Made by a program: the position numbers and the translations under genes. DNA of 64,000 nucleotides. Source: Pirellulales bacterium. Lineage in GTDB: Bacteria > Planctomycetota > Planctomycetia > Pirellulales > PALSA-1355. This document shows positions 1 through 64,000 of the stretch, piece after piece. Numbering within the stretch: position 1 is the first letter of the stretch; each line of letters begins with the position of its first letter. Under the pieces are notes generated by a model. That model saw only the letters and a list, made by a program, of their open reading frames with translations, ran no database searches and had not been told where the DNA came from. The stretch lies in NCBI GenBank assembly GCA_022844125.1, contig JALHMI010000009.1, forward strand, positions 186,001 to 250,000, given 5' to 3'.

Positions 1-1664
1 TTGAGAAGGCCGGCTTCGCCAACGCGATCGAAGTCCGCCAGCAGCGCGACAGCGACGACTGGGATCCGGAAGACATCAACTACAACACCTTCCGCTGGAT
101 CACGGCCGGCGCCGGCTTCGCCATGGGCCCTTCACGCGTCAATCCGCGCACCGGTCAGATTCTCGACGCCGACGTGATTTTCGACGCCGACTTCCTGCAG
201 TTCTGGAAGCAGGAGTATGAGAACTTCACGCCCGAGGCAGTGGCGCGCATGACGGGCGGTGCGCTCGATCTGCGCAGCTATCAGGAGCAGCTCAAGGCCG
301 AGCCCCACATGCACGGCGAAAATATCTGCGAGTTCCATCACGGGCTGGCCCGAGAACTGGCGTTCGGCTCGCACGTGATGGCAACCCGGACCACGAACCC
401 GGCGGACCGCGAGAAGCTCGTCGTGCAGGGGCTCAAGGAAGTGACCATGCACGAGATCGGCCACACGCTGGGCCTGCGTCACAACTTCAAGGCCAGCACG
501 ATGCTCACGCTCGAGGACATGAACGATCCCGCCAAGACGGCGGAGACGGGCCTGACCTCGTCGGTGATGGACTATGCTCCGGCCAACCTGATGCCGCAGG
601 GCTTGCCGCAGGGGGACTACTTCTCGAGCACCATCGGTCCTTATGACATGTGGGCCATCGAGTATGGTTACAAACCGCTCTCCGGCGGTACCGACGGCGA
701 AGTCGCTGAACTGAAGAAGATCGCCGCTCGCTGCGGTGAACCGCAACTTGCATATGCGACCGACGAAGACACTCGCGGCATCGATCCCGATCCGCTCTCG
801 AACCGCTACGACATGGGCAAGGATCCCTTGGCTTATGCCAGGATGCGGGCCCAGTTGATTGGCGAGTTGTGGCCGACCGTGCTCAAGGAATCGACCAAGG
901 ACGGCGACGGCTATCAGAAGACTCGCCAGGTGTTCGGCGTGCTGTTGTCGAATCACGGCCGCGCAATGCACTTTGCATCGCGACTGGTCGGCGGCGTGTA
1001 CGTCAGCCGCGCCCATCGCGGCGACCCGAATTCGGCTCCGCCGTTCACGGTGGTCGAACCGGCCAAGCAGCGTGAAGCCCTGGTGCTGGTCGGCGAGCAG
1101 GTGTTCAGCGACAAGCCGTTCCAGTTCCCGCCCGAACTCTACAGCCACCTGGCTTCCAGCCGCTGGTCGCACTGGGGTTCGGACATGCCGCTCCGCACGG
1201 ATTTCCCCGTGCATGAAGTGATCGGCATGTGGCAGGATCGCATCTTGAGCCAGCTTATGTCGCCCCTGACGCTGGAGCGCTTGCACGACACCGAGTTGCA
1301 ACTGCCGGCCGATCAGGACGCCCTGACGACGCCGGAATTGATGGGCACGCTTACGAAGACGATCTTCTCGGAGATCGAGGGGATGCCCGAAGGCGAGTAC
1401 ACGAACCGCAAGCCGGCAATCAGCAGCCTGCGGCGTAACCTGCAGCGGACGTATCTTGAGCGGATGTCGTCGCTGGCCATGGGGCGCAGCGGGGCCCCGC
1501 AGGACTGTCAGACCGTGGCTTACGCCGAGTTGGAAGCTCTGGAACTGCGGATCAATGAGCTGCTCAAGAGCGACCGCAAGCTGGACGCCTACAGCAAGGC
1601 TCATTTGCAGGAATCGGCCAGCCGGATCCACAGGGTACTCGATGCACGGTTTAACCTGAATTAA
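1..1664 (+). CDS. Zinc-dependent metalloprotease, C-terminal part (5' end outside window)
   Basis: The reading frame is open from base 3, so the gene begins upstream and only the last 553 residues are visible. It carries the metzincin-type zinc motif HEIGHTLGLRHNF (bases about 450-490: three histidine ligands and the catalytic Glu), followed by a Met-turn-like SSVMDY about 45 residues later. This layout matches the large secreted metalloproteases annotated with DUF5117/DUF4953 in planctomycetes and Bacteroidetes, where the zincin domain sits after an N-terminal domain not visible here. The role is probably proteolysis outside the cytoplasm; export cannot be checked because the signal peptide region is missing. 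The substrate is unknown. A terminator-like hairpin follows the stop codon. Confidence 0.85.
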   Translation, partial: EKAGFANAIEVRQQRDSDDWDPEDINYNTFRWITAGAGFAMGPSRVNPRTGQILDADVIFDADFLQFWKQEYENFTPEAVARMTGGALDLRSYQEQLKAEPHMHGENICEFHHGLARELAFGSHVMATRTTNPADREKLVVQGLKEVTMHEIGHTLGLRHNFKASTMLTLEDMNDPAKTAETGLTSSVMDYAPANLMPQGLPQGDYFSSTIGPYDMWAIEYGYKPLSGGTDGEVAELKKIAARCGEPQLAYATDEDTRGIDPDPLSNRYDMGKDPLAYARMRAQLIGELWPTVLKESTKDGDGYQKTRQVFGVLLSNHGRAMHFASRLVGGVYVSRAHRGDPNSAPPFTVVEPAKQREALVLVGEQVFSDKPFQFPPELYSHLASSRWSHWGSDMPLRTDFPVHEVIGMWQDRILSQLMSPLTLERLHDTELQLPADQDALTTPELMGTLTKTIFSEIEGMPEGEYTNRKPAISSLRRNLQRTYLERMSSLAMGRSGAPQDCQTVAYAELEALELRINELLKSDRKLDAYSKAHLQESASRIHRVLDARFNLN

Positions 1665-1684
1665 CTCGATTATCTCCAACCCTC

Positions 1685-1717
1685 GCTGCGGCTCTCGGCA
1701 ATCTGGGAAGCCGCAGC
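1685..1717 (+). terminator. Hairpin after metalloprotease gene
   Basis: A perfect 9-bp inverted repeat (GCTGCGGCT at 1685-1693, AGCCGCAGC at 1709-1717) with a 15-nt loop lies 20 nt after the stop codon. The sequence beyond is only mildly T-rich, so it may be a weak intrinsic terminator or an mRNA 3'-end stabiliser. Confidence 0.5.
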
Positions 1718-1818
1718 AATCGGATTTGAGTTAACGACGATTGGGGGCTTATCGGTTCGGCGGGGCGCGGTATGCTTGACCGCTGCTGTTGGGTCGCCCT
1801 TTGCGGGAGTACGCCGCC

Positions 1819-2166
1819 ATGAAACTCGTCGTCGCCGTCATTCAACCTACGAAGCTGCACGCCGTGCGCGAAGCGCTCGACAATATCGGCGTCACGCGGA
1901 TGACCGTCTGCGATGCCCAGGGCTATGGCCGACAACGCGGACAGACGGAGTTCTACCGCGGCAATGAGTATCGCACGAATCTGCTCCGGAAGGTCGCCCT
2001 TGAAATCACCGTCAACGATGATTTCCTCGAGCGTACCGTGGAGACCATCACCAGCGTCGCCCGCACAGGGCCGGAAGGCACGATCGGCGACGGCAAAATC
2101 TTCGTCTTGCCGACAGAAGAAGCCATCGACATCGCCGGCGGCCGGCGCGGACCAGAAGCCGTCTAG
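1819..2166 (+). CDS. glnB: P-II family nitrogen regulatory protein
   Basis: A 115-residue P-II signalling protein. Trimeric P-II proteins sense ATP/ADP and 2-oxoglutarate and bind targets such as ammonium transporters or nitrogen enzymes. The T-loop is well conserved (GYGRQRGQTEFYRGNEY), and its last tyrosine is Tyr51, the residue uridylylated in E. coli GlnB. The B-loop GDGKIFV is present but is preceded by RTGPEGTI, three residues longer than in E. coli. The start was chosen at 1819 because a GGGAG box lies 9 nt upstream and the protein then begins MKLVV like the family; a longer in-frame start at 1789 has no family support. No amtB or glnA is adjacent. A small receiver-like gene follows 32 nt later. 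Confidence 0.92.
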   Translation: MKLVVAVIQPTKLHAVREALDNIGVTRMTVCDAQGYGRQRGQTEFYRGNEYRTNLLRKVALEITVNDDFLERTVETITSVARTGPEGTIGDGKIFVLPTEEAIDIAGGRRGPEAV

Positions 2167-2198
2167 CACTCTCGACGACTAGCCACGTCTCACAACTC

Positions 2199-2552
2199 AT
2201 GGCCGTTCTCGCACTCGTTTCCGATCTGATGATGCAGTCACAGGTCGGCGGCGCTGCGCAGAGGGTGGGCGTACAACTCATTGTCGCTAGTGGCGAGGCA
2301 CAGCTTTTGGAAAGGGCCCATGACGGCGCCATCGAACTGGTGGTGGTCGATCTAAGCCATCCGGGCATCGATCCGGTGCGGCTGATGCAGGGGCTCAAAC
2401 CGCTCTTGGCCGAATCCTCGCGCACTCTGGCCTTTGGACCACACGTGCACAAGCCGCTCCTGGAAGCCGCGGCTTCGGCCGGCTTTGACGCCGTGATGTC
2501 GCGCGGCCAGTTCCACGCCAGCATGGACCAGCTTTTGGCAGGGCGTTTCTAG
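2199..2552 (+). CDS. Small receiver-like protein of unknown function
   Basis: A 117-residue cytoplasmic protein without membrane segments. Its alternating beta/alpha pattern and the strand ELVVVDLSHPG, with an aspartate where a response-regulator receiver would be phosphorylated, suggest a degenerate or minimal receiver fold. The other acidic residues and the conserved lysine of true receivers are not obvious. It follows the P-II gene by 32 nt in the same direction, so the two could be cotranscribed and it might be a signalling partner, but this is only inferred from position. It is convergent with the membrane-protein gene that ends at 2557. Confidence 0.6.
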   Translation: MAVLALVSDLMMQSQVGGAAQRVGVQLIVASGEAQLLERAHDGAIELVVVDLSHPGIDPVRLMQGLKPLLAESSRTLAFGPHVHKPLLEAAASAGFDAVMSRGQFHASMDQLLAGRF

Positions 2553-2556
2553 CAAG

Positions 2557-3783
2557 CTAAGCGGGCCGGGCGGGTTCTTCGGCCACTGCTGGGACACCGT
2601 CCGCACCGGTCTTGAGTGGTGGTAGCCCACGCTTCTCGGCTTCGCCCGGCATATAAACCTCGTCGAGCGCCGTGGCATCGACGAGTCGCCGGAGCAAGAA
2701 GTAAATCACCGTGGTGGATGTCCAGAAGTAGCTGAAGACGAAAGCATAGGCGAGCAGCGTCAGAGCATTGGTCCAGAAGGCCATCGCCTGCGCCCCTGTG
2801 GCTGCGAAGCCTTCCTGTCCGCCGACCGTGCGAGCGTCCGTGAGCCGCCCGGCGCCGCTTCCCCAGCTAACCGACCACAGCGCTAGCTCGTTCGTCCAGA
2901 GGGCGAAAAGCGTGACCAGGTACCAGCCCAGCACACCGGCCAGGGAGGCTAGTACCGCATATCCCAGGAACCTGAGCGGTCGCTGGTAAACGTACGCATA
3001 AGCATGGCTTAGCGCTCCGAAGGAATCAGTTCCCTCGGCGCTGATCGCCGCCCACATGAGTGGAAAGCCGAAAAACAGCCCCAGCAGCAGGAACGCCATC
3101 AGGAAGCCGCCCAACAGGGCTGCTCCCCAGACGATTCCCACCAGCGCGTCGGCCCAGCTCGAGTCGAGCCTGAGCAGCAGGCCCAGGCCGGCCAGTGGCA
3201 GCGCGATGAGTGCCGATCCCAGCAGTGGAAACAGCGGCGCCGCGACATAGGCCCCCACCTTGCCATGGACAAACCGGGCCAGTGCTCCGAGCGAGACATT
3301 TTCCTGCCGTGCGAAGGCAACTGCCGCCTGCCGCGAGATCGCGCCGCCGAAATAGGACCAGATCAACAGCGTCCATAGTCCACAGGTTAGCAGGTACATG
3401 AAGCCAGCGAACGTCGGCGCCTCGGCCACCTGGTACATCCGCTTCATCGGCATCGGCAGCTCGTTCCAGGCAGCCACGAGTGGACTGTACGCGTACCAGA
3501 CTTCGAGCGATGTCAATCGGTCCGTGGGCGGCATCTCGAACGGTCGATCCCACGGCCAGGTCGTGTAGTAGGACAGGTCCGTATTCACCAAAGATTGGGC
3601 TGCTTCCGGATCGTGAAACAGCTCTCCGAGCACGCGCCAGCCCGCAACCATGCCTGCCGCGCCGATCGCAGCCAGCAATAGGGCCTTGAAGTTCAAGGCC
3701 ATGCGAACCGCGGAAAGAATCCGCAGCGCGGGAAAAACCTGGTGCCAGGCGATCGAGCGAATCGTGCCCCGTTCGTCAGCCAT
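2557..3783 (-). CDS. Polytopic membrane protein, unknown function
   Basis: A 408-residue protein with about six hydrophobic segments (for example around ALLLAAIGAAGMVAG, FLMAFLLLGLFFG and LGWYLVTLFALW) and a large hydrophilic loop after the first. I do not recognise a named family; it resembles the conserved hypothetical membrane proteins of planctomycetes. The start at 3783 (MADERG) was preferred over the open frame to 3879, because the extra N-terminus is Arg/Ser-rich and looks non-coding. It is the last gene of the leftward chaperone/zinc-ribbon block, but it lies 165 nt beyond yacG, so cotranscription is uncertain. Confidence 0.7.
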   Translation of the reverse strand: MADERGTIRSIAWHQVFPALRILSAVRMALNFKALLLAAIGAAGMVAGWRVLGELFHDPEAAQSLVNTDLSYYTTWPWDRPFEMPPTDRLTSLEVWYAYSPLVAAWNELPMPMKRMYQVAEAPTFAGFMYLLTCGLWTLLIWSYFGGAISRQAAVAFARQENVSLGALARFVHGKVGAYVAAPLFPLLGSALIALPLAGLGLLLRLDSSWADALVGIVWGAALLGGFLMAFLLLGLFFGFPLMWAAISAEGTDSFGALSHAYAYVYQRPLRFLGYAVLASLAGVLGWYLVTLFALWTNELALWSVSWGSGAGRLTDARTVGGQEGFAATGAQAMAFWTNALTLLAYAFVFSYFWTSTTVIYFLLRRLVDATALDEVYMPGEAEKRGLPPLKTGADGVPAVAEEPARPA

Positions 3784-3948
3784 CGTTGCGACTCCCGTTT
3801 GCTTCCTACCTGCAGACAGCAAAAGCGTCTGACAACTTCGCGGACTGCTCCGCCAACGGAGTCCCCGCAAGGTCGGCAATTATACGGGTTACGTAGTCGA
3901 GCCAGAATAGGAAATCGGGGCAGGGCAATTCGTCACGGCGGGCGGCGA

Positions 3949-4134
3949 TCAAGCGTCCGAATCGTCGGGCATCTCGTCCTGTTCTCCGCCTTCATCCTCG
4001 ACTGGAATCGAGATCTCTTCGTTCAGCCAGCGGCGAAGATCAATCTGCCGGCAGCGATCGCTGCAGAAGGGCAGGGCTGTCGACTTCTGTGGGTCGAATT
4101 GCCGGGAGCAAGTTGGACAGCGGGCGGTAGGCAT
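3949..4134 (-). CDS. yacG: DNA gyrase inhibitor YacG-like zinc protein
   Basis: A 61-residue zinc-ribbon protein of the YacG family (PF03884). The CPTC pair near the N-terminus and FCSDRC about 16 residues later give the four zinc cysteines, and the following [10 protein letters not shown] matches the family signature around the second knuckle. In E. coli YacG binds GyrB and inhibits gyrase; the same function is inferred from similarity only. The C-terminal tail is acidic (EDEGGEQDE). The start at 4134 (MPTARCPTC) places the first knuckle at the usual distance; an in-frame upstream start at 4185 would add 17 atypical residues. It lies downstream of the FmdB-like gene in the same direction. 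Confidence 0.85.
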
Positions 4135-4235
4135 CGCAATAAAGGGGCATATCGGCGGCACGCCAAATGAATGGCGCGAGGCCAACCTGGCCCGCGGTCA
4201 GACTGAAATTTCTCAACTCGTAGGTTGGTTCGCTG

Positions 4236-4538
4236 TTAGTCGGAGCACTTGTTGCAGCTTGACTTGTCCCCCGAGCAAGAGGCATCGCCCGTGCTGGACG
4301 AGTCGCTCGACTTGCTGGAGGACTTGTCGGCCGCGGCGTCTTTCTTGTACGAATCGCTGCGGTAGTCCGTCGTGTAGAAGCCGGAACCCTTGAACATCAG
4401 GGCCGCTCCGGTGCCGAACAGGCGGCGGAGTTTCAGCTTCTTGCACTCGGGACACTTGCGTTCGGGCTCATCCTTCATCGATTGGAAGAGCTCGAACTTG
4501 TGGCCACAGGCGTCACACTCGTAGTCATAAGTGGGCAT
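4236..4538 (-). CDS. FmdB family zinc-ribbon protein
   Basis: A 100-residue protein whose first 40 residues form the FmdB/CxxC_CxxC_SSSS zinc ribbon: MPTYDYECDACGHKFE, then KCPECKK. FmdB-type proteins are small putative regulators; the name comes from the formamidase operon of Methylophilus, and their biochemical role is not established. The C-terminal half is low-complexity Ser/Lys/Asp with four more cysteines in the last 14 residues (CSGDKSSCNKC), which could bind a second metal. It follows grpE by 61 nt in the same direction, which suggests coexpression with the DnaJ/GrpE chaperone pair. Confidence 0.85.
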   Translation of the reverse strand: MPTYDYECDACGHKFELFQSMKDEPERKCPECKKLKLRRLFGTGAALMFKGSGFYTTDYRSDSYKKDAAADKSSSKSSDSSSTGDASCSGDKSSCNKCSD

Positions 4539-4599
4539 AGACGAAACTCCGAGATCTCAACTCGATTGCCAGCCGCGCCGGCTCGCATTCGCATTTTCG

Positions 4600-5139
4600 T
4601 TAATTGGGAGACTTGGAAACGATCACTTGCGCGGGGCGCACAACCCGGTCGTGCAGCACGTACCCTTCTTGAGCCACCAGCGTCACGGTTCCAGGCTCAT
4701 GTTCGGCCGAAGGCTGTTGGGAGATCGCCTCGTGGACTGCCGGGTCAAACGGTTGCCCCAGTGCAGCGATCTTCTGGCACTCGTGCTTGGCCAGAACATT
4801 GGTCAGGTTTTGGGCGACGAGCTTGATGCCGTCGAGCAGTCCCGCTGCTTGCGAAGACTTTTCGCCGGCCTCGATCGCTCTTTGCATATTGTCGAGCACC
4901 GGCAGCAAGTCGCGCAACAGGGGCAGGGCGGCGTACCGCCGCTCGTCTTCCAACTCGCGTCGAGCTCGCTTGCGATAATTATCGAGTTCGGCTTGTGCAC
5001 GCAAGGCGCGATCCGCGGCATCGTCCAGATCAGCACGCAGCTTCTCGAACTCCTGCTCGCTGGCCTGAAAGGCGGCGTCGGCGGCCTGCTCTGCTGCCGA
5101 GCGGCCGGCGTCCGACGGATTGGTTGGGTTTTGCGACAT
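4600..5139 (-). CDS. grpE: Nucleotide exchange factor GrpE
   Basis: A 179-residue GrpE, the ADP-release factor of the DnaK chaperone cycle. A charged coiled-coil N-terminal half (ELDNYRKRARRELED) leads into the beta-wing domain with the family signature around PFDPAVHEAISQ and GYVLHDRVVRPAQVIVSK. Length is normal for the family. It sits 55 nt downstream of dnaJ on the same strand, so the two are very probably cotranscribed. dnaK itself is not in this window; the partner must be encoded elsewhere. Confidence 0.95.
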   Translation of the reverse strand: MSQNPTNPSDAGRSAAEQAADAAFQASEQEFEKLRADLDDAADRALRAQAELDNYRKRARRELEDERRYAALPLLRDLLPVLDNMQRAIEAGEKSSQAAGLLDGIKLVAQNLTNVLAKHECQKIAALGQPFDPAVHEAISQQPSAEHEPGTVTLVAQEGYVLHDRVVRPAQVIVSKSPN

Positions 5140-5194
5140 AAGTGGTATTCCTCAAGCGAATCGCGGCGCGGCGACCGCGATGTTTGCCGGATGG

Positions 5195-6319
5195 CTATTC
5201 CTGCGCGAAGTACTCGCGAACCTTTTCAAAGAAACTCTTGCGGTGTGGACTTACCTCGACTTTTTCCTGCTCAGCCAGTTGTCGGAGCAGTTCCTCTTGT
5301 TCGGCGCTTAGCGACTTCGGTACTTCGACGTTGACCTGGACCAGTAAGTCGCCAACCGAACGACCTCGCGGGCTGGGCATCCCCTGGCCACGCACCCGAA
5401 ACACTTCGCCCGTTTGGGTGCCGGCCGGCAACTTGAGTTCGTGTGGTCCGGCAAGCGTGGGGACTTCGATCTTAGCTCCGAGCGCTGCCTGGGTGTATGT
5501 GATCGGCATCCGGACTACCAGATGTTCGCCTTCGCGATGGAACAGCGGATGCTCTTTCACCGAGATAAAGCAGTAGCAGTCGCCTCGCGGGCCACCGGCG
5601 GGACTCGGCTCGCCTTCTCCCGCGATGCGGATCCGCATCTGGTCGTCGATGCCGGCCGGAATCTGAACTTCGCGTTTGACTTTCTTCAGAACGAACGCCG
5701 CGCCGCGACACTTGCCGCATGGTTCCTTCACGACCGAACCGACGCCCTGACACGAGGGGCAAGTCGTCTGCACGCGGAAGATCCCGGTCGACTGCACCAC
5801 TTGCCCGCGACCCGCGCAGTACGTGCATGTCGTGCGGGTGGTGCCCTTCTTGGCGCCCGTCCCGGCGCATTCGTCGCAGGCTTCGTGTCGCTGGATCTCG
5901 ATGGTCTTGGTCACGCCGCGCGCGGCTTCCATCAGGTCGAGCGTCAGATCGCAGCGCACATCGCTCCCCTTGCTGGCTCGGCGACGACCGCCGAACAGAT
6001 CGCCGAACGCGCTTTCTCCGAAGATGTCGCCAAATGCGGCGAAGATGTCGTTGACGTCCTGGAAACCCTGGCGGCCGCCGTTGTTCACGCCGGCATGGCC
6101 GAAGCGATCGTAGCGGGCCCGCTTCTCTTCGTCGCCGAGTACTTCAAAGGCCTCGGCGGCTTCTTTGAAGCGCGCAATAGCCTCCTCATCGCCAGGATTC
6201 TTGTCCGGGTGATATTTGATCGCCAACTTTCGGTACGATTCGGCGATCGCCTTGGTCGTGCTGGTGCGCTCGACCTGCAGCACGTCGTAATAACAGCGTT
6301 TCCCGGCCATTTGCACCAT
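5195..6319 (-). CDS. dnaJ: Chaperone protein DnaJ
   Basis: A 374-residue class A (type I) DnaJ. The J-domain carries the HPD tripeptide (KYHPDKNPGD), followed by a Gly/Phe linker. The zinc domain has four repeats: CDECAGTG, CTYCAGRG, CPSCQGVG and a degenerate CGKCRGAA. The substrate-binding beta domains follow. It delivers substrates to DnaK and stimulates its ATPase. The start at 6319 (MVQMAGKR) has a GAAGA box close upstream; a second ATG at 6310 is also possible. It is separated from the upstream groEL by about 210 nt containing two strong hairpins, so it probably starts its own transcription unit with grpE. Confidence 0.95.
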   Translation of the reverse strand: MVQMAGKRCYYDVLQVERTSTTKAIAESYRKLAIKYHPDKNPGDEEAIARFKEAAEAFEVLGDEEKRARYDRFGHAGVNNGGRQGFQDVNDIFAAFGDIFGESAFGDLFGGRRRASKGSDVRCDLTLDLMEAARGVTKTIEIQRHEACDECAGTGAKKGTTRTTCTYCAGRGQVVQSTGIFRVQTTCPSCQGVGSVVKEPCGKCRGAAFVLKKVKREVQIPAGIDDQMRIRIAGEGEPSPAGGPRGDCYCFISVKEHPLFHREGEHLVVRMPITYTQAALGAKIEVPTLAGPHELKLPAGTQTGEVFRVRGQGMPSPRGRSVGDLLVQVNVEVPKSLSAEQEELLRQLAEQEKVEVSPHRKSFFEKVREYFAQE

Positions 6320-6420
6320 GATCTTCGATTCGCGCCGTCGTAAGCGATGGTTCCGGTCAATTATAGGCAAACGGCCCAGCGGCCGATGCGCCAGTTGATT
6401 TCTCGCGGTAGCGCCGCAAA

Positions 6421-6451
6421 CGGGCCACCTCAGAATCACCGAGGTGGCCCG
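6421..6451 (-). terminator. Strong 11-bp hairpin between groEL2 and dnaJ
   Basis: A perfect 11-bp stem (CGGGCCACCTC at 6421-6431, GAGGTGGCCCG at 6441-6451) with a 9-nt loop. Read leftward it is followed by TTTGCGG, a short T run. With the second hairpin at 6484-6506 it probably terminates or attenuates transcription from groEL2, or marks an mRNA processing point. Confidence 0.6.
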
Positions 6452-6483
6452 CCATGCGTTGGTCGTTACATCAATTCTACCTT

Positions 6484-6506
6484 GCGGGCCGAACCCGTCG
6501 GCCCGC
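6484..6506 (-). terminator. GC hairpin just after groEL2
   Basis: A perfect 8-bp stem (GCGGGCCG at 6484-6491, CGGCCCGC at 6499-6506) with a 7-nt loop, 22 nt beyond the groEL2 stop codon in the leftward direction. No T tract follows, so it may act by mRNA protection rather than termination. Confidence 0.5.
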
Positions 6507-6528
6507 GAGGAATCTGCGGCCACCCGGC

Positions 6529-8148
6529 TTAGCGGACGCTGCCTTCGACGCGGCTCTTGGATTTGTCGTCCTTGTCGAGCGTGGTCACCAGGGCCTCGGT
6601 CGTGAGCATCAAGCCCGCGATGCTGGCCGCGTTGCCCAGGGCGCTGCGAACCACCTTCACCGGGTCGATGATACCGGCCTTGAACATGTCGACATACTTG
6701 GCGGCGTTGGCGTCGTAGCCCATGTTCGCGGCCTTCTGCAGGACTTCGTCAACGACTACCGAGCCATCGATTCCGCAATTGTCGGCGATCTGTTTCATCG
6801 GAGCCGACAGCGAGTGGAGCACGATGTCGAAGCCGATCTTCTCGTCACCCTTGGCTGAGGAGCGAGCCTTCTCGACGCTTTCAATCGTGCGAACCAGGGC
6901 TACGCCGCCACCTGGCAAAATGCCTTCTTCCACCGCCGCCCGCGTGGCGTGCAATGCGTCTTCGACGCGAGCCTTCTTCTGTTTCATATCGGCTTCACTG
7001 GCTGCGCCAACCGAGATGATCGCCACGCCGCCGGTGAGCTTCGCCAGCCGCTCCTGGAACTTCTCCTTGTCGTACTCGCTCTCGGTGTTGTCGAGCTGAT
7101 TGCGAATCTGTTGGATTCGCGCCTTGATGTCGTCCGGCTTGCCGGCGCCACGCACGATCGTGGTCGATTCCTTGTCGATCGTGATCTGCTTGGCTTTGCC
7201 CAGGTGTTCGAGGCCGAGGTTCTCCAGCTTCAGGCCCAGGTCTTCGCTGACCAGCGTGCCGCCGGTCAAAACGGCGATATCGCCGAGCATCGCCTTGCGG
7301 CGATCGCCAAAGCCAGGAGCCTTCACCGCGGCGACATTGAGCACGCCGCGCAGCTTGTTGACGACCAAGGCCGTCAGGGCTTCGCCGTCGACGTCTTCGG
7401 CGATGATCAACAGCGGCTTGCCGCCCTGCGCCACCTTCTCGAGCAGCGGCACGAGCTCGCGCAGATTGCTGACCTTCTTCTCGTAAATCAGAATCAGTGC
7501 GTCTTCGAGCAACACGTCCATTTCGGTTGGACGGTTGATGAAGTACGGCGAAATGTAGCCCTTGTCGAACTGCATGCCCTCGACCAGCTCTTTCGTGGTC
7601 TCGGTTCCTTTGCCTTCTTCGACCGTAATCACGCCGTCCTTGCCGACTTTCTCCATCACGTCGGCCAGCAGGTTGCCGATTTCCATGTCGTTGTTTGCGC
7701 TGATGGAACCGATCTGGGCAATCTCTTCCTTGCTGGAAACTGGCTTAGCCATTGCCCGCAGCTTCTCAACGGCCGCGTCCACGGCCTTCTCGATGCCCCG
7801 ACGCACGGCCATCGGATTGCTGCCGGCAGCGATGTTGCGAATGCCTTCCTTGAAGATGGCACGGGCCAGCACGGTGGCCGTCGTGGTGCCGTCGCCGGCG
7901 ATGTCCGACGTCTTCGAAGCCACCTCGTTCACGAGCTTGGCGCCCATATTCTCGAAGCGATCTTCCAGCTCGATTTCCTTGCTCACGGTCACACCGTCTT
8001 TCGTGACAGTCGGACCGCCGAATGACTTGTCGATGATCACGTTGCGGCCGGTCGGACCCATCGTCACCGCGACCGCGTCGGCCAGTTTCTCAACGCCACG
8101 CAGCATCTTTGCCCGGGCGGAATCTTCAAATAGTAGTTGCTTTGCCAC
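6529..8148 (-). CDS. groEL: Chaperonin GroEL, second copy
   Basis: A 539-residue GroEL (Hsp60), the barrel-forming ATP-dependent folding chamber. It has the family ATP-binding motif [11 protein letters not shown] and the characteristic GGGVALVR region. The start is the GTG at 8148 (VAKQLLF), because GAGGA lies 7 nt upstream and the protein then aligns with the usual MAKQ start; the open frame to 8196 adds an unlikely N-terminus. The C-terminus ends in a charged tail ([15 protein letters not shown]) and lacks the Gly-Gly-Met repeat of standard GroEL. It lies 60 nt downstream of groES in the same operon. The tail difference from the first copy suggests division of labour between paralogues. Confidence 0.96.
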
Positions 8149-8208
8149 GATGGCGTCCTCGTTATGTGAATTGCGAGTTGTTCGGGAAGTAGTCAAATTG
8201 CGGGTCGA

Positions 8209-8505
8209 CTACAGGACCTTCGCCAGGATGTCGCCTTCGCGGAGAATCTTGACGTCCTTGCCGGCCACTTCGATGTCGGTGCCCGAGTACTTGCCGTAAA
8301 TCACCAGATCGCCGACCGCGACCGACAGGGTGCCACGGCTGCCGTTGTCGAGCAGCTTGCCGGGGCCGACCGAAATGATCGTCCCCCGTTGTGGGCGCTC
8401 TTTGGCGGTATCGGGCAGCACGATGCCACCGGCGGTGCGTTCTTCCGCTTCCTGGGGTTCGACAACGACGCGATCGTCCAGCGGACGGAGGTTGAGTTTT
8501 GCCAT
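8209..8505 (-). CDS. groES: Co-chaperonin GroES
   Basis: A 98-residue GroES (Hsp10), the lid of the GroEL chamber. The N-terminal [11 protein letters not shown], the mobile-loop region [18 protein letters not shown] and the C-terminal EGDILAKVL are all typical. It sits between two groEL genes, 81 nt after the first and 60 nt before the second, all leftward. The single lid protein presumably serves both chaperonins. Confidence 0.97.
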
Positions 8506-8586
8506 GATTGAAAGTTTCCTTCGTTGATCAATGTGTGATTTGATTTTGGTTGAAAGCTGGAACTCCAGGCCGAGCGAGCACGCGGC

Positions 8587-10287
8587 TTACATCATGCCGC
8601 CCATGCCGCCCATGCCACCCATTCCCATGCCGCCCATGCCTCCCATGCCGCCCATGCCACCCATGCCGTGGTCATGATGGTCATGGTCACCGCCGGCATC
8701 GTCGTCGCTTGGAAGTTCAGCAATCAGCGATTCAGTAGTGAGAAGCAGCGCCGCGACACTGGCACCATTCTGCAGGGCCGTGCGAACCACCTTGGCCGGA
8801 TCGATAACGCCTGCCGCCACCAGATCGGTGTAGGTGTCTTTGTCCGCATCGTAGCCTTCGTTCTTACCCTTGAGCTGGCGAACGCGATTGACGACCACAG
8901 CGCCGTCGAGGCCGGCATTCTGAGCAATCGCCCGCAGCGGATGGTCGAGCACGTTGCGAATGATATCCGCGCCGAGCTTTTCGTCGCCCTTGACGTCCAG
9001 CTTAGAAAGGGCCGACTCGGCACGAATCAGAGCCACACCGCCACCGGGGACGATGCCCTCTTGCAGAGCGGCTTGCGTGGCCGCCTTGGCGTCTTCAATC
9101 AGCGCCTTGCGCTCTTTCATTTCAGTCTCGGTCGCGGCTCCGACATTGATCTGAGCCACGCCGCCCGCCAGTTTGGCGAGCCGCTCCTGCAGCTTCTCGC
9201 GATCGTACTCGCTGTCGGTTCCCTCGATTTCGCGGCGGATCTGTTCGGCGCGACCTTCAATGGCGTCCTTCTTACCGGCGCCGCCGACGACCGTGGTGTT
9301 GTCTGCCGAGATGGTGAGCTTCTTGGCCTTGCCCAGATCGGAGAGCTTCACGGCGTCGAGCTGAATGCCCAGGTCCTTGAAGATCGCGGTGCCACCGGTA
9401 AGCACGGCCAGATCGCCGAGCATTGCCTTGCGACGATCGCCATAGCCGGGAGCCTTGACGGCACAAACTTGCAGGATGCCCCGCATCTTGTTGACCACGA
9501 GCGTCGCGAGGGCTTCACCTTCGACGTCTTCGGCAATGATCAGCAGCGGCTTGTTGGCCTTGCTGATTGCCTCGAGCAGCGGCACAAGGCTCTTCGCGTT
9601 AGAGATCTTCTCCTCATAAAGCAGGACGTACGCGCCGTCGAGTTCGACCGTCTGCGACTCCTGGTCGGTGACGAAATGAGGCGAGAGGAAACCGCGATCG
9701 AACTGCATTCCATCGACGACTTCGACGAAGGTTTCCGACTGACGGCCTTCTTCGATCGTGATCACGCCGTCCTTGCCGACCTTCAGAAAGGCGTCGGCCA
9801 GCACGCTGCCGATCGAGGGATCGTTGTTGCCCGCGATTGTGGCAACCTGCATGATCTCCTTCTTGCTCTTCTCGTCGATGGGGGTGGCCATCTTGGCAAT
9901 GGCCTGGCTGATCGCTTCGGTCGCTTTGTTGATGCCACGCGAGAGCGCCATCGGATCGGCGCCGGCGGCGATCATCTTCAGGCCTTCACGGAAAATGGCT
10001 TCGGCCAACACGGTGGCGGTCGTGGTCCCGTCGCCCGCAACGTCGTTCGTTTTGCTGGCGGCTTCTTTGACCAGTTGCGCGCCAAGGTTTTCGTAGGGAT
10101 CGTCGAGTTCGACGTTCTCGGCGACGGTCACACCGTCCTTGGTCACTTTCGGCGAACCCCAGCCCTTGTCGAGCACGGCGTTGCGGCCACGGGGGCCAAG
10201 CGTGCTGCGAACGGCTCGGGCCAACTTGCTGACCCCGGCGGCCAGCGCCTGGCGGGCCTCTTCGTCAAAGACCATTTGTTTTGCCAC
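8587..10287 (-). CDS. groEL: Chaperonin GroEL, first copy
   Basis: A 566-residue GroEL, first gene of the chaperonin operon. It has the [11 protein letters not shown] nucleotide motif and the conserved [11 protein letters not shown] region. The start is GTG at 10287, supported by an excellent AGGAGGAG Shine-Dalgarno box at 10294-10301, 6 nt upstream. The C-terminal tail is a His/Asp stretch ([10 protein letters not shown]) followed by repeated GGM units, the disordered tail that projects into the chamber in standard GroEL; the histidine cluster could bind metal. Sequence between the two copies differs throughout (for example [10 protein letters not shown] against [10 protein letters not shown]), so this is an old duplication. 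Confidence 0.96.
8590..8670 (-). repeat. Nine-base repeats coding the GGM tail of GroEL1
   Basis: Tandem copies of a 9-bp unit close to CCCATGCCG on the plus strand encode about nine Gly-Gly-Met units at the GroEL C-terminus. The repeat is prone to slippage, so copy number may vary between strains. Confidence 0.85.
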
Positions 10288-10601
10288 GCGGAACTCCTCC
10301 TAAATACAGGCTTCTGTCATGCCCGGCTCGCTTAGCGCTTATTCGCTGTTTGGGTAAATGTCGAGCGGCAGGGCTGGATGGTTTGATGCGGTTGGTCGCT
10401 TCGCTCAGTGGCCATAAATGGCAGGCGGAGCATCATGTGCTGCCCAGGTAAAGCAACGCTTGTGCCAGGAGTCGCAACCTCGTCGTAAGTTGTTGTTTTC
10501 AAGCGTGTTGCGGCGGACACTATGTCCGGGCCGAAAACGTGGCGGTCCCCACGCGAGATCCGTGCGGTGCCAATTTGGCAGAAGGGATCTGGGGTTGCGG
10601 G
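10288..10601 (-). promoter_or_regulatory. Upstream region of the groEL-groES-groEL operon
   Basis: These 314 bases contain no convincing gene. They hold the strong AGGAGGAG ribosome-binding site of groEL1 (10294-10301) and, further upstream, a 6-bp palindrome with a 3-nt centre (CGGACA/TGTCCG, 10514-10528) that could be an operator or the end of the upstream transcript. A leftward CTTGAAA, reminiscent of a heat-shock -35 element, occurs at about 10496-10502 but no matching -10 was found. I see no CIRCE element (TTAGCACTC-N9-GAGTGCTAA). Confidence 0.4.
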
Positions 10602-11669
10602 CTATGCTAGCCGGCGATGAATCCACAAGTCCTGCATGCCGCCATAGATTGGGATCTGCCCCTGGCGTTCGGCTCCCAGCTTCATCGCCACGCGGATCGA
10701 AGCTGCGTTCTCGGGGTGAATCACGCTGGAGAGATGATTCACTCCCAAATTGGCAAAGCACCAGTCAATCGCTGCCCGAGCGACTTCTGTGGCGATGCCC
10801 TGACCTTGACGGCGTGGGTCGACCAACCAGCCGATTTCGATGTGTGGCAGGTCTTCGCGATAGGACGGGCCGCACTCACCCACGAAGACCCCGGTCCGTT
10901 GATCCTCGACGGCCCAGGTCGAGTAGCCGCGCAGCTGCCGGTGCCCGAGAAAGCCCGCGATGGCTCGCCAGGTGAGCCCCCGATCGAACGTCTTGCCCTC
11001 CGCGATGTAACGCATCACCGCCGGGTCGGCGTAGAGCCGCGCCAATTCGTCGAGATCGCGTTCGCGAAATGGCCGCATTCGAAAGCGATGGGTCAGGATT
11101 TCGAAGTTTTCGCCCGGCTCCATTGGAATCGAGGGATGCGCGGGCATGGGGATCGTCCCCGGGCGAGCGTGCAACCAAACGTCCGCTTCCTTGCCGAACA
11201 CCCATTGCCGCCCCGCGTGCCTTGCGCCGAGTTTTTCCGCCACGCGTGTCGAAGCGGTATTCCCGGGCAGAATCATACTGCACACTTCGTCAAGCGGCAG
11301 ATTGGCAAAGCACCAGTCGACCATCGCTCGGCCGGCTTCGGTGGCGAAACCCTGTCCTTGACTGGCAGGATCGATCACCCAGCCAACTTCGAGCATCGGC
11401 CAGTCGACCGGAAACCAGGGGCCTGTACGTCCGACGAATCGGCCGCCCGCGCGCTCTTCGATCGCCATCAGCGAGTAGCCGCGCAACTGCTGGTGCCCGT
11501 TCGCGAGCGCGAGCAGTTGCCAGGTTTGCACGCGGTCGAGCGTCTGGCCGCTGCCCAGGAACTGCATCACCTGGGGATTGGCGTTGAGCCGCGCCAGATC
11601 GTCAAGATCGCTTTCGGCAAGTGGACGCAATCGCAGGCGGGGCGTTTCGATCACCGGCATCGCGTGCAT
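10602..11669 (-). CDS. Tandem GNAT N-acetyltransferase (two RimJ/RimL-like domains)
   Basis: A 355-residue protein made of two GNAT domains of the RimJ/RimL type in one chain. The first (about 5-165) starts IETPRLRLRPL and has the acetyl-CoA loop DPASQGQGFATEAG. The second (about 190-350) starts ILTHRFRMRPF and has DPRRQGQGIATEVA. Both keep the R/Q-x-x-G-x-G/A pyrophosphate loop and the following WCFANL helix, so both may be active. RimJ/RimL relatives acetylate protein N-termini or small amines; the substrate here is unknown. The start at 11669 is preferred because GAGG precedes it by 7 nt; an ATG at 11693, directly after the upstream stop codon, is the alternative. It lies 24 nt after the M42 peptidase gene. 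Confidence 0.88.
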   Translation of the reverse strand: MHAMPVIETPRLRLRPLAESDLDDLARLNANPQVMQFLGSGQTLDRVQTWQLLALANGHQQLRGYSLMAIEERAGGRFVGRTGPWFPVDWPMLEVGWVIDPASQGQGFATEAGRAMVDWCFANLPLDEVCSMILPGNTASTRVAEKLGARHAGRQWVFGKEADVWLHARPGTIPMPAHPSIPMEPGENFEILTHRFRMRPFRERDLDELARLYADPAVMRYIAEGKTFDRGLTWRAIAGFLGHRQLRGYSTWAVEDQRTGVFVGECGPSYREDLPHIEIGWLVDPRRQGQGIATEVARAAIDWCFANLGVNHLSSVIHPENAASIRVAMKLGAERQGQIPIYGGMQDLWIHRRLA

Positions 11670-11693
11670 TGGTCCGCCTCGTGGAGTACGCAT

Positions 11694-12752
11694 CTAGGGA
11701 ACGAACGACTCTTCGCCCGAGAGTGACAAGGCGAACGCCGCCAGCAAATCGGCGGCTCGGTCAATGTCGTCGAGCGAGACCATTTCGACCGGACTATGCA
11801 TGTAGCGGTTGGGAGTGCTGACCAGGCCGGTCGCCACCCCGCCGCGGCTGACCTGGATCGTGTTCGCGTCATTCGGCGTGGCTCTGCCGCTGGCCGCCAT
11901 CTGCACCGGCAGCTCTCGCGATGCAGCCGTTTCCAACAGCCGCTCGACGACGCGTGGGTTCATGTTCGGCCCGCGAAACACGACCGGTCCGCGACCTAGC
12001 GCCAGATCGCCTTCCTGCTTCTTGTCGATCGTCGGGCAGTCCGTGGCGTGGGTCACGTCGATCGCGATCCCAACGTGTGGGTTAACGCCATAGGTGCTGG
12101 TGATCGCACCGCGCAGGCCGATCTCTTCCTGCACGGTGGAGACGGCGAAGAACGCGCAGTTTAGCTTCTGCGGCGCCGTGCGGCGGAGGGCTTCAATCGC
12201 GACCCACAGGCCGGTTTTATTATCCATGCCAGGCGCGCTGGCCAGATTGTTTCGCATCTCCCGATACCCCAGTTCGAGCGTCACCGGATCGCCCACGCGA
12301 ACCAGCCCCGAAACTTCCTCCTTCGTGCGGCAGCCAACATCGAGCCACAGATCCTTGAGCTTCGGCGTCTGCTTCCGCTCTTCATCGCTGAGCAAATGAA
12401 TGGGCTTGCGGGCAATCACGCCTGAAACGGGTCCGCCCGTGGCCCATACCGTGAGCCGCTGGCCCACGAGCACGATCGGATCCCAGCCGCCGATGGGCTG
12501 CAAGTAGACAAAGCCCTGATCGTCGAGATACTGCACGACGAAGCCGATTTGATCACAGTGCCCGGCGAGCATCACACGCAGCGGTGCGTCAGAATTCCGG
12601 CTGACAATCAGGTTGCCATGCACGTCGGTCGTGGTCTTGTCGGCGAACGGCGCCACGTAGTCGCGCACGACTTGCTGAATCTGTTGCTCGTAGCCCGAAG
12701 GGCTGGGCGTTTCGAGCAGCCGGCGGAGAAAGTCCAAGGCATCAGGCGTCAT
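11694..12752 (-). CDS. M42 family metallo-aminopeptidase
   Basis: A 352-residue cytoplasmic M42 peptidase, a family forming large tetrahedral dinuclear zinc or cobalt aminopeptidases that trim peptides after the proteasome or other proteases. Visible active-site elements are AGHCDQIGF (metal His and neighbouring Asp), GMDNKTG (bridging Asp), VQEEIGLRG (catalytic Glu pair), AIDVTHATD and the C-terminal MHSPVEMVS (metal His). The start at 12752 (MTPDALDFLRR) fits the family; the open frame upstream adds 58 Arg-rich residues that look non-coding. It is followed at once by the double acetyltransferase gene, suggesting cotranscription. Confidence 0.93.
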   Translation of the reverse strand: MTPDALDFLRRLLETPSPSGYEQQIQQVVRDYVAPFADKTTTDVHGNLIVSRNSDAPLRVMLAGHCDQIGFVVQYLDDQGFVYLQPIGGWDPIVLVGQRLTVWATGGPVSGVIARKPIHLLSDEERKQTPKLKDLWLDVGCRTKEEVSGLVRVGDPVTLELGYREMRNNLASAPGMDNKTGLWVAIEALRRTAPQKLNCAFFAVSTVQEEIGLRGAITSTYGVNPHVGIAIDVTHATDCPTIDKKQEGDLALGRGPVVFRGPNMNPRVVERLLETAASRELPVQMAASGRATPNDANTIQVSRGGVATGLVSTPNRYMHSPVEMVSLDDIDRAADLLAAFALSLSGEESFVP

Positions 12753-12896
12753 GGGAGCGGGTTCTCGGCGCGCACGAGGTGGTCGCCGCTCATCCGTTGC
12801 GGCGCGATCTTTATCGCACGATTTGCCGCCGGCGACAAGCACCGAGAGTGGGGGCGTCACTGCGTTTCGCAACGGCTCACGCACCCCATGAAAGCA

Positions 12897-12953
12897 CCTT
12901 CGGCCCCGGCACCGCATTTCCTCCAAGTGTGGAATGCGGCGAGGGGCCGAAGG
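12897..12953. repeat. Long two-part inverted repeat
   Basis: An 11-bp perfect outer stem (CCTTCGGCCCC at 12897-12907, GGGGCCGAAGG at 12943-12953) encloses a second 7-bp stem (CCGCATT at 12912-12918, AATGCGG at 12933-12939), separated by a small 4/3-nt internal loop. It starts 23 nt beyond the end of the leftward redoxin-fusion gene and lies upstream of the M42 peptidase gene, so it probably ends or protects the redoxin transcript. No T tract follows. Confidence 0.65.
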
Positions 12954-12976
12954 AGCGAGAGTCGATTTCTCAAGGA

Positions 12977-15376
12977 CTACTTTGAAGCTTGAGCTTCAGC
13001 GTTTTTCGGGGCGACCATGATCTGGACCACTCCCGCGAGCGCCATCTGGGCTGGGGCCGGGAACGCATCCGGGTCCCTGCTCCAGAAGCTGATCAGGATC
13101 GGTTCGCCGTTGAAGGCGGCCGGAACGTGCAAGCTGGACTGGGCGCCGCGCTTGCGCATCTCTTCCATGATCTTGCCCTCGGCTTTGGCCAGACCAGCAT
13201 TCGCAACCGGTTTTTTCCCGGCGAGATACTTAGTCAGGCTCTCGCCTTCGGCAACCACCGTTGGAAGGGGAGCACCCATTGGAACTGTGGGCATCCGGCC
13301 TGCTTTCTTGCGCGCCTCGACGATAGCGGCCTCGACCTCGGCTTCACCTTCGTGGTCATCATCCCGTTCCGCGAGTTCAGGCCGTGATGGTTTCATTTGC
13401 ATACCCATGACATCCACCACCTTGCCGTCTTTGATCGCCGAAACGGTAACCCCATCCACCTGCGGCACGCTCATCCGCAGGATGTCGTCGAACTGACGGA
13501 AGATGTTGGGATCGGTCAGCGCAAGATAGGCGCCGAACTTCAGGTTGTCGTCCGGCTCACCCTTCGAGGCGGCCAGGATCACGCCAAACTTTTCGACCCG
13601 CGACAACTCTCGCGGCTTATCGTCCGGCTTCTGCAAGTCGCCGTGCGCCGGCATCTGCTCGAAAAACCCGATCATCATCTCTTCGAACGTCTGATCGCCA
13701 AAGCCGACCGTCTGCTTTGGGTCGGGATTGTTCAGATTGTCCGGCGAGTTGTCGAAAGTTGCATAACAATCCATCCGCGTGCCACGCGGCATGAACTTCG
13801 GTTCGGCCAGGCGATAGTTCGTTTGCCAGCCAAAATCGTAATTGGGCACATCCAGGATCACTTCCTTCTTGCCGTCCGGGTAGGTGACTTCATAGCGGAA
13901 TGACTTGCCGCGCAAATGCATGTGCGGCATCAAGGTCAGCAGCAGCGAGTCGTCCGCAAAAATGTGCCGTGCCTTCACGGCATAGTCGGCCTCTCCAGGC
14001 GGAATCTGGAACACCGCGTTCACGGCGCTGTTGACGCGAACTTCTTTGCGCACCGATTTCGGATCGGCGAACACGAAGCCGCAGTAGCTGCGGTCGCTTT
14101 GAGCCGTGCCGTTCGGCGTGTAATGCATCTGGAAGATCAGCTTCGACCCGGCCGGCACAAAACGCGCAAGGCCCGGTTCCAGCGGCTCAGGCCGCAGTCC
14201 CGGAGCATACGCACCGAGGAAGTCGTTACCGCTGCCGAGCCCGCCGCCAAGATTGCCGTCAGGCGGCAGCACGAACATCAGGATGTGATGCACAACGGCC
14301 GGATTGCCCGGTCGCGGCTCGATCGCGGCAATCCACTTATCTTCCGTCCAGCCCGGATCAGCGACGAACATCTGGTAGTCGACGACACCGGTGGCCGGCA
14401 CGTTGAATGCCTTGTCGCTCATATACAACACTTGTTCTGGTTCTGGAATCATCCAGCCTTCGGCGAACTGGGGTGGTTCGGGCATGTCCTGCGGATCACC
14501 TTCAGGAGCGCCGTTCTCGACCCACTTGGCAATGGTGGCTTTCTCTTCGGCGCTCATCCGGGCGTCATTGCTGAAATGGCCGAACTGTTCGTTCGCGTGC
14601 CAGGGAGGCATCCGGTTCTGGCTCACCACTTCCTCAATCATTGAGGCCCAACCGGCGACGTCGTCATAGCTGGTCAGCGTGAACGGAGCGATCTGCCCCG
14701 AGCGGTGGCAGAACACGCAGCGGTCGTTCATGATCCGTGCGACCTGCTTGGTGTAAGTCACGTCGCTGTCGACGGCCGGTTCCAAGTCGCGACCAATGAG
14801 ACAACCGGCCGCGGCGACTTCCGAGTTCTTGATTTCCTGCTTTGCCAGCAGCGCGTCGAGCGCTTCGGCGAGCTCATTCGTTTCCGCTTTGTCGCGCAGA
14901 TAGTTTCTGTTGTCCTGGAAGCCGTACTGATCGTCGATCCGGCCGCGATAGCGAATCGCGCCGGTTGTGTCCAACACCACGACTTCCGGCGTACGCGTGG
15001 CGCCAACCGCGTCGGCAACCTTCTGCTTCAGGTCCTTCAGAATCGGAAACTTGATCTCATGAGCCCGGGCAAACGCCGCGATCTCGGTCGTGGCGTCCTG
15101 GCGATTCGAGTCGACACCCAGGAATACGACGCCCTTGGCAGCGTACTTTTCTGCAAGCTCGGCCAGCTTCGGGGCGTAAAGTTTTGCAAGCGGGCACTCG
15201 GTGCCCAGGAACGTCAGGACCACGATCTTCCCGCGGCCTGCTTCTGTGAGCGAGTGCGGCTGGCCGTGATAGTCCTTGAGTGTGAAGTTTTCGACTTTCG
15301 TGCCGATGGGCGCGGCTAAAGCCTGGGAGCTGCCAAGCGCAGCCGCCAGCGTAAGGGTGAGCGCTACAAGTCGCAT
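12977..15376 (-). CDS. Exported redoxin / cytochrome c / copper monooxygenase-like fusion
   Basis: A 799-residue protein with an N-terminal signal peptide (MRLVALTLTLAAALGSSQALA). Residues about 25-190 form a thioredoxin-like AhpC/TSA domain with GTECPLAKLY, which has one cysteine rather than the CxxC of a disulfide reductase. Next is a cytochrome-c-like segment with CVFCH and a possible distal methionine in NRMPPWH. The remainder resembles the copper type II ascorbate-dependent monooxygenase fold (PHM/DBM), with candidate copper histidines in VVHHILMF, QMHYTPNG and PHMHLRGK. This composite recurs in planctomycetes, and its substrate is not known. I infer a periplasmic redox enzyme. A GCAGGTG box supports the start. 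A large inverted repeat follows the gene. Confidence 0.82.
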   Translation of the reverse strand: MRLVALTLTLAAALGSSQALAAPIGTKVENFTLKDYHGQPHSLTEAGRGKIVVLTFLGTECPLAKLYAPKLAELAEKYAAKGVVFLGVDSNRQDATTEIAAFARAHEIKFPILKDLKQKVADAVGATRTPEVVVLDTTGAIRYRGRIDDQYGFQDNRNYLRDKAETNELAEALDALLAKQEIKNSEVAAAGCLIGRDLEPAVDSDVTYTKQVARIMNDRCVFCHRSGQIAPFTLTSYDDVAGWASMIEEVVSQNRMPPWHANEQFGHFSNDARMSAEEKATIAKWVENGAPEGDPQDMPEPPQFAEGWMIPEPEQVLYMSDKAFNVPATGVVDYQMFVADPGWTEDKWIAAIEPRPGNPAVVHHILMFVLPPDGNLGGGLGSGNDFLGAYAPGLRPEPLEPGLARFVPAGSKLIFQMHYTPNGTAQSDRSYCGFVFADPKSVRKEVRVNSAVNAVFQIPPGEADYAVKARHIFADDSLLLTLMPHMHLRGKSFRYEVTYPDGKKEVILDVPNYDFGWQTNYRLAEPKFMPRGTRMDCYATFDNSPDNLNNPDPKQTVGFGDQTFEEMMIGFFEQMPAHGDLQKPDDKPRELSRVEKFGVILAASKGEPDDNLKFGAYLALTDPNIFRQFDDILRMSVPQVDGVTVSAIKDGKVVDVMGMQMKPSRPELAERDDDHEGEAEVEAAIVEARKKAGRMPTVPMGAPLPTVVAEGESLTKYLAGKKPVANAGLAKAEGKIMEEMRKRGAQSSLHVPAAFNGEPILISFWSRDPDAFPAPAQMALAGVVQIMVAPKNAEAQASK

Positions 15377-15612
15377 GAGAACACCTGCCGGGACGTTTTG
15401 GGTGTGTGCGGGGAACGACGCAGTCTTAGGTTGTGTACGCGTGAGGCGTGCCTCGTGCCTTCTCGTTCCGATTCACGCGGGGGGAGGTGCGTCCGGTAGT
15501 TTAGCCTAACGGCCGAAGCGGCTCCAACATGAGTGTACCGCCGACAACGTACCTCCCGCCAATCAGAGGTGCATTCGCCGCCGAAGGTTCGATCTTGGCA
15601 GCAGTCGGCCAA

Positions 15613-16998
15613 CTATTTGCCGATGCAGAACCTGCTGAACACGCGATCGAGGATGTCGTCCGTGTAGACGGCCCCCACGACTTGGCCTAGCTGCTCGAGC
15701 GCCAGTCGTAGTTCCACGGCGATCAGTGCTTCATCACCGCCCGAATCGCAAAGTTCCTGGGCTGCGGCGACACCACCCAGCGCGGCTCGCAAGCTGCCGG
15801 CACAGCGCTCCGCGGTCGCCGATCCGGCCTGGTGGGCGAAGTCTGCCAAGGTCGACCGGAGGGCCGCGCGAAGATGGGCAGCGCCGGCCTCGTGTCGAGC
15901 GGTTGTAGAAACGATTGTGGCGGGCGACGTCAGACGTGCGAAAACGCCCGCCGGATGCAAGTCGCTCTTGGTCCACGCGATGATCCGTGCGGTAGCCGCC
16001 GGTTCGGCCAGTCGACCTCGCTCCCAGGCGTTCAGTTCCCGAGTGCAGTCCAGGCACAGGATCTCGACGTCACAGTGCAACGCCTGCTCTCGCGATCGTT
16101 TCTGTGCCTCCAGCGGCACCGCTTCCGTGGGAGCAACCACCTCGTGCCCAGCCGTGTCGATGAGCTGGCAGCGAAGGCCGCCACCAAGGTCGATCTCTGC
16201 AGCGAGATAGTCGCGCGTTGTGCCGGGAACGTCCGAGACGATCGCCTGCCCGCCGCCCAGTGCGTTGAACAGGCTACTTTTGCCCACGTTTGGCCAGCCG
16301 ACGAGCGCGACCCGCGCTAGCGTACGGTCGACCTTGCGGCTAGTGAGCTGCGCGAGGGTCGCCTGCAGTTCCCCATTGGCCGCAGTAAGCTGGCGAGCAA
16401 GCTCGATACGGGTTACGAACTCGATATCTTCCTCGACAAAGTCCAGCCCCGCTTCTAGATGCGCAAGCAAGTCGAGCAGTCTCTCGCGCAAATTATGCAA
16501 CGGGCGAGCCAGGCCTCCGGCGAGTTGACCAAGTGCGTGGCGGAGGTCGTCGTCTCCGCGGGCGTCGATCACTCCGAGCACCGCTTCGGCCTGCGTCAGG
16601 TCAAGTCTGCCTGCCAGAAACGCCCGCAAAGTGAACTCGCCCGGCTGGGCGAGCCGCGCCCCGTTATCACATGCAGTCGAAAGCACGGCAGCAAGCAGGG
16701 GAGGGGAGCCTGTGGTGTGAATCTCGGCGGCGGATTGGCGCGTGTAGCTGCGTTCGTCCGGCCAGAAGTAGATCGTGGCCGGCAGGGGACAGCAGTCGCT
16801 GCTCGAGAGGGCGAGCTCGACTTCGAGTACCGTTGGCTCAAGGACCGCAGCCAGCTGGCGGACGCCCTCACCGGCGACGCAATTGCTGAGCACGGCGAGT
16901 GTGCCCGAACCGCTGAGTCGAACAATTCCGCGCGACGCACTGCCCGAAGTCGAGGCGATGGCGGCGATCGTGTCAGTAGCCTGATCGAGCTGATACAC
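15613..16998 (-). CDS. mnmE: tRNA modification GTPase MnmE
   Basis: A 461-residue MnmE (TrmE), the GTPase that with MnmG installs the 5-carboxymethylaminomethyl group on wobble uridine 34 of certain tRNAs. An N-terminal tetrahydrofolate-binding domain (TIAAIAS...GIVRLSG) is followed by helices and an embedded G domain with GWPNVGKSS (G1), DTAGHE (G3) and TKSD (G4). The C-terminus ends in FCIGK, the diagnostic CxGK motif with the catalytic cysteine at about 458. It lies 22 nt after yidC on the same strand, the widespread bacterial yidC-mnmE order. mnmG is not in the window. Confidence 0.95.
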   Translation of the reverse strand: MYQLDQATDTIAAIASTSGSASRGIVRLSGSGTLAVLSNCVAGEGVRQLAAVLEPTVLEVELALSSSDCCPLPATIYFWPDERSYTRQSAAEIHTTGSPPLLAAVLSTACDNGARLAQPGEFTLRAFLAGRLDLTQAEAVLGVIDARGDDDLRHALGQLAGGLARPLHNLRERLLDLLAHLEAGLDFVEEDIEFVTRIELARQLTAANGELQATLAQLTSRKVDRTLARVALVGWPNVGKSSLFNALGGGQAIVSDVPGTTRDYLAAEIDLGGGLRCQLIDTAGHEVVAPTEAVPLEAQKRSREQALHCDVEILCLDCTRELNAWERGRLAEPAATARIIAWTKSDLHPAGVFARLTSPATIVSTTARHEAGAAHLRAALRSTLADFAHQAGSATAERCAGSLRAALGGVAAAQELCDSGGDEALIAVELRLALEQLGQVVGAVYTDDILDRVFSRFCIGK

Positions 16999-17020
16999 GG
17001 CGACCTACCTGCCGCGAGAA

Positions 17021-19339
17021 CTACTTACGGCCCTTCTGGCGACGCTTGCGAGCCGCGGCGCCATTGCCTTCGGAGGTCGAGGTTACGGCAACCGGGGTCC
17101 CGTCGGGATCAGTTTTTTTTTGAGCCTTGGGCAGGAGCTTCCGCTCGGCAACGCCCCACAAGCTCGACGCGATGAAGTATACGCACAGACCGCTGGCGAC
17201 TTTGAAGAACAGCACGCCCATGAAGATCATCATGTACTGCATCATCTTCTGCTGCATCGCGGCCTGTTCGTCGGCCGGCGGCGGCATGAACATCTTCTGC
17301 TGCCAGATGAACAGTGCGATCGTGACTAGCGGCAGCACGTTCAGGTAGGGTCCCAGCCCCAGGAAGCCGGTCCCGGCGGTGATGAAATCCGGCATGAGAT
17401 GCGACCAGTTCCAGAACATGTCCGGCGCCGCCAGATTCGAGGCCCAGCGAATGGCGTCGCTGATCAGCGGAGCCTGGCGCAATTCCACGTCCACCATCAG
17501 TGAGCGATACAGGCCCACAAAGATCGGCAGTTGCGCGAACGCCAGCATGCACCCACCCACCGGGTTGTACTTATGCTGGCGAAACAGGTCCTGCATCGCC
17601 TTGGTCCGCTTCTCCGCGTCGCTCTTGTACTTCTCGTTGATCTTCTTCATCTCGGGCTGCAGCTCTTGCATCTTCTGCGCGCCGAGGGCCTGCTTGCGGC
17701 TTAACGGAAACATGCACCCGCGGACCAGAACGGTCAGCATGATGATCGCGATGCCGTAGTTGCGGACCACGGAGTAGAAAGCATGCAGGACTTCGCTGAG
17801 GAACTGTGCGACCGGCCAGAACCAGCCGAAGTAGATCAGCTCGGTGAGTTCGCCGTTCGGGCCATAGTTAGCCAAGAGTGCACGGCGTTTCGGTCCCGCG
17901 AACACCTGGTAGCTATGCTCGAGAGACTCGCCGGGTTTCAGGGCAGCCACAACGCTGTCGATGCGGAATGACACGTTCAGCAGTCGAATGTCGGCCGACT
18001 CTTCGGGTACCGCGCCCACTCGCATCGGCACGATTGCTTCGAACAGCTTCTGGTCGGGTTGCTTGCTCTGAGGAACCATCGCCACGGAGAAATACTGCGC
18101 ATCCACGGCGATGAAATCGAGCTTGGAAGTTGAGCCCCACGATTTCTCAAAGTCCTCCTCAGCCAGGTCGCCCGGCGATATCTGGGCGATTGTGCCACCG
18201 TCGAATGAGGCAATTACGTCGCGCAGGCCGGCGCTGCCCCAGGTGCGGCTGACCTTACTCGCGTACCAGTCGCCTTCAGTCGGCAAGCCGGTCGGTCCAT
18301 CCAGCCGATAGGCCACCTTGTGCGGCGCCTCGCTGGTGTTCTTGACGGCCACATCGAGCACCAGATGATAGGCCGGATAGGTTTCGTTTGTTTGCTCGTC
18401 CTTGGGCAATTCAGCCAGGCGATAGGTCTTGGTGAATTCGAGTCCCAAGAGTGGAATCTGCCGTCGAAATTGCACGCTCTGCGAGCTCGATTCAGCGACT
18501 TCCCACGCGCCATCGCGCAGGTTCACGCCGCCGAGTTCCTTGTTGTCGTTCGCCAGTACCCGCTCGTCGAACTGCTGGATCGTAGTCAGGAAAGACAGTG
18601 GATCGTGCTTGCCGGGCGTGACGATTTCGATTGGCTTAGACTGAAACTCGGGTCGTACCAGGTCGAGTGGCTGCTGACCAAGCGTGACAGCGACGTCTTT
18701 AGATTCCTCGCCCCGCTTGATTGTGAGCTTGACCTGCTGACGCGGCTGGGTCGCCTCGAGGGCGGTCACGAACTCCGCGGCAGTCCGCACCTTGGCGGCG
18801 CCCAGCGCTGTGATGATGTCGCCTGGCTCGATGCCGGCCGCGGCGGCCGGTGTGCCCGCTCCAACGACGCGGACCAGGGCGCCAGCCTTCGCGGGCGCGT
18901 CGACCGGCGCGAGATAGCCCAGGTATCCCCAGGGGATGTCACTTTCGAGCGCGCGTACCTGGTTGAGTTCGATCTTCTCGACGGCCGCGCCTTCGTTGCT
19001 CCAGGTGACGAGCATCCGGAACGGGCTGTCTCGATCGAGCGAGCCCAGCGTGCCTCGCTTGGATTCGATCGCTGTTTCCTGCCCGGCTTCGGCGGCAGGT
19101 TGTTCAGCCTCGGCGGGCGGCGCGGCAACGTCCGCCGCCGGCGCTTCGCCCTCGGCGGGAGGTTCCGCCGGCTGGGCGTCCGCCGGAGCAGCCACGTCCG
19201 CCTTCTGCTCCGCCTTCGCGACTTGCTTGTCGGCCGCCTTCTTCGGTGGCTCGGGCGGATTGAGGTATGAGAAGATGAGCTGGTTGACCACGAAGATCAG
19301 GGCCACCAGCACGGCAAAGATTGCGAAGCGTCGATCCAC
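17021..19339 (-). CDS. yidC: Membrane protein insertase YidC with an inserted PDZ domain
   Basis: A 772-residue YidC/Oxa1 insertase, longer than the roughly 550 residues of E. coli YidC. Residues 6-26 form the signal anchor, followed by an Ala/Pro/Glu-rich periplasmic linker (about 30-95). A PDZ-like domain is present at about 150-222: RVVGAGTPAAAAGIEPGDIITALG, broken here only for description, has the usual GIxPGDII carboxylate-binding turn. The periplasmic beta-supersandwich follows (about 225-500). The conserved insertase core begins near SVVRNYGIAIIMLTVLVRG, including the hydrophilic-groove arginine region and NPVGGCMLAFAQLPIF. The tail is basic (ARKRRQKGRK), as in YidC forms that bind ribosomes. 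mnmE follows by 22 nt. Confidence 0.93.
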   Translation of the reverse strand: MDRRFAIFAVLVALIFVVNQLIFSYLNPPEPPKKAADKQVAKAEQKADVAAPADAQPAEPPAEGEAPAADVAAPPAEAEQPAAEAGQETAIESKRGTLGSLDRDSPFRMLVTWSNEGAAVEKIELNQVRALESDIPWGYLGYLAPVDAPAKAGALVRVVGAGTPAAAAGIEPGDIITALGAAKVRTAAEFVTALEATQPRQQVKLTIKRGEESKDVAVTLGQQPLDLVRPEFQSKPIEIVTPGKHDPLSFLTTIQQFDERVLANDNKELGGVNLRDGAWEVAESSSQSVQFRRQIPLLGLEFTKTYRLAELPKDEQTNETYPAYHLVLDVAVKNTSEAPHKVAYRLDGPTGLPTEGDWYASKVSRTWGSAGLRDVIASFDGGTIAQISPGDLAEEDFEKSWGSTSKLDFIAVDAQYFSVAMVPQSKQPDQKLFEAIVPMRVGAVPEESADIRLLNVSFRIDSVVAALKPGESLEHSYQVFAGPKRRALLANYGPNGELTELIYFGWFWPVAQFLSEVLHAFYSVVRNYGIAIIMLTVLVRGCMFPLSRKQALGAQKMQELQPEMKKINEKYKSDAEKRTKAMQDLFRQHKYNPVGGCMLAFAQLPIFVGLYRSLMVDVELRQAPLISDAIRWASNLAAPDMFWNWSHLMPDFITAGTGFLGLGPYLNVLPLVTIALFIWQQKMFMPPPADEQAAMQQKMMQYMMIFMGVLFFKVASGLCVYFIASSLWGVAERKLLPKAQKKTDPDGTPVAVTSTSEGNGAAARKRRQKGRK

Positions 19340-19535
19340 CGAAAGGGTCCGTATTCAGAGATTGGTTGGGAGCTTGGGGACGCGCAAGTGCGACCGCCGA
19401 CCTCGCGTGGGAGCAATCCCTCATTGTTCCCCATCGTGGGGATTCTGCAATGGCAAGTGCGGCCGTTTGACCCGGGAAATAGCCCGGCCGAATGCCGTTT
19501 GGCCGGCGAAAAGAGGAGGTTCTGGGCGGAGTGCC

Positions 19536-20297
19536 CTAACGGCCTTCTCGCAATCGATCCCCCAGAAAATTATCCAGCTCGGGGGTGTCGTAGATCTTCT
19601 TGATCGTCTTTTCGAAGTCGTACGTCACCCGGCGGAAAGTAAGCTGGTTCTCCTCCAGAACGACGTAACAGCTGCGCGGATCACCGTCGCGCGGCTGACC
19701 GACCGAGCCGACGTTGACCATCGTCTTCTCATCGCCCAAACGATAGGTGTAGTTCACCTCCTCGGGGCTGAGGAAGTTCATGCTCTGAGTGAACACACCC
19801 GGGACGTGCGTGTGTCCCTGGAAGCAGTGGTGTTCGATCAGGCTGAAGATCTTTTCCATTTTCCGTTGGTTATAGATGTCTTCCGGAAAGACATACTCAT
19901 TCAGCGGATTGCGGGCGGAGCCGTGCACATAGAGAAAGCCGTTCTCGCGATGGTTGCGGGGCAATTCGCCCAGAAAGTCCCAGCGCTTGGCGTTGTCGTC
20001 AGGGTTTCCGGCCGGGTTTTCCAGTTGGTCGCGAGTCCAAAAGATGGCGCGCTCCGCGCCGCTGTTGAAACCTTCGGGATCGAACAAGGCGCCTTGATCG
20101 TGATTTCCCAGCAGGCACACCGAGCATTGCATCACCAGATCGATGCACTCGCGCGGATTTGGACCATAGCCGATGATATCCCCCAGGCAATACACTTGCG
20201 TGATGCCTTGCTGACGGATGTCTGCCAGCACCGCCTCGAGAGCTTCGAGGTTGCTATGGATGTCGCTGATCAGTGCACGCTTCACAAAGCGGCTCAC
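19536..20297 (-). CDS. Calcineurin-like metallophosphoesterase
   Basis: A 253-residue cytoplasmic metallophosphoesterase with the ordered metal-binding blocks [20 protein letters not shown] and GHTHVPG. Members of this subgroup (YfcE/MJ0936-like) are small dinuclear metal phosphodiesterases of mostly unknown physiological substrate. The start at 20297 gives a short [10 protein letters not shown] lead into the first motif, as usual. It faces away from the small membrane-protein gene region and lies about 200 nt upstream of yidC in the same direction, so the two are probably separate transcripts. Confidence 0.9.
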
Positions 20298-20497
20298 TTC
20301 ACCCCGAGGGGCACTGGAAGCTCTGCATACGCCGGGGGAGAGGCGGCAGCAAGTTTAAAAGCTCGAACACTAGGTAACATTTGAGTTTACGGCGAGCTAG
20401 CGAGACGGTCAAGCGGCCCTGCATTCCGGGAGAAATCGTCGATCCCGGCCAGGCGCGCGCTGCCACGGGTTTTGCCTACACCGCGGGGCGAAGTCCG

Positions 20498-20788
20498 TTA
20501 TCCGCCCGGCTTTTTCATGGCCAGGCTATGCAGGATCAGCACCGCCGCGACGGAGATGAAGGCGTATCCCAGCCAGACCGGCGGCTTGATCGTGCGCAAC
20601 GGGGTTGGTCCCGCGGCCGGAAGGAAGGCACTATCGGACGACTCGCTGCTGGCCACCAGGGCCAGGCGCTGGGACACAAAGGTGCTGGTCTTCTCGTTCA
20701 GCACGTAACTCTCGACCATCCGCAATTGGATGCCGAGAAACAGAACGACCAACCCGATCAGGAAGTATTGGTTGCGGTTGATTTCCAA
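20498..20788 (-). CDS. Small two-helix membrane protein, unknown function
   Basis: A 96-residue protein with an N-terminal transmembrane helix (YFLIGLVVLFLGIQL) and a C-terminal one (VWLGYAFISVAAVLILHSLA), joined by a polar Ser/Pro-containing stretch of about 40 residues. A short basic tail (MKKPGG) ends it. I recognise no family. Two membrane segments in one frame with no competing gene make it credible as a real coding sequence. It is divergent from the BrkB-type gene at 21064. Confidence 0.65.
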   Translation of the reverse strand: MEINRNQYFLIGLVVLFLGIQLRMVESYVLNEKTSTFVSQRLALVASSESSDSAFLPAAGPTPLRTIKPPVWLGYAFISVAAVLILHSLAMKKPGG

Positions 20789-21063
20789 GGGACTGCACCC
20801 AAATGGATTGCTGCGGAGTTTAACGGGAGGCGCGGCGGATTCCTCTGAAGAACTGAACCGCCCGCCATACTGCTATCGGGACGGCCGTGCGATGTGCTTC
20901 ATCCCGGGCCCGGCTTTAGCGGTTTTGTCGGCCAGCGGCGGATCGCGCGGGGCGAAAAGCCGCCGCGAGCTTCTCTTGTAGCGATTACGCGGATTCGTAG
21001 GATTGATCTGAGGCAGCCTGCGGGGCGAACTCCCGGTACCGGACGTGCACGAGGATTGGCAGC

Positions 21064-22122
21064 ATGCGGCAACTCGCGGAGCTATGGAATAAGTTGCAGC
21101 AGTTGGCTGCTCGCACGCCACTGCTCGGCGCGCTCCTCCGGGTGCTGGGGGGAATGTGGAGCGTGATCGAAAAGACGGTCACGCGCTGGACCGCCAACGA
21201 CGGCAACCTGCTCGCCGCGTCGATGGCCTACTACGCCGCATTCTCGTTCTATCCGCTGCTCTGGGTGCTGATGGCGGTGCTCGGTTACGGGCTGCGATTC
21301 TCCGACCGGGCGCAAGGTGCGCGACAAGAACTGCTGGGCTTTCTCGGCAAGAGTATGTCGCCGGCTTTGGCCGATGAAGTGGATCGACTTCTGAGTGGAG
21401 TTCAACTGCGCGCCGGCAGTGGAATTTTTGCCGGCTTGCTGCTGCTATTTGCTGCGATCGGCGTGTTTTCACAGCTCGAGGCGGCATTCGACCGCTTGTG
21501 GCACGCCGTCACTCCGCATCACCGCGGTGCCCGGGCAGCCATCAGTAATGCGCTCTGGAACCGCCTCAAGGCGTTCCTCACCTTGATCGGCTTGGGCGTC
21601 GTGGTGCTGCTCGCCTTTGTCGCGCAGATCACGCTCAGCGCCATGGAGAACTGGGCCGCGGAAGAGCATCTGGTCTGGACGTCGTTTGTCTGGCCGCGGT
21701 TGCAGATCACCCTCAGCCTGGCGTTGAATACGCTGGCCCTGGCAATGGTCTTCAAGATGGTGCCGCGCGTGTTCGTGCGCTGGCGCGAAGCGCTCGTCGG
21801 GGGGATCGTCGTGGCCGCGGCCTGGCAAATCGGGGCCCAAGTCGTCTCGCGTTACATCGTCGGTGGGCACTACACTGCCTACGGCGTCGTCGGTTCGTTT
21901 ATCGCGATGATGCTCTGGGTTTACTGCGCGAGCATCATCCTGTTTCTGGGGGCCCAACTCGTACAGGTGCTTGGCCATCCCGAGGAAAGTACGGTGCTAC
22001 CACCTGTTCCCCCGGCCGCTGCTACCGACGATGAGTTAACGCCCGAGGGCATCAAGATCGGGAAAAATGGCAATTCACATTCCGCCCAGGAGATTCCCCC
22101 GGCGCGCGATACATTAAAGTAA
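21064..22122 (+). CDS. YihY/BrkB family inner membrane protein
   Basis: A 352-residue protein of the YihY/BrkB family (once mislabelled ribonuclease BN). The family signature is clear: DGNLLAASMAYYAAFSFYPL in TM1, then a periplasmic helix region, and VGSFIAMMLWVYCASIILFLGAQ near the end. About six transmembrane helices are visible. Function is not established for the family, although some members are linked to envelope integrity or transport. The hydrophilic C-terminal tail (about 40 residues) is Pro/Ala-rich. It is followed 73 nt later by a GYF_2 membrane protein on the same strand, so the two may be expressed together. Confidence 0.92.
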   Translation: MRQLAELWNKLQQLAARTPLLGALLRVLGGMWSVIEKTVTRWTANDGNLLAASMAYYAAFSFYPLLWVLMAVLGYGLRFSDRAQGARQELLGFLGKSMSPALADEVDRLLSGVQLRAGSGIFAGLLLLFAAIGVFSQLEAAFDRLWHAVTPHHRGARAAISNALWNRLKAFLTLIGLGVVVLLAFVAQITLSAMENWAAEEHLVWTSFVWPRLQITLSLALNTLALAMVFKMVPRVFVRWREALVGGIVVAAAWQIGAQVVSRYIVGGHYTAYGVVGSFIAMMLWVYCASIILFLGAQLVQVLGHPEESTVLPPVPPAAATDDELTPEGIKIGKNGNSHSAQEIPPARDTLK

Positions 22123-22195
22123 TGTGGTAGTGTGCCCAAGGTTCCTCTTTCAGGCCGGCCCCGCGTTCGAGAGTCACCGCGTGTCGAGAGCAAGC

Positions 22196-22708
22196 ATGGC
22201 GGAAGTTCAGTGGTATTACGCCCGCAATGACCAGCAGTTTGGGCCGGTCTCGGCGGCTGAGCTCAAGCAATTGGCCGAAGTCGGTCGGCTCTCGCCCGAC
22301 GACTTGCTCTGGCGCGAAGGCATGGAGCAGTGGACCACTGCGGTCAACTTGCGCGGGTTGTTCGCTGCCGAAGAGGTGGCTTCCATTCCCAGCGTGACGC
22401 CGAAACCGGTGGCGGCACAAGCGCTCAGCGAAGTTCGAAGGACGCCGGCGCCTGCCAGCCCGCGTCTGCCGTCGCAAGGCATTGGGCTGCGTGGCGTGCT
22501 GCGAGCGACGCAACTCCTGCTGTGGACGACTTGCGTGCTCGTGGTGTTGGTGGGAATGGTGCTGTTCACGCGGGCATTTCTGACCGCTGAGGATGCCACC
22601 GCAGAGGCCTCGGCCGCGGCCGTGTTTGCCACCTTCTTTCTTGGCGCGTACGTCCTGGCTCGCTGCGGTGAGAAGCTGGCCCAGATTCTTTTGCGGCGCG
22701 GATCGTAA
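22196..22708 (+). CDS. GYF_2 domain membrane protein
   Basis: A 170-residue protein. Residues 4-55 are a GYF_2 domain (WYYARNDQQFGPVSAAEL...LSPDDLLWREGMEQW), a fold thought to bind proline-rich peptides and frequent in planctomycete membrane proteins. After a Pro/Ala linker come two hydrophobic segments (around LLLWTTCVLVVLVGMVLF and AVFATFFLGAYVL), so the domain is probably tethered on the cytoplasmic face. The start at 22196 puts the GYF domain at the N-terminus; a GTG at 22124 would add an odd 24-residue lead. It ends only 9 nt from the convergent macrodomain gene. Confidence 0.85.
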   Translation: MAEVQWYYARNDQQFGPVSAAELKQLAEVGRLSPDDLLWREGMEQWTTAVNLRGLFAAEEVASIPSVTPKPVAAQALSEVRRTPAPASPRLPSQGIGLRGVLRATQLLLWTTCVLVVLVGMVLFTRAFLTAEDATAEASAAAVFATFFLGAYVLARCGEKLAQILLRRGS

Positions 22709-22717
22709 TTGCGCGGT

Positions 22718-23257
22718 TCAAAGATCCAGTGCCTCGACCGCCGCGCCGAACGCCCCGAAGATGCCCTCGCTGAACAGCACGAAGCGCACAAGTTCGACCG
22801 TCGGGTCTTGCTCGAGAAACGCCTTGGTGGCTGACAAAGCGATTCGACTGGCCAGGTCGACCGGATAGCCATAGATTCCACAGGAGATGGCCGGCAGCGC
22901 CACGCTCCGGCAGTTATGTTGCGACGCCAGGTCCAGCGCATCGCGGTAAGCGCTTGCGAGCAGTTCCGCTTCCCCACGGCGGCCGCCATTCCAGCGCGGT
23001 CCGACAGCGTGAATCACGTGCCGCGCCGCCAGATCGCCGGCGACGCTGATCACTGCTGACCCCGTGGGACAGCCATCGGGATAGCGTCGCTTGGTGTCCG
23101 CCATGATTGCCGGACCTCCGCGGCGATGAATCGCCCCGTCCACGCCGCCCCCGCCCGCCAGGCCACTGTTGGCCGCGTTGACAATTGCATCGACCTCCTG
23201 GTGGGTAATGTCGCCGATCGTAAGTTCCAGAATTCGCCCCTGAATTTCGCGTCTCAT
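22718..23257 (-). CDS. Macro domain protein (O-acetyl-ADP-ribose deacetylase-like)
   Basis: A 179-residue single macrodomain of the MacroD/YmdB type. It shows [19 protein letters not shown] with the ADP-ribose-binding Asn residues, the glycine-rich [16 protein letters not shown] loop with its catalytic-site Asp, and the [12 protein letters not shown] phosphate loop. Such enzymes remove ADP-ribose from acidic side chains or hydrolyse O-acetyl-ADP-ribose. The start at 23257 ([11 protein letters not shown]) is standard; the open frame extends 16 residues further without support. No sirtuin or ADP-ribosyltransferase neighbour is visible, so a general housekeeping role is likely. Confidence 0.93.
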
Positions 23258-23366
23258 CGATGTGGACCCGGACAAGTTGCGGACTGCTTTTCGAGGTGGA
23301 GCCAATTACACTGGAGCGTGCGATTCTGGCCGCGTCAACTCTTACCGATACCCGTGAATCTGTGTC

Positions 23367-24287
23367 ATGCGAACATATGCGTCAGCCCTCTTGCTGCTCA
23401 TGATCGGAACCGCGCTCGCCGCGAATGCCAGCGCTCGCGATATTTTCGTCAGCAATATCTCCGGCGATGATCGGCACGACGGGCGCGCGATTCAATCCGT
23501 GCTCCCTAGCGGCGGCCCCGTGCGATCAATCGCCAAGGCTCTCCGGCTGGCTGCGGCTGGCGACCGGATCGTAATCCAAAACACAGGCCAACCCTATCGC
23601 GAAGCCGTCAGTCTGATCGGCAGTCGGCACGGGGGTTCGTGGAGCGGGCCGCTGGTGATCGAAGGCAATGGCGCAACCATCGATGGATCGGTGCCCATCG
23701 CCGACGATGCCTGGTCACCGCTTTCGGACGACGTGTTTACTTGCCGACCTGCTCGCCTCGGGCAACAACAACTCTTTCTTGACGGTCGCGCAGCGCGTCA
23801 AAAGCCAGCGGTCCGCGAGTCCGCCAATCCGCCGACACTGGCCCCGCTCGAGTGGTGCTTCTGGCGCGGGCAGATTCTGTTTCGCGTCGAGCCGGGCCGC
23901 ATGCCGCAGGACTATCGGCCAAGCTGCTGCGGCTTGCAGACGGGCCTCACGCTCTACTATGTCAACGACGTCTTGATTCGCGATCTGGTGGTGCGCGGTT
24001 TTGGCGTCGACGGCGTGGCGGTCCACGACGTCGTGCGCGAGACGCGACTCGAGCGTGTTTCTTGTCAGAACAACGGCCTGGCGGGCTTCAGCGCCCGAGG
24101 CGCAACCTGGGTTGAACTCGATGCTTGCTCGGCGGCGGGGAACGGGCAGGCTCAGTTGCGCGTCGAGGACTTTGCCCGCGTGTGGGCGTTCGGCTGCCGG
24201 TTCACTGCGGATACCGCGCCAGCAGTGCTGCGCGAAGGCGGCGAACTCGTGGAGCGAAACGAGCCCTACGCGAGGGCAGGGGGTTAG
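23367..24287 (+). CDS. Secreted right-handed beta-helix protein
   Basis: A 306-residue protein with a signal peptide (MRTYASALLLLMIGTALAANASA). The body has the opening typical of parallel beta-helix proteins: DIFVSNISGDDRHDG, then GPVRSIAKALRLAAAGDRIVIQ, followed by about 20-residue rungs containing G-V-D-G-V and C-x-N-N-G-L-A-G turns. Family members include polysaccharide lyases and surface adhesins, but no catalytic signature was identified, so an enzymatic role is not claimed. It is divergent from the macrodomain gene and lies upstream of tRNA-Ala. Confidence 0.8.
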   Translation: MRTYASALLLLMIGTALAANASARDIFVSNISGDDRHDGRAIQSVLPSGGPVRSIAKALRLAAAGDRIVIQNTGQPYREAVSLIGSRHGGSWSGPLVIEGNGATIDGSVPIADDAWSPLSDDVFTCRPARLGQQQLFLDGRAARQKPAVRESANPPTLAPLEWCFWRGQILFRVEPGRMPQDYRPSCCGLQTGLTLYYVNDVLIRDLVVRGFGVDGVAVHDVVRETRLERVSCQNNGLAGFSARGATWVELDACSAAGNGQAQLRVEDFARVWAFGCRFTADTAPAVLREGGELVERNEPYARAGG

Positions 24288-24374
24288 GATCTCGCCGGCA
24301 CCGGCTTGCCTTGACAGCCCGCGCGGGGAATGATACTTTCCGGTGCTTAGGCGCTCTTGGGTGCCGTATCGACC

Positions 24375-24450
<76 letters not shown>

Positions 24451-24527
24451 GACCGGAGTTTGCAGTGCGCTTCTGAAGCGGATCGCCGCAGATTCCGGTT
24501 CTTCTTGCGCGGGTTCGTCAACAGGTG

Positions 24528-25859
24528 TCAGTCTCCCAGCAGATGCGCTGCCGGATTCGCGAGCGCAGCGGCCACGTCCGCCAGAAATGCCGCTGCCGGC
24601 GCGCCGTCCACCGCGGCGTGATCGAACGTCAAGCTCAACACCATCCGCTCGCGGATCACGATCTGATCGTGCTGGCCGACCACCGGCTCGCGGCGCACGG
24701 CTCCCAGTCCCAGGATCGAGATCTCCGGATAGTTGATCACCGGCGTGAAGGCGTCGATGCCGTATCCGCCCAGGTTCGAAACGGTCAGCACGGCCGATTG
24801 CATCTCCGCGGCAGTCAGCCGCCCCGCACGCGCTCGTTCGGCCAGTGCGCGCGATTCCTCGGCGATCGCCACGAGTGACTTGCGCAGTACGTCGCGAACC
24901 ACAGGCACTAGCAGCCCGGCGGTTGTGTCGACGGCGATGCCGATGTGAAAGTCGCAGTCAGGCACGGCGCGCAGCGCGTTGTGTCCATCGTCCCACCGAA
25001 CGGCGAGTTGCGGATGCCGCCGGAGTACCCGCGCTGTGAGACTGGCCACGACGTCGGTGTAAGCCGGCACAACGCTTGTGGCGCCAGACTTGAATTGTTG
25101 CCGCAGTCCGACGAGGTTCGTGACGTCCGCGGTAGTCGTCAGCGTCACAGGCACCGTCATTTCGCGACTATGGCGCAGCCGCTGCGCGATGGCTTTGCGG
25201 CGGGGCGTGAGCAGGTTGTCACCGGAGGTGCTCGCAGCAACACGCGGCTCGGACGCCGCGGCGCGAACATCGGCTTCGCGTACTCGACCACCCGCGCCGG
25301 TGCCCGAGAGCGCTCGCCAGTTAACGCCCAGTTCGCTGGCCACGCGGCGAGCACGCGGCGAAGCGACAGTTGCTCCCGCACCACTCGTATCGCGAAGACG
25401 ACTCGAGTTGCCGTTTCCGTTAGGTGCTGCACTCTCAGTTGGTGCGGTCCCTGCTGCATCCGACGCACCAGCGCGAAGCTTCCTTGCCAGCCGCCTTGCT
25501 GCGGGGCCGCTCGTGGCTAGGGGAGTCGGCTTTGGTGGATTTTCAATGGGGGCAGTCGGTTTTACGTTCTGCGCAGGACTGTCAACCCGTGTTGAACCGC
25601 GAGGTGGCGCTTCGCCCGGAGTGAGCAAATAGCCCAGCAGTGCGCCGACCAGCACGGTACTGCCCACCGCCGGGGCAGCGGGCGGCAGGTACAAGGTTCC
25701 CGCGTCGAGCGAGCCGATCTCCTGTACGGCCTTTTCGCCCTCGAGTTCAAACAAAGGTTCTCCTTCGGCCACCTCATCGCCCGGCTGTTTCAGCCAGCGC
25801 ACGAGGACGCCCTCTTCCATCGACCAGCCCAGGCGGGGAACGCGAATTTCTTTAGCCAT
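24528..25859 (-). CDS. 2-oxoacid dehydrogenase E2 (lipoyl acyltransferase)
   Basis: A 443-residue dihydrolipoyl acyltransferase. A single lipoyl domain occupies residues 1-80, with lipoyl Lys43 in LEGEKAVQE. A Pro/Ala linker, a peripheral-subunit-binding domain (PRARRVASELGVNWRALSG, around 165-200) and the catalytic acyltransferase domain follow. The domain ends with the active-site motif FDHAAVDG (His414, Asp418). It transfers the acyl group made by E1 to CoA. It sits 45 nt after the fused E1 gene. No E3 is in the operon, so dihydrolipoamide dehydrogenase must be shared. Substrate specificity (acetoin, branched-chain or pyruvate-like) cannot be read from sequence alone. Confidence 0.92.
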   Translation of the reverse strand: MAKEIRVPRLGWSMEEGVLVRWLKQPGDEVAEGEPLFELEGEKAVQEIGSLDAGTLYLPPAAPAVGSTVLVGALLGYLLTPGEAPPRGSTRVDSPAQNVKPTAPIENPPKPTPLATSGPAARRLARKLRAGASDAAGTAPTESAAPNGNGNSSRLRDTSGAGATVASPRARRVASELGVNWRALSGTGAGGRVREADVRAAASEPRVAASTSGDNLLTPRRKAIAQRLRHSREMTVPVTLTTTADVTNLVGLRQQFKSGATSVVPAYTDVVASLTARVLRRHPQLAVRWDDGHNALRAVPDCDFHIGIAVDTTAGLLVPVVRDVLRKSLVAIAEESRALAERARAGRLTAAEMQSAVLTVSNLGGYGIDAFTPVINYPEISILGLGAVRREPVVGQHDQIVIRERMVLSLTFDHAAVDGAPAAAFLADVAAALANPAAHLLGD

Positions 25860-25904
25860 CGTTTTCGACTCTCTCGTGCGGCGAACGCACTTCTCTCAGC
25901 AATG

Positions 25905-27914
25905 CTATTCCTGAATCAGGGCTCGAATTGCGGCGGCGATGTCCGCGGGTTGGGGAACGACGGCTGCTTCGAGCTCGGGGCTATACGGCGTGGGACAGAA
26001 CGCACCATTCACGCGGCGTATCGGCGCATCGAGATCGTTGAATCCTTCGTCGACCACGCGGGCGGCGATCTCGGCGCTGAAGCCGCAATGCGCTGGCGGT
26101 TCGTCGACGATGAGCAGGCGCCCCGTCTTCTTCACCGATCCCAGAATCGTATCGATGTCGAGCGGCGTGATCGTTCGCGGATCGATCAGTTCCACTGAAA
26201 TGTCGTCGCGCGCGAGTTCGTCGCAGACGGCCAGCGTCTGGTGCACCATTCGAGCAACCGCGACGACTGTCACGCTGTCGCCTTGTCGTACGACGCGCGC
26301 CCGACCAAATTCGATCTCATAGTCTTCCGCCGGCACTGGATCCTTGACCTGCAGGATCTCGCGATGCTCGAGGAACAGCACCGGGTCATCACCCCGCAAC
26401 GCGCGCAGCAAGAGCCCTTTGGCGTCGTAGGCACTCGACGGAACGACGACTTTCAGGCCCGGCGCCTGAGCGAACATGCCGTAGTAACTGCCCGAATGAT
26501 GCGTGGCCGCCGAGTGGCCGATGCCGATGCAGCCGCGCAAGACGACCGGCATCTTCAGGCGGCCGCTCGACATGTACTGCATCTTGGCGATCTGATTCAC
26601 AATCTCGGCGAAGCCGTCCAGCACGAAGTCCGTGAACATGAAATCGATCACCGGCCGCGCGCCCGACATCGCGGCGCCGCACGCCAGCCCGACGAATCCT
26701 CGCTCGCAGATCGGGGTATCGCAGAGCCGCTCTGGGCCATAGAGTTCGTAGAGTCCCTTGGTGGTCAGGAAGTTACCGCCGCGTTTGCCGATCCCTTCTC
26801 CCATCACGAAGATCCGCTCGTCGCGCTTCATTTCACCAGCCAGGGCTTCGAGCGTCGCCTGGCCGTAGGTAATCATGCGTTCGCCGGCGGCGGACGGCTC
26901 AGCCGGCATGGGTCTGACCTGGGCATAGACGTGGGTCGTGGCCGTGGCCGGCTCGGGAGTTGGGCTCGTCTCAGCGAATTCGCGAGCCTCCTTGACCATC
27001 TCGGCCACTTCGCCATCGATGGCGTCGAATCGCCAGGCCAGGTTCGATTCCGGCGCTGACCCTGACAAAGGTTCCAGCACCGTCTCACGCAGCCGAATGA
27101 TCGGGCAGCGCTCCTTCCAGGCGGCGACGTCTTCTTTCGTGCGATAGCCAAAGTCGGGCATTCCCTCGGCATGCGCTCGGGTGCGATACGTTTTGCATTC
27201 CAGCAGTGTGGGGCCTGCGCCCGCGCGAGCCCGGGTGATCGCCTCGCCGGCGACGCGATGGATTTCGAGCACGTCGTTGCCGTCGAGTTCGTACGACGGA
27301 ATCTCGAACGCCGCGCCGCGCGCTGCCACGCTCGGATTGGCGCTCGCATAGGAGAAGGGCACTTCGGTGGCGAACTGGTTGTTCTCGCAGACGAATAGCA
27401 CCGGCAATGACCAGATCGCCGCCATGTTCAGACCTTCGTGAAACGCACCGTTGTTCACGGCGCCGTCGCCGAAGAACGCCACGGCCACCGCGCCAGTTCG
27501 CATGAGCTTCGCCGCGTATCCGCCGCCGCATGCCTGCAGGATGCAGGGGCCGACGATGCCGCTGGTACCCATCATGCCGATCTCGGGCGAGAACAAGTGC
27601 ATGCTTCCGCCGCGGCCTTGCGAGCAGCCCGTGGCCCGGCCGAATAGTTCGGCCATCAACTCGCGCGGCGGCATCCCCTTGGCCAGCGCGTGTCCGTGGC
27701 CGCGGTGCGTGCTGAACACTCGATCGGTCGGCTGCAGGTGAGCACAGACGCCCGAGGCGATAGCCTCTTGGCCGACGTACGTGTGACATGCACCGTGAAT
27801 CAGCCCGCGCTGATGGCAGCGCGCCAGCTCTTCTTCCGTCTGGCGAATGATCTGCATCGTGCGGTAAAGCTGACACAGCTTTTCGACCGATGTTTCCCCG
27901 CTCGTTCTACTCAT
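25905..27914 (-). CDS. Fused E1 alpha-beta 2-oxoacid dehydrogenase
   Basis: A 669-residue thiamine-diphosphate enzyme in which the alpha and beta subunits of heterotetrameric E1 are joined. Residues 1 to about 330 are alpha, with RGHGHALAKG and the ThDP/Mg motif FFGDGAVNNGAFHEG followed by CENNQFA. After a Pro/Ala/Thr linker, beta starts at about Met347 (MITYGQATLEAL) and contains ICERGFVGLACGAAM and the C-terminal transketolase domain. E1 decarboxylates a 2-oxoacid or cleaves acetoin and loads the product on the E2 lipoyl group. The gene lies between an SDR gene (14-nt gap) and E2, which suggests the SDR makes its substrate. The fusion is seen in acetoin/branched-chain-like E1 relatives. Confidence 0.92.
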   Translation of the reverse strand: MSRTSGETSVEKLCQLYRTMQIIRQTEEELARCHQRGLIHGACHTYVGQEAIASGVCAHLQPTDRVFSTHRGHGHALAKGMPPRELMAELFGRATGCSQGRGGSMHLFSPEIGMMGTSGIVGPCILQACGGGYAAKLMRTGAVAVAFFGDGAVNNGAFHEGLNMAAIWSLPVLFVCENNQFATEVPFSYASANPSVAARGAAFEIPSYELDGNDVLEIHRVAGEAITRARAGAGPTLLECKTYRTRAHAEGMPDFGYRTKEDVAAWKERCPIIRLRETVLEPLSGSAPESNLAWRFDAIDGEVAEMVKEAREFAETSPTPEPATATTHVYAQVRPMPAEPSAAGERMITYGQATLEALAGEMKRDERIFVMGEGIGKRGGNFLTTKGLYELYGPERLCDTPICERGFVGLACGAAMSGARPVIDFMFTDFVLDGFAEIVNQIAKMQYMSSGRLKMPVVLRGCIGIGHSAATHHSGSYYGMFAQAPGLKVVVPSSAYDAKGLLLRALRGDDPVLFLEHREILQVKDPVPAEDYEIEFGRARVVRQGDSVTVVAVARMVHQTLAVCDELARDDISVELIDPRTITPLDIDTILGSVKKTGRLLIVDEPPAHCGFSAEIAARVVDEGFNDLDAPIRRVNGAFCPTPYSPELEAAVVPQPADIAAAIRALIQE

Positions 27915-27928
27915 GGCAATTTCGCTTC

Positions 27929-28771
27929 TTACTTTTGCTGTTCAGCTCGAAAACTCTGCACCATGCCTTGCAAGTGGCCGGGTGTGGCCCCGGCGTTCAT
28001 GGCCAGATTACCTCCATCCATGGGAATGATCGCGCCCGTAATCCAACTCGAGGCGTCAGAAGCAAGCAGCACGGCCAGTCCCATAATATCCGCGGGCTTA
28101 CCCAGCCGCCCAATCGCGATTCCCTTGAGAAATCGCTCTTCAAGCGTCGGGTCCTGCTGCATCCTGGCGGCGAGACTGGGGTTGAGCACCTGCGCGGGCA
28201 GCACCGCGTTCACGCGCACACCGCGGTGGCTCCACTCGGTGCTCAGCTCACGTGTCATCTGCACAACCGCGCCCATCGCCGTGCTATAGGCGATGTGCCC
28301 GCGCCCCAACGCCGTAATGCTGGCCAGCGAACCGATGTTCATGATCGAGCCGCGCCCCTGGGCGAGCATCCGCCGGCCGGCCTCCTGGCACATCGCAAAC
28401 CTGCCGATCACCAGGTTCTGTAAGACCTGCTGCATTTCAGCGATCGTGATTTCTTCAGGTCGCGCGAGCAGGCCGTCGCCCGCAATGTTGCCGAGAAAGT
28501 CCACACGGCCGAATGTTTCGTCGACTTGCCGGAACAGGCCGGCGATCGCCGCGGGGTTCGAAACATCGGTCGCCGCGCAGAGTGTTTTGCGGCCCAGCGC
28601 CTCGATCTCTGCGGCAGTGCTTTGGGCTCCGGCCAGGTTGCGATCGATCAGCACGACGTCGGCGCCGGCCTGGGCGACTGCGATCGCCGTCGCTTGTCCC
28701 ATGCCTTGTGCAGCGCCCGAAACGACGGCCACCCGTCCCGACAGATCAAAGAGTGTAGTGATGGCGTTCAT
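27929..28771 (-). CDS. SDR family protein with Lys-to-Met change in the active site
   Basis: A 280-residue classical short-chain dehydrogenase fold. The cofactor loop SGAAQGMG is at residues 18-25, the NNAG-like strand is GNIAG, and the catalytic Ser148 and Tyr162 are in place. The YxxxK motif reads YSTAM: the lysine that binds the ribose and lowers the tyrosine pKa is Met166, coded by an unambiguous ATG. Asp at the end of beta-2 (LIDRN) suggests NAD preference. With the change the protein may have reduced or altered activity. It lies between the Nramp-like transporter (27-nt gap) and E1, so it is expected to act on the same pathway substrate. Confidence 0.88.
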   Translation of the reverse strand: MNAITTLFDLSGRVAVVSGAAQGMGQATAIAVAQAGADVVLIDRNLAGAQSTAAEIEALGRKTLCAATDVSNPAAIAGLFRQVDETFGRVDFLGNIAGDGLLARPEEITIAEMQQVLQNLVIGRFAMCQEAGRRMLAQGRGSIMNIGSLASITALGRGHIAYSTAMGAVVQMTRELSTEWSHRGVRVNAVLPAQVLNPSLAARMQQDPTLEERFLKGIAIGRLGKPADIMGLAVLLASDASSWITGAIIPMDGGNLAMNAGATPGHLQGMVQSFRAEQQK

Positions 28772-28798
28772 ATTTCCGTAAACCGATTGCTACTGTGT

Positions 28799-30352
28799 CT
28801 AGCCAACAATCATGGGCCAGATTTTGAAGGTGAACACGAGCGCCGCCAGACCAAGATAGAACACGCCGCAGCCCGCAACTCCGAGCGTGTGGTACCACCG
28901 TGGCCGCAACGGCCTGGGAAGCAGCCGGTGGTTAATCCACAGGAGCTGGAACGCGGTGATGCCGAGCGCCAGGTTATTGAAGTTTGCGATAAAGTCGGTC
29001 ATGAGCTTGGGCACGCTCGAAAACAAGTACGCACACAAGAGCGACCACAGCACATAGGCGGAGAGGATTGCGTAATAAATGTACTTCACCTGGTGCGGAT
29101 CCATGGTCTCTCGCACCCATCGGCTCGCGCTCCAGATAGCGTCGGTCCAGCGGCGGCTGAAGTCGTCGACGATCGACATCTGGCTCGGCATCATCACCAT
29201 CAGTCCGGTGAAGACCGCCGCGATCCAGAGCACCTTGCCCATCGCCGGATGGAAACCGGCATGACGCAGGCCGTCCGCCGTGATTAGCGCTTGCGCATAG
29301 CTGGATTGTTCAAACGTGACCGTCGAATGCTGGACGAACTCCAGCGAAAGCAGCGCCGGCAGCGCCATGCCCATAAAGCAGCCCGGCCCCCACACCGCGA
29401 TCTGATCCGTGAGAATGTATTTCCACCAGCCGCGCCACCGCGCGAGGTTCTCGGCCGTGAGCGGAAACACCTTGCCGACGTGGCTCAGCGTGACCTTACG
29501 GCCACCGATGGCGCTGGGAATTGCGCCCACCTGGCTCCCCATGCCCCAGCCTTTGTCGCGCACGAAGTTCGAATACGTCGAGTTTGCGAGCCCGCCACCG
29601 CCGGCGTAGCCGGCAAATGCTCCCAGTGCCACGAGGCTCGTCGTGGAGACGAGCGGCCAATCTCCGGTGTTCCAGCGTTCGGCGAATGCATTCTTGACCA
29701 CCTCGCCCCCGTGGCCGTCGCTCACCGGGACATTGCCAAACATGGCAAAGCCACTGAACACTTTCCACCAGTTGGCCGGCCCGACGGTCGTCAGGCCCAG
29801 GCCCAAGCAGAATGCGAGCACGATCACGACCTTGGCCGTCATCACCGCCTGCAGCATGTTGTAAACCTTGCCGCCGAGCAGTACCGGCAGCGTCACGCCA
29901 ATCAGGCAGGCATACGCCAGCGGCGTGATCAGCCAGCGATCGTCGACCGTGGGCGGTCGATCGAGAATCAGCGCGGCGATCAGCGCAGCGCCGTGCGTCG
30001 ACAGGCCCGGCACGAGCGCCGCCGAGTTCAGAACCAGGACCAGCCCGACCCAGAACATCGGACCCGGCCGGCAACGCATGAAACCCGTCAGCACGGGCTC
30101 ACCACAGTACAGCGCGTAGCGACCGCATTCCAAGTTGTAGAACACTTGAAACACGATGGCCAACGTCGCCAGCCACATCAGTCCGCCGCCGTACTTGGCG
30201 GTGACGGTCGGTCCGAGCAGCCACTCGCCGCCGCCGATCTGGATGCCCATCATCACGATGCCCGGCCCGAGAAAGCTGGTCCAATTTCGCCAGCGCAGGG
30301 CCTTCGGCTCCGGCAGTTCGGCGGTCGTCCAGGGAGGGATCTTGTTGTTCAT
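28799..30352 (-). CDS. Nramp-superfamily transporter with atypical binding motifs
   Basis: A 517-residue protein with about 11-12 transmembrane helices that resembles the Nramp (LeuT-fold) family. TM1 reads FLGPGIVMMGIQIGGGEWLLG, shown here only to its key part GGGEW, where metal-transporting Nramps have DPGN. The region equivalent to TM6 has GGGGLANSTYS instead of the MPHN metal site. It therefore probably does not carry divalent metals in the usual way. Its place between a cyclase-family gene and an SDR gene in a catabolic operon suggests uptake of an organic substrate, which is inference. Relatives are common in planctomycetes next to catabolic genes and are usually auto-annotated as Nramp metal transporters. 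Confidence 0.75.
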   Translation of the reverse strand: MNNKIPPWTTAELPEPKALRWRNWTSFLGPGIVMMGIQIGGGEWLLGPTVTAKYGGGLMWLATLAIVFQVFYNLECGRYALYCGEPVLTGFMRCRPGPMFWVGLVLVLNSAALVPGLSTHGAALIAALILDRPPTVDDRWLITPLAYACLIGVTLPVLLGGKVYNMLQAVMTAKVVIVLAFCLGLGLTTVGPANWWKVFSGFAMFGNVPVSDGHGGEVVKNAFAERWNTGDWPLVSTTSLVALGAFAGYAGGGGLANSTYSNFVRDKGWGMGSQVGAIPSAIGGRKVTLSHVGKVFPLTAENLARWRGWWKYILTDQIAVWGPGCFMGMALPALLSLEFVQHSTVTFEQSSYAQALITADGLRHAGFHPAMGKVLWIAAVFTGLMVMMPSQMSIVDDFSRRWTDAIWSASRWVRETMDPHQVKYIYYAILSAYVLWSLLCAYLFSSVPKLMTDFIANFNNLALGITAFQLLWINHRLLPRPLRPRWYHTLGVAGCGVFYLGLAALVFTFKIWPMIVG

Positions 30353-30376
30353 CGGTGGCGGGCCTGGAGCTCGATC

Positions 30377-32089
30377 TCAGTACAGGACGATTGCACGGCC
30401 GGGGCCGCCGTGACAATCGCGCACACGCAGCGCGGCGAACAAGAAGTACGCATCCGCCTTGGCGGGCACGCCGCCGACGTTGCGCAGGAATTCAACGCCC
30501 ACCATCTCTCGGCTGCCAAGCGCCCAATAAGTCGCCAGCGCCCGCTGGGCTTCAACGCCGCCCAGATCCGGCGCGTCGGTCGCCACGCAGCGCACACCTT
30601 TCTTCTTCAGATAATCGATCGCCGCGGGGCCGGGCGCCGGCCAACCTTCGCTTTTGCCCAGCAGCGGCTCTGCCCACACGCCGGCATCGTTCGGCGCGGG
30701 ACGCAGGTGCTTGTCCAGATGTCCCGTGTGGAACACCACGACATCACCCGGCTTGATCGGTCCCTGCTCGCGCTCGGCCGTCTCCAGGTGAGCAGGTGTG
30801 ATCTCCGGCGATGCGGGCCAGTTCTTCCGATCCGTGGTTCCCACCAGTGAGCGTACGTCGATCACCCGCAGCGGACCGCAGGTCCAATCGAGCGGAACTC
30901 GATCCGCAGTCATACTGCTCGTGCCGCGCTTGCCAAATTCCTGCTCATACTCCGCCAGCCAGCCTCGCTCTTCGGGCGAGTACTGCGGGTTGCTTCCTTT
31001 CGGTGGCAGGGCATATGCCGGTGGCACCAAGTGTGTGCCGCACGCCGCGTCCATCAAGTGGGCGTGATGCCACATGTCGAGGTACTCGGCGTACAGGAAG
31101 TCGATCTTCACATAAGTTTGACGATGCTGCCCGGTGCCGCTCCCCGGCGACGTAAGCGGATAGCGCGGCGACAACGTGGGCGACAGATCGACCGCCCGCT
31201 TGTGGCGGCAAGCGTCAATCAGCCGCGCGGGCAAGTCTCCACCTACAATCGAGAAAGCTCGTGCCTCGCCATAGGGACCGTTCTCGTGCTTCGGGCCAAG
31301 CATGCAGTAGAACGCGCCCGTCGAAGAGATCGCGCCCAGGTTCGTGGCAGACTCGGTCCAGATCATGCCGTGCTTGAGGCCCGCATAGTGCGTGTCCTCC
31401 GCCATGTCGGGCAGCGGGCCCATGCTCGCGCTGTCAGTCCCCGCTGTGAGCACACCGCGCGAGGAGATCAGCTCCATACAGGCCGGATCCGGGTCGGGAT
31501 AGCCCGGCGCTTTGCGGTCGAGCACGTCGGCAATAAACCGATTGCCGGCGGGCAGAGGCCGGTAGTACTTGTCCGAGTAGTCGCTGCGAAAGAGCACCAC
31601 ATCGCCAAACTTCAGCCTGCGATGCTCGCGTTCGAACTGTTCGATGAACTTGCCGGTGACCAGCGGACTGACGCCTGGCGCAGCCGAGTCGAGCAACTCC
31701 CGCGTGTCGATTACGCAGGCTTCGCCACCAAGCTGCCAGGCTTCGATCTTATCGGTGTATGCCAGGCCAAACGGTCCCGACTTGGGCCGCTTCAGCTCCG
31801 GCCGCGCCACCGAGTGCGGCGGCACGTCCCATTGGGTACCTGTGTTGCCATCGATCAAGAGCACGTCCACGTTGTACGGCGATGTGGGGCCGATCACGCG
31901 CTGATGCGTGATCTGGAATCGCGGGAACGGATACGTCGGCCACGTGCAGGGATATTCGGTCGCCACAAGCAGGGAGTGATCGACGAATCGCTGCCCCGTC
32001 TCCGCTGCGCCTGCGACGCCTTCGAGGCAAGTGGCGCCCAACATCCAAATGATCGTGAGCAGCACGACTGGTAGCGATCTACACGGCAT
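30377..32089 (-). CDS. Exported tandem cyclase-family (PF04199) protein
   Basis: A 570-residue protein with a signal peptide (about 1-29, ending VAGAAE) and two cyclase-family domains (about 30-300 and 310-560). Active relatives, such as kynurenine formamidase and isatin hydrolase, bind metal through HxGTHxDxPxH. In the first domain this reads NTGTQWDVPPH, losing two histidines. In the second it reads ACGTHLVPPAY, keeping only the central histidine. Neither copy has a full canonical site. The start at 32089 has GGAG upstream and overlaps the end of the kinase gene by 11 nt, indicating translational coupling. A hydrolytic ring-opening or lactonase-like role in the pathway is possible but unproven. 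Confidence 0.8.
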   Translation of the reverse strand: MPCRSLPVVLLTIIWMLGATCLEGVAGAAETGQRFVDHSLLVATEYPCTWPTYPFPRFQITHQRVIGPTSPYNVDVLLIDGNTGTQWDVPPHSVARPELKRPKSGPFGLAYTDKIEAWQLGGEACVIDTRELLDSAAPGVSPLVTGKFIEQFEREHRRLKFGDVVLFRSDYSDKYYRPLPAGNRFIADVLDRKAPGYPDPDPACMELISSRGVLTAGTDSASMGPLPDMAEDTHYAGLKHGMIWTESATNLGAISSTGAFYCMLGPKHENGPYGEARAFSIVGGDLPARLIDACRHKRAVDLSPTLSPRYPLTSPGSGTGQHRQTYVKIDFLYAEYLDMWHHAHLMDAACGTHLVPPAYALPPKGSNPQYSPEERGWLAEYEQEFGKRGTSSMTADRVPLDWTCGPLRVIDVRSLVGTTDRKNWPASPEITPAHLETAEREQGPIKPGDVVVFHTGHLDKHLRPAPNDAGVWAEPLLGKSEGWPAPGPAAIDYLKKKGVRCVATDAPDLGGVEAQRALATYWALGSREMVGVEFLRNVGGVPAKADAYFLFAALRVRDCHGGPGRAIVLY

Positions 32090-33449
32090 GATGGGGCTCC
32101 CGGGAAGAAATGTTCGATAGGGAAGCGTCTTGGGAATCCAACGAAGCCAGTTCAAGCAGTCCGAGCAGCGCTTCTTCGTCGCGCGACTCCCGCATCGGAA
32201 CCGGAAATCGTTCGGCGAGATACTGTCTCAAGCGCGAGCCCTCACGAGCCAGCGTGCCGGAAAGCACGACTTTCGACCAAGTTCGCTCGGGATCCAGCCA
32301 CGAAGCGCAGCGCTCGTAGTTCTCGGCCATCGCCCGAAACGCGGCATCAAACAACCGGCCGACGGAGAGATTCTCCGTCGTGATGTTGCGAATGTTGCCG
32401 GTCGAACCCAAGGGGCCGGCGAAGAACGACAGGTCCACTTGCAGATCGGAGCAATCGTTGTGCGCTGGTTCAATTTCCCGCGTTAGCTCGTTGATCACCC
32501 GCCACGGATGGGCCGTGGGCGCACCAGCCGCCGTGGAAACTTCGGTCACCAGTTCGACCAGCACGTTGAGCGATCGCCCCGCCGGCAGGTGCGTGATCGT
32601 GTGCAGTCGATCACCGAAGAAGTAGGCTCGCGACTGGAAGTTGCCGCGACTGAGCTGCTGCGTGCGCCGGCTGACTTGCGAACCGGTGGAGACATTGATG
32701 GATAGCTCGCCGAGCTGCAAACCGGCGCCGGCAAGCGCACACTGCTGATCGCCGTAGGCGCCAAAACAGTCGATGTGTCGTCCGCGATGCTCGAAGCTGC
32801 CTACGCATTCGACATCGCGCACGAGCTGCGGCAGGGCCACGTGCGCGAGTCCCAACTGCGCGAACGCTTTGTGATGCCAGTCGAGCGACTCGAGATCGAG
32901 CATCCCAATCGCATGCGTAACGTGCATTCGCGGTCGGCTGCCGCAGATCGCTCCCACCACGTAGTCGCCGATGCTGATCGGAATTGCACCGGTGGGAAGC
33001 TGACCGCGCGCGCTCAGCCAGGCGAGCAGCGTGGTCGTCGAGCCCGGCTGCAGTTCGCGCCCGATGCTTTCGAACAGCTCTTCGCCCAGTCGAGATCGCA
33101 TTTGCGCGAGCAGCGATCGGCCATCAGCCTCCGGTGTGAGCGCACGCTGATCGCGCCAGGAAAGGTAATTTGAAAGTGGCCGGCCCTGTTCATCAACGAG
33201 CACCAGGCCACCCATCTGGCCCGAGCAGTACAGCCGCTCCGCGTTAGGCGCCTTGGCCAACAGCACAGTAATAAGGTCACGTGCGGCGGCCTCGACAGTC
33301 GCAGGCTCGATTTCAAACCACTGCGGAGGCAGTCCCTCGATTGCGGCAGGAAACGGCCGGCTCTCGATGTGCGAAACCTCGCGGCTGGCGACATCCAGCA
33401 CCGCCCCCTTCAGCGACGAAGAGCCAATGTCGAGCGCGAGACACTTCAT
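32079..33449 (-). CDS. FGGY-family carbohydrate kinase
   Basis: A 456-residue kinase of the FGGY family (xylulose, glycerol, gluconate and related kinases). The phosphate-1 loop is LALDIGSSSLKGAVLD at the N-terminus. The catalytic-base region appears as ISIGDYVVGAICG plus FGAYGDQQCALAGAG, and the adenosine/phosphate-2 region as VVLSGTLAREGSRL. It phosphorylates a sugar or polyol in the cytoplasm; the substrate cannot be told. The start at 33449 follows the family (MKCLALDIG); the open frame upstream adds 53 unsupported residues and would run into the promoter. It is the first gene of the leftward operon and is divergent from the GntR regulator. Confidence 0.88.
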   Translation of the reverse strand: MKCLALDIGSSSLKGAVLDVASREVSHIESRPFPAAIEGLPPQWFEIEPATVEAAARDLITVLLAKAPNAERLYCSGQMGGLVLVDEQGRPLSNYLSWRDQRALTPEADGRSLLAQMRSRLGEELFESIGRELQPGSTTTLLAWLSARGQLPTGAIPISIGDYVVGAICGSRPRMHVTHAIGMLDLESLDWHHKAFAQLGLAHVALPQLVRDVECVGSFEHRGRHIDCFGAYGDQQCALAGAGLQLGELSINVSTGSQVSRRTQQLSRGNFQSRAYFFGDRLHTITHLPAGRSLNVLVELVTEVSTAAGAPTAHPWRVINELTREIEPAHNDCSDLQVDLSFFAGPLGSTGNIRNITTENLSVGRLFDAAFRAMAENYERCASWLDPERTWSKVVLSGTLAREGSRLRQYLAERFPVPMRESRDEEALLGLLELASLDSQDASLSNISSREPHHAV

Positions 33450-33555
33450 ATATAGGAGTCCGCTGACCAATTCACTGCGAGCGTAGCCGCGCGCAATCGC
33501 GCACTTGCGCAGTTTGATGAACGAGAAGATGCCCCGGCCACGCACCGACGAATTG

Positions 33556-33584
33556 TTGACGCTCGTCAGATTGTCAGATAATCT
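33556..33584 (+). promoter_or_regulatory. Candidate promoter and operator in the kinase/GntR divergent region
   Basis: TTGACG (33556-33561) and TAATCT (33579-33584) are separated by 17 nt, a sigma70-like arrangement pointing toward the GntR gene 62 nt downstream. It overlaps an inverted repeat AGATT (33568-33572)/AATCT (33580-33584), which could be a regulator binding site. The GntR product encoded next door is the obvious candidate to bind here. Only one strand's promoter is proposed; the leftward kinase promoter was not resolved. Confidence 0.4.
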
Positions 33585-33646
33585 ATTCGCCTGGGATTGC
33601 CATTGCAAGCAGCGGCCGCGCGGGTGCCTATAAGAAAGATGTCGTC

Positions 33647-34336
33647 ATGAAGCTTGAAACTGTTCCGCGTCGCAAGATTCGCGATGAAGTGGCGGCGCGC
33701 ATCAAGGAATACATTGCCGCTGAGCGACTCGGTCTGGGCGATCGCCTGCCAACCGAGGGCGAACTCGCTGTTCGTTTTGGCGTTAGTCGACTGAGTGTGC
33801 GCGAAGCCACGAAGTCCCTCGAGTTTCTCGGCATCGTTGAAGCAAAGACCGGCGTTGGTCTGGCTGTCGGACAGCTCGACATGGCCCGCATGGCCGATCA
33901 CCTGAGCTTTCTCCCCGCTTTGCAGCAGGCCGAATCGCAGCAGCTCATCGATTCGCGCGTGATCGTCGAGACGGGGGTGCTGGCCCGCGTGGCCGAGCGA
34001 ATGACGCAGGACCCGTCGATTGCCGAGTCGCTGCAGGCCATCGTGGAAGAGTTTCGCACGGCTCGCACGATTCAAAACTGGATCGACTTGGATATTCGCT
34101 TTCACAGGACGCTTTTGGAATCGAGCGGCCTGGCGCCAATCGTGGCTTTCGGCGACCTGTTGCAAGTGTTCTTCCAGCGATTTCGCGATAGTGTCAAGAA
34201 GGCCGAGTGGCAGGCCGCCATCGAAAGCCACCAGATCATCATCGATCGCTTGCAGGCCGGCGACGTCAGTGCCGCCGCTTCCGAACTGCGCGAGCACATC
34301 GAGAGTCACCGGCAGAGAATCGGAGCAGGGCGATGA
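33647..34336 (+). CDS. FadR-type GntR transcriptional regulator
   Basis: A 229-residue regulator. Residues about 10-75 form the GntR winged helix-turn-helix (RLPTEGELAVRFGVSRLSVREATKSLE is the hallmark, given here only as the ends LPTEGEL and SRLSVREA). Residues about 95-220 form an all-helical FCD ligand domain with the metal/ligand residues in DLDIRFHRTLL and ESHQIIIDRL. Such regulators usually repress catabolic genes until a carboxylate or sugar-acid ligand binds. It is divergent from the kinase operon, and its stop codon overlaps the start of the large DUF1592 gene in an ATGA junction, so it probably controls both directions. Confidence 0.92.
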   Translation: MKLETVPRRKIRDEVAARIKEYIAAERLGLGDRLPTEGELAVRFGVSRLSVREATKSLEFLGIVEAKTGVGLAVGQLDMARMADHLSFLPALQQAESQQLIDSRVIVETGVLARVAERMTQDPSIAESLQAIVEEFRTARTIQNWIDLDIRFHRTLLESSGLAPIVAFGDLLQVFFQRFRDSVKKAEWQAAIESHQIIIDRLQAGDVSAAASELREHIESHRQRIGAGR

Positions 34337-37300
34337 AGTTACCCAGGCGGATGAGCAGAGTCCTGGCGCTGAGTGCGATCGTGGTTGCGGTCGGCACTTC
34401 GTCGACGCGGCCGGCGAGTGGCGCCGAGCCCGGCGACTTTGCGCAGCTCGCCGCCCAATACGAGCCGCAGATCCTGCCGCTCGTAACGCGGTTATGCGCC
34501 GATTGCCATAATGCCGACACCGCCGAGGCCGAGATCAATCTCACGGCTTTCGTCAAGTTCAGCGACGTCCGCCAGCAGCCGCTCGTGTGGAAGAAAGTTC
34601 GCGAGATGCTTGAAAGCGAACAGATGCCGCCGATGGACTCCGAGCAACCGACCGACATCGAGCGCAAACTGCTCGATGAATGGGTTCGCAGCTACCTGGC
34701 CATCGAGGCGAAAGCCACGGCCGGCGATCCCGGCCCGGTCGTCTTGCGCCGCTTGAACAATGCCCAGTACACGAACACGATTCGCGAGCTGACCGGCGTC
34801 GACGCGCTGAACCCGGTGCGCGAATTTCCGGTCGATGGGGCTGCCGGCGAAGGTTTTACGAATACCGGCGCCGCACTCGTCATGTCGCCAGGTCTGGTGA
34901 CTAAGTATCTCGATGCTGCCAAGGAAGTCGCCGCCCATGCCGTGCTGCTGCCCGATGGGCTGAAGTTTTCTCCCTCGACCAGCCGCCGCGATTGGACCAA
35001 TGACACGCTCGCTCGGATTCGCGAGTTCTACGCGCGGTATACCGTCGCCACCGGCGGCGGCACGGTCGTGCAGCAGGGCATCAAGCTCGAAACGAACCAG
35101 GGCGGTCGGATTCCACTGGAGGCATACTTCAAGGCGACGCTCGAACGTCGCGACGCGCTTACAGCCGGAACGACGTCCATCGAACAGGTTGCCTCCGAGC
35201 GTTCGCTCAACCCCAAGTATCTTGCCACGCTGTGGAGCGTGCTTACGCGGCCCGATGACGCACCGCGTTCGGTGCTGGTCGACGATTTGCGCAGTCGCTG
35301 GCGCGACGCCAAGCCAGAAGTCTCGGCAGCGCTTGCCGCGCAAGTCGAGTCCTGGCAATCGTCGCTCTGGAAGTCGAACCTCATCGGCCAGCTCACCCGG
35401 CACCTCGGTGGCACGCAGGGGCCGACCGCCTGGCTCGAGCCGGTTTCGCCCGTCGCTTCGCGCAAGGATGTACGGATTAAACTCGAACCACCGGCCGACG
35501 GCGGTGACATCACGCTTTACCTCACCGCTTCGGACGCCGGTGACGGTAACGCCAGCGACTTTGTGGTCTGGGAAAACCCGCGGCTGGTTGTTGCGGGTCG
35601 CCCCGACCTGCCGCTGCGCGACGTTCGCGCGGCGACCGCGGCGCTTGCCGCGCACCAGCAGCGAATTGCCGACAGCTCGGCCAAGTGCCTGGCCGCCGCT
35701 GCTGAAGCGACAGGGCAATTGGACGAGGCGGCCATCCAGGCTCTCGCCGCGAAGCACGAAGTCGATCCCGCATTGCTCGCGGCCTGGCTGGAGACGCTGG
35801 GAATTCGCGCCGGCGAAACCCGGATCGACGGCCACCTGACCGCGAAGCTGCTCAAGGCGGGGGACTATGAGTTCGTGCAGGGCTGGAACGGTCCCGATGC
35901 GCTCGGCGTGCTGGCCAATTCGTCCGATCAGCATGTGCGAATCCCCGGCAACATGCCGCCGCACAGCGTGGCGGTGCATCCTGCTCCGACGACTCGCGTG
36001 GTCGTGGGTTGGCAGAGCCCGGTCGATGACACCCTGCAGATCGGCGGCATCGTGCAGCACGCGCATCCCGAATGTGGCAATGGCACGGCCTGGAGCGTCG
36101 AGCTGCGCCGCGGCACAACCCGCCAGCTGTTGGCCGGTGGCGCCACGTCCGGCGCCGCGCTGATCTCGATCGGACCGGTTGAGAATCTTGCCGTCCGCAA
36201 GGGAGACGTGATCGCGCTGATCATCGCCCCGCGCGAGGCGAACCACTCATGCGATCTCACGACGATCAATCTCGCACTTAAGGGGAAGACGGGCGATTGG
36301 GACCTGGCGCGCGAAGTGTCGCCGAGCATCCTGGCGGCGAATCCCGCGCCGGATGCTGCCGGCCACCCTGGAGTATGGCACTTCTACAGCGAGCCTGATG
36401 GAACAAACTCGCAGTGGGCGATTCCTGCCGGATCGCTATTGGCCCGATGGCAATCTGCTCCGAATGCCGAGGAGAGGCAACGCCTGGCCGGCGAACTGCA
36501 ATCGCGCCTGCAGACGGGTGCGGCGAGTCTCGCCAAGGACTCACCCGACGCGCTACTTATTCGGCAGCTCGGCTCGCTAACCGGGCCCTTTGCTTCAGCC
36601 GCTCGAGCGGCACTCGACTCGGCCAGCGACGCAAAGCTTTCCAGTGGGTTCGGTGTGGATCCGGCGATCTTCGGCAAGCATCCCTCGGGTTCGGCCATCG
36701 ATCCGGCTAGCCTTTGCGTGCAAGCTCCGGCCGTCGTCGAAGTGCGGTTGCCGGCCGAACTGGTTGAAGGTTGCGAGTTTGTCACCGCCGGCATGTTGCA
36801 TCCCGAATCCAGCGACTCCGGCAGCGTGCAGCTTCAAGCGGGGCTGACCCGAGTCGAGCCAACCGGGTTGCAGCCTGGCCAGAACGTTATCGTGGGTAAC
36901 AGTGGCTCCGCTCGGCAGCGCTTCGAAGCGGCCTTTGGCGAAATGCGCGAACTCTTTCCAGCCGCGTTGTGTTACACCAAGATCGTGCCGGTCGACGAAG
37001 TCGTGACGCTCAATCTCTTCTATCGCGAAGATGATCATCTGAAGCGATTGATGCTCGATGATCAGCAGGCGGCCGAGCTCGACCGTCTGTGGGACGAGCT
37101 GTTCTTCGTGGCCCAGGAGCCGCTGCAACTGGCCACGGCCTTCGAACAACTCATCCAGTTCGCCACGCAAGATCGCCCCGACAAGGTCGAGGAGTTCACG
37201 CCCATGAAGGGCGCAATCGCCGAGCGGGCCAGCAGGTTCAGCCAGCGGATGATCGAGCTCGAGCCCGTCCAGGTCGAGTCCGCCGTCGACTTTGCCCGCC

Positions 37301-38514
37301 GGGCGTATCGCCGCCCGCTGCGTCAGGGCGAAGCCGAGGAACTACGGGCGTTCTACACCAGCCTTCGCGATCAGGAGTTGGGGCATGAAGAGGCCGTGCG
37401 GCTGCTGCTCGCTCGCGTCCTCATTTCGCCCGAGTTCCTGTATCGCATTGAAGAGCCCGGTCCGGGCTCCAAGCCGCAACCGGTCACAGGGTATGAACTC
37501 GCCACGCGGTTAAGTTACTTCCTCTGGTCTTCACCGCCGGACGAAGGACTGCTGAAGGCCGCGGCGGGCAATCTAACCAGCGACGAAGTTCTCCGCTCTG
37601 AAACACAGCGAATGCTCCGCGACGCGAAATCGCGCCGCCTGGCCACCGAGTTCGCGGCGCAGTGGCTGCACATTTACGACTTCGATCAGCTCGACGAGAA
37701 GAGCGAACGCCACTTTCCCGAGTTTGCCGCATTGCGTGGTGCGATGTACGAGGAGTCGATCCAGTTCTTCGCCGATCTGTTTCAGCGCGATGGTTCGGTG
37801 CTAGACATCGTCGCGGCCGACTACACGTTCCTCAACGAGGACCTTGCGAAGATTTACGGTGTTCCGGATGTCACCGGACCGGAGTGGCGACGCGTGGATG
37901 GTCTGCGGAAACAACGTCGCGGCGGCATCCTCACCCAGGCTTCAATTCTGGCCAAACAGGCCGGCGCGTCACGCACCAGCGGCATCCTTCGCGGCAACTG
38001 GCTGAGCGAAGTTGTGCTCGGCGAGAAGCTGCCCAAGCCGCCGAAAGACGTGCCGCAGCTCGCCGACAATCCGCCCGAGGGACTCACCGAGCGACAGCTT
38101 ATCGAAAAGCACAGCACCGACGCAGCTTGCGCCAAGTGCCATGTGCGGATTGATCCCTTCGGTTTTGCGCTTGAGAATTTCGACGCCATCGGCCGCTTTC
38201 GCGAGCAAGATACCGCGGGCCTGGCGATCGATTCGAACACGAAGCTGAAAGACGGCACGCCTATCGCAGGTTTGGAGGGGCTGCGCAGCTATCTGCTCAG
38301 TGAGCGCAAGGACGACTTCCTCCGGCAGTTCAATAAAAAGCTGCTGGGCTTCGCATTAGGCCGCGGCGTTCGGCTTTCGGATGAACCGCTGCTGGACGAG
38401 ATGCATGAGGCCCTGGCCAAACATGACTATCGCGTGTCAGCGGCCGTTGAAACGATCGTCCTCAGTCCGCAGTTCCGTGAGATACGCGGTCGAGACGTCG
38501 CTTTCGAAGAGTGA
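34333..38514 (+). CDS. Giant exported DUF1587/DUF1592/DUF1588/DUF1585 cytochrome-type protein
   Basis: A 1393-residue planctomycete-type protein. A signal peptide is followed by the heme-binding motif CADCH (residues 55-59), then a DUF1587 segment (VVLRRLNNAQYTNTIRELTGV), and toward the C-terminus DUF1595/DUF1592 (YRRPLRQGEAEELRAFY, LISPEFLYRIEEPG), DUF1588 (about TYDFDQLDE region to RRGGILTQ) and DUF1585 with a second CAKCH. A large central insert (about 200-900) makes it longer than most relatives; it contains a beta-rich module (about 543-651) with HPAP, AHP and RKGDV blocks shared with the neighbouring PSCyt1 protein. Function is unknown; multi-heme-like redox or degradative roles outside the cytoplasm are proposed. 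The ATG at 34333 overlaps the regulator stop. Confidence 0.88.
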   Translation: MKLPRRMSRVLALSAIVVAVGTSSTRPASGAEPGDFAQLAAQYEPQILPLVTRLCADCHNADTAEAEINLTAFVKFSDVRQQPLVWKKVREMLESEQMPPMDSEQPTDIERKLLDEWVRSYLAIEAKATAGDPGPVVLRRLNNAQYTNTIRELTGVDALNPVREFPVDGAAGEGFTNTGAALVMSPGLVTKYLDAAKEVAAHAVLLPDGLKFSPSTSRRDWTNDTLARIREFYARYTVATGGGTVVQQGIKLETNQGGRIPLEAYFKATLERRDALTAGTTSIEQVASERSLNPKYLATLWSVLTRPDDAPRSVLVDDLRSRWRDAKPEVSAALAAQVESWQSSLWKSNLIGQLTRHLGGTQGPTAWLEPVSPVASRKDVRIKLEPPADGGDITLYLTASDAGDGNASDFVVWENPRLVVAGRPDLPLRDVRAATAALAAHQQRIADSSAKCLAAAAEATGQLDEAAIQALAAKHEVDPALLAAWLETLGIRAGETRIDGHLTAKLLKAGDYEFVQGWNGPDALGVLANSSDQHVRIPGNMPPHSVAVHPAPTTRVVVGWQSPVDDTLQIGGIVQHAHPECGNGTAWSVELRRGTTRQLLAGGATSGAALISIGPVENLAVRKGDVIALIIAPREANHSCDLTTINLALKGKTGDWDLAREVSPSILAANPAPDAAGHPGVWHFYSEPDGTNSQWAIPAGSLLARWQSAPNAEERQRLAGELQSRLQTGAASLAKDSPDALLIRQLGSLTGPFASAARAALDSASDAKLSSGFGVDPAIFGKHPSGSAIDPASLCVQAPAVVEVRLPAELVEGCEFVTAGMLHPESSDSGSVQLQAGLTRVEPTGLQPGQNVIVGNSGSARQRFEAAFGEMRELFPAALCYTKIVPVDEVVTLNLFYREDDHLKRLMLDDQQAAELDRLWDELFFVAQEPLQLATAFEQLIQFATQDRPDKVEEFTPMKGAIAERASRFSQRMIELEPVQVESAVDFARRAYRRPLRQGEAEELRAFYTSLRDQELGHEEAVRLLLARVLISPEFLYRIEEPGPGSKPQPVTGYELATRLSYFLWSSPPDEGLLKAAAGNLTSDEVLRSETQRMLRDAKSRRLATEFAAQWLHIYDFDQLDEKSERHFPEFAALRGAMYEESIQFFADLFQRDGSVLDIVAADYTFLNEDLAKIYGVPDVTGPEWRRVDGLRKQRRGGILTQASILAKQAGASRTSGILRGNWLSEVVLGEKLPKPPKDVPQLADNPPEGLTERQLIEKHSTDAACAKCHVRIDPFGFALENFDAIGRFREQDTAGLAIDSNTKLKDGTPIAGLEGLRSYLLSERKDDFLRQFNKKLLGFALGRGVRLSDEPLLDEMHEALAKHDYRVSAAVETIVLSPQFREIRGRDVAFEE

Positions 38515-38601
38515 TTTTCTGGAATAGGGATAGCGACGGGTGATATCATGAGTGCATCCCCCCGTTCGCCACGACATTATTGCTAACCGAGGAATCCGAA
38601 G

Positions 38602-39903
38602 ATGGACTTCAATCGCATCTCGCGGCGAACCATGTTGCGGGGCGTGGGCGTGACGATGGCGCTTCCCTGGCTCGAATCGCTGCCGGTGTTTGCCTCTGAG
38701 GCGACGGGCAACAGCACGAATGAAGCGCCCGTTCGCGTCGCGGTGCTCTTCGCCGGCAACGGTTTCCATTCCAAGGAATGGTTTGCTGAAGGCGAAGGCG
38801 CGAACATGAAGGTCGGCAAGGTGCTCGAACCGATCGCCGAGTTCCGCGAACAACTGCTCTTCATCCGCGGCCTCTACAACCAGGAGGCCATGAAGGGCAA
38901 CATCCACAGCTCGCAAACTGGCAACCTCCTTTCCGGCGCGCCGCTGGCCTCGGGCGGCGACATCCGCTCCGGCACCAGCTTCGACCAGATGCTGGCCCAG
39001 ACAGTCGGTCGCAACACCAAAGTGCCGAGCCTCGTCTTGGGGTGCGAGAAGTCGAATCCTTCGGTACACAAAGATTACTCGATGCTCTATAGCTCGCACA
39101 TTTCGTGGAGCTCGCCGACGACGCCAACGCCTTTGGAACTCTATCCGGCTCTGGCGTTTGATCGCCTGTTCAAAGACGAAGCCCAGCGAGGCGACAAAAG
39201 CGTGCTCGACGCCGTGATCGAGGACGCCAGCGACCTGCGTCGCAAGATCAGCAGCGCCGACCAGCACAAGCTCGACGAGTATCTCGACTCGGTCCGCGAT
39301 GTCGAACAGCGCATCGACTCGGCCGGCCAGCGCGGAGAGTTGCAAGGCTGGCGTCCCACGCTCGACAAACCGAACATCCCACGCCCGCCCGAGGGCATCC
39401 CCCAGGACATCGCCGAGCACATGCGCCTGATGTGCGATATTCTGGTGCTCGGCTTTCAGACCGATACGACGCGTGTCGTCACACTCAAGCTAAACAACGA
39501 TCATTCGTCGCTCCGCTTCCCACATCTGGGAGTGGACTACATGATCCACCACCTGCTGTCGCACTCCGACACGGCCGACTGGCTCAAGGTGAATCAGTTC
39601 TTCATGGAGCAGATGGGTTACATCGCTCGCAAACTGAACGCGATCAGCGAAGGCGAGCGGACTACGCTCGAAAATTCCATGATCATGTTCTGCTCCAGCA
39701 TGATGACGGGCAATCACAACAACGACGAACTGCCCGTCGTGATGCTGGGCCGTGGCGGTGGACGCATCGATACGGGCCGCGTGCTTAACTATCGCGACAA
39801 ATCCAACCGCCAGATGTGCCGGCTGTTCCTCTCGATGATGGATAAAACCGGCGTGCGTCCCGGCACGTTCGGCGACGCGACTGAACCGCTCGACGAAGTC
39901 TGA
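38602..39903 (+). CDS. DUF1552 exported protein
   Basis: A 433-residue protein of the DUF1552 family. It begins ISRRTMLRGVGVTMALPWLESL, a twin-arginine-like export signal of the kind found throughout this family. The body contains the conserved SSQTGNLLSG and TRVVTLKLNNDHSSLRFP regions and the family's C-terminal GGGRIDTGR. DUF1552 genes nearly always sit directly after a DUF1592 gene, as here (87-nt gap), and are related to DUF1501/sulfatase-like folds; no reaction is known. A GAGGA box 11 nt upstream supports the start. Confidence 0.9.
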   Translation: MDFNRISRRTMLRGVGVTMALPWLESLPVFASEATGNSTNEAPVRVAVLFAGNGFHSKEWFAEGEGANMKVGKVLEPIAEFREQLLFIRGLYNQEAMKGNIHSSQTGNLLSGAPLASGGDIRSGTSFDQMLAQTVGRNTKVPSLVLGCEKSNPSVHKDYSMLYSSHISWSSPTTPTPLELYPALAFDRLFKDEAQRGDKSVLDAVIEDASDLRRKISSADQHKLDEYLDSVRDVEQRIDSAGQRGELQGWRPTLDKPNIPRPPEGIPQDIAEHMRLMCDILVLGFQTDTTRVVTLKLNNDHSSLRFPHLGVDYMIHHLLSHSDTADWLKVNQFFMEQMGYIARKLNAISEGERTTLENSMIMFCSSMMTGNHNNDELPVVMLGRGGGRIDTGRVLNYRDKSNRQMCRLFLSMMDKTGVRPGTFGDATEPLDEV

Positions 39904-39933
39904 TTTTCCGCAACTTGCATCAGGGTGCATGGC

Positions 39934-42888
39934 ATGGCGGACCGTAAGGCTCTACTGCCCCGAGGCATCGAATTCGTTTGCTGTGCGGTTGCTTGCGCGC
40001 TTGGCCTGAACACGGCAGCCGCGCTTGCCGACGAAGGACACGAGTTCTTCGAGAAGCAAGTCCGCCCGATACTCGTCGCCCGTTGTTACCAATGCCACAG
40101 CGGCGCGAAGACCAGCGGCGGGCTGTCGCTGGAGACACGTGCCGGCTGGCAGCGCGGTGGCGATAGCGGTGCTGCCGTCGTCCCAGGCAAACCTGACGAG
40201 AGCCCGCTGATCGAAGCGATCAACTACCGCTCGCTGGAGATGCCGCCCAGCGACAAGGGAGGCAAGCTCAGCGATGCTGAGATCGTGGCGCTCACGACCT
40301 GGGTCACCCGCGGGGCGCCCGACCCGCGCGAGGAGCAGCAGCGGATCGCGGGCATGAGCCTCGAGGAAGCGAAAGCCTGGTGGGCGTTCCAGCCGCTGCC
40401 GGAGTTTCACGGCCCGGCGTCCGCTTCAACCGTCGATCAGTTCATCGACGCGCAGCTCCACGACGCGGGAGTTACTGCCAATCCGGCTGCCGACCGACGC
40501 ACGCTCATCCTCCGGGCGACCTACGACCTGACCGGGCTTCCGCCCACGGCCGCGGAAGTCCGCGCATTTGTCGCGGACAACTCGCCCGACGCTTACGAGC
40601 GGCTGATTGAACGATTGCTGTCATCGCCGCAGTACGGTGTCCGCTGGGGGCGGCACTGGCTCGATGTGGTCCGTTATGCCGACACCGCCGGCGAAAACAC
40701 CGACCGCCCGTTGCCGCACGCTTGGCGCTATCGCAATTGGGTCTTCGATGCTTTCAATCGCGACTTGCCCTACGACGAGTTCGTCCGGATGCAACTGGCA
40801 GGCGACATCCTGCTGGCAACCGCCGACCCGCAGCAGCGTCGCGAAGGAATCATTGCCACCGGCTATCTGGCGATCGCCCGCAGGTTCGGTCACGACATCG
40901 ACAAGGACATCCACCTTACGCACGAGGACGCGATCGACAACCTCAGCAAGACGTTTCTCGGTCTCACCGGCGGTTGCGCACGTTGCCACGATCATAAGTA
41001 CGATCCGATCACTAGCGCCGACTATTACGCCCTCTATGGCATTCTCGACAGCACGCGACTCTCGTTTCCGGGTTGCGAGCCGAAAGGTCAGCCCCGCGAT
41101 CTGGTCCCGCTACTGACGGAATCTGAGCACGCGGAACTGGCCGCGCCCTGGAAAGCCGCCGTGGCGAAGCGCGATGCGGCGCGGCAGGCACGCGCTGCGG
41201 CCGATAAGGTTCGCTTCAAGCAGGCTACTGAAGGCAGTTTGCGTGTGCTGGCGAGCAGTCTGGTTGCCGAAGGGCAGTCGGTTCTACTGACTAGTTCCGA
41301 TTCGGCCAACTTGCGAGTTCAACTCCGCAAGGGCGATGTCCTGCAACTCACCGTTTCGCCAAACGCCAATCACGGAGCCGATAGTACTGTCGTTGATTGG
41401 ACGATCGAGGCCGCAAACTCCACGACCGGCGGATCGGGGCATCGCTGGAGCGTCACGGAACTCGTGGGCGATCTGACACGCGCGAACCCTCTGCCCGTCG
41501 CTCACGAGGCAACGTGGTGCTTTCTTGATGTCACCGACGGCGCCGCCCTGCTCGATGAAAAGCAAGAGGTTGTCAGCGGCCACGCGGAGTTGCACGCCTG
41601 GCGCCTGGGCGAACTCCCCTCCGCGTTCGTTAACTCGGCCGCGCAGCCGGTCGATGCCTGGACCGAACTTCCGGGCCATTCGTTCTTCGTCCATCCCGGC
41701 CCGAATCGACCGGTCGCCGTTGCCTGGATTTGTCCGTACGACGGCGACTTTCGCATCTCGGGTCGAGTGGCCGATGCACATCCCTCCGGCTTGGACGGTG
41801 TCTCGTTTGAACTCGTCCACTGCGCGAATCCCGATTACAGCGCTGCGCTCCTCGAGCTTGGCCAATCGCCTGTCGAACCGATTGTCGATCCTGGTCAGGA
41901 ACCCTTGATGCCGGTGGCCTTCGCCGCGGTGGATAGCCAGCCGCATGACGTGCCTATCCACGAGCGTGGTGACCCTGAGAAGCCCGGCGAACTTGTGCCT
42001 CGCCGGTTCCTCGCCGTGTTTGGCGGCCAACTGGTGAACGCAGACGGCGGTAGCGGCCGCGCTCAACTTGCAGAGTGGATCTTGGAGCAGCCGATCGCGG
42101 CGCGCGTCATGGTCAATCGCATCTGGCAAGGGCACTTCGGCCGTGGGCTGGTCCGTTCGATGAACGACTTTGGCTCTCGCGGCGAGCAGCCCACGCATCG
42201 CGAACTGCTTGACTGGTTGTCCGCGCGATTCGTCGCCAGCGACTACAGCCTCAAAGAGACGCACCGGCTTATCATGCATTCGGCCGCCTATCAACGCAGC
42301 AGTTCGCGTGACCCCGCGACGCTCACGGCCGATCCTGAGAATCGATTGCTTGCTCGCTTCGAACGTCGTCGTCTCTCGGCCGAAGAACTGCGAGACAGCT
42401 TGCTCGTTGCGTCTGGCGATCTAGACACGCAGCCGGCAGAAGCTCATCCGTTTCCGCCGGAAGCGAGCTGGAACTTCACGCAGCACACGCCGTTCAATGC
42501 CGTCTACGAAACAAACAAGCGCAGCGCGTTCCTGATGGTGCAGCGGCAGCGGCGGCACCCGTTCCTCGCCCAGTTCGACGGCGCCGATCCAAACGCCAGC
42601 ACGCCCCGGCGCGAAACGACGACCGTTCCGACGCAGGCCCTGTACTTCATGAATGATCCGTTCTTCCACCAGCAGGCTGAGCGCGTGGCAGCGCGACTCG
42701 CAGACGCCTCCACGGACCGTGATCGCGTCAGCCGGCTATACGTGGAACTGTTGCAACGCGAGCCCAGCGATGCGGAACGCCAGCGGGCGATCGTGTTCCT
42801 CGAGAAGTATCCAGGCGAGCGAGCGGCAGCGTGGGCCGGTCTCGCGCGTGTCGTGCTCGCCAGCAACGAGTTCCTGCATGTCGACTGA
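39934..42888 (+). CDS. PSCyt1-DUF1549-DUF1553 exported protein
   Basis: A 984-residue protein: signal peptide, PSCyt1 cytochrome domain (CYQCH near residue 50, with MPP as possible distal ligand segment), DUF1549 (residues about 165-380, with CARCH and HDHKYDP), and DUF1553 at the C-terminus (RVMVNRIWQGHFGRGLV through PTQALYFMNDPFF). Between them is an insert with two blocks (about 459-495 RKGDVLQLTVSPNANH, and 582-632 HPGP...ISGRVADAHP) also found in the DUF1592 protein but in the opposite order. These proteins are abundant in planctomycetes and are thought to act in polysaccharide or complex-carbon use. The ATG at 39934 is preferred to an upstream GTG because of spacing from CAGGG. Confidence 0.9.
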   Translation: MADRKALLPRGIEFVCCAVACALGLNTAAALADEGHEFFEKQVRPILVARCYQCHSGAKTSGGLSLETRAGWQRGGDSGAAVVPGKPDESPLIEAINYRSLEMPPSDKGGKLSDAEIVALTTWVTRGAPDPREEQQRIAGMSLEEAKAWWAFQPLPEFHGPASASTVDQFIDAQLHDAGVTANPAADRRTLILRATYDLTGLPPTAAEVRAFVADNSPDAYERLIERLLSSPQYGVRWGRHWLDVVRYADTAGENTDRPLPHAWRYRNWVFDAFNRDLPYDEFVRMQLAGDILLATADPQQRREGIIATGYLAIARRFGHDIDKDIHLTHEDAIDNLSKTFLGLTGGCARCHDHKYDPITSADYYALYGILDSTRLSFPGCEPKGQPRDLVPLLTESEHAELAAPWKAAVAKRDAARQARAAADKVRFKQATEGSLRVLASSLVAEGQSVLLTSSDSANLRVQLRKGDVLQLTVSPNANHGADSTVVDWTIEAANSTTGGSGHRWSVTELVGDLTRANPLPVAHEATWCFLDVTDGAALLDEKQEVVSGHAELHAWRLGELPSAFVNSAAQPVDAWTELPGHSFFVHPGPNRPVAVAWICPYDGDFRISGRVADAHPSGLDGVSFELVHCANPDYSAALLELGQSPVEPIVDPGQEPLMPVAFAAVDSQPHDVPIHERGDPEKPGELVPRRFLAVFGGQLVNADGGSGRAQLAEWILEQPIAARVMVNRIWQGHFGRGLVRSMNDFGSRGEQPTHRELLDWLSARFVASDYSLKETHRLIMHSAAYQRSSSRDPATLTADPENRLLARFERRRLSAEELRDSLLVASGDLDTQPAEAHPFPPEASWNFTQHTPFNAVYETNKRSAFLMVQRQRRHPFLAQFDGADPNASTPRRETTTVPTQALYFMNDPFFHQQAERVAARLADASTDRDRVSRLYVELLQREPSDAERQRAIVFLEKYPGERAAAWAGLARVVLASNEFLHVD

Positions 42889-42911
42889 TGAGCCCCATTG
42901 AGTGATTCGGC

Positions 42912-44345
42912 ATGAGCCAAGTTCCCAACAAGCATAAGAACTCCGCATGGCAGGCGACTGTCTGCGATTGCGGCCGGCGCGGCTTCCTCCGCTCCGCCGT
43001 GGCTGGCTCGATGCTGTTCCCGGCGCTCGTGCGGCAGCTCTTAGCCGAAGACGGACGCGACAAGCTCGGGCATGAGCCGCATTTCCCTACCCGGGCCAAG
43101 CAGGTCATCTTCCTGTTCATGACCGGCGGTGTCTCGCACGTTGACACCTTCGACCCCAAGCCGGCCTTGACGCGCGATCATGGCCGGGAGATCAAAGCCG
43201 ACCATCCCGAAATCAAGGATCGGCCTGGCTACGAAAAGATCTTTCTCAAGCGTCCGCAGTGGGACTTTGCTCCGCATGGCGACTGCGGCACGCAGGTGAG
43301 CACGCTCTTTCCACATGTGGCCGACTGCGTAGACGACCTCGCGCTGATCCGCTCGATGCATACCTCGCACTCGAATCACTACAACGCCACACTGGGCATG
43401 CACACTGGTTCGTTCGCGTTCTCGCGCCCCAGCATCGGTTCGTGGCTCAGCTATGGTCTCGGCTCGCTGAATCGCAACCTGCCCGACTTCGTCGTCATCG
43501 CTCCGCATCAGACTTATGCGGGCACGCAGGTATATGCGAGCGATTTTCTGCCGGGACCACATCAAGGCACGCTGGTCGTACCCGGCGCCGAGCCGATTGC
43601 GAACGTCGCGCCGCGCGTGCCGCGCTCGCGGCAGGAGCACGAATTAGCCGCGCTTGAAGAGACGAACGAGGCACATGCCGCCCAGCACGAGTTCGATCCG
43701 CTGCTCACGGCTCGGCTCAAATCGTTCGAGACGGCGTTCGGCATGCAGATGGCCGTCCCCGACGCGTTCGACCTCTCGCGCGAAGACGACGCAACGATGA
43801 GTAGCTACGGTCTCGCGCGCGGTCAGACGACGGGCTTCGGCTGGCAATGTCTGGTGTCGCGGCGGCTGGTTGAACGCGGCGTTCGCTTCGTCGAGCTGAT
43901 CGACACCGGCTCTTCGAACAACTGGGATGCGCACGGAGACATGCTGACCCACGAACCGCTGGCCAGGAACGTTGACCAGCCCATCGCAGCATTACTGAAG
44001 GATCTGAAGCAGCGCGGGATGCTGGACGAAACACTGGTCGTCTGGACGACCGAGTTCGGACGCACGCCGTTCAACAACTCGGCCGACGCCAAGGGGCGCG
44101 AGCATCACCCCTGGGCGTTCAGTTCCTGGCTGGCAGGCGCCGGGGTGAAACGCGGTATCACTTACGGTGAGACGGATGAGCACGGAATGCGGGCCGTTGT
44201 CGATCCCGTGCACGTGCACGACTTTCACGCCACGATCTTGCGACTGATGGGCTTCGACCATGAGCGGCTCACGTATCGCCACGCCGGCCGCGACTATCGG
44301 CTGACGGACGTGCACGGCCGCGTCGTGCAGGGCGTGCTCGCCTGA
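42912..44345 (+). CDS. DUF1501 exported protein
   Basis: A 477-residue DUF1501 protein, a family distantly related to sulfatases and alkaline phosphatase-like folds. The N-terminus has a twin-arginine signal (CGRRGFLRSAVAGSML). Conserved elements are FLFMTGGVSHVDTFDPKP, RGVRFVELIDTGSSNNWDAHGD and VWTTEFGRTPF. DUF1501 genes typically follow a PSCyt1/DUF1549/DUF1553 gene, here by 23 nt, and the pair probably works as a unit in the periplasm or outside the cell. The reaction is unknown. It ends 16 nt from the convergent TPR gene and closes the regulator-led rightward operon. Confidence 0.92.
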   Translation: MSQVPNKHKNSAWQATVCDCGRRGFLRSAVAGSMLFPALVRQLLAEDGRDKLGHEPHFPTRAKQVIFLFMTGGVSHVDTFDPKPALTRDHGREIKADHPEIKDRPGYEKIFLKRPQWDFAPHGDCGTQVSTLFPHVADCVDDLALIRSMHTSHSNHYNATLGMHTGSFAFSRPSIGSWLSYGLGSLNRNLPDFVVIAPHQTYAGTQVYASDFLPGPHQGTLVVPGAEPIANVAPRVPRSRQEHELAALEETNEAHAAQHEFDPLLTARLKSFETAFGMQMAVPDAFDLSREDDATMSSYGLARGQTTGFGWQCLVSRRLVERGVRFVELIDTGSSNNWDAHGDMLTHEPLARNVDQPIAALLKDLKQRGMLDETLVVWTTEFGRTPFNNSADAKGREHHPWAFSSWLAGAGVKRGITYGETDEHGMRAVVDPVHVHDFHATILRLMGFDHERLTYRHAGRDYRLTDVHGRVVQGVLA

Positions 44346-44361
44346 GGCGGCCTGAGCGGCG

Positions 44362-45270
44362 CTACTTGCCGGCCGCCCGATCGCGCAGCGTGATCGCGGC
44401 GGCCAGTTGCTGCCTGGCTTCGGCAAAGCTCCCTTCCACTTCGAGCGCGGCTTCGTAGGCCCGGACGGCTTCTTCGCCACGTCCCCGCCGCAAGTAGATT
44501 TCACCCAGCCGCATGTGCCCCTCCATCTGTTTAGGGGATACTTCCAGTGATCGCTGGAAGGCTGCAATCGCCGCCTCGTCGTCTCCTTGCCGCAGGTGAA
44601 TCGCTCCCAGGAACAGCCACGGCTGTGGCTTGCCCGGAAACATCTCGATGGCATGCTGACATTCTTCGACGGCTTCCTGATAGCGCCCAGCCTTGCTCAA
44701 CAATTCGGCCAGACAGAGCCGCGCCTGAAAGTCGGTCAGGTTGAACCTGAGCGCCGAGATCGCGTGCTCCAGGGCCGCTTCATCGTCACCCCGTTGTCTC
44801 GTCCAGTTGGCTAGCCGCAACCGCGCCAGTTCCAGTCCCGGATCAAATTGCAGGGCGCGCTCGGCCGCACCAATTGCGTCGTCAAGACGTCCCAGCTTTT
44901 CGTAGATCACGCCGGCCAGCATGTGTGCGCGGGCATGATGCGGTTCGATCTCGAGGGCGCGCTCGATAGCGGACTCGGCCTCTGCCGGTATCCCCAGGTC
45001 GAAGCGCAAGAACGCGAGCGTGATCCAGGCGTTGACGAATTGCGGGTCAAGCGTGACCGCATCTTCCAGTTCCCGAACTGCTTCGTCGCGCTGCGCGGTC
45101 TGCGCGAGCAGCATCGCTTGCAGAAAGTGCGGCATCGCCGCCATCGGAGACCGCTGAACGACTTTCTGAACTTCCGCGAGCGCATCTTCGACATGACCAG
45201 CCGCCAGCAAGTTCTTTGCCAGCAGCATGTGGGCAGCGTCGGTTGGATCGATCGGCGGATCGGCGGGCAT
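44362..45270 (-). CDS. Tetratricopeptide repeat protein
   Basis: A 302-residue protein composed almost entirely of TPR units (about eight, residues 14-285), recognisable from repeated pattern such as A-x-x-x-L-x-x-A-G-x-x-x-x-A-x-x-x-x-x-x-x-x-x-x-x-P. No signal peptide or membrane segment was seen with the start at 45270, so it is likely cytoplasmic and a protein-interaction scaffold. It is downstream of the sulfotransferase gene on the same strand (156-nt gap); TPR and sulfotransferase domains are often fused in bacteria, so a functional link is plausible. Confidence 0.85.
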   Translation of the reverse strand: MPADPPIDPTDAAHMLLAKNLLAAGHVEDALAEVQKVVQRSPMAAMPHFLQAMLLAQTAQRDEAVRELEDAVTLDPQFVNAWITLAFLRFDLGIPAEAESAIERALEIEPHHARAHMLAGVIYEKLGRLDDAIGAAERALQFDPGLELARLRLANWTRQRGDDEAALEHAISALRFNLTDFQARLCLAELLSKAGRYQEAVEECQHAIEMFPGKPQPWLFLGAIHLRQGDDEAAIAAFQRSLEVSPKQMEGHMRLGEIYLRRGRGEEAVRAYEAALEVEGSFAEARQQLAAAITLRDRAAGK

Positions 45271-45426
45271 CAAAACTGCATCAATCGAAAGACAAGCTGG
45301 CGGGGTGGAGGAACGCAAATCCTGACGGTCGCGCTCACATTCTAGCTTAGTCCGCCGCCCAACCCGTGTAACGGCATGGGCGCGGGACGTGAACATCCCC
45401 CCGCCAGGCGTTCGCCCGCATAATCC

Positions 45427-46017
45427 TTAACCGGCCGACTTGGCCGACCGATTCCGGTACAGGCTGGGATCCACGACCCCGCACATGGCTGCCTGATCCA
45501 GGTTTCCACCGAGAAAAGCGTCGATCTTGCGCACGATCGGGGCCGGATCCGCCAACATTTCGTGGTACGTCACGTCCAGCGACTTGAAGCACGGTTGTTT
45601 CGCCAGCCAGGCGTCGAAGCGGGAGAGCTCCGCCTGGTAGATGGCCGACATCTCCGCGTCATCAATGTTGTCCACTCGGTTGTCCTTGGCCAGCATCTTC
45701 TGCTGTGAACGCAGGACTTCGTCGAGATTGCGCCGCATGAACACGACTCGATACTCGCGATCGAGCGGCAGGTCGTACAGCAGTCGATAGACCATCTTCA
45801 CGACTTTGCCTTCTGCGCTCGGCACCCACGATGCGTCGCGCTTGGTTTGCTTGACCGGTTCGAACTCATAGTAACCGCGCGGGTTGTCTTGATCGGCTAC
45901 TCGGATGTTGTCGACAAGCACGGGAAGCCCACCGGCTTCGAGCATCCGCATCATCATCGAAGTGCCCGAGCGCGGGAGCCCGCTGACGATTGTGACGAAT
46001 GTAGGAGTATTAGCCAT
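45427..46017 (-). CDS. Small sulfotransferase family protein
   Basis: A 196-residue sulfotransferase-like protein. The 5'-phosphosulfate loop is SGLPRSGTSMMMRMLEAGG near the N-terminus, and the 3'-phosphate-binding region is represented by RVVFMRRNLDEVLRSQ. It is shorter than typical (250-300 residues), though the core appears complete. Members transfer sulfate from PAPS to lipids, carbohydrates or proteins. It is divergent from the megasynthase operon by about 320 nt. Sulfation of the polyketide/lipid product is an attractive but untested idea. Confidence 0.82.
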   Translation of the reverse strand: MANTPTFVTIVSGLPRSGTSMMMRMLEAGGLPVLVDNIRVADQDNPRGYYEFEPVKQTKRDASWVPSAEGKVVKMVYRLLYDLPLDREYRVVFMRRNLDEVLRSQQKMLAKDNRVDNIDDAEMSAIYQAELSRFDAWLAKQPCFKSLDVTYHEMLADPAPIVRKIDAFLGGNLDQAAMCGVVDPSLYRNRSAKSAG

Positions 46018-46201
46018 TGCGATCCTAGCTCCGAGCGGTTCTGAAAGTGAGTGATCGTTTACCCCGCCCAGGTCGAGCGATTTTCTCTACGTTCACATCG
46101 AGTGTCAAGGATTCAAGGGAAACCATGTGTTTCTCGTTAGAACGAAGATGCACCGACACCGATCGCGAACGTGCTTTGTGTACTCTATAACACACCCATC
46201 A

Positions 46202-46230
46202 TTGACATCCTCTCTCGCCGCGACTATACC
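46202..46230 (+). promoter_or_regulatory. Sigma70-like promoter of the megasynthase operon
   Basis: TTGACA (46202-46207) and TATACC (46225-46230) are 17 nt apart, a near-consensus promoter about 105 nt upstream of the megasynthase start. The whole 318-nt intergenic stretch (46018-46335) holds no gene; besides this promoter it must carry the leftward promoter of the sulfotransferase, which I could not place. The GGAG at 46326-46329 is the ribosome-binding site for the ATG at 46336. Confidence 0.55.
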
Positions 46231-46335
46231 AGAACTCGATGCGAGGACCGCATCTCCTCTCAAAACGTCTGCACCGCGCAGGGATGCAGCGGAGGGAATC
46301 GCCTAGGCGGGCGCCGATCACTAACGGAGCGCCAT

Positions 46336-49300
46336 ATGCCGTCTGCGCATTCCATTCATCAATCCAACCATATGCCAAACGCACTTGAGGTTCTTGGAGC
46401 CTCACTTCCCGGCGTTTGTGACCCTTCGCTCCCCTTGGCCGTCGCTCGGTCCGGCGGCGTCGGTATCCTGAACCTTGTACACCATACCGGCGACGCGACT
46501 GCCACGGCGGCCGCCACCGAATTAGGGCGACTGGCCGGCGGTCGCAATGGTCTCATGCTCTCCGCGCGCCTTGCCGCGGTCGAACGTGCGGCTCTCGATG
46601 CCATCGGCCAGGCCGACCTGATCCTGCTGCGAAATTACGACGGAGCCGACTGGTGCGATGCCGTCGCCGCGGTTCGCCTCCATGCTCAGCGAGTGGGCGC
46701 CGTGGTCACTTCGCTCGATGAAGCCCGAGCCGCGATTGCCGCTGGTTGCGAACTCGTCGTCGCCAAAGGTCACGAAGCGGGCGGACTCGTCGGTGAAGAG
46801 ACGAGCTTCGTGCTTGTGCAGGCCTTGCTCACGAATGTCGACGTGCCCGTCTACGTCTGGGGCGGCATCAGTTGGAACACGGCCGCTGCCTGCGCTGCTG
46901 CCGGCTGTGCGGGCGTGCTGCTCGATTGGCAACTCGCCCTCTTGCGTGAGTCGCCGCTCGGCGCGAGCTTCCGCCGCCGCTTGTCGCTGATGGACGGCAG
47001 CGAAGTCGCCACGGTCGCGCTCCCCAATCGTCAATATCTCCGCTTCTATCATCAGCCCGGCATGACCGCCCGGGCATCGATCGACGCACTTATGGTTCGC
47101 GCCGCTTCGATGCGGCCGGAAGAGGTCGAGGACTTCACATCTTCCCTACTCGCGCAGATCGAATCGCTCGCTGCCGAATCGCGCGATCGCGACCGGCTGT
47201 GGCTGACCGGTCAGGACGCTTCGCTGGCGGGCGATTGGGCCCGTCAGGCGCCAAGTGTGGGGCGCGCGCTGCAGTTACTTGCCCAACGTGTCGATTCGCA
47301 AGTCCGCGCCGCGGCCGAAGCACGCATTCTCGATGCCGGCAGTCCGCTCGCTAATTCGCATGGCACTCGCTTTCCGGTCGTGCAAGGTCCGATGACGCGC
47401 GTCAGCGACGTGCCCGAGTTTTGCCACGCCGTGGCGGTCGAAGGCGGCTTGCCGTTCCTGGCCTTGGCGCTGATGGGAGAAGCCCAGGTCCGCTCGCTGC
47501 TGGAGCGCACGAAGGAGCAACTCGGCGACCTTTCCTGGGGTGTCGGCATGCTCGGCTTCGTTCCGCAGGAGATCCGCGCCCAGCAGTGGCCCGTCATTCA
47601 GGAGATTCGTCCCCCATACGCAATCATTGCCGGCGGCCGGCCCGATCAGGCGGCCTCGCTCGAAGCCAACGGCATCGCCACCTACCTGCACGTTCCCTCG
47701 CCGGGCATGCTGGACATGTTTCTCCGGGAAGGCGCACGCCGCTTCGTTTTTGAAGGCCGCGAGTGCGGGGGGCACGTCGGTCCGCGCACCAGCTTTGTGC
47801 TTTGGGAACTGATGGTCCGCGTTCTGTGCGAAGCCAACCTCACGGCCGAAGAGGTCGCCAAGGTCCACGTGCTCTTCGCCGGCGGCATTCACGACCGCCT
47901 CGGCGCGGCAATGGTCTCGGTCCTTGCGCAGCCGTTGGTCGAGCGTGGCATGAAGGTCGGCGTGCTGCTGGGCACGGCCTACCTGTTCACGCACGAGATC
48001 GTGTCCACCGGCGCAATCGTCGAAGGCTTCCAGTCCGTGGCCATCGATATGCAGCATACGATGGTCGTCGAATCCGGGCCCGGTCACGCGGTGCGCTGCG
48101 CCCCGAACGACTTCGTGCATCTCTTCGAGCGCGAGAAGCGGCGGATGATTGCCGATCAGTGTCCGCATGAGGAGATGCGCGCCGAACTCGAGCACTTGAA
48201 CCTGGGCCGGCTGCGCGTCGCAGCCAAGGGCATCCAGCGCGGAGAGCAGGGGGGCGGACTCGTCCAGGTTGACGCCACCGGCCAGCTTCGCGACGGCATG
48301 TACATGATCGGTCAGGTCGCCGCGCTGCGGCAGGGCGCCTGCTCGCTCCGCGAGTTGCATGAGGAAGTCTGCCTGGGCGCCGTCGAAACGCTCGCGGCAC
48401 ATAAGCACCTCGATCTGTTGCCGGCGACGGTCTCTGTTCGGCCCAAGCCGCTGGACATCGCCATCGTCGGCATGTCGTGCCTCGTTCCTGGTGCGACCGA
48501 TCCCTCGCGGCTCTGGCACAACGTGCTGGCCAAGTTCGATCCGATCACCGAGATTCCGGCCGACCGCTTCGAAGTCGATCGCTGGTTCAATGGTGATCGT
48601 AAGGCCCGCGACAAAATCTACGGCCGGTGGGGCGGCTTCGTCGACGATCTGCCGTTCGATCCGCTCAAGTACGGCATTCCGCCCGCGTCGATCCCCAGCA
48701 TCGAGCCGATGCAACTGCTGGCGATGGAACTCGTCGACCGCGCGCTCACCGACGCCGGGTACGCCCCGCACAATCCGTTGCGCGAACGCACCAGCATTAT
48801 CCTGGGCGTCGGCGGCGGCGCGGGCGAGCTTGGTTCGACCTACGCCTTCCGCGCGATGCTGCCGCGGTTCCTCGAGAACCCCGACGAGTCGCTGTGGAAA
48901 CAGTTGCCGGAATGGACCGAAGACAGCTTTGCCGGGATCCTGTTCAACGTGGTCGCCGGACGCGTCAGCAATCGCTTTGACCTTGGCGGCGCCAACTGCA
49001 CGGTCGACGCCGCCTGCGCCTCGTCGCTCTCGGCCTTGTACTGGGCCTGCCATGACCTGGCCAGCGGTAATTGCGACATGGTCATCACCGGCGGCTGCGA
49101 CACGATGCAGAATCCGTTCGGCTATCTGTGCTTTGCCAAGGCGGGGGCCCTTTCGGCATCCGGCCGCGCTCGTGTGTTCGATACCAAGGCCGATGGCATC
49201 GTGATCAGCGAAGGACACGCCGCTGTCGTGCTCAAACGCCGCGAGGACGCCGAGCGCGATGGCGACAAGATCTACGCCGTGATCCGCGCCGTGTCTGGCG

Positions 49301-52300
49301 GCTCCGACGGGCGCAGCATGGGGCTCACCGCGCCGCGCGTGGAAGGCCAGTTGCGCACGCTACGCCGCGCATACGAACAGGCGGGCGTCGATCCGGCCAG
49401 CGTCGCATTGTTTGAAGCCCACGGCACCGGCACTGCCGTTGGCGATCAGACCGAATCACTCTCGCTGACGACGCTGCTCAAGGAAGCCGGCGCACCGCAA
49501 GGCAGTATCGCGGTCGGCAGCATCAAGTCGATGATCGGCCACACCAAGTGTGCGGCCGGCGCCGTGGGGCTGGTCAAAACGATCATGGCGATGCAGCATC
49601 GCGTTCTGCCCCCGACCATGCACGTCGATAGCCCGAACCCCAAGGGCGGCCTCGTCGATGGCCCGCTGTTCGTCAATACCGAGGCGCGCCCCTGGCTCTC
49701 CGCCGACGGTCCACGCCGAGCGGGCGTCTCGTCGTTCGGCTTTGGCGGCACCAACTTTCACGTCCTGCTCGAAGAGTACGATTCGTCCCCGCTCGCCCGA
49801 CCTCTGGTTGCCCGCCATGACAGTGCCTGCGAACTGTTCGTGCTGAGGGCCGACACGTTCGCCGCACTCCGGACCGCCGCCAGGTCTCTCGCCACGGAAG
49901 CCGAAGCTGTGTTGGCGAACAAAATTCCCTCGGGGCTCGCGCGGCTCGCTTACACGCATCATCTCCGCTCGCAGATCGACAAGCCGTGTCAGATGGCGGT
50001 TGTGGCGGGCGAGCTAAACGAACTTGTCGAAGCGCTCCGCGGTTTCGACGGGGCAGTCGACGATCAAGGAAAGGTTAGCGGCCGGCCGCCTGCAACCGTA
50101 TGCTTCACGGCCAAGCCGCTCACCGGCGGCCCAGTTGCAAATGGCAAAGTCGCGTTCCTGTTTCCCGGTCAGGGCTCACAGTTTCCTGGAATGCTCCAGG
50201 AACTCGCCGTCGAGTATTCCGAAGTCGCCGCGTGTTTCCAGCGTGCGGACGACGTGCTGCGGCCCGAGCTGGGACAGGCTCTCAGCCAGGCGATCTTCCC
50301 GCCGAGCGCCTTTACCGACGCAGACCGAACGGCTCAAGTCGAGCGGCTCAAAGACACCCGCCTCGCACAACCGGCACTCGGCGTGAGCGGTCGTGCGATC
50401 GAACAGTTGCTTGCCAGCTTCGGCATACGCCCGCAAATGACCGCCGGACACAGCTTCGGAGAACTCGTGGCCCTGTGCTCGGCCGGGGCGATGAGCGAAA
50501 CCGAGTTGTTCCATCTGGCCGCCGCTCGGGGGCAAGCAATGGCTGCCGGTAGTGCGTCGGGCGGAACGATGCTCGCCGCGGGTGCCGACCAGGCTGCGGT
50601 TGAAAAGCACATCGCTGATCGCACGGATGTCTGGCTGGCGAACTTGAACTCCCCGCGCCAAACCGTCCTGAGCGGAACCGAAGAGGGCATCGCGCACATT
50701 CAGCCGCTGCTCGAAGCTGCAGGGATTACGGCCCGGCGAATCCCCGTCTCGGCGGCATTCCACAGCCCCTTCATGCAGCAGCCGCGAGCCGCGTTCTCCG
50801 AGACGCTGGCTGCCGCGACTTTCACAGCTTCCGAGACACCCGTCTATGCGAACGTGACGGCCGAGCCGTACAGCGGCGAGCCGAGCGACGTACGCGAGCG
50901 GCTGGCTGAGCAGCTAACCGACAAGGTCCGCTGGGTCGAACTGATCGAGAACATGTATCGCGACGGCGCTCGCGTGTTTGTCGAAGTCGGCGCCAAGGGC
51001 GTGTTGACCAGCCTGGTACGCGACATTTTGAAAGATCGCGAGCACGTGGCAGTGGCCACGCAGCCGAATGGCGGCTCCCAAGTCCGGCAGTTCCTGCACG
51101 CTCTTGGGCAGCTCGTCTCTCAAGGCGTGGACATGTCGCTCGATCGGCTCTACGACCGCCGCACGCTCGAACCGCTCACGCGCAAGGAGTTGATCCCCGG
51201 TTCAGGCGACACCTATCCCGCGCACGTGTGGCTCGTCAACGGCGCCTACTCGCGCAAGCTGGGCGCTCCGCTGCGCTCGACCGCGCCTTTGGCGCGGCTC
51301 GGCGCACCCCAGGCCGAGATCACCCAGTCCAATGGCCGTTCGTCAGACGCCACGGACATGCCTCTCCACCGAGTCGCCACTCCGAAACTTTCGCAGATGA
51401 CAAGCGGAATTATGGGTAACGGACACGCAACCAGCGAATACTCAGACGGCAACGGCACCGCCCCTCACACGCATCCCGAGTTGCGCTACGACTCGGCTCA
51501 TGCCGAAGCCCGGCTGGCCGTGAGCGCAACGGCGCCGGCAACTCCTGCTGCCGGTTCGATGGATGGCCATTCGTACGCGCTGTTTCAGGAGACGATGCGC
51601 CAGTTCCTCTCGACACAGCAAACTGTGCTCGCACAATTGTTCGGCGGCGGTCAGCCGCTCTCACACGTCGCCAGTGCCATAGGGAATGCCCAGCCGCATT
51701 ACTCCGAGCCGCAAGACGTTGAACCGGCCGCATCGCGGATCGTCCTAGCGGCGCCGTATGAGCCATCTCCCGTTGGGCCCGCCGCCCCTTCGATGGCACC
51801 GGAGGCCATTGCTTCGAGTCCTGCCGCGGCACCCGCCGTGCCGGCCCAAGCGACTGCGGCGTCCTCCGCTCTGGCCAAACGTGCGACTCGACTTGCAGCC
51901 GATGAGTTGCAGTCGCGCCTGGCGGCCACCGTTGCCGACCGAACCGGCTATCCGGCCGAGATGCTTTCGCTTGATATCAATCTCGAAGGCGAACTCGGCA
52001 TTGATTCGATCAAGCGTGTCGAGATCATCGCCGCCTTCCGCCGCGAAGTGTTGCCCCAGATGCTCGAGCCGCCGGCCGAGTTCATGGAACGCCTGGCCAG
52101 TGCCAAGACGATGCGGCAAATTGTCGATGTCGTGGCCGAGATGGGCGGCGCAAATGATGCAAAAACTCAACCTTCCGTGATGGATTCCCCGGCTATTTCC
52201 GCCGCCGTCGCGATCGATCCCGACGACCTCCTGACCACGCTGCTCCGCATCGTGGCCGACCGCACGGGCTATCCGGCTGAGATGCTAGATTTGGACATCA

Positions 52301-55300
52301 ACCTTGAGGGCGAGCTGGGTATCGACTCGATCAAACGGGTTGAGATCATCGCCGCATTCCGCCGTGAAGTTTTACCCGAGATGCTTGAACCGCCGGCCCA
52401 ATTCATGGAACACCTGGCTGGCGCCAAGACAATGCGCTCGATCATCGATGTGATCGTCGCGATGTCGGACGCGCCCGCCGCCGCGGAGAGTGCGCCTGTC
52501 CAACCGGCGCTCTCGGCGGGCCACGGGGAAAGCGGCTCGTCCCTGGCGGTTGATCCGGCACAACTCCAACCGACGCTCGTACGCATCGTTGCCGACCGCA
52601 CGGGCTATCCGGCCGAGATGCTCACGGGCGACGTCAATCTGGAAAGCGAGTTGGGAATCGACTCAATCAAGCGTGTCGAGATCATCGCCGCCTTCCGCCG
52701 CGAAGTGCGCCCCGACCTGGTCGAAGCGCCCCCCGAACTGATGGAGCGACTGGCTGGCGCTAAGACGGTGCACGCGATCCTGGCGTGCTTCACTGAACCG
52801 GCCACGGCGAAGCCCGCAGCGATCAAGCAGCCAGCCGCCTCCAACGGCAAGCTGGCTTCAGCTCCGGGGGCAGCCGTCGTCGACGTCCATGCCGCCGAAA
52901 TGAGTGACGCTGACGCTTGTCCGCGCTGTGTGGCCGAGATCGTCGATGTTCCGATAGCTCACACTAGCGAGCTTCGCCCCGGCGCCGTGATCGTTGTGGC
53001 CAGTCAGAACGCCGCAGCGAACTCACTAATCAGCGAACTCAAGAGGAAGAACGTGCGCGTCGAGCGCCTGTCCGCGACTGATCTGGTCGACGCCGTCACC
53101 GCCCGAGCAGCCGTTGAGCGGATTCGTCTCGCTGCCGGAAGCATCTCCGCTGCAGCCCACATGTTGGCGCTCGATGAGTGCTCCCCGTGGCCCGAGTGCC
53201 ACAGCTCACTTTGGAACGAGCGATTCAACTGCGAAGTCCGCGGTCTGCTCTTCCTGCTGCAAGCCCTTGAACCGGAAATGGCCGCAACGGGTGACGGTAA
53301 ACTGCGCGTACTCTGTGGCTCGTTTGGCGGCAGCGATTTCGCCACCGATGATTCGGCCTCGCCTGACGCCACGCATCCCTGGCGCGGAGGACTTGCCGGC
53401 CTGCTGAAGGTTGCTGCCTGCGAATGGCCGCAGCATGCGTTCCGAGCGGTCGACTTCACCGAGCAGCCCGATGCAGACGTGCTAGTCCAGGAACTCACCG
53501 CCTCGGGCCCCGTTGAAATCGCCTATCGCGCCGGCCGCCGCTTGCAGATCCAGACTCGCCGGATCGAACTCGCTGAGCCGGCGATCGAAGGTTCGCCCAT
53601 CACGGCCGACAGCACCGTCGTCGTCACGGGCGGCGCCAAGGGAATCACCGCGGCGATTGTCACCGAGCTTGCCAAACGCGTTCCCGGCCGATTCATCCTG
53701 CTGGGCCGCTCGGCGCTGTCCACCGAGGAAGAGTCGCCCGCAACGTCAGCGTTCACTACCGACACCGACCTGCGGAAGGCGATCATCGGCCAGCTGCGCA
53801 CCAGCGGCGAGGCTTGTACGCCCGCGATCGTTGAAGCTCGGCTGTCGGAGATCAAGAGCAACCGGGAAGTGCGCCGCAATCTGGCCGCCATCGCCGAGGC
53901 TGGTGGAGCTGTCGAGTACATCCCGTGCGACATCCGTAATGCCGGCAGCTTGAAGCAGATGCTCGCCGACGTGCAATCTCGCCACGGCGCTGTCCATGGC
54001 ATCATCCACGGCGCGGGCGTCATCGACGATCGAGCGATCAAAGACAAAACCGCCGAGTCGTTCGATCGCGTTGTCCAGACAAAGATCGATCCACTCTTGG
54101 CCCTGCTGGAGAACGTTGATCGCGACGCCCTCAAGCTTGTGGCCCTGTTCTCATCGACTTCCGGCTTTTTCGGCAACTCAGGGCAATGCGATTACGCCGC
54201 GGCCAACGAGGTGCTCAACCGTGTTGCCCGACGGCTTCGCTCCACATGGAACGGCAAGGTCGTATCGTTCAACTGGGGACCGTGGGCCGGCGCGGGCATG
54301 GTCACCGCTGAAGTCGCCACCAAGATGCGTGCCGGGGGCGTGGAGCTGATTCCGCTCTCGGCTGGATGTGCCGCCGCTTGCCGCGAGATGCTCTGTTCCG
54401 ATTCCACTCCGCCGCGGGTCATCATGGGGCGCGGGCCTTGGCTGCAAGACGAACAGCTTCGCGCCGGCTTGGATTTCTCGGCCTACGGCACGCTGTTGGG
54501 TGGACCGCTGGAAAAGTTATCGAATGGCGGGTTCGATGCCCGCGTCGTGCTAGACCGCAATAGCCGCTACCTGCAAGACCATCGCATCGAAGGCAAAGCC
54601 GTCCTGCCGGTTGCCATGGCCGTGGGGCTGATGGCCGAGGCCGCGCACCTCAGTCGTCCCGATTGGCACGTGGCCGCCGTCGAGAACGTGCGGATGCTCA
54701 GCGGAATCACGATTGAGCATGAAACGAGGGAGATCCTGGTCCGCGTTGAGCCGCTCGCGGGCGACGGTCAAACCTGTCGTTGGCAGGTCAGCATTCGGCC
54801 GGTCGAAATGCCACAGCGTATTCTCTACGACGCGCACGTCGAACTGTCCTGCCGGCAACCGGTGGCCCCGGAGGCCAGCTTTCCCGACCCAATAGAAACC
54901 GGCCTCGAGGCCACGGCTAGCGAAGCCTACGACCGCTGGCTGTTCCACGGCCCCAGCTACAAAGTGATTCAGGAATTCGCCGGCGCCGACGAGCGTGGGA
55001 TCGACGCCATCGTTCGTCCCGGTGACGACGGAGCCTCGATGGACGGCGTGCTCGACCACGTCGTGATCGACGCGGCCCCGCAACTGGCCATGATCTGGTC
55101 ACGGGCCCTGTTCGACGTCGCCGTGCTTCCGAACCGAATTTCGAGTTATCGAGTGTATGGGCCGATGGGCGCCGGCGAAGTCGAAATGAAGCTTCGCATT
55201 CGTCCCGGCAACGATCGCCAGGTTTACAACGCGGATGTTTGGATCGTTCGTGACGGGCGCCTCATCGCGCACATGGAAGGCCTGGAAGGCGCAGGTAGTC

Positions 55301-55332
55301 CACAATTGAATCGTATCGCCGTCCAGCTTTAA
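46336..55332 (+). CDS. PUFA-synthase-like megasynthase: NMO-NMO-KS-AT-ACPx3-KR-DH
   Basis: A 2998-residue iterative type I synthase. Order: nitronate-monooxygenase/PfaD-like half 1 (about 10-300) and half 2 (about 340-690, with GRECGGHVG, His480), ketosynthase (about 705-1150; Cys894, His1029, His1069), acyltransferase (about 1270-1590; Ser1373 in GHSFG, AAFHSP suggesting malonyl-CoA), a flexible linker, three ACPs (phosphopantetheine sites Ser1891, Ser1998, Ser2110 in LGIDSIKRVEI), ketoreductase (about 2165-2680; TGGAKGIT, Tyr2620) and a hotdog dehydratase (about 2735-2990; His2749). KS-AT-ACPn-KR-DH is the PfaA order, and LGIDSIKRVEI is typical of PUFA-synthase ACPs; the front fusion to enoyl-reductase-like barrels is unusual. 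The product is probably a reduced or polyunsaturated long acyl chain. Start chosen at 46336 for its GGAG box. Confidence 0.93.
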   Translation: MPSAHSIHQSNHMPNALEVLGASLPGVCDPSLPLAVARSGGVGILNLVHHTGDATATAAATELGRLAGGRNGLMLSARLAAVERAALDAIGQADLILLRNYDGADWCDAVAAVRLHAQRVGAVVTSLDEARAAIAAGCELVVAKGHEAGGLVGEETSFVLVQALLTNVDVPVYVWGGISWNTAAACAAAGCAGVLLDWQLALLRESPLGASFRRRLSLMDGSEVATVALPNRQYLRFYHQPGMTARASIDALMVRAASMRPEEVEDFTSSLLAQIESLAAESRDRDRLWLTGQDASLAGDWARQAPSVGRALQLLAQRVDSQVRAAAEARILDAGSPLANSHGTRFPVVQGPMTRVSDVPEFCHAVAVEGGLPFLALALMGEAQVRSLLERTKEQLGDLSWGVGMLGFVPQEIRAQQWPVIQEIRPPYAIIAGGRPDQAASLEANGIATYLHVPSPGMLDMFLREGARRFVFEGRECGGHVGPRTSFVLWELMVRVLCEANLTAEEVAKVHVLFAGGIHDRLGAAMVSVLAQPLVERGMKVGVLLGTAYLFTHEIVSTGAIVEGFQSVAIDMQHTMVVESGPGHAVRCAPNDFVHLFEREKRRMIADQCPHEEMRAELEHLNLGRLRVAAKGIQRGEQGGGLVQVDATGQLRDGMYMIGQVAALRQGACSLRELHEEVCLGAVETLAAHKHLDLLPATVSVRPKPLDIAIVGMSCLVPGATDPSRLWHNVLAKFDPITEIPADRFEVDRWFNGDRKARDKIYGRWGGFVDDLPFDPLKYGIPPASIPSIEPMQLLAMELVDRALTDAGYAPHNPLRERTSIILGVGGGAGELGSTYAFRAMLPRFLENPDESLWKQLPEWTEDSFAGILFNVVAGRVSNRFDLGGANCTVDAACASSLSALYWACHDLASGNCDMVITGGCDTMQNPFGYLCFAKAGALSASGRARVFDTKADGIVISEGHAAVVLKRREDAERDGDKIYAVIRAVSGGSDGRSMGLTAPRVEGQLRTLRRAYEQAGVDPASVALFEAHGTGTAVGDQTESLSLTTLLKEAGAPQGSIAVGSIKSMIGHTKCAAGAVGLVKTIMAMQHRVLPPTMHVDSPNPKGGLVDGPLFVNTEARPWLSADGPRRAGVSSFGFGGTNFHVLLEEYDSSPLARPLVARHDSACELFVLRADTFAALRTAARSLATEAEAVLANKIPSGLARLAYTHHLRSQIDKPCQMAVVAGELNELVEALRGFDGAVDDQGKVSGRPPATVCFTAKPLTGGPVANGKVAFLFPGQGSQFPGMLQELAVEYSEVAACFQRADDVLRPELGQALSQAIFPPSAFTDADRTAQVERLKDTRLAQPALGVSGRAIEQLLASFGIRPQMTAGHSFGELVALCSAGAMSETELFHLAAARGQAMAAGSASGGTMLAAGADQAAVEKHIADRTDVWLANLNSPRQTVLSGTEEGIAHIQPLLEAAGITARRIPVSAAFHSPFMQQPRAAFSETLAAATFTASETPVYANVTAEPYSGEPSDVRERLAEQLTDKVRWVELIENMYRDGARVFVEVGAKGVLTSLVRDILKDREHVAVATQPNGGSQVRQFLHALGQLVSQGVDMSLDRLYDRRTLEPLTRKELIPGSGDTYPAHVWLVNGAYSRKLGAPLRSTAPLARLGAPQAEITQSNGRSSDATDMPLHRVATPKLSQMTSGIMGNGHATSEYSDGNGTAPHTHPELRYDSAHAEARLAVSATAPATPAAGSMDGHSYALFQETMRQFLSTQQTVLAQLFGGGQPLSHVASAIGNAQPHYSEPQDVEPAASRIVLAAPYEPSPVGPAAPSMAPEAIASSPAAAPAVPAQATAASSALAKRATRLAADELQSRLAATVADRTGYPAEMLSLDINLEGELGIDSIKRVEIIAAFRREVLPQMLEPPAEFMERLASAKTMRQIVDVVAEMGGANDAKTQPSVMDSPAISAAVAIDPDDLLTTLLRIVADRTGYPAEMLDLDINLEGELGIDSIKRVEIIAAFRREVLPEMLEPPAQFMEHLAGAKTMRSIIDVIVAMSDAPAAAESAPVQPALSAGHGESGSSLAVDPAQLQPTLVRIVADRTGYPAEMLTGDVNLESELGIDSIKRVEIIAAFRREVRPDLVEAPPELMERLAGAKTVHAILACFTEPATAKPAAIKQPAASNGKLASAPGAAVVDVHAAEMSDADACPRCVAEIVDVPIAHTSELRPGAVIVVASQNAAANSLISELKRKNVRVERLSATDLVDAVTARAAVERIRLAAGSISAAAHMLALDECSPWPECHSSLWNERFNCEVRGLLFLLQALEPEMAATGDGKLRVLCGSFGGSDFATDDSASPDATHPWRGGLAGLLKVAACEWPQHAFRAVDFTEQPDADVLVQELTASGPVEIAYRAGRRLQIQTRRIELAEPAIEGSPITADSTVVVTGGAKGITAAIVTELAKRVPGRFILLGRSALSTEEESPATSAFTTDTDLRKAIIGQLRTSGEACTPAIVEARLSEIKSNREVRRNLAAIAEAGGAVEYIPCDIRNAGSLKQMLADVQSRHGAVHGIIHGAGVIDDRAIKDKTAESFDRVVQTKIDPLLALLENVDRDALKLVALFSSTSGFFGNSGQCDYAAANEVLNRVARRLRSTWNGKVVSFNWGPWAGAGMVTAEVATKMRAGGVELIPLSAGCAAACREMLCSDSTPPRVIMGRGPWLQDEQLRAGLDFSAYGTLLGGPLEKLSNGGFDARVVLDRNSRYLQDHRIEGKAVLPVAMAVGLMAEAAHLSRPDWHVAAVENVRMLSGITIEHETREILVRVEPLAGDGQTCRWQVSIRPVEMPQRILYDAHVELSCRQPVAPEASFPDPIETGLEATASEAYDRWLFHGPSYKVIQEFAGADERGIDAIVRPGDDGASMDGVLDHVVIDAAPQLAMIWSRALFDVAVLPNRISSYRVYGPMGAGEVEMKLRIRPGNDRQVYNADVWIVRDGRLIAHMEGLEGAGSPQLNRIAVQL
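51907..52795 (+). repeat. Three tandem acyl-carrier-protein repeats
   Basis: Three ACP modules of about 107-112 residues per period share RTGYPAEML, LGIDSIKRVEI and IAAFRREV almost unchanged, with high DNA identity in the core, separated by Ala/Pro/Ser linkers. Tandem ACPs raise the output of PUFA synthases. The third copy is the most divergent after the serine (RPDLVEAPPEL). Confidence 0.92.
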
Positions 55333-55342
55333 CCGAGTCATT

Positions 55343-58300
55343 ATGAAATTTAGCCCGCGACCTGAACATCAGGAGCGCGCCGAAGACATCGCGATCGTCG
55401 GAATGTCGTGCCTGGTTCCCGGCGCTGCGGGGCCTGCGCGCTTCTGGCAGAACGTGATCGGCAAGGTCGACGCCATCACCGACGCGCCGCCAGACTGGCA
55501 GCCGGAGTGGTTCTACGACCCAGCGGGCCCCGCGGTCGATCGCAGTTATACGCGCCGTGGCGGGTTTCTGGGCGACTTGTGCCGTTTCCATCCGCCCAAG
55601 TACGGGGTGCCTCCCACCGCGGTCGAAGGCGCCGAGCCGGATCACTTCATCGCGCTCAAGTGCGCTTTCGAAGCAATGGCCGACGCCGGCGCGCCGGAGA
55701 TCCCGATTAACCGCGCGAAGACGGGCGTCATCCTCGGCCGTGGCCTGTTCGTCAACCGCGGCTGGGTCGCGGTTTTCCAACGCACGGTGGCCGTCGATCA
55801 ACTCGTCCACGTGCTCGGTCAGCTTGAGCCGGACCGCTCGCCGGAGGATCTCGACACGATCCGCCGAGAACTCAAGAAACGCCTCCCGCCGGCGAATGCC
55901 GATACCTTCCCGGGCCTGGTTCACAGCGCGCTCGTCGGGCGGATCGCCAATCGGCTGGATCTGCATGGGCCAGCCTACACGGTCGACGCTGCCTGTTCGT
56001 CCACGCTGCTCGCCGTCGAGCACGGCATCCGCGAGCTGCAGGGCGGCAGTTGTGATGCGGTCCTCGTGGGCGGTTCGCAGGTGTCGACGCCCGCGCCGAT
56101 CCACATCATGTTCTGCCATTTGAATGCGCTCAGTCGCGAAGGAAAGATCGCCCCCTTCTCGCCCGAGGCCGAAGGCACCGTGCTCGGCCAGGGCTGCGGC
56201 ATCCTCCTGCTCAAGCGCAAGAGCGACGCGGTGCGTGATGGCAATCGGATCTATGCCCTGATCAAAGGCGCTGGCACATCGTCCGACGGCAAGGGCGCGG
56301 GCCTGCTGGCTCCGCGAACCGAAGGCCAGCAGCTTTCGATCGAACGTGCCTACGAGATGGCCGGCGTGTCGCCTGACACCGTGGGCCTGGTCGAAGCTCA
56401 TGGCACCGGCATTCCGCTGGGTGACGCCGTCGAAATCAATTCCCTCAAAACCTGCTTCGGTCCGCGCCGCGGCGAACATCCGCACGTGGCCATCGGCAGC
56501 GTGAAGTCGATGGTCGGCCACCTGGTACCGGCCTCGGGCGCCGTCTCGCTCATCAAGACTGCGCTGGCGCTGCACCATCGCGTGCTGCCGCCGATGCTGC
56601 ACGCCGAGACGGCAAATCCGGCCCTAAAGCTCGACGAATCGCGTTTCTTCCTGTGCACGGAGCCGCGCCCCTGGATTCACGGCGGCAGCGAATCGCCGCG
56701 CCGCGCCGGCGTCAACGCCTTCGGTTTTGGCGGCATCAATGCTCACGTGCTTCTGGAAGAGTATCAGGGCGAAGCGACCGACGACGCGGACTTCGAACGC
56801 GAGTGGTCCCACGAACTGGTGGTCATCTCGGCCGACTCCCGCGAAGCACTTTCTCAGCGTGTATCCAAGCTCGCCGAGTGGGTCGAGCGCAGCACTGGCA
56901 TGACGTTGCTCGACGTGGCTGCCAGCGCCAGTCGCTGGAGCGGCAAGCATCGCCTGGCAGTCGTCGCAGGCAGCCTTGAAGAACTGACCAGGAAACTCAC
57001 CCGCGTCGCGCCGCTACTGGTCGATCCCAAACGCGAGAAGATCCAGGATCGCGGCGGCGTGTTCTGGTACGACCAGCCGCTCGCCCGCGATGGCCGCGTG
57101 GCGCTCGTCTTCCCGGGCGAAGGTTCGCAATACGTCAACATGCTCGGTGATCTTTGCCGGCACTTCCCGATCGTCCGTCGCGAGTTCGATCTGACCAGCC
57201 GAGCGTTCGAATCCAAAGGCACTTCGCTCGCCCGGGTGCTGTTCCCGCAGCCGGCGACTGCCGCGGCCGCGGAAACCGAACTCTTCGAGATGGACACGGC
57301 CGTGGCCTCGGTCACGGCCGCCGCGCGGGGACTGTGGCGGTTGCTGGGATCTCTTGGCGTACAGGCCGACGCCGTCGTCGGACATAGCAGCGGTGAGTAC
57401 GCGGCGCTGTTGGCGGCCGGCGCTTACGAGCACGACGACGACAGCGCGATGCAGCACGCCATCGAAGCGGGCATCGACTCGGCCGTCGAGCTTAAATCGT
57501 CCGGTCTGCTACCCCAGAGCGTTTTGGTCTCCGTCGGCGGCGTGCCGGAAGCCACGCTCGACGCGGTCCTGGCCGAAGAGTCGGCCGAAGTCACGGTGGC
57601 GATCGACAACTGCCCACACCAGAAGATTCTCGTCGGCAGCGAAGCGGCCATGTCGCGACTGCTGCTCAAGCTGCAAGGCAAGGGCGGCCTCTGCCAGCGC
57701 CTGGCGTGGGATCGTCCTTATCACACTGATGCGTTCGCGCCGGCGTGCGAGATCGTTAAACGCTATTTCGATTCGCTCAAGCTGCGTGCCCCGCAGGTTG
57801 AACTTTGGTCGTGTGCTACGGCAGCCCAGATGCCGGCCGACGCCGAGGCGGTTCGCGAGTTGGCCGTACGCCAATGGCGGAGCAAGGTCTGCTTCCGCGA
57901 GACAGTGCTGGCCATGCACGAAGCTGGTGTCCGTGTGTTCATCGAGTGTGGCCCACGCGGCAACCTTTCGACTTTCGTGGCCGACAGCTTGGGCGATAAG
58001 CCGCATGCCGCGGTGCCGCTCGATGTGCCGAATCGCGGCGGCCTGGAACAACTCTGCCGCTCCTTGGGAACGCTGGTCGCGCACGGCGTCGATGTCGATC
58101 TCGCGCCGTTGTTCGTCCGTCGCAGTCCGCTGACTCTCGATCTGGAAGGCCCCCCGCACGTCGCTCCGCCGGAAGAGCCTATTCTGCGGCTCGACCTGCC
58201 GATGCTCGAACTCGATGCCGAGGCGGTTGCCAAGTGGCAAGCCGACGCTCCGCGCCTGGCAGTCTCACCGGCGCCGGCTCAGAACGGAACGTACAACGGT

Positions 58301-60445
58301 CACGCCGCGGAAGTTCTTCCTGCACATGGTCCCGTGCAACAACCCGTGAGCCCTGGCATCCAGCCGACACCGCGCGCGACGGTCAGTTCGGGGACAAATG
58401 GTCACCACGCACCCGCGGTGCAGCCGATGCCGGCGCGTTCGCAGTCGATCGCCCAGGCGGCCCATGCTGATTTCCAGCGCACGATGCAGCAGTTCCTCGA
58501 CCTGCAAGTCACGGTCGGGGCATTTCGCGGAGGTCAGCAGGCAATTGCCGAGCCGCCGCGTCGTATCGAAGTCGCGCCTGCGGCCACGCACGCTCGCTTG
58601 CAGCCAGTCTTCGCTCCGCGTTCCAACGGCTCGGCCCCGGCCATTCCGGACAGGATGTCGGCTGTAGCTCATCAGGTCGTTCCGGCCGTCTCGCCGCCGC
58701 CGAGCAACACTTCGGCCGCGCCACCGAGAAACACGTCCCCCGCGTCCCCGCGGCAGTATCCTTTCCCCTTCGTCGAGTCGATCCTCGAGCACACCGCCGA
58801 ACGCGTCGTGTTCGAGTGCGAGTTGACTCCCGAAAAGCATCCGTTCCTGAAGCATCACACCTTCTTTGGCAGCCGCGTGTCGGACCGCCACCCGGAGCTC
58901 ACGCCGCTACCGATCATGCCGCTGGCGATGAGCATGGAGCTGTTGGCCGAAGCAGCCGCGATGCTGGCTCCTCAATTGTCCGTCGTAGCGCTCAGTGACA
59001 TCAGCGTCTCGCGCTGGCTGGCGTTCCCTGGTCAGTCGCGCCGCGTGCGAGCCGTCGCTCGGTTGGTGAATGATCAAACCGTCGATGCCCGGCTGCTCGA
59101 GGCCGATGGTGACGCGGAGCACGAGATTGCCGCGGCCACGGTTGAACTCGGCGAACTTCCCGAGACGCTCGGCGCCCCGCGACTTTCGCGGCCCTCCGCC
59201 GGTCCGCCCCCTTGGAAGCCCGAGGCGGTCTACCAGCAAATTCTTTATCACGGTCCGGCGTTTCGCGGCATCGACGAGATCGAGTCGTGGGGCGAACGTG
59301 CCATCGCTGCCCGCGTTCAAGAGCCCAAGACGCCGCTGCTTGCTTCCGTGGCCCGCGGCTCGTTGATCCTGCCGGTGGCTCTGGTAGACACCGCCTCGCA
59401 GATTCCCGGTCTCACGAACGGCGATCTCGAATCGGCCGGCGCAACCTGCATCATGGCCTTCCCGAACACGATCGGCCGGCTTGAGTTCGCCCGCGGCGTG
59501 TTTTCAGGCGAACCGCTGGCGGCCGTTTCGCAATTCGAGATGGTTCCCGGCAAGCTCAACTCCGACACCGAGTTCGTCGACGGTCGCGGCCAGGCCGTGC
59601 TGCGCTATCTGAAGCGAGTTGAAGAGACGGTTCCGTTTCCGCTGCCGCTTTATCGCTACGCGTTGAACCCGCACACGGCTTTCAAGGAACGTTCGCTCAA
59701 CGACCTGTTTAGGGATGTGCCCGGAGCGGATCGGGTCTCCATTTGCGAAGCCACGGCCGGCGGCGAGCGCCTGTGGATTAAGGGCATCTGGGCTCGCATG
59801 CTCGCCTATCAGATTCTCAGCCCCGACGAGCGGGCGGCGTTCAATCGCCAGAAGTTGCCGCCGGTGGCCCTGGCCGACTGGCTGCTGGGCCGTCTCGCCG
59901 CCAAAGAAGCCGTGCGTGCGAGACTCCAGCACGGCGGCTGCCACGCAGACACCGAGATTCGCAATGACGTCGAGGGACGCCCCGAGGCTTGGATCGACGG
60001 AGAGCGCGCCGCGGACATCAGCCTGGCACACAAGACCTTCGAGGCCGTGGCTGTCGCGGCAATGCCCGGCGAGTTTCGCGGCCTGGGCATCGACTGCGAA
60101 CCGCTGGACCCCCTTCCCGCGGAAGTCCTGGCCGACGCCTTCACCGACGCAGAACGCCAACTCATCGCCTCCGCCGGCGATGCCACCGCTTGGGCTCGCG
60201 CCGGCTGGGGAGCAAAAGAGGCCGCAGGCAAGGCGCTCGGGCGCGGTGTGCTCGGCGGGCCGCGGAATGTCGTCATCAAATCCGTCGACCAGAAGACTCG
60301 CAGCCTGACACTGTCCCTGCGTGGTCAAATGGCCGAGGCCTTCCCCGAATTCAGTGAGGGGCGCACTCCAATCACCGCGCATTGGCGGCAGCTCCGCAAT
60401 CAAATCATCGTTTTGTGCATCTTGCCGATGGAGAAACTCACATGA
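55343..60445 (+). CDS. Partner synthase: KS-AT-DH-phosphopantetheinyl transferase
   Basis: A 1700-residue protein starting 10 nt after the megasynthase. Ketosynthase (about 15-475; Cys218 in DAACSST, His353, His393), acyltransferase (about 585-900; FPGEGSQ, Ser682 in GHSSG, RPYHTDAF), a Pro/Ala/Gln linker, a hotdog-fold dehydratase (about 1150-1420; His1171/His1172 near KHHTFFG, then LPIMP and VDTASQ) and a C-terminal Sfp-type phosphopantetheinyl transferase (about 1490-1690; GIDCEP with Asp1584 and Glu1586, and WGAKEAAGKA with Lys1625). It has no ACP of its own and must use those of the first synthase or the next gene. PfaC also pairs KS with dehydratase, but a KS-AT-DH-PPTase chain combines PfaB, PfaC and PfaE roles. 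Its stop overlaps the ACP start (ATGA). Confidence 0.92.
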   Translation: MKFSPRPEHQERAEDIAIVGMSCLVPGAAGPARFWQNVIGKVDAITDAPPDWQPEWFYDPAGPAVDRSYTRRGGFLGDLCRFHPPKYGVPPTAVEGAEPDHFIALKCAFEAMADAGAPEIPINRAKTGVILGRGLFVNRGWVAVFQRTVAVDQLVHVLGQLEPDRSPEDLDTIRRELKKRLPPANADTFPGLVHSALVGRIANRLDLHGPAYTVDAACSSTLLAVEHGIRELQGGSCDAVLVGGSQVSTPAPIHIMFCHLNALSREGKIAPFSPEAEGTVLGQGCGILLLKRKSDAVRDGNRIYALIKGAGTSSDGKGAGLLAPRTEGQQLSIERAYEMAGVSPDTVGLVEAHGTGIPLGDAVEINSLKTCFGPRRGEHPHVAIGSVKSMVGHLVPASGAVSLIKTALALHHRVLPPMLHAETANPALKLDESRFFLCTEPRPWIHGGSESPRRAGVNAFGFGGINAHVLLEEYQGEATDDADFEREWSHELVVISADSREALSQRVSKLAEWVERSTGMTLLDVAASASRWSGKHRLAVVAGSLEELTRKLTRVAPLLVDPKREKIQDRGGVFWYDQPLARDGRVALVFPGEGSQYVNMLGDLCRHFPIVRREFDLTSRAFESKGTSLARVLFPQPATAAAAETELFEMDTAVASVTAAARGLWRLLGSLGVQADAVVGHSSGEYAALLAAGAYEHDDDSAMQHAIEAGIDSAVELKSSGLLPQSVLVSVGGVPEATLDAVLAEESAEVTVAIDNCPHQKILVGSEAAMSRLLLKLQGKGGLCQRLAWDRPYHTDAFAPACEIVKRYFDSLKLRAPQVELWSCATAAQMPADAEAVRELAVRQWRSKVCFRETVLAMHEAGVRVFIECGPRGNLSTFVADSLGDKPHAAVPLDVPNRGGLEQLCRSLGTLVAHGVDVDLAPLFVRRSPLTLDLEGPPHVAPPEEPILRLDLPMLELDAEAVAKWQADAPRLAVSPAPAQNGTYNGHAAEVLPAHGPVQQPVSPGIQPTPRATVSSGTNGHHAPAVQPMPARSQSIAQAAHADFQRTMQQFLDLQVTVGAFRGGQQAIAEPPRRIEVAPAATHARLQPVFAPRSNGSAPAIPDRMSAVAHQVVPAVSPPPSNTSAAPPRNTSPASPRQYPFPFVESILEHTAERVVFECELTPEKHPFLKHHTFFGSRVSDRHPELTPLPIMPLAMSMELLAEAAAMLAPQLSVVALSDISVSRWLAFPGQSRRVRAVARLVNDQTVDARLLEADGDAEHEIAAATVELGELPETLGAPRLSRPSAGPPPWKPEAVYQQILYHGPAFRGIDEIESWGERAIAARVQEPKTPLLASVARGSLILPVALVDTASQIPGLTNGDLESAGATCIMAFPNTIGRLEFARGVFSGEPLAAVSQFEMVPGKLNSDTEFVDGRGQAVLRYLKRVEETVPFPLPLYRYALNPHTAFKERSLNDLFRDVPGADRVSICEATAGGERLWIKGIWARMLAYQILSPDERAAFNRQKLPPVALADWLLGRLAAKEAVRARLQHGGCHADTEIRNDVEGRPEAWIDGERAADISLAHKTFEAVAVAAMPGEFRGLGIDCEPLDPLPAEVLADAFTDAERQLIASAGDATAWARAGWGAKEAAGKALGRGVLGGPRNVVIKSVDQKTRSLTLSLRGQMAEAFPEFSEGRTPITAHWRQLRNQIIVLCILPMEKLT

Positions 60446-60735
60446 GTGATGTCAGCGTTGAACAGCGCTACGAGAAAGACGTGATCGAGATTCTGTCCGA
60501 ACTGACGGCCGATTGGGACGACCTGGGCCTGAATGGTGCAATGAGTCCCGACACGGCAATCGTGGCCGAGCTCGGCTTCGAGTCGCTGGACGTCGTGTAC
60601 CTGGTCACCTCGATCGAGGAGCGCTACGACCGCCGCGACCTGCCGTTCGAGCAACTGCTGATGGTCGAGGGCTCCTATGTCACCGACCTGACCGTAAAAC
60701 AGATCGCGCAGTTTCTGCGTGAGCAATTGAACTAA
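60442..60735 (+). CDS. Stand-alone acyl carrier protein
   Basis: A 97-residue ACP. The phosphopantetheine site is Ser48 in LGFESLDVVYL, a variant of the usual GxDSL with Glu before the serine. Helices before and after follow the ACP fold. The start at 60442 overlaps the stop of the partner synthase as ATGA, so translation is coupled; the open frame from 60382 would overlap the synthase deeply and is not used. Sequence differs from the three fused ACPs (no IKRVEI), so it may serve another step, such as starter loading, chain release or a transfer to the phosphodiesterase or hydrolase products' pathway. Confidence 0.9.
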   Translation: MSDVSVEQRYEKDVIEILSELTADWDDLGLNGAMSPDTAIVAELGFESLDVVYLVTSIEERYDRRDLPFEQLLMVEGSYVTDLTVKQIAQFLREQLN

Positions 60736-60793
60736 CCCCGCGTGTACGAATCCCCCCTCCCTAAGTGACATCCGCCCCCGTTAGGTGAAAGTT

Positions 60794-62371
60794 ATGAGAA
60801 CCGTGCTGTTTGGATTAGACGGCGCAACGTATAGCGTGCTCGACCCGCTCATGGAACAAGGGCTCATGCCGAACTTGCAGAAGTGCCGCGCCGCTGGCGT
60901 GCGCTGTCTGCTCGAGTCGACACCGCTGCCGATCACGCCGCAGGCCTGGACTACTCTAGCCACCGGTCGCAGCATGGGGCATCACGGCATTCACGACTTC
61001 GTCCGCGTCGAACAGACCGATAGCGGCATCATCCTCCGCTTCAATACCGGTCGCGATCGCCACGTGCCGACGATCTGGAAGTACCTCTCCGATTGCGGCA
61101 AACGCATCACCGCGCTCAACTACTACGGCCTCGCCCCAGCAGAGCCCGTCAATGGCCACACGATGCCGGGCTTTGTGCCGGGTCGCTATTTGAAGCGCTC
61201 CAGCTTCCCGGCCGACCTGTTCAGCCGGCTCGAGCAGGTGCCGCATTTCGACGTCGGTGTCCTGGGACTCGATCTCGACATTGAGAAAGAGGGCCTGGCC
61301 GAGATGCCGCCCGATCGCTGGGAAGAGTGGATTCAGCTCCACATCGAGCGCGAACGAGCCTGGTTCGCCACGATGGAGTACCTGATGGAGCACGAGCCCA
61401 GCGACCTGACGGCGATCGTCTTCGACGGTGTCGACAAGCTCCAGCACCTGGCTTACCGTTTCCTTGATCCCAAGTATGTGCCGGCCAATCCCACGCCCTG
61501 GGAGGCCAAGATCATTAAACTGTGCCACAGTTACTTCAAGCAGATTGACAACTTCCTCGGTCGCACGCTTGAGCTGCTCGGCGAAGATGGCCGACTGTTC
61601 ATCGCCTCGGATCACGGCTTCACGGCCAGTGACGAGATCCTTTACATCAATAAGTACCTGCACGACCTCGGTCACCTGCGGTGGAACGGCGAAGTCGACG
61701 TCGACGAGAACGAATCGATCGTCGTCGAGCGGCTTACGAAGCAAATGGGCCTTTACGACTGGCGCAACACGCGTGCCGCGGCCCTCACACCGAGTTGCAA
61801 CGGCGTGTACATCCTCAACGTGCCGGCGGACGAGTACGAAGCCTTCCGCGACAAGCTGATCGAGGAGCTCTATGCCCTGCGCGGCGAGGACGGCGGTCAG
61901 GTCATTACGGAAGTCAAGAAGCGCGAAGACTGGTTTGCCGGACCCTGGATGCATCGCGCCCCGGATCTGACGCTCACGCTGCGCGATCATGGTTTCCTCT
62001 CCGTTCTCAACGGCACCGACGCCGTTGTCCCGCGCAAGTCCCCCGTCGGTACGCACCATCCGCTCGGCGTCTTGTGGGGCGTGGGGCCAGGTCTCAAGGT
62101 GAACGCCACCGCCAAACAGTGCAACATCCTCGACGTGGCCTCGCTGCTGGTGCACAGTGTGGGCGTCGAGATTCCGGCCGAGTACGAAGGTAAGTTCCCG
62201 GCCGACCTGTACGAGGAAAGCTACCTGGCGGCGAATCCGCCGAACGTCTCCTGGGGCGAGAAGGCCGCGCCGGCCGCCGCCGAAGTCCAGGTTGCCCAGC
62301 AGGACACGATGGACTCCGAGGAGGAGCTTGTGCTCACTCAGCGTCTCCGCAGCCTGGGGTACATCGAATAA
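60794..62371 (+). CDS. Alkaline-phosphatase-superfamily phosphodiesterase
   Basis: A 525-residue protein of the type I phosphodiesterase/nucleotide pyrophosphatase family. Metal and catalytic elements are in order: GLDGAT (metal Asp), PQAWTTLATG (nucleophile Thr), FDGVDKLQH (metal Asp/His), ASDHGF (metal Asp/His) and GTHHPLG (metal His). No signal peptide is visible, so a cytoplasmic site is likely. The C-terminus ends QRLRSLGYIE, a tail often seen in this family. Similar genes occur near polyketide and lipid clusters, and a role in cleaving or transferring a phosphoryl head group is inferred. The ATG at 60794 with AGGTG upstream is preferred over a GTG at 60785. Confidence 0.88.
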   Translation: MRTVLFGLDGATYSVLDPLMEQGLMPNLQKCRAAGVRCLLESTPLPITPQAWTTLATGRSMGHHGIHDFVRVEQTDSGIILRFNTGRDRHVPTIWKYLSDCGKRITALNYYGLAPAEPVNGHTMPGFVPGRYLKRSSFPADLFSRLEQVPHFDVGVLGLDLDIEKEGLAEMPPDRWEEWIQLHIERERAWFATMEYLMEHEPSDLTAIVFDGVDKLQHLAYRFLDPKYVPANPTPWEAKIIKLCHSYFKQIDNFLGRTLELLGEDGRLFIASDHGFTASDEILYINKYLHDLGHLRWNGEVDVDENESIVVERLTKQMGLYDWRNTRAAALTPSCNGVYILNVPADEYEAFRDKLIEELYALRGEDGGQVITEVKKREDWFAGPWMHRAPDLTLTLRDHGFLSVLNGTDAVVPRKSPVGTHHPLGVLWGVGPGLKVNATAKQCNILDVASLLVHSVGVEIPAEYEGKFPADLYEESYLAANPPNVSWGEKAAPAAAEVQVAQQDTMDSEEELVLTQRLRSLGYIE

Positions 62372-63264
62372 TGCCCATCACAGGCGTATCCAACCAGGGT
62401 GTGAAGATCTCCTGCCGCTCGACCACGCCGGTCGAGTCCGGTCGGACCGCGCTTTTCATCCACGGTTTGAATACGAACCTGGCCTTCTGGCATCCGCTGA
62501 TCGTGCGGCAACTCGCCGCCGATCGACTCGTCCTCTGTTACGACCAGCGCGGCCACGGCGGTAGCGATATGCCGGCCACAGGCTACACGCTCGACCACCA
62601 GGTCGGCGACGCGCTGGCCGTGCTCGATGCGCACGAAGTCGCCGCCGCCGACGTCATCGCCCACAGCTTTGGCGCCGGTGTCGCGCTGCAACTTGCTCGC
62701 AAGCATCCAGATCGAGTGCGAACGATCACGGTGCTCGACGGTCGGATCCGCTCGATTCAAGGCGTCGTCCGCCTGGGCGATTGGGAGCACTTTCCGCGCT
62801 GGAGCCGGCAGCTTGCCGATGCCGGCATGACCGTCGACCCTACCTGGGAAATCGACTGCCGGCTCCCCGTTCGGCTCGAGGCCGTCGACTTCTCGCGCGT
62901 CTCCGGAGTCCTCGAAGCCGACGGTTTCTTCGTCCCGCGTCTGACCAACAAGCGCGCGGGTCAGAAGTACCGTAGATTGATCGCAGAAACGACGGCCTTC
63001 GAAGACTACGACCGCTGTGTTGGCCTGACGCGCGATGTGCTTTGCGAGATTCACCAGCCCACGCTGCTGGTTTACGGCACGCACTCGCCGTTCGTCCCCA
63101 GTTGCGAGATCCTCGCCGCCGAGATGCCCAACGTCCATGTTGAGCTGATCGCAGGCGCCGGCCACAATTTTCCGCTGTCGTTGCCCGAGCCGACGCTCCG
63201 CGCGCTCGCGGCCTGGCCGCCGCTCGGTGTCACGACTTCCGAAGTCTCTGAACTGACAAGTTAA
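62371..63264 (+). CDS. Alpha/beta hydrolase
   Basis: A 297-residue alpha/beta-hydrolase. The oxyanion HG is in FIHGLNTN, the nucleophile is Ser in IAHSFGAG, and the catalytic His is in GAGHNFPLS. The acid after strand 7, usually G-x-x-D, reads YGTHSPF without Asp; the Asp in VLDGR after strand 6 could take over, as in some hydrolases. It starts within the stop codon of the phosphodiesterase gene (TAATG), so translation is coupled. In a synthase operon it is a natural candidate for a thioesterase or product-releasing hydrolase, but this is inference. Confidence 0.88.
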   Translation: MPITGVSNQGVKISCRSTTPVESGRTALFIHGLNTNLAFWHPLIVRQLAADRLVLCYDQRGHGGSDMPATGYTLDHQVGDALAVLDAHEVAAADVIAHSFGAGVALQLARKHPDRVRTITVLDGRIRSIQGVVRLGDWEHFPRWSRQLADAGMTVDPTWEIDCRLPVRLEAVDFSRVSGVLEADGFFVPRLTNKRAGQKYRRLIAETTAFEDYDRCVGLTRDVLCEIHQPTLLVYGTHSPFVPSCEILAAEMPNVHVELIAGAGHNFPLSLPEPTLRALAAWPPLGVTTSEVSELTS

Positions 63265-63276
63265 GGTTGCAATCGC

Positions 63277-64000
63277 ATGGCTCAGTCCGAATCGACCATT
63301 CAAGTGCCGAACACCTGGTACGACGACGTGCTGTTCAAGCCGTTGTACCTGGAGTTCTACGAGCACAGCGATTTCGCCAATTTCGGCCTGTGGGACGAAG
63401 CCACGACCGGCCCACGCCAGGCCTGCGAAAACCTGGTGAACCGTCTGCAATCGCTGCTCCGCGACCAGCGGGGCACGATTCTCGACGTCGCCTGCGGCAA
63501 GGGCGAGACCACCCGCTGCCTGCTTGCCAACTATGCGCCCGAGGCGATCACAGCGATCAACATTTCGGAGCGTCAGGTCGAGCACGGCCGCACCCTTGTG
63601 CCGGGCGCGGTCTTCCGCTGCATGGACGCCGTGAACATGGACTTTGCCGACGAGTCGTTCGACAACATCATCTGCGTCGAGGCGGCGTTTCATTTCGACA
63701 CCCGCGAAAAGTTTCTGCGCGAGGCGCTGCGCGTGCTCAAGCCCGGCGGTACGCTGGCGCTCAGCGACATCCTCATGACACTTGAGGGCGAACGTGCCCG
63801 GCCGTATCGAACCGAGGCCAACTACCTGCCCGGCATCGAAGCGTATCGCGCACTTATCGAGGGTGCCGGTTTTACCAACGTGCGGATTGAAGACGTCACC
63901 GAGCAGTCGTGGTTTCCGTTCTTCCGCTACACCGTCAACTTTCTGCACGAGAAGTTCCTTCGCCGCCAGATCGACGAACCGACCCTCAAACGGCACCTCG
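63277..64000 (+). CDS. SAM-dependent methyltransferase (3' end outside window)
   Basis: The frame is open from ATG 63277 to the window end (241 codons seen). It is a class I methyltransferase of the Methyltransf_11 type: motif I LDVACGKGETT, then INISERQVEHG, DAVNMDFADESFDNI and KPGGTLALSD (motif post II). It follows the hydrolase by 12 nt and belongs to the same operon. The N-terminus (YDDVLFKPLYLEFYEHSDFANFGLW) resembles methyltransferases that act on small-molecule or polyketide substrates; O- or C-methylation of the synthase product is inferred. Confidence 0.9.
   Translation, partial: MAQSESTIQVPNTWYDDVLFKPLYLEFYEHSDFANFGLWDEATTGPRQACENLVNRLQSLLRDQRGTILDVACGKGETTRCLLANYAPEAITAINISERQVEHGRTLVPGAVFRCMDAVNMDFADESFDNIICVEAAFHFDTREKFLREALRVLKPGGTLALSDILMTLEGERARPYRTEANYLPGIEAYRALIEGAGFTNVRIEDVTEQSWFPFFRYTVNFLHEKFLRRQIDEPTLKRHL

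Follow-up and report, generated by a model that had tools for sequence, protein, structure and literature searches.

A probable planctomycete lipid synthase with two fused FabK-type reductase barrels, one of which looks catalytically dead

A megasynthase gene in a Pirellulales bacterium encodes two reductase-type barrels ahead of a PfaA-related ketosynthase core, and we find that this fused reductase is of the FabK type and that only one of its two barrels looks active. The architecture is common and poorly characterised, and what we offer is a corrected reading of it. The gene lies on contig JALHMI010000009.1 of assembly GCA_022844125.1, in a stretch of 64,000 nucleotides that was analysed as a whole and is called the window below. 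The fused gene (gene 1) is laid out as follows, with KS, AT, ACP, KR and DH standing for ketosynthase, acyltransferase, acyl carrier protein, ketoreductase and dehydratase:

46336..55332, + strand: fused synthase gene 1, barrel1-barrel2-KS-AT-ACPx3-KR-DH, 2998 aa
46381..47055, + strand: barrel 1, compact FabK-fold TIM barrel; Leu151 at the catalytic-His position, no motif I, predicted inactive
47332..48390, + strand: barrel 2, FabK-like enoyl reductase; motif I QGPMTRVSD, motif III GRECGGH with His480
48454..49899, + strand: KS with C-terminal extension (Pfam), Cys-His-His present
50155..51129, + strand: AT (Pfam), with GHSFG
51913..52785 (outer limits approximate), + strand: three ACP domains, Ser1891, Ser1998 and Ser2110
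53614..54288, + strand: KR (Pfam), motif YAAAN
54493..55287, + strand: PKS-type DH, halves PF21089 and PF14765, no FabA-like match

The frame is open throughout from a GTG at 46171 to the stop at 55332, and the ATG at 46336 gives a product of 2998 residues with no internal stop. Pfam places nitronate monooxygenase (NMO) matches in two stretches ahead of the KS (residues 707-1097), which is followed by the KS extension (1100-1188), AT (1274-1598), three PP-binding domains, KR (2427-2651), and PKS_DH_N from residue 2720 with a PS-DH second half after it. The original prediction of two reductase-type barrels ahead of KS-AT-ACPx3-KR-DH in a single chain is borne out by the open frame and these matches, and the two NMO stretches, together with a predicted FabK/NMO fold, agree with its assignment of the N-terminal 690 residues to the NMO family. 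It had also described the catalytic residues from KS through DH and the three ACPs as present, and a motif search finds them: VDAACAS, EAHGTGT and GHTKCAAG in the KS, GHSFG and FHSPF in the AT, three GIDS serines in the ACPs, and in the DH His2749 within HxxxGxxxxP plus Asp2912. These patterns, and that of the KR, are the usual catalytic motifs of such domains. The KS cysteine pattern is present in 74 of 83 fused KS domains and 36 of 39 gene-2 KS domains. Judged by its motifs, the gene 1 product is apparently a real and intact enzyme.

Comparison with relatives rests on 91 loci. Eighty come from a genome scan that yielded at least 586 relatives, of which we retained the best 80 as ranked by their similarity to the tandem as a whole, a choice biased towards tandem forms; the set is completed by three loci from plasmids and eight from planctomycetes, the window's own among the latter. 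Two of the loci (L020 and L033) are the same in sequence, and the 91 loci reduce to 90 rows at 99% identity and to 74 at 70%. Barrel 1 is followed by barrel 2 in 91/91 (that is, in the best 80 of at least 586 relatives and in the 11 others), and a KS comes next in 90, the contig of the last (L038) ending before that point. Since the same order recurs in 90 of 91 loci, drawn from many assemblies and including complete records (Singulisphaera acidiphila and a Beijerinckia plasmid), the chance that the frame is an assembly artefact fusing two genes is negligible, and we rule this explanation out.

Both barrels have, on the predicted models, the FabK/nitronate monooxygenase fold. A model of the tandem reached pLDDT 94.7 and pTM 0.94 (alignment of 56 rows), and the best fold match of barrel 2 was FabK (Z 37.8, rmsd 1.9 over 302 residues), with PfaD behind it at Z 33.0 and rmsd 2.8 over 326 residues. 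Fold matches to the tandem were mainly to barrel 2, so barrel 1 was folded and searched separately; alone it gave pLDDT 93.1 and a FabK-type match (Z 23.1, rmsd 3.6 over 243 residues). Both halves score weakly with the NCBIfam FabK model (36 and 61 bits), whose cut-off is 453. The PfaD model TIGR02814 finds no match in the host genome at E<=0.001, and PF21607, the helical insertion of PfaD, is absent from the Pfam matches of gene 1 and found in a PfaD of Singulisphaera used as a control. The description of the two halves as NMO/PfaD-like therefore holds for NMO, by Pfam and fold search, and fails for PfaD by curated model and insertion, barrel 2 also being less close in fold to PfaD than to FabK. 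FabK and nitronate monooxygenases share the fold of both barrels, and motifs I and III with barrel 2, but are stand-alone enzymes, whereas here the barrels are fused.

The reductases of thraustochytrids carry a motif I, APMxG, and a motif III, xEAGGH, the latter with the proposed catalytic histidine (PMC13311796). Barrel 2 has both motifs; barrel 1 has GHEAGGL at the motif III site and no motif I. Across the 91 loci the catalytic position of barrel 1 is occupied by R in 44, W in 20, L in 8, V and F in 5 each, K and I in 2 each, and S, Y, H, A and Q in 1 each, while that of barrel 2 is His in all 91. With the one duplicate removed, the histidine is present in 1 of 90 rows for barrel 1 and 90 of 90 for barrel 2, although the relatives were found with patterns from barrel 2 (ECGGH, QGPM), so that the conservation of its histidine is partly selected and the figure for barrel 1 is not. 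Where we place motif I of barrel 1 in the alignment, a methionine occurs in 1 of 91 rows. Barrel 1 is also the faster-diverging of the two in these alignments: mean pairwise identity (4005 pairs) is 38% for barrel 1 and 58% for barrel 2, and columns conserved at 95% or more number 14 of 209 and 83 of 332, respectively. A tree of the barrels has very long branches, and its outside sequences come from 3 of 10 loci (two PfaD and one doubtful NMO).

Because barrel 1 lacks both the catalytic histidine and motif I, one enoyl reductase is predicted to be active, not the two that were originally proposed, and barrel 1 looks catalytically dead in nearly all of the relatives examined. If instead both barrels were active, on different substrates or in different cycles, their fusion might set the order of reduction, as the original prediction suggested. 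Such a reading could appeal to the FabK fold of both barrels and to the retention of barrel 1 in 91 of 91 loci with its conserved GxExGG and GGI motifs, but it would leave the near-absence of the histidine and the motif I methionine, and the faster divergence of barrel 1, unaccounted for, and we consider it unlikely. The GxExGG and GGI motifs might mean that barrel 1 still binds FMN or another ligand. The one locus of the 91 with the catalytic histidine in barrel 1 (L056, GNESGGHVG) could represent the ancestral state or a reversion. The family-wide loss of the catalytic residues of barrel 1 might be a point new to specialists. Titles and abstract openings of open-licence papers yielded no published account of such a tandem or degenerate reductase beyond the fused pfaDA of PMC13291983.

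The kinship of gene 1 with PfaA is clear from the TIGR02813 model, which it matches at 1250.5 bits against a cut-off of 1010.1, and from a KS tree (IQ-TREE, 76 KS rows, of which 40 fused KS rows were hand-picked). All 40 fused KS lie on one side of a branch with support of 100/98, ten PfaA-type KS form their own group (100/99), and the two sets lie together (100/100), apart from the KS of gene 2. The fused KS thus make up one clade adjoining the PfaA-type KS, in line with the kinship that was originally expected, with the reservation that the outside row is very long, so that the rooting is unsure and so is the term sister. The PfaA-type KS in the tree come from Fischerella, Paludisphaera, Singulisphaera and Actinomadura, and 10/10 have a PfaD above the TIGR02814 cut-off within about 10 kb. 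Members from Micromonospora and Actinomadura fall within the fused clade, as does the KS of Beijerinckia (L007), on another branch than the window's KS. The grouping is most simply explained by one old lineage, not a local accident. The genome of L068 (Solimonas fluminis) holds a second, divergent fused copy (L129), whose KS branches with an actinobacterial and L088/L027 group.

Gene 2, which starts ten bases past gene 1, is its PfaBC-like neighbour and bears on what the pair might make:

55343..60445, + strand: gene 2, KS-AT-DH-PPTase, 1700 aa; one KS only, no ACP match

Its phosphopantetheinyl transferase (PPTase) is an ACPS domain at its end, and its single KS stretch has the Cys. Gene-2 domains follow the fused gene in 53 of the 55 loci that have a KR in frame and 2.5 kb or more of DNA beyond it; in L030 and L031, which both adjoin the window's KS in the tree, none is found in the 3.9 and 4.5 kb examined. 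One might expect from the TIGR02813 score and the neighbouring clade of PfaA-type KS that the cluster is a PUFA synthase in which PfaD and PfaA are joined and whose product is a polyunsaturated fatty acid. But the PfaD model and the PfaD insertion are missing, as set out above, and neither gene 1 nor gene 2 has a FabA-like dehydratase/isomerase (DH/I), the only dehydratase matches being PF21089 and PF14765. Nor was a second KS (the chain length factor, CLF) found in gene 2, each of the two genes having one. The Singulisphaera control, by comparison, has a PfaBC in which four FabA-like (PF07977) stretches accompany two KS stretches and an AT. Without a CLF or a FabA-like DH/I, a methylene-interrupted PUFA is an unlikely product, and on these counts, with the PfaD model and insertion, we reject a PUFA synthase with a fused PfaD as quite improbable. 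Of the original label, PUFA-synthase-like, the kinship to PfaA survives and the implied product does not. Annotation by the TIGR02813 model alone would mislead here, since gene 1 scores above its cut-off and the PUFA-type parts are lacking.

The fused gene is widespread. Its hosts include Planctomycetota, Acidobacteriota, Cyanobacteriota, Pseudomonadota, Actinomycetota, Chloroflexota, Thermodesulfobacteriota and Lentisphaerota, among others. In a sample of 392 genomes of one phylum it occurs in 8, the host included, and in 0 of the 11 other genomes of the host's order; a second genome sample added one fused gene in that order, in a genome designated G409. The synthase is also present in Candidatus Brocadia, which are anammox planctomycetes (L033/L020 and L070; L022-L024 belong to the same family), and phosphodiesterase genes lie near it in L020 and L022-L024. 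Although one might think of ladderane lipids, a link to them is speculation, because the synthase family is far wider than Candidatus Brocadia.

Fusion had been put forward as a departure from known systems, and here the original prediction does not hold: the layout is old, already known from many bacteria, and the window protein is not the first of its sort. Fused pfaDA with a pfaBC ending in a PPTase has been described in Aquimarina sp. TRL1 and Flavobacterium sp. N502540 (PMC13291983), whose authors liken these clusters to that of Renibacterium salmoninarum, a Type M member in the scheme of Shulse and Allen, who set out 20 types of secondary lipid synthase (PMC3098273); another pfaD-pfaA fusion is reported from Ottowia (PMC13291983). 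Compared by their description, these clusters share with ours a reductase ahead of a PfaA-like protein and then a PfaBC-like gene ending in a PPTase, but those of Aquimarina and Flavobacterium carry PKS-NRPS genes, unlike the window's cluster. PUFA synthases of the PfaA/PfaD kind, and the PfaA-type synthases found in heterocystous cyanobacteria, share the KS-AT-ACPn-KR core and the neighbouring KS clade, and differ in having a separate PfaD.

Another parallel in layout is Beijerinckia indica ATCC 9039, where a plasmid carries the fused gene (barrel1-barrel2-KS-AT-ACP-ACP-KR), then two chalcone-synthase-type proteins, then a DH-PPTase protein. Its gene order is that expected of arsABCD, of which we take ArsA and ArsD to be the synthase parts. 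In Type P, which comprises Azotobacter vinelandii and this Beijerinckia strain, the product is phenolic-lipid chains such as behenic acid, and Beijerinckia was not found to make phenolic lipids (PMC3098273). The published listing gives no locus, and we infer that the plasmid genes are the cluster listed as Type P. The arsABCD operon is named in PMC4314083, and a review states that ArsA can hand the fatty acids bound to its ACP straight to the type III PKSs ArsB and ArsC (PMC6274091). The likeness to our genes, seen in the Beijerinckia sequence, lies in the synthase gene and its DH-PPTase partner. The differences are that on the plasmid the synthase genes are separated by two type III PKS genes, and that the DH-PPTase partner there lacks a KS or AT, both of which gene 2 has. 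Among the 91 loci, within the DNA examined, a type III PKS lies beside the fused gene in L007, L008, L050, L084 and L087 only. The host genome has no type III PKS match (PF02797, E<=0.001), so that the analogy with Type P concerns the synthase and not the product, and we reject an alkylresorcinol made by a type III PKS as the product here. Two papers on planctomycete metabolites gave no passage on hglE, PUFA or type I PKS.

We think it fairly probable that the two genes together encode an iterative type I "secondary lipid" synthase that builds a long, largely reduced chain, with barrel 2 as the reductase and barrel 1 as its partner, and that the chain is then tailored by enzymes of the cluster. 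The domains, motifs, predicted fold, kinship and gene order behind this model are computed, and from them we infer the cycle, the chain length, the degree of reduction, the tailoring and the role of barrel 1. In such a cycle the terminal PPTase of gene 2 would activate the three tandem ACPs, on which the gene 1 AT (AT1) would place malonyl units, and the KS domains of genes 1 and 2 would extend the chain. The KR and PKS-type DH domains would then give a trans-2-enoyl-ACP, to be reduced by barrel 2 with FMN and His480. Barrel 1 would probably do no chemistry, serving as a built-in partner of barrel 2 and standing where a FabK-like dimer would have its second subunit. By analogy with the phenolic-lipid type of Azotobacter the chain might be C22-C26 and largely reduced, and its release and tailoring would fall to the hydrolase, phosphodiesterase, methyltransferases, short-chain dehydrogenases/reductases (SDRs) and oxygenase of the cluster. 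Enediyne synthases also use KS-AT-ACP-KR-DH layouts, and this shared layout, together with an oxygenase, SDRs and methyltransferases among the neighbours, could instead suggest a polyene or enediyne-type synthase whose chain stays partly unreduced and whose reductase acts rarely. We regard that as improbable, given that the reductase is fused to the synthase itself and that behenic acid, the Type P product, is saturated (PMC3098273).

The neighbouring genes in the window that may belong with a synthase for a tailored, largely reduced lipid are these:

45427..46017, - strand: sulfotransferase-family protein, divergent from the synthase; counterparts near the fused gene in L031 and L104
60785..62371, + strand: type I phosphodiesterase family; 54% identical counterpart near the G409 synthase genes
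62371..63264, + strand: alpha/beta hydrolase; similar gene in 11 loci, no match in G409
63277..64000, running beyond the window end, + strand: SAM methyltransferase; the same-strand gene run continues

Outside the window (locus L010) the run continues, on the same strand and often with overlaps, through a protein of 809 residues (P809), a second methyltransferase, two SDRs, an esterase and a TauD-like oxygenase. We compared 50 kb around the synthase genes of G409, which belongs to the host's order and another family. Identities there are 51/42% for the fused gene, 55/40% for gene 2, 41% for a second phosphodiesterase besides the one listed, 40% for P809, 52% for an SDR, 47% for the second methyltransferase and 58% for the esterase; the first methyltransferase matches weakly (21%), at the end of P809. 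No counterpart was found in those 50 kb for the hydrolase, the TauD oxygenase, the sulfotransferase or the HlyD and TolC export genes, which leaves the limits of the cluster unsure. Counterparts among the loci examined number at least nine for the phosphodiesterase, at least eleven for the hydrolase, at least three for P809 and at least four for the esterase, counts that are lower bounds because many loci have little downstream DNA. The hydrolase is a possible release enzyme. The sulfotransferase is a possible cluster member, its counterparts reaching 51% identity in L031 and 45% (across 123 aa) in L104, and it might be a sign of a sulfated product. P809, encoded at L010:5083-7512, stays without a Pfam match even at E 1. 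By eye it shows LYVGT-like repeats, which suggest a beta-propeller, and towards its C-terminus it resembles the methyltransferase next to it; its relatives are in G409, L025, L080 and L094. Elsewhere in the host genome (G000:C15:58841-69502) a second megasynthase frame of 3769 aa has two KS-region matches to the PfaA model plus AT, ACP and KR-region matches, and resembles a single-gene Pfa-like synthase.

These results describe a planctomycete lipid cluster that is partly conserved between two families of one order, and they make a match to the PfaA model, taken alone, no ground for calling such proteins PUFA synthases. The two barrels recall ERb and ERc of thraustochytrids, two paired reductase barrels of one synthase, with the difference that those are separate chains that both keep the histidine (PMC13311796), whereas here the supposed pair is in one chain and one member is without it. 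It is tempting to go further and see a phylum-crossing synthase lineage with a covalent pseudo-heterodimeric reductase, in which a dead FabK-type barrel precedes a live one and is kept for the dimer interface or as a dock for the ACP. We find this plausible, if a little short of likely. If true, it would place a pseudoenzyme partner within an iterative megasynthase, unlike the separate and equally equipped ERb and ERc of thraustochytrids.
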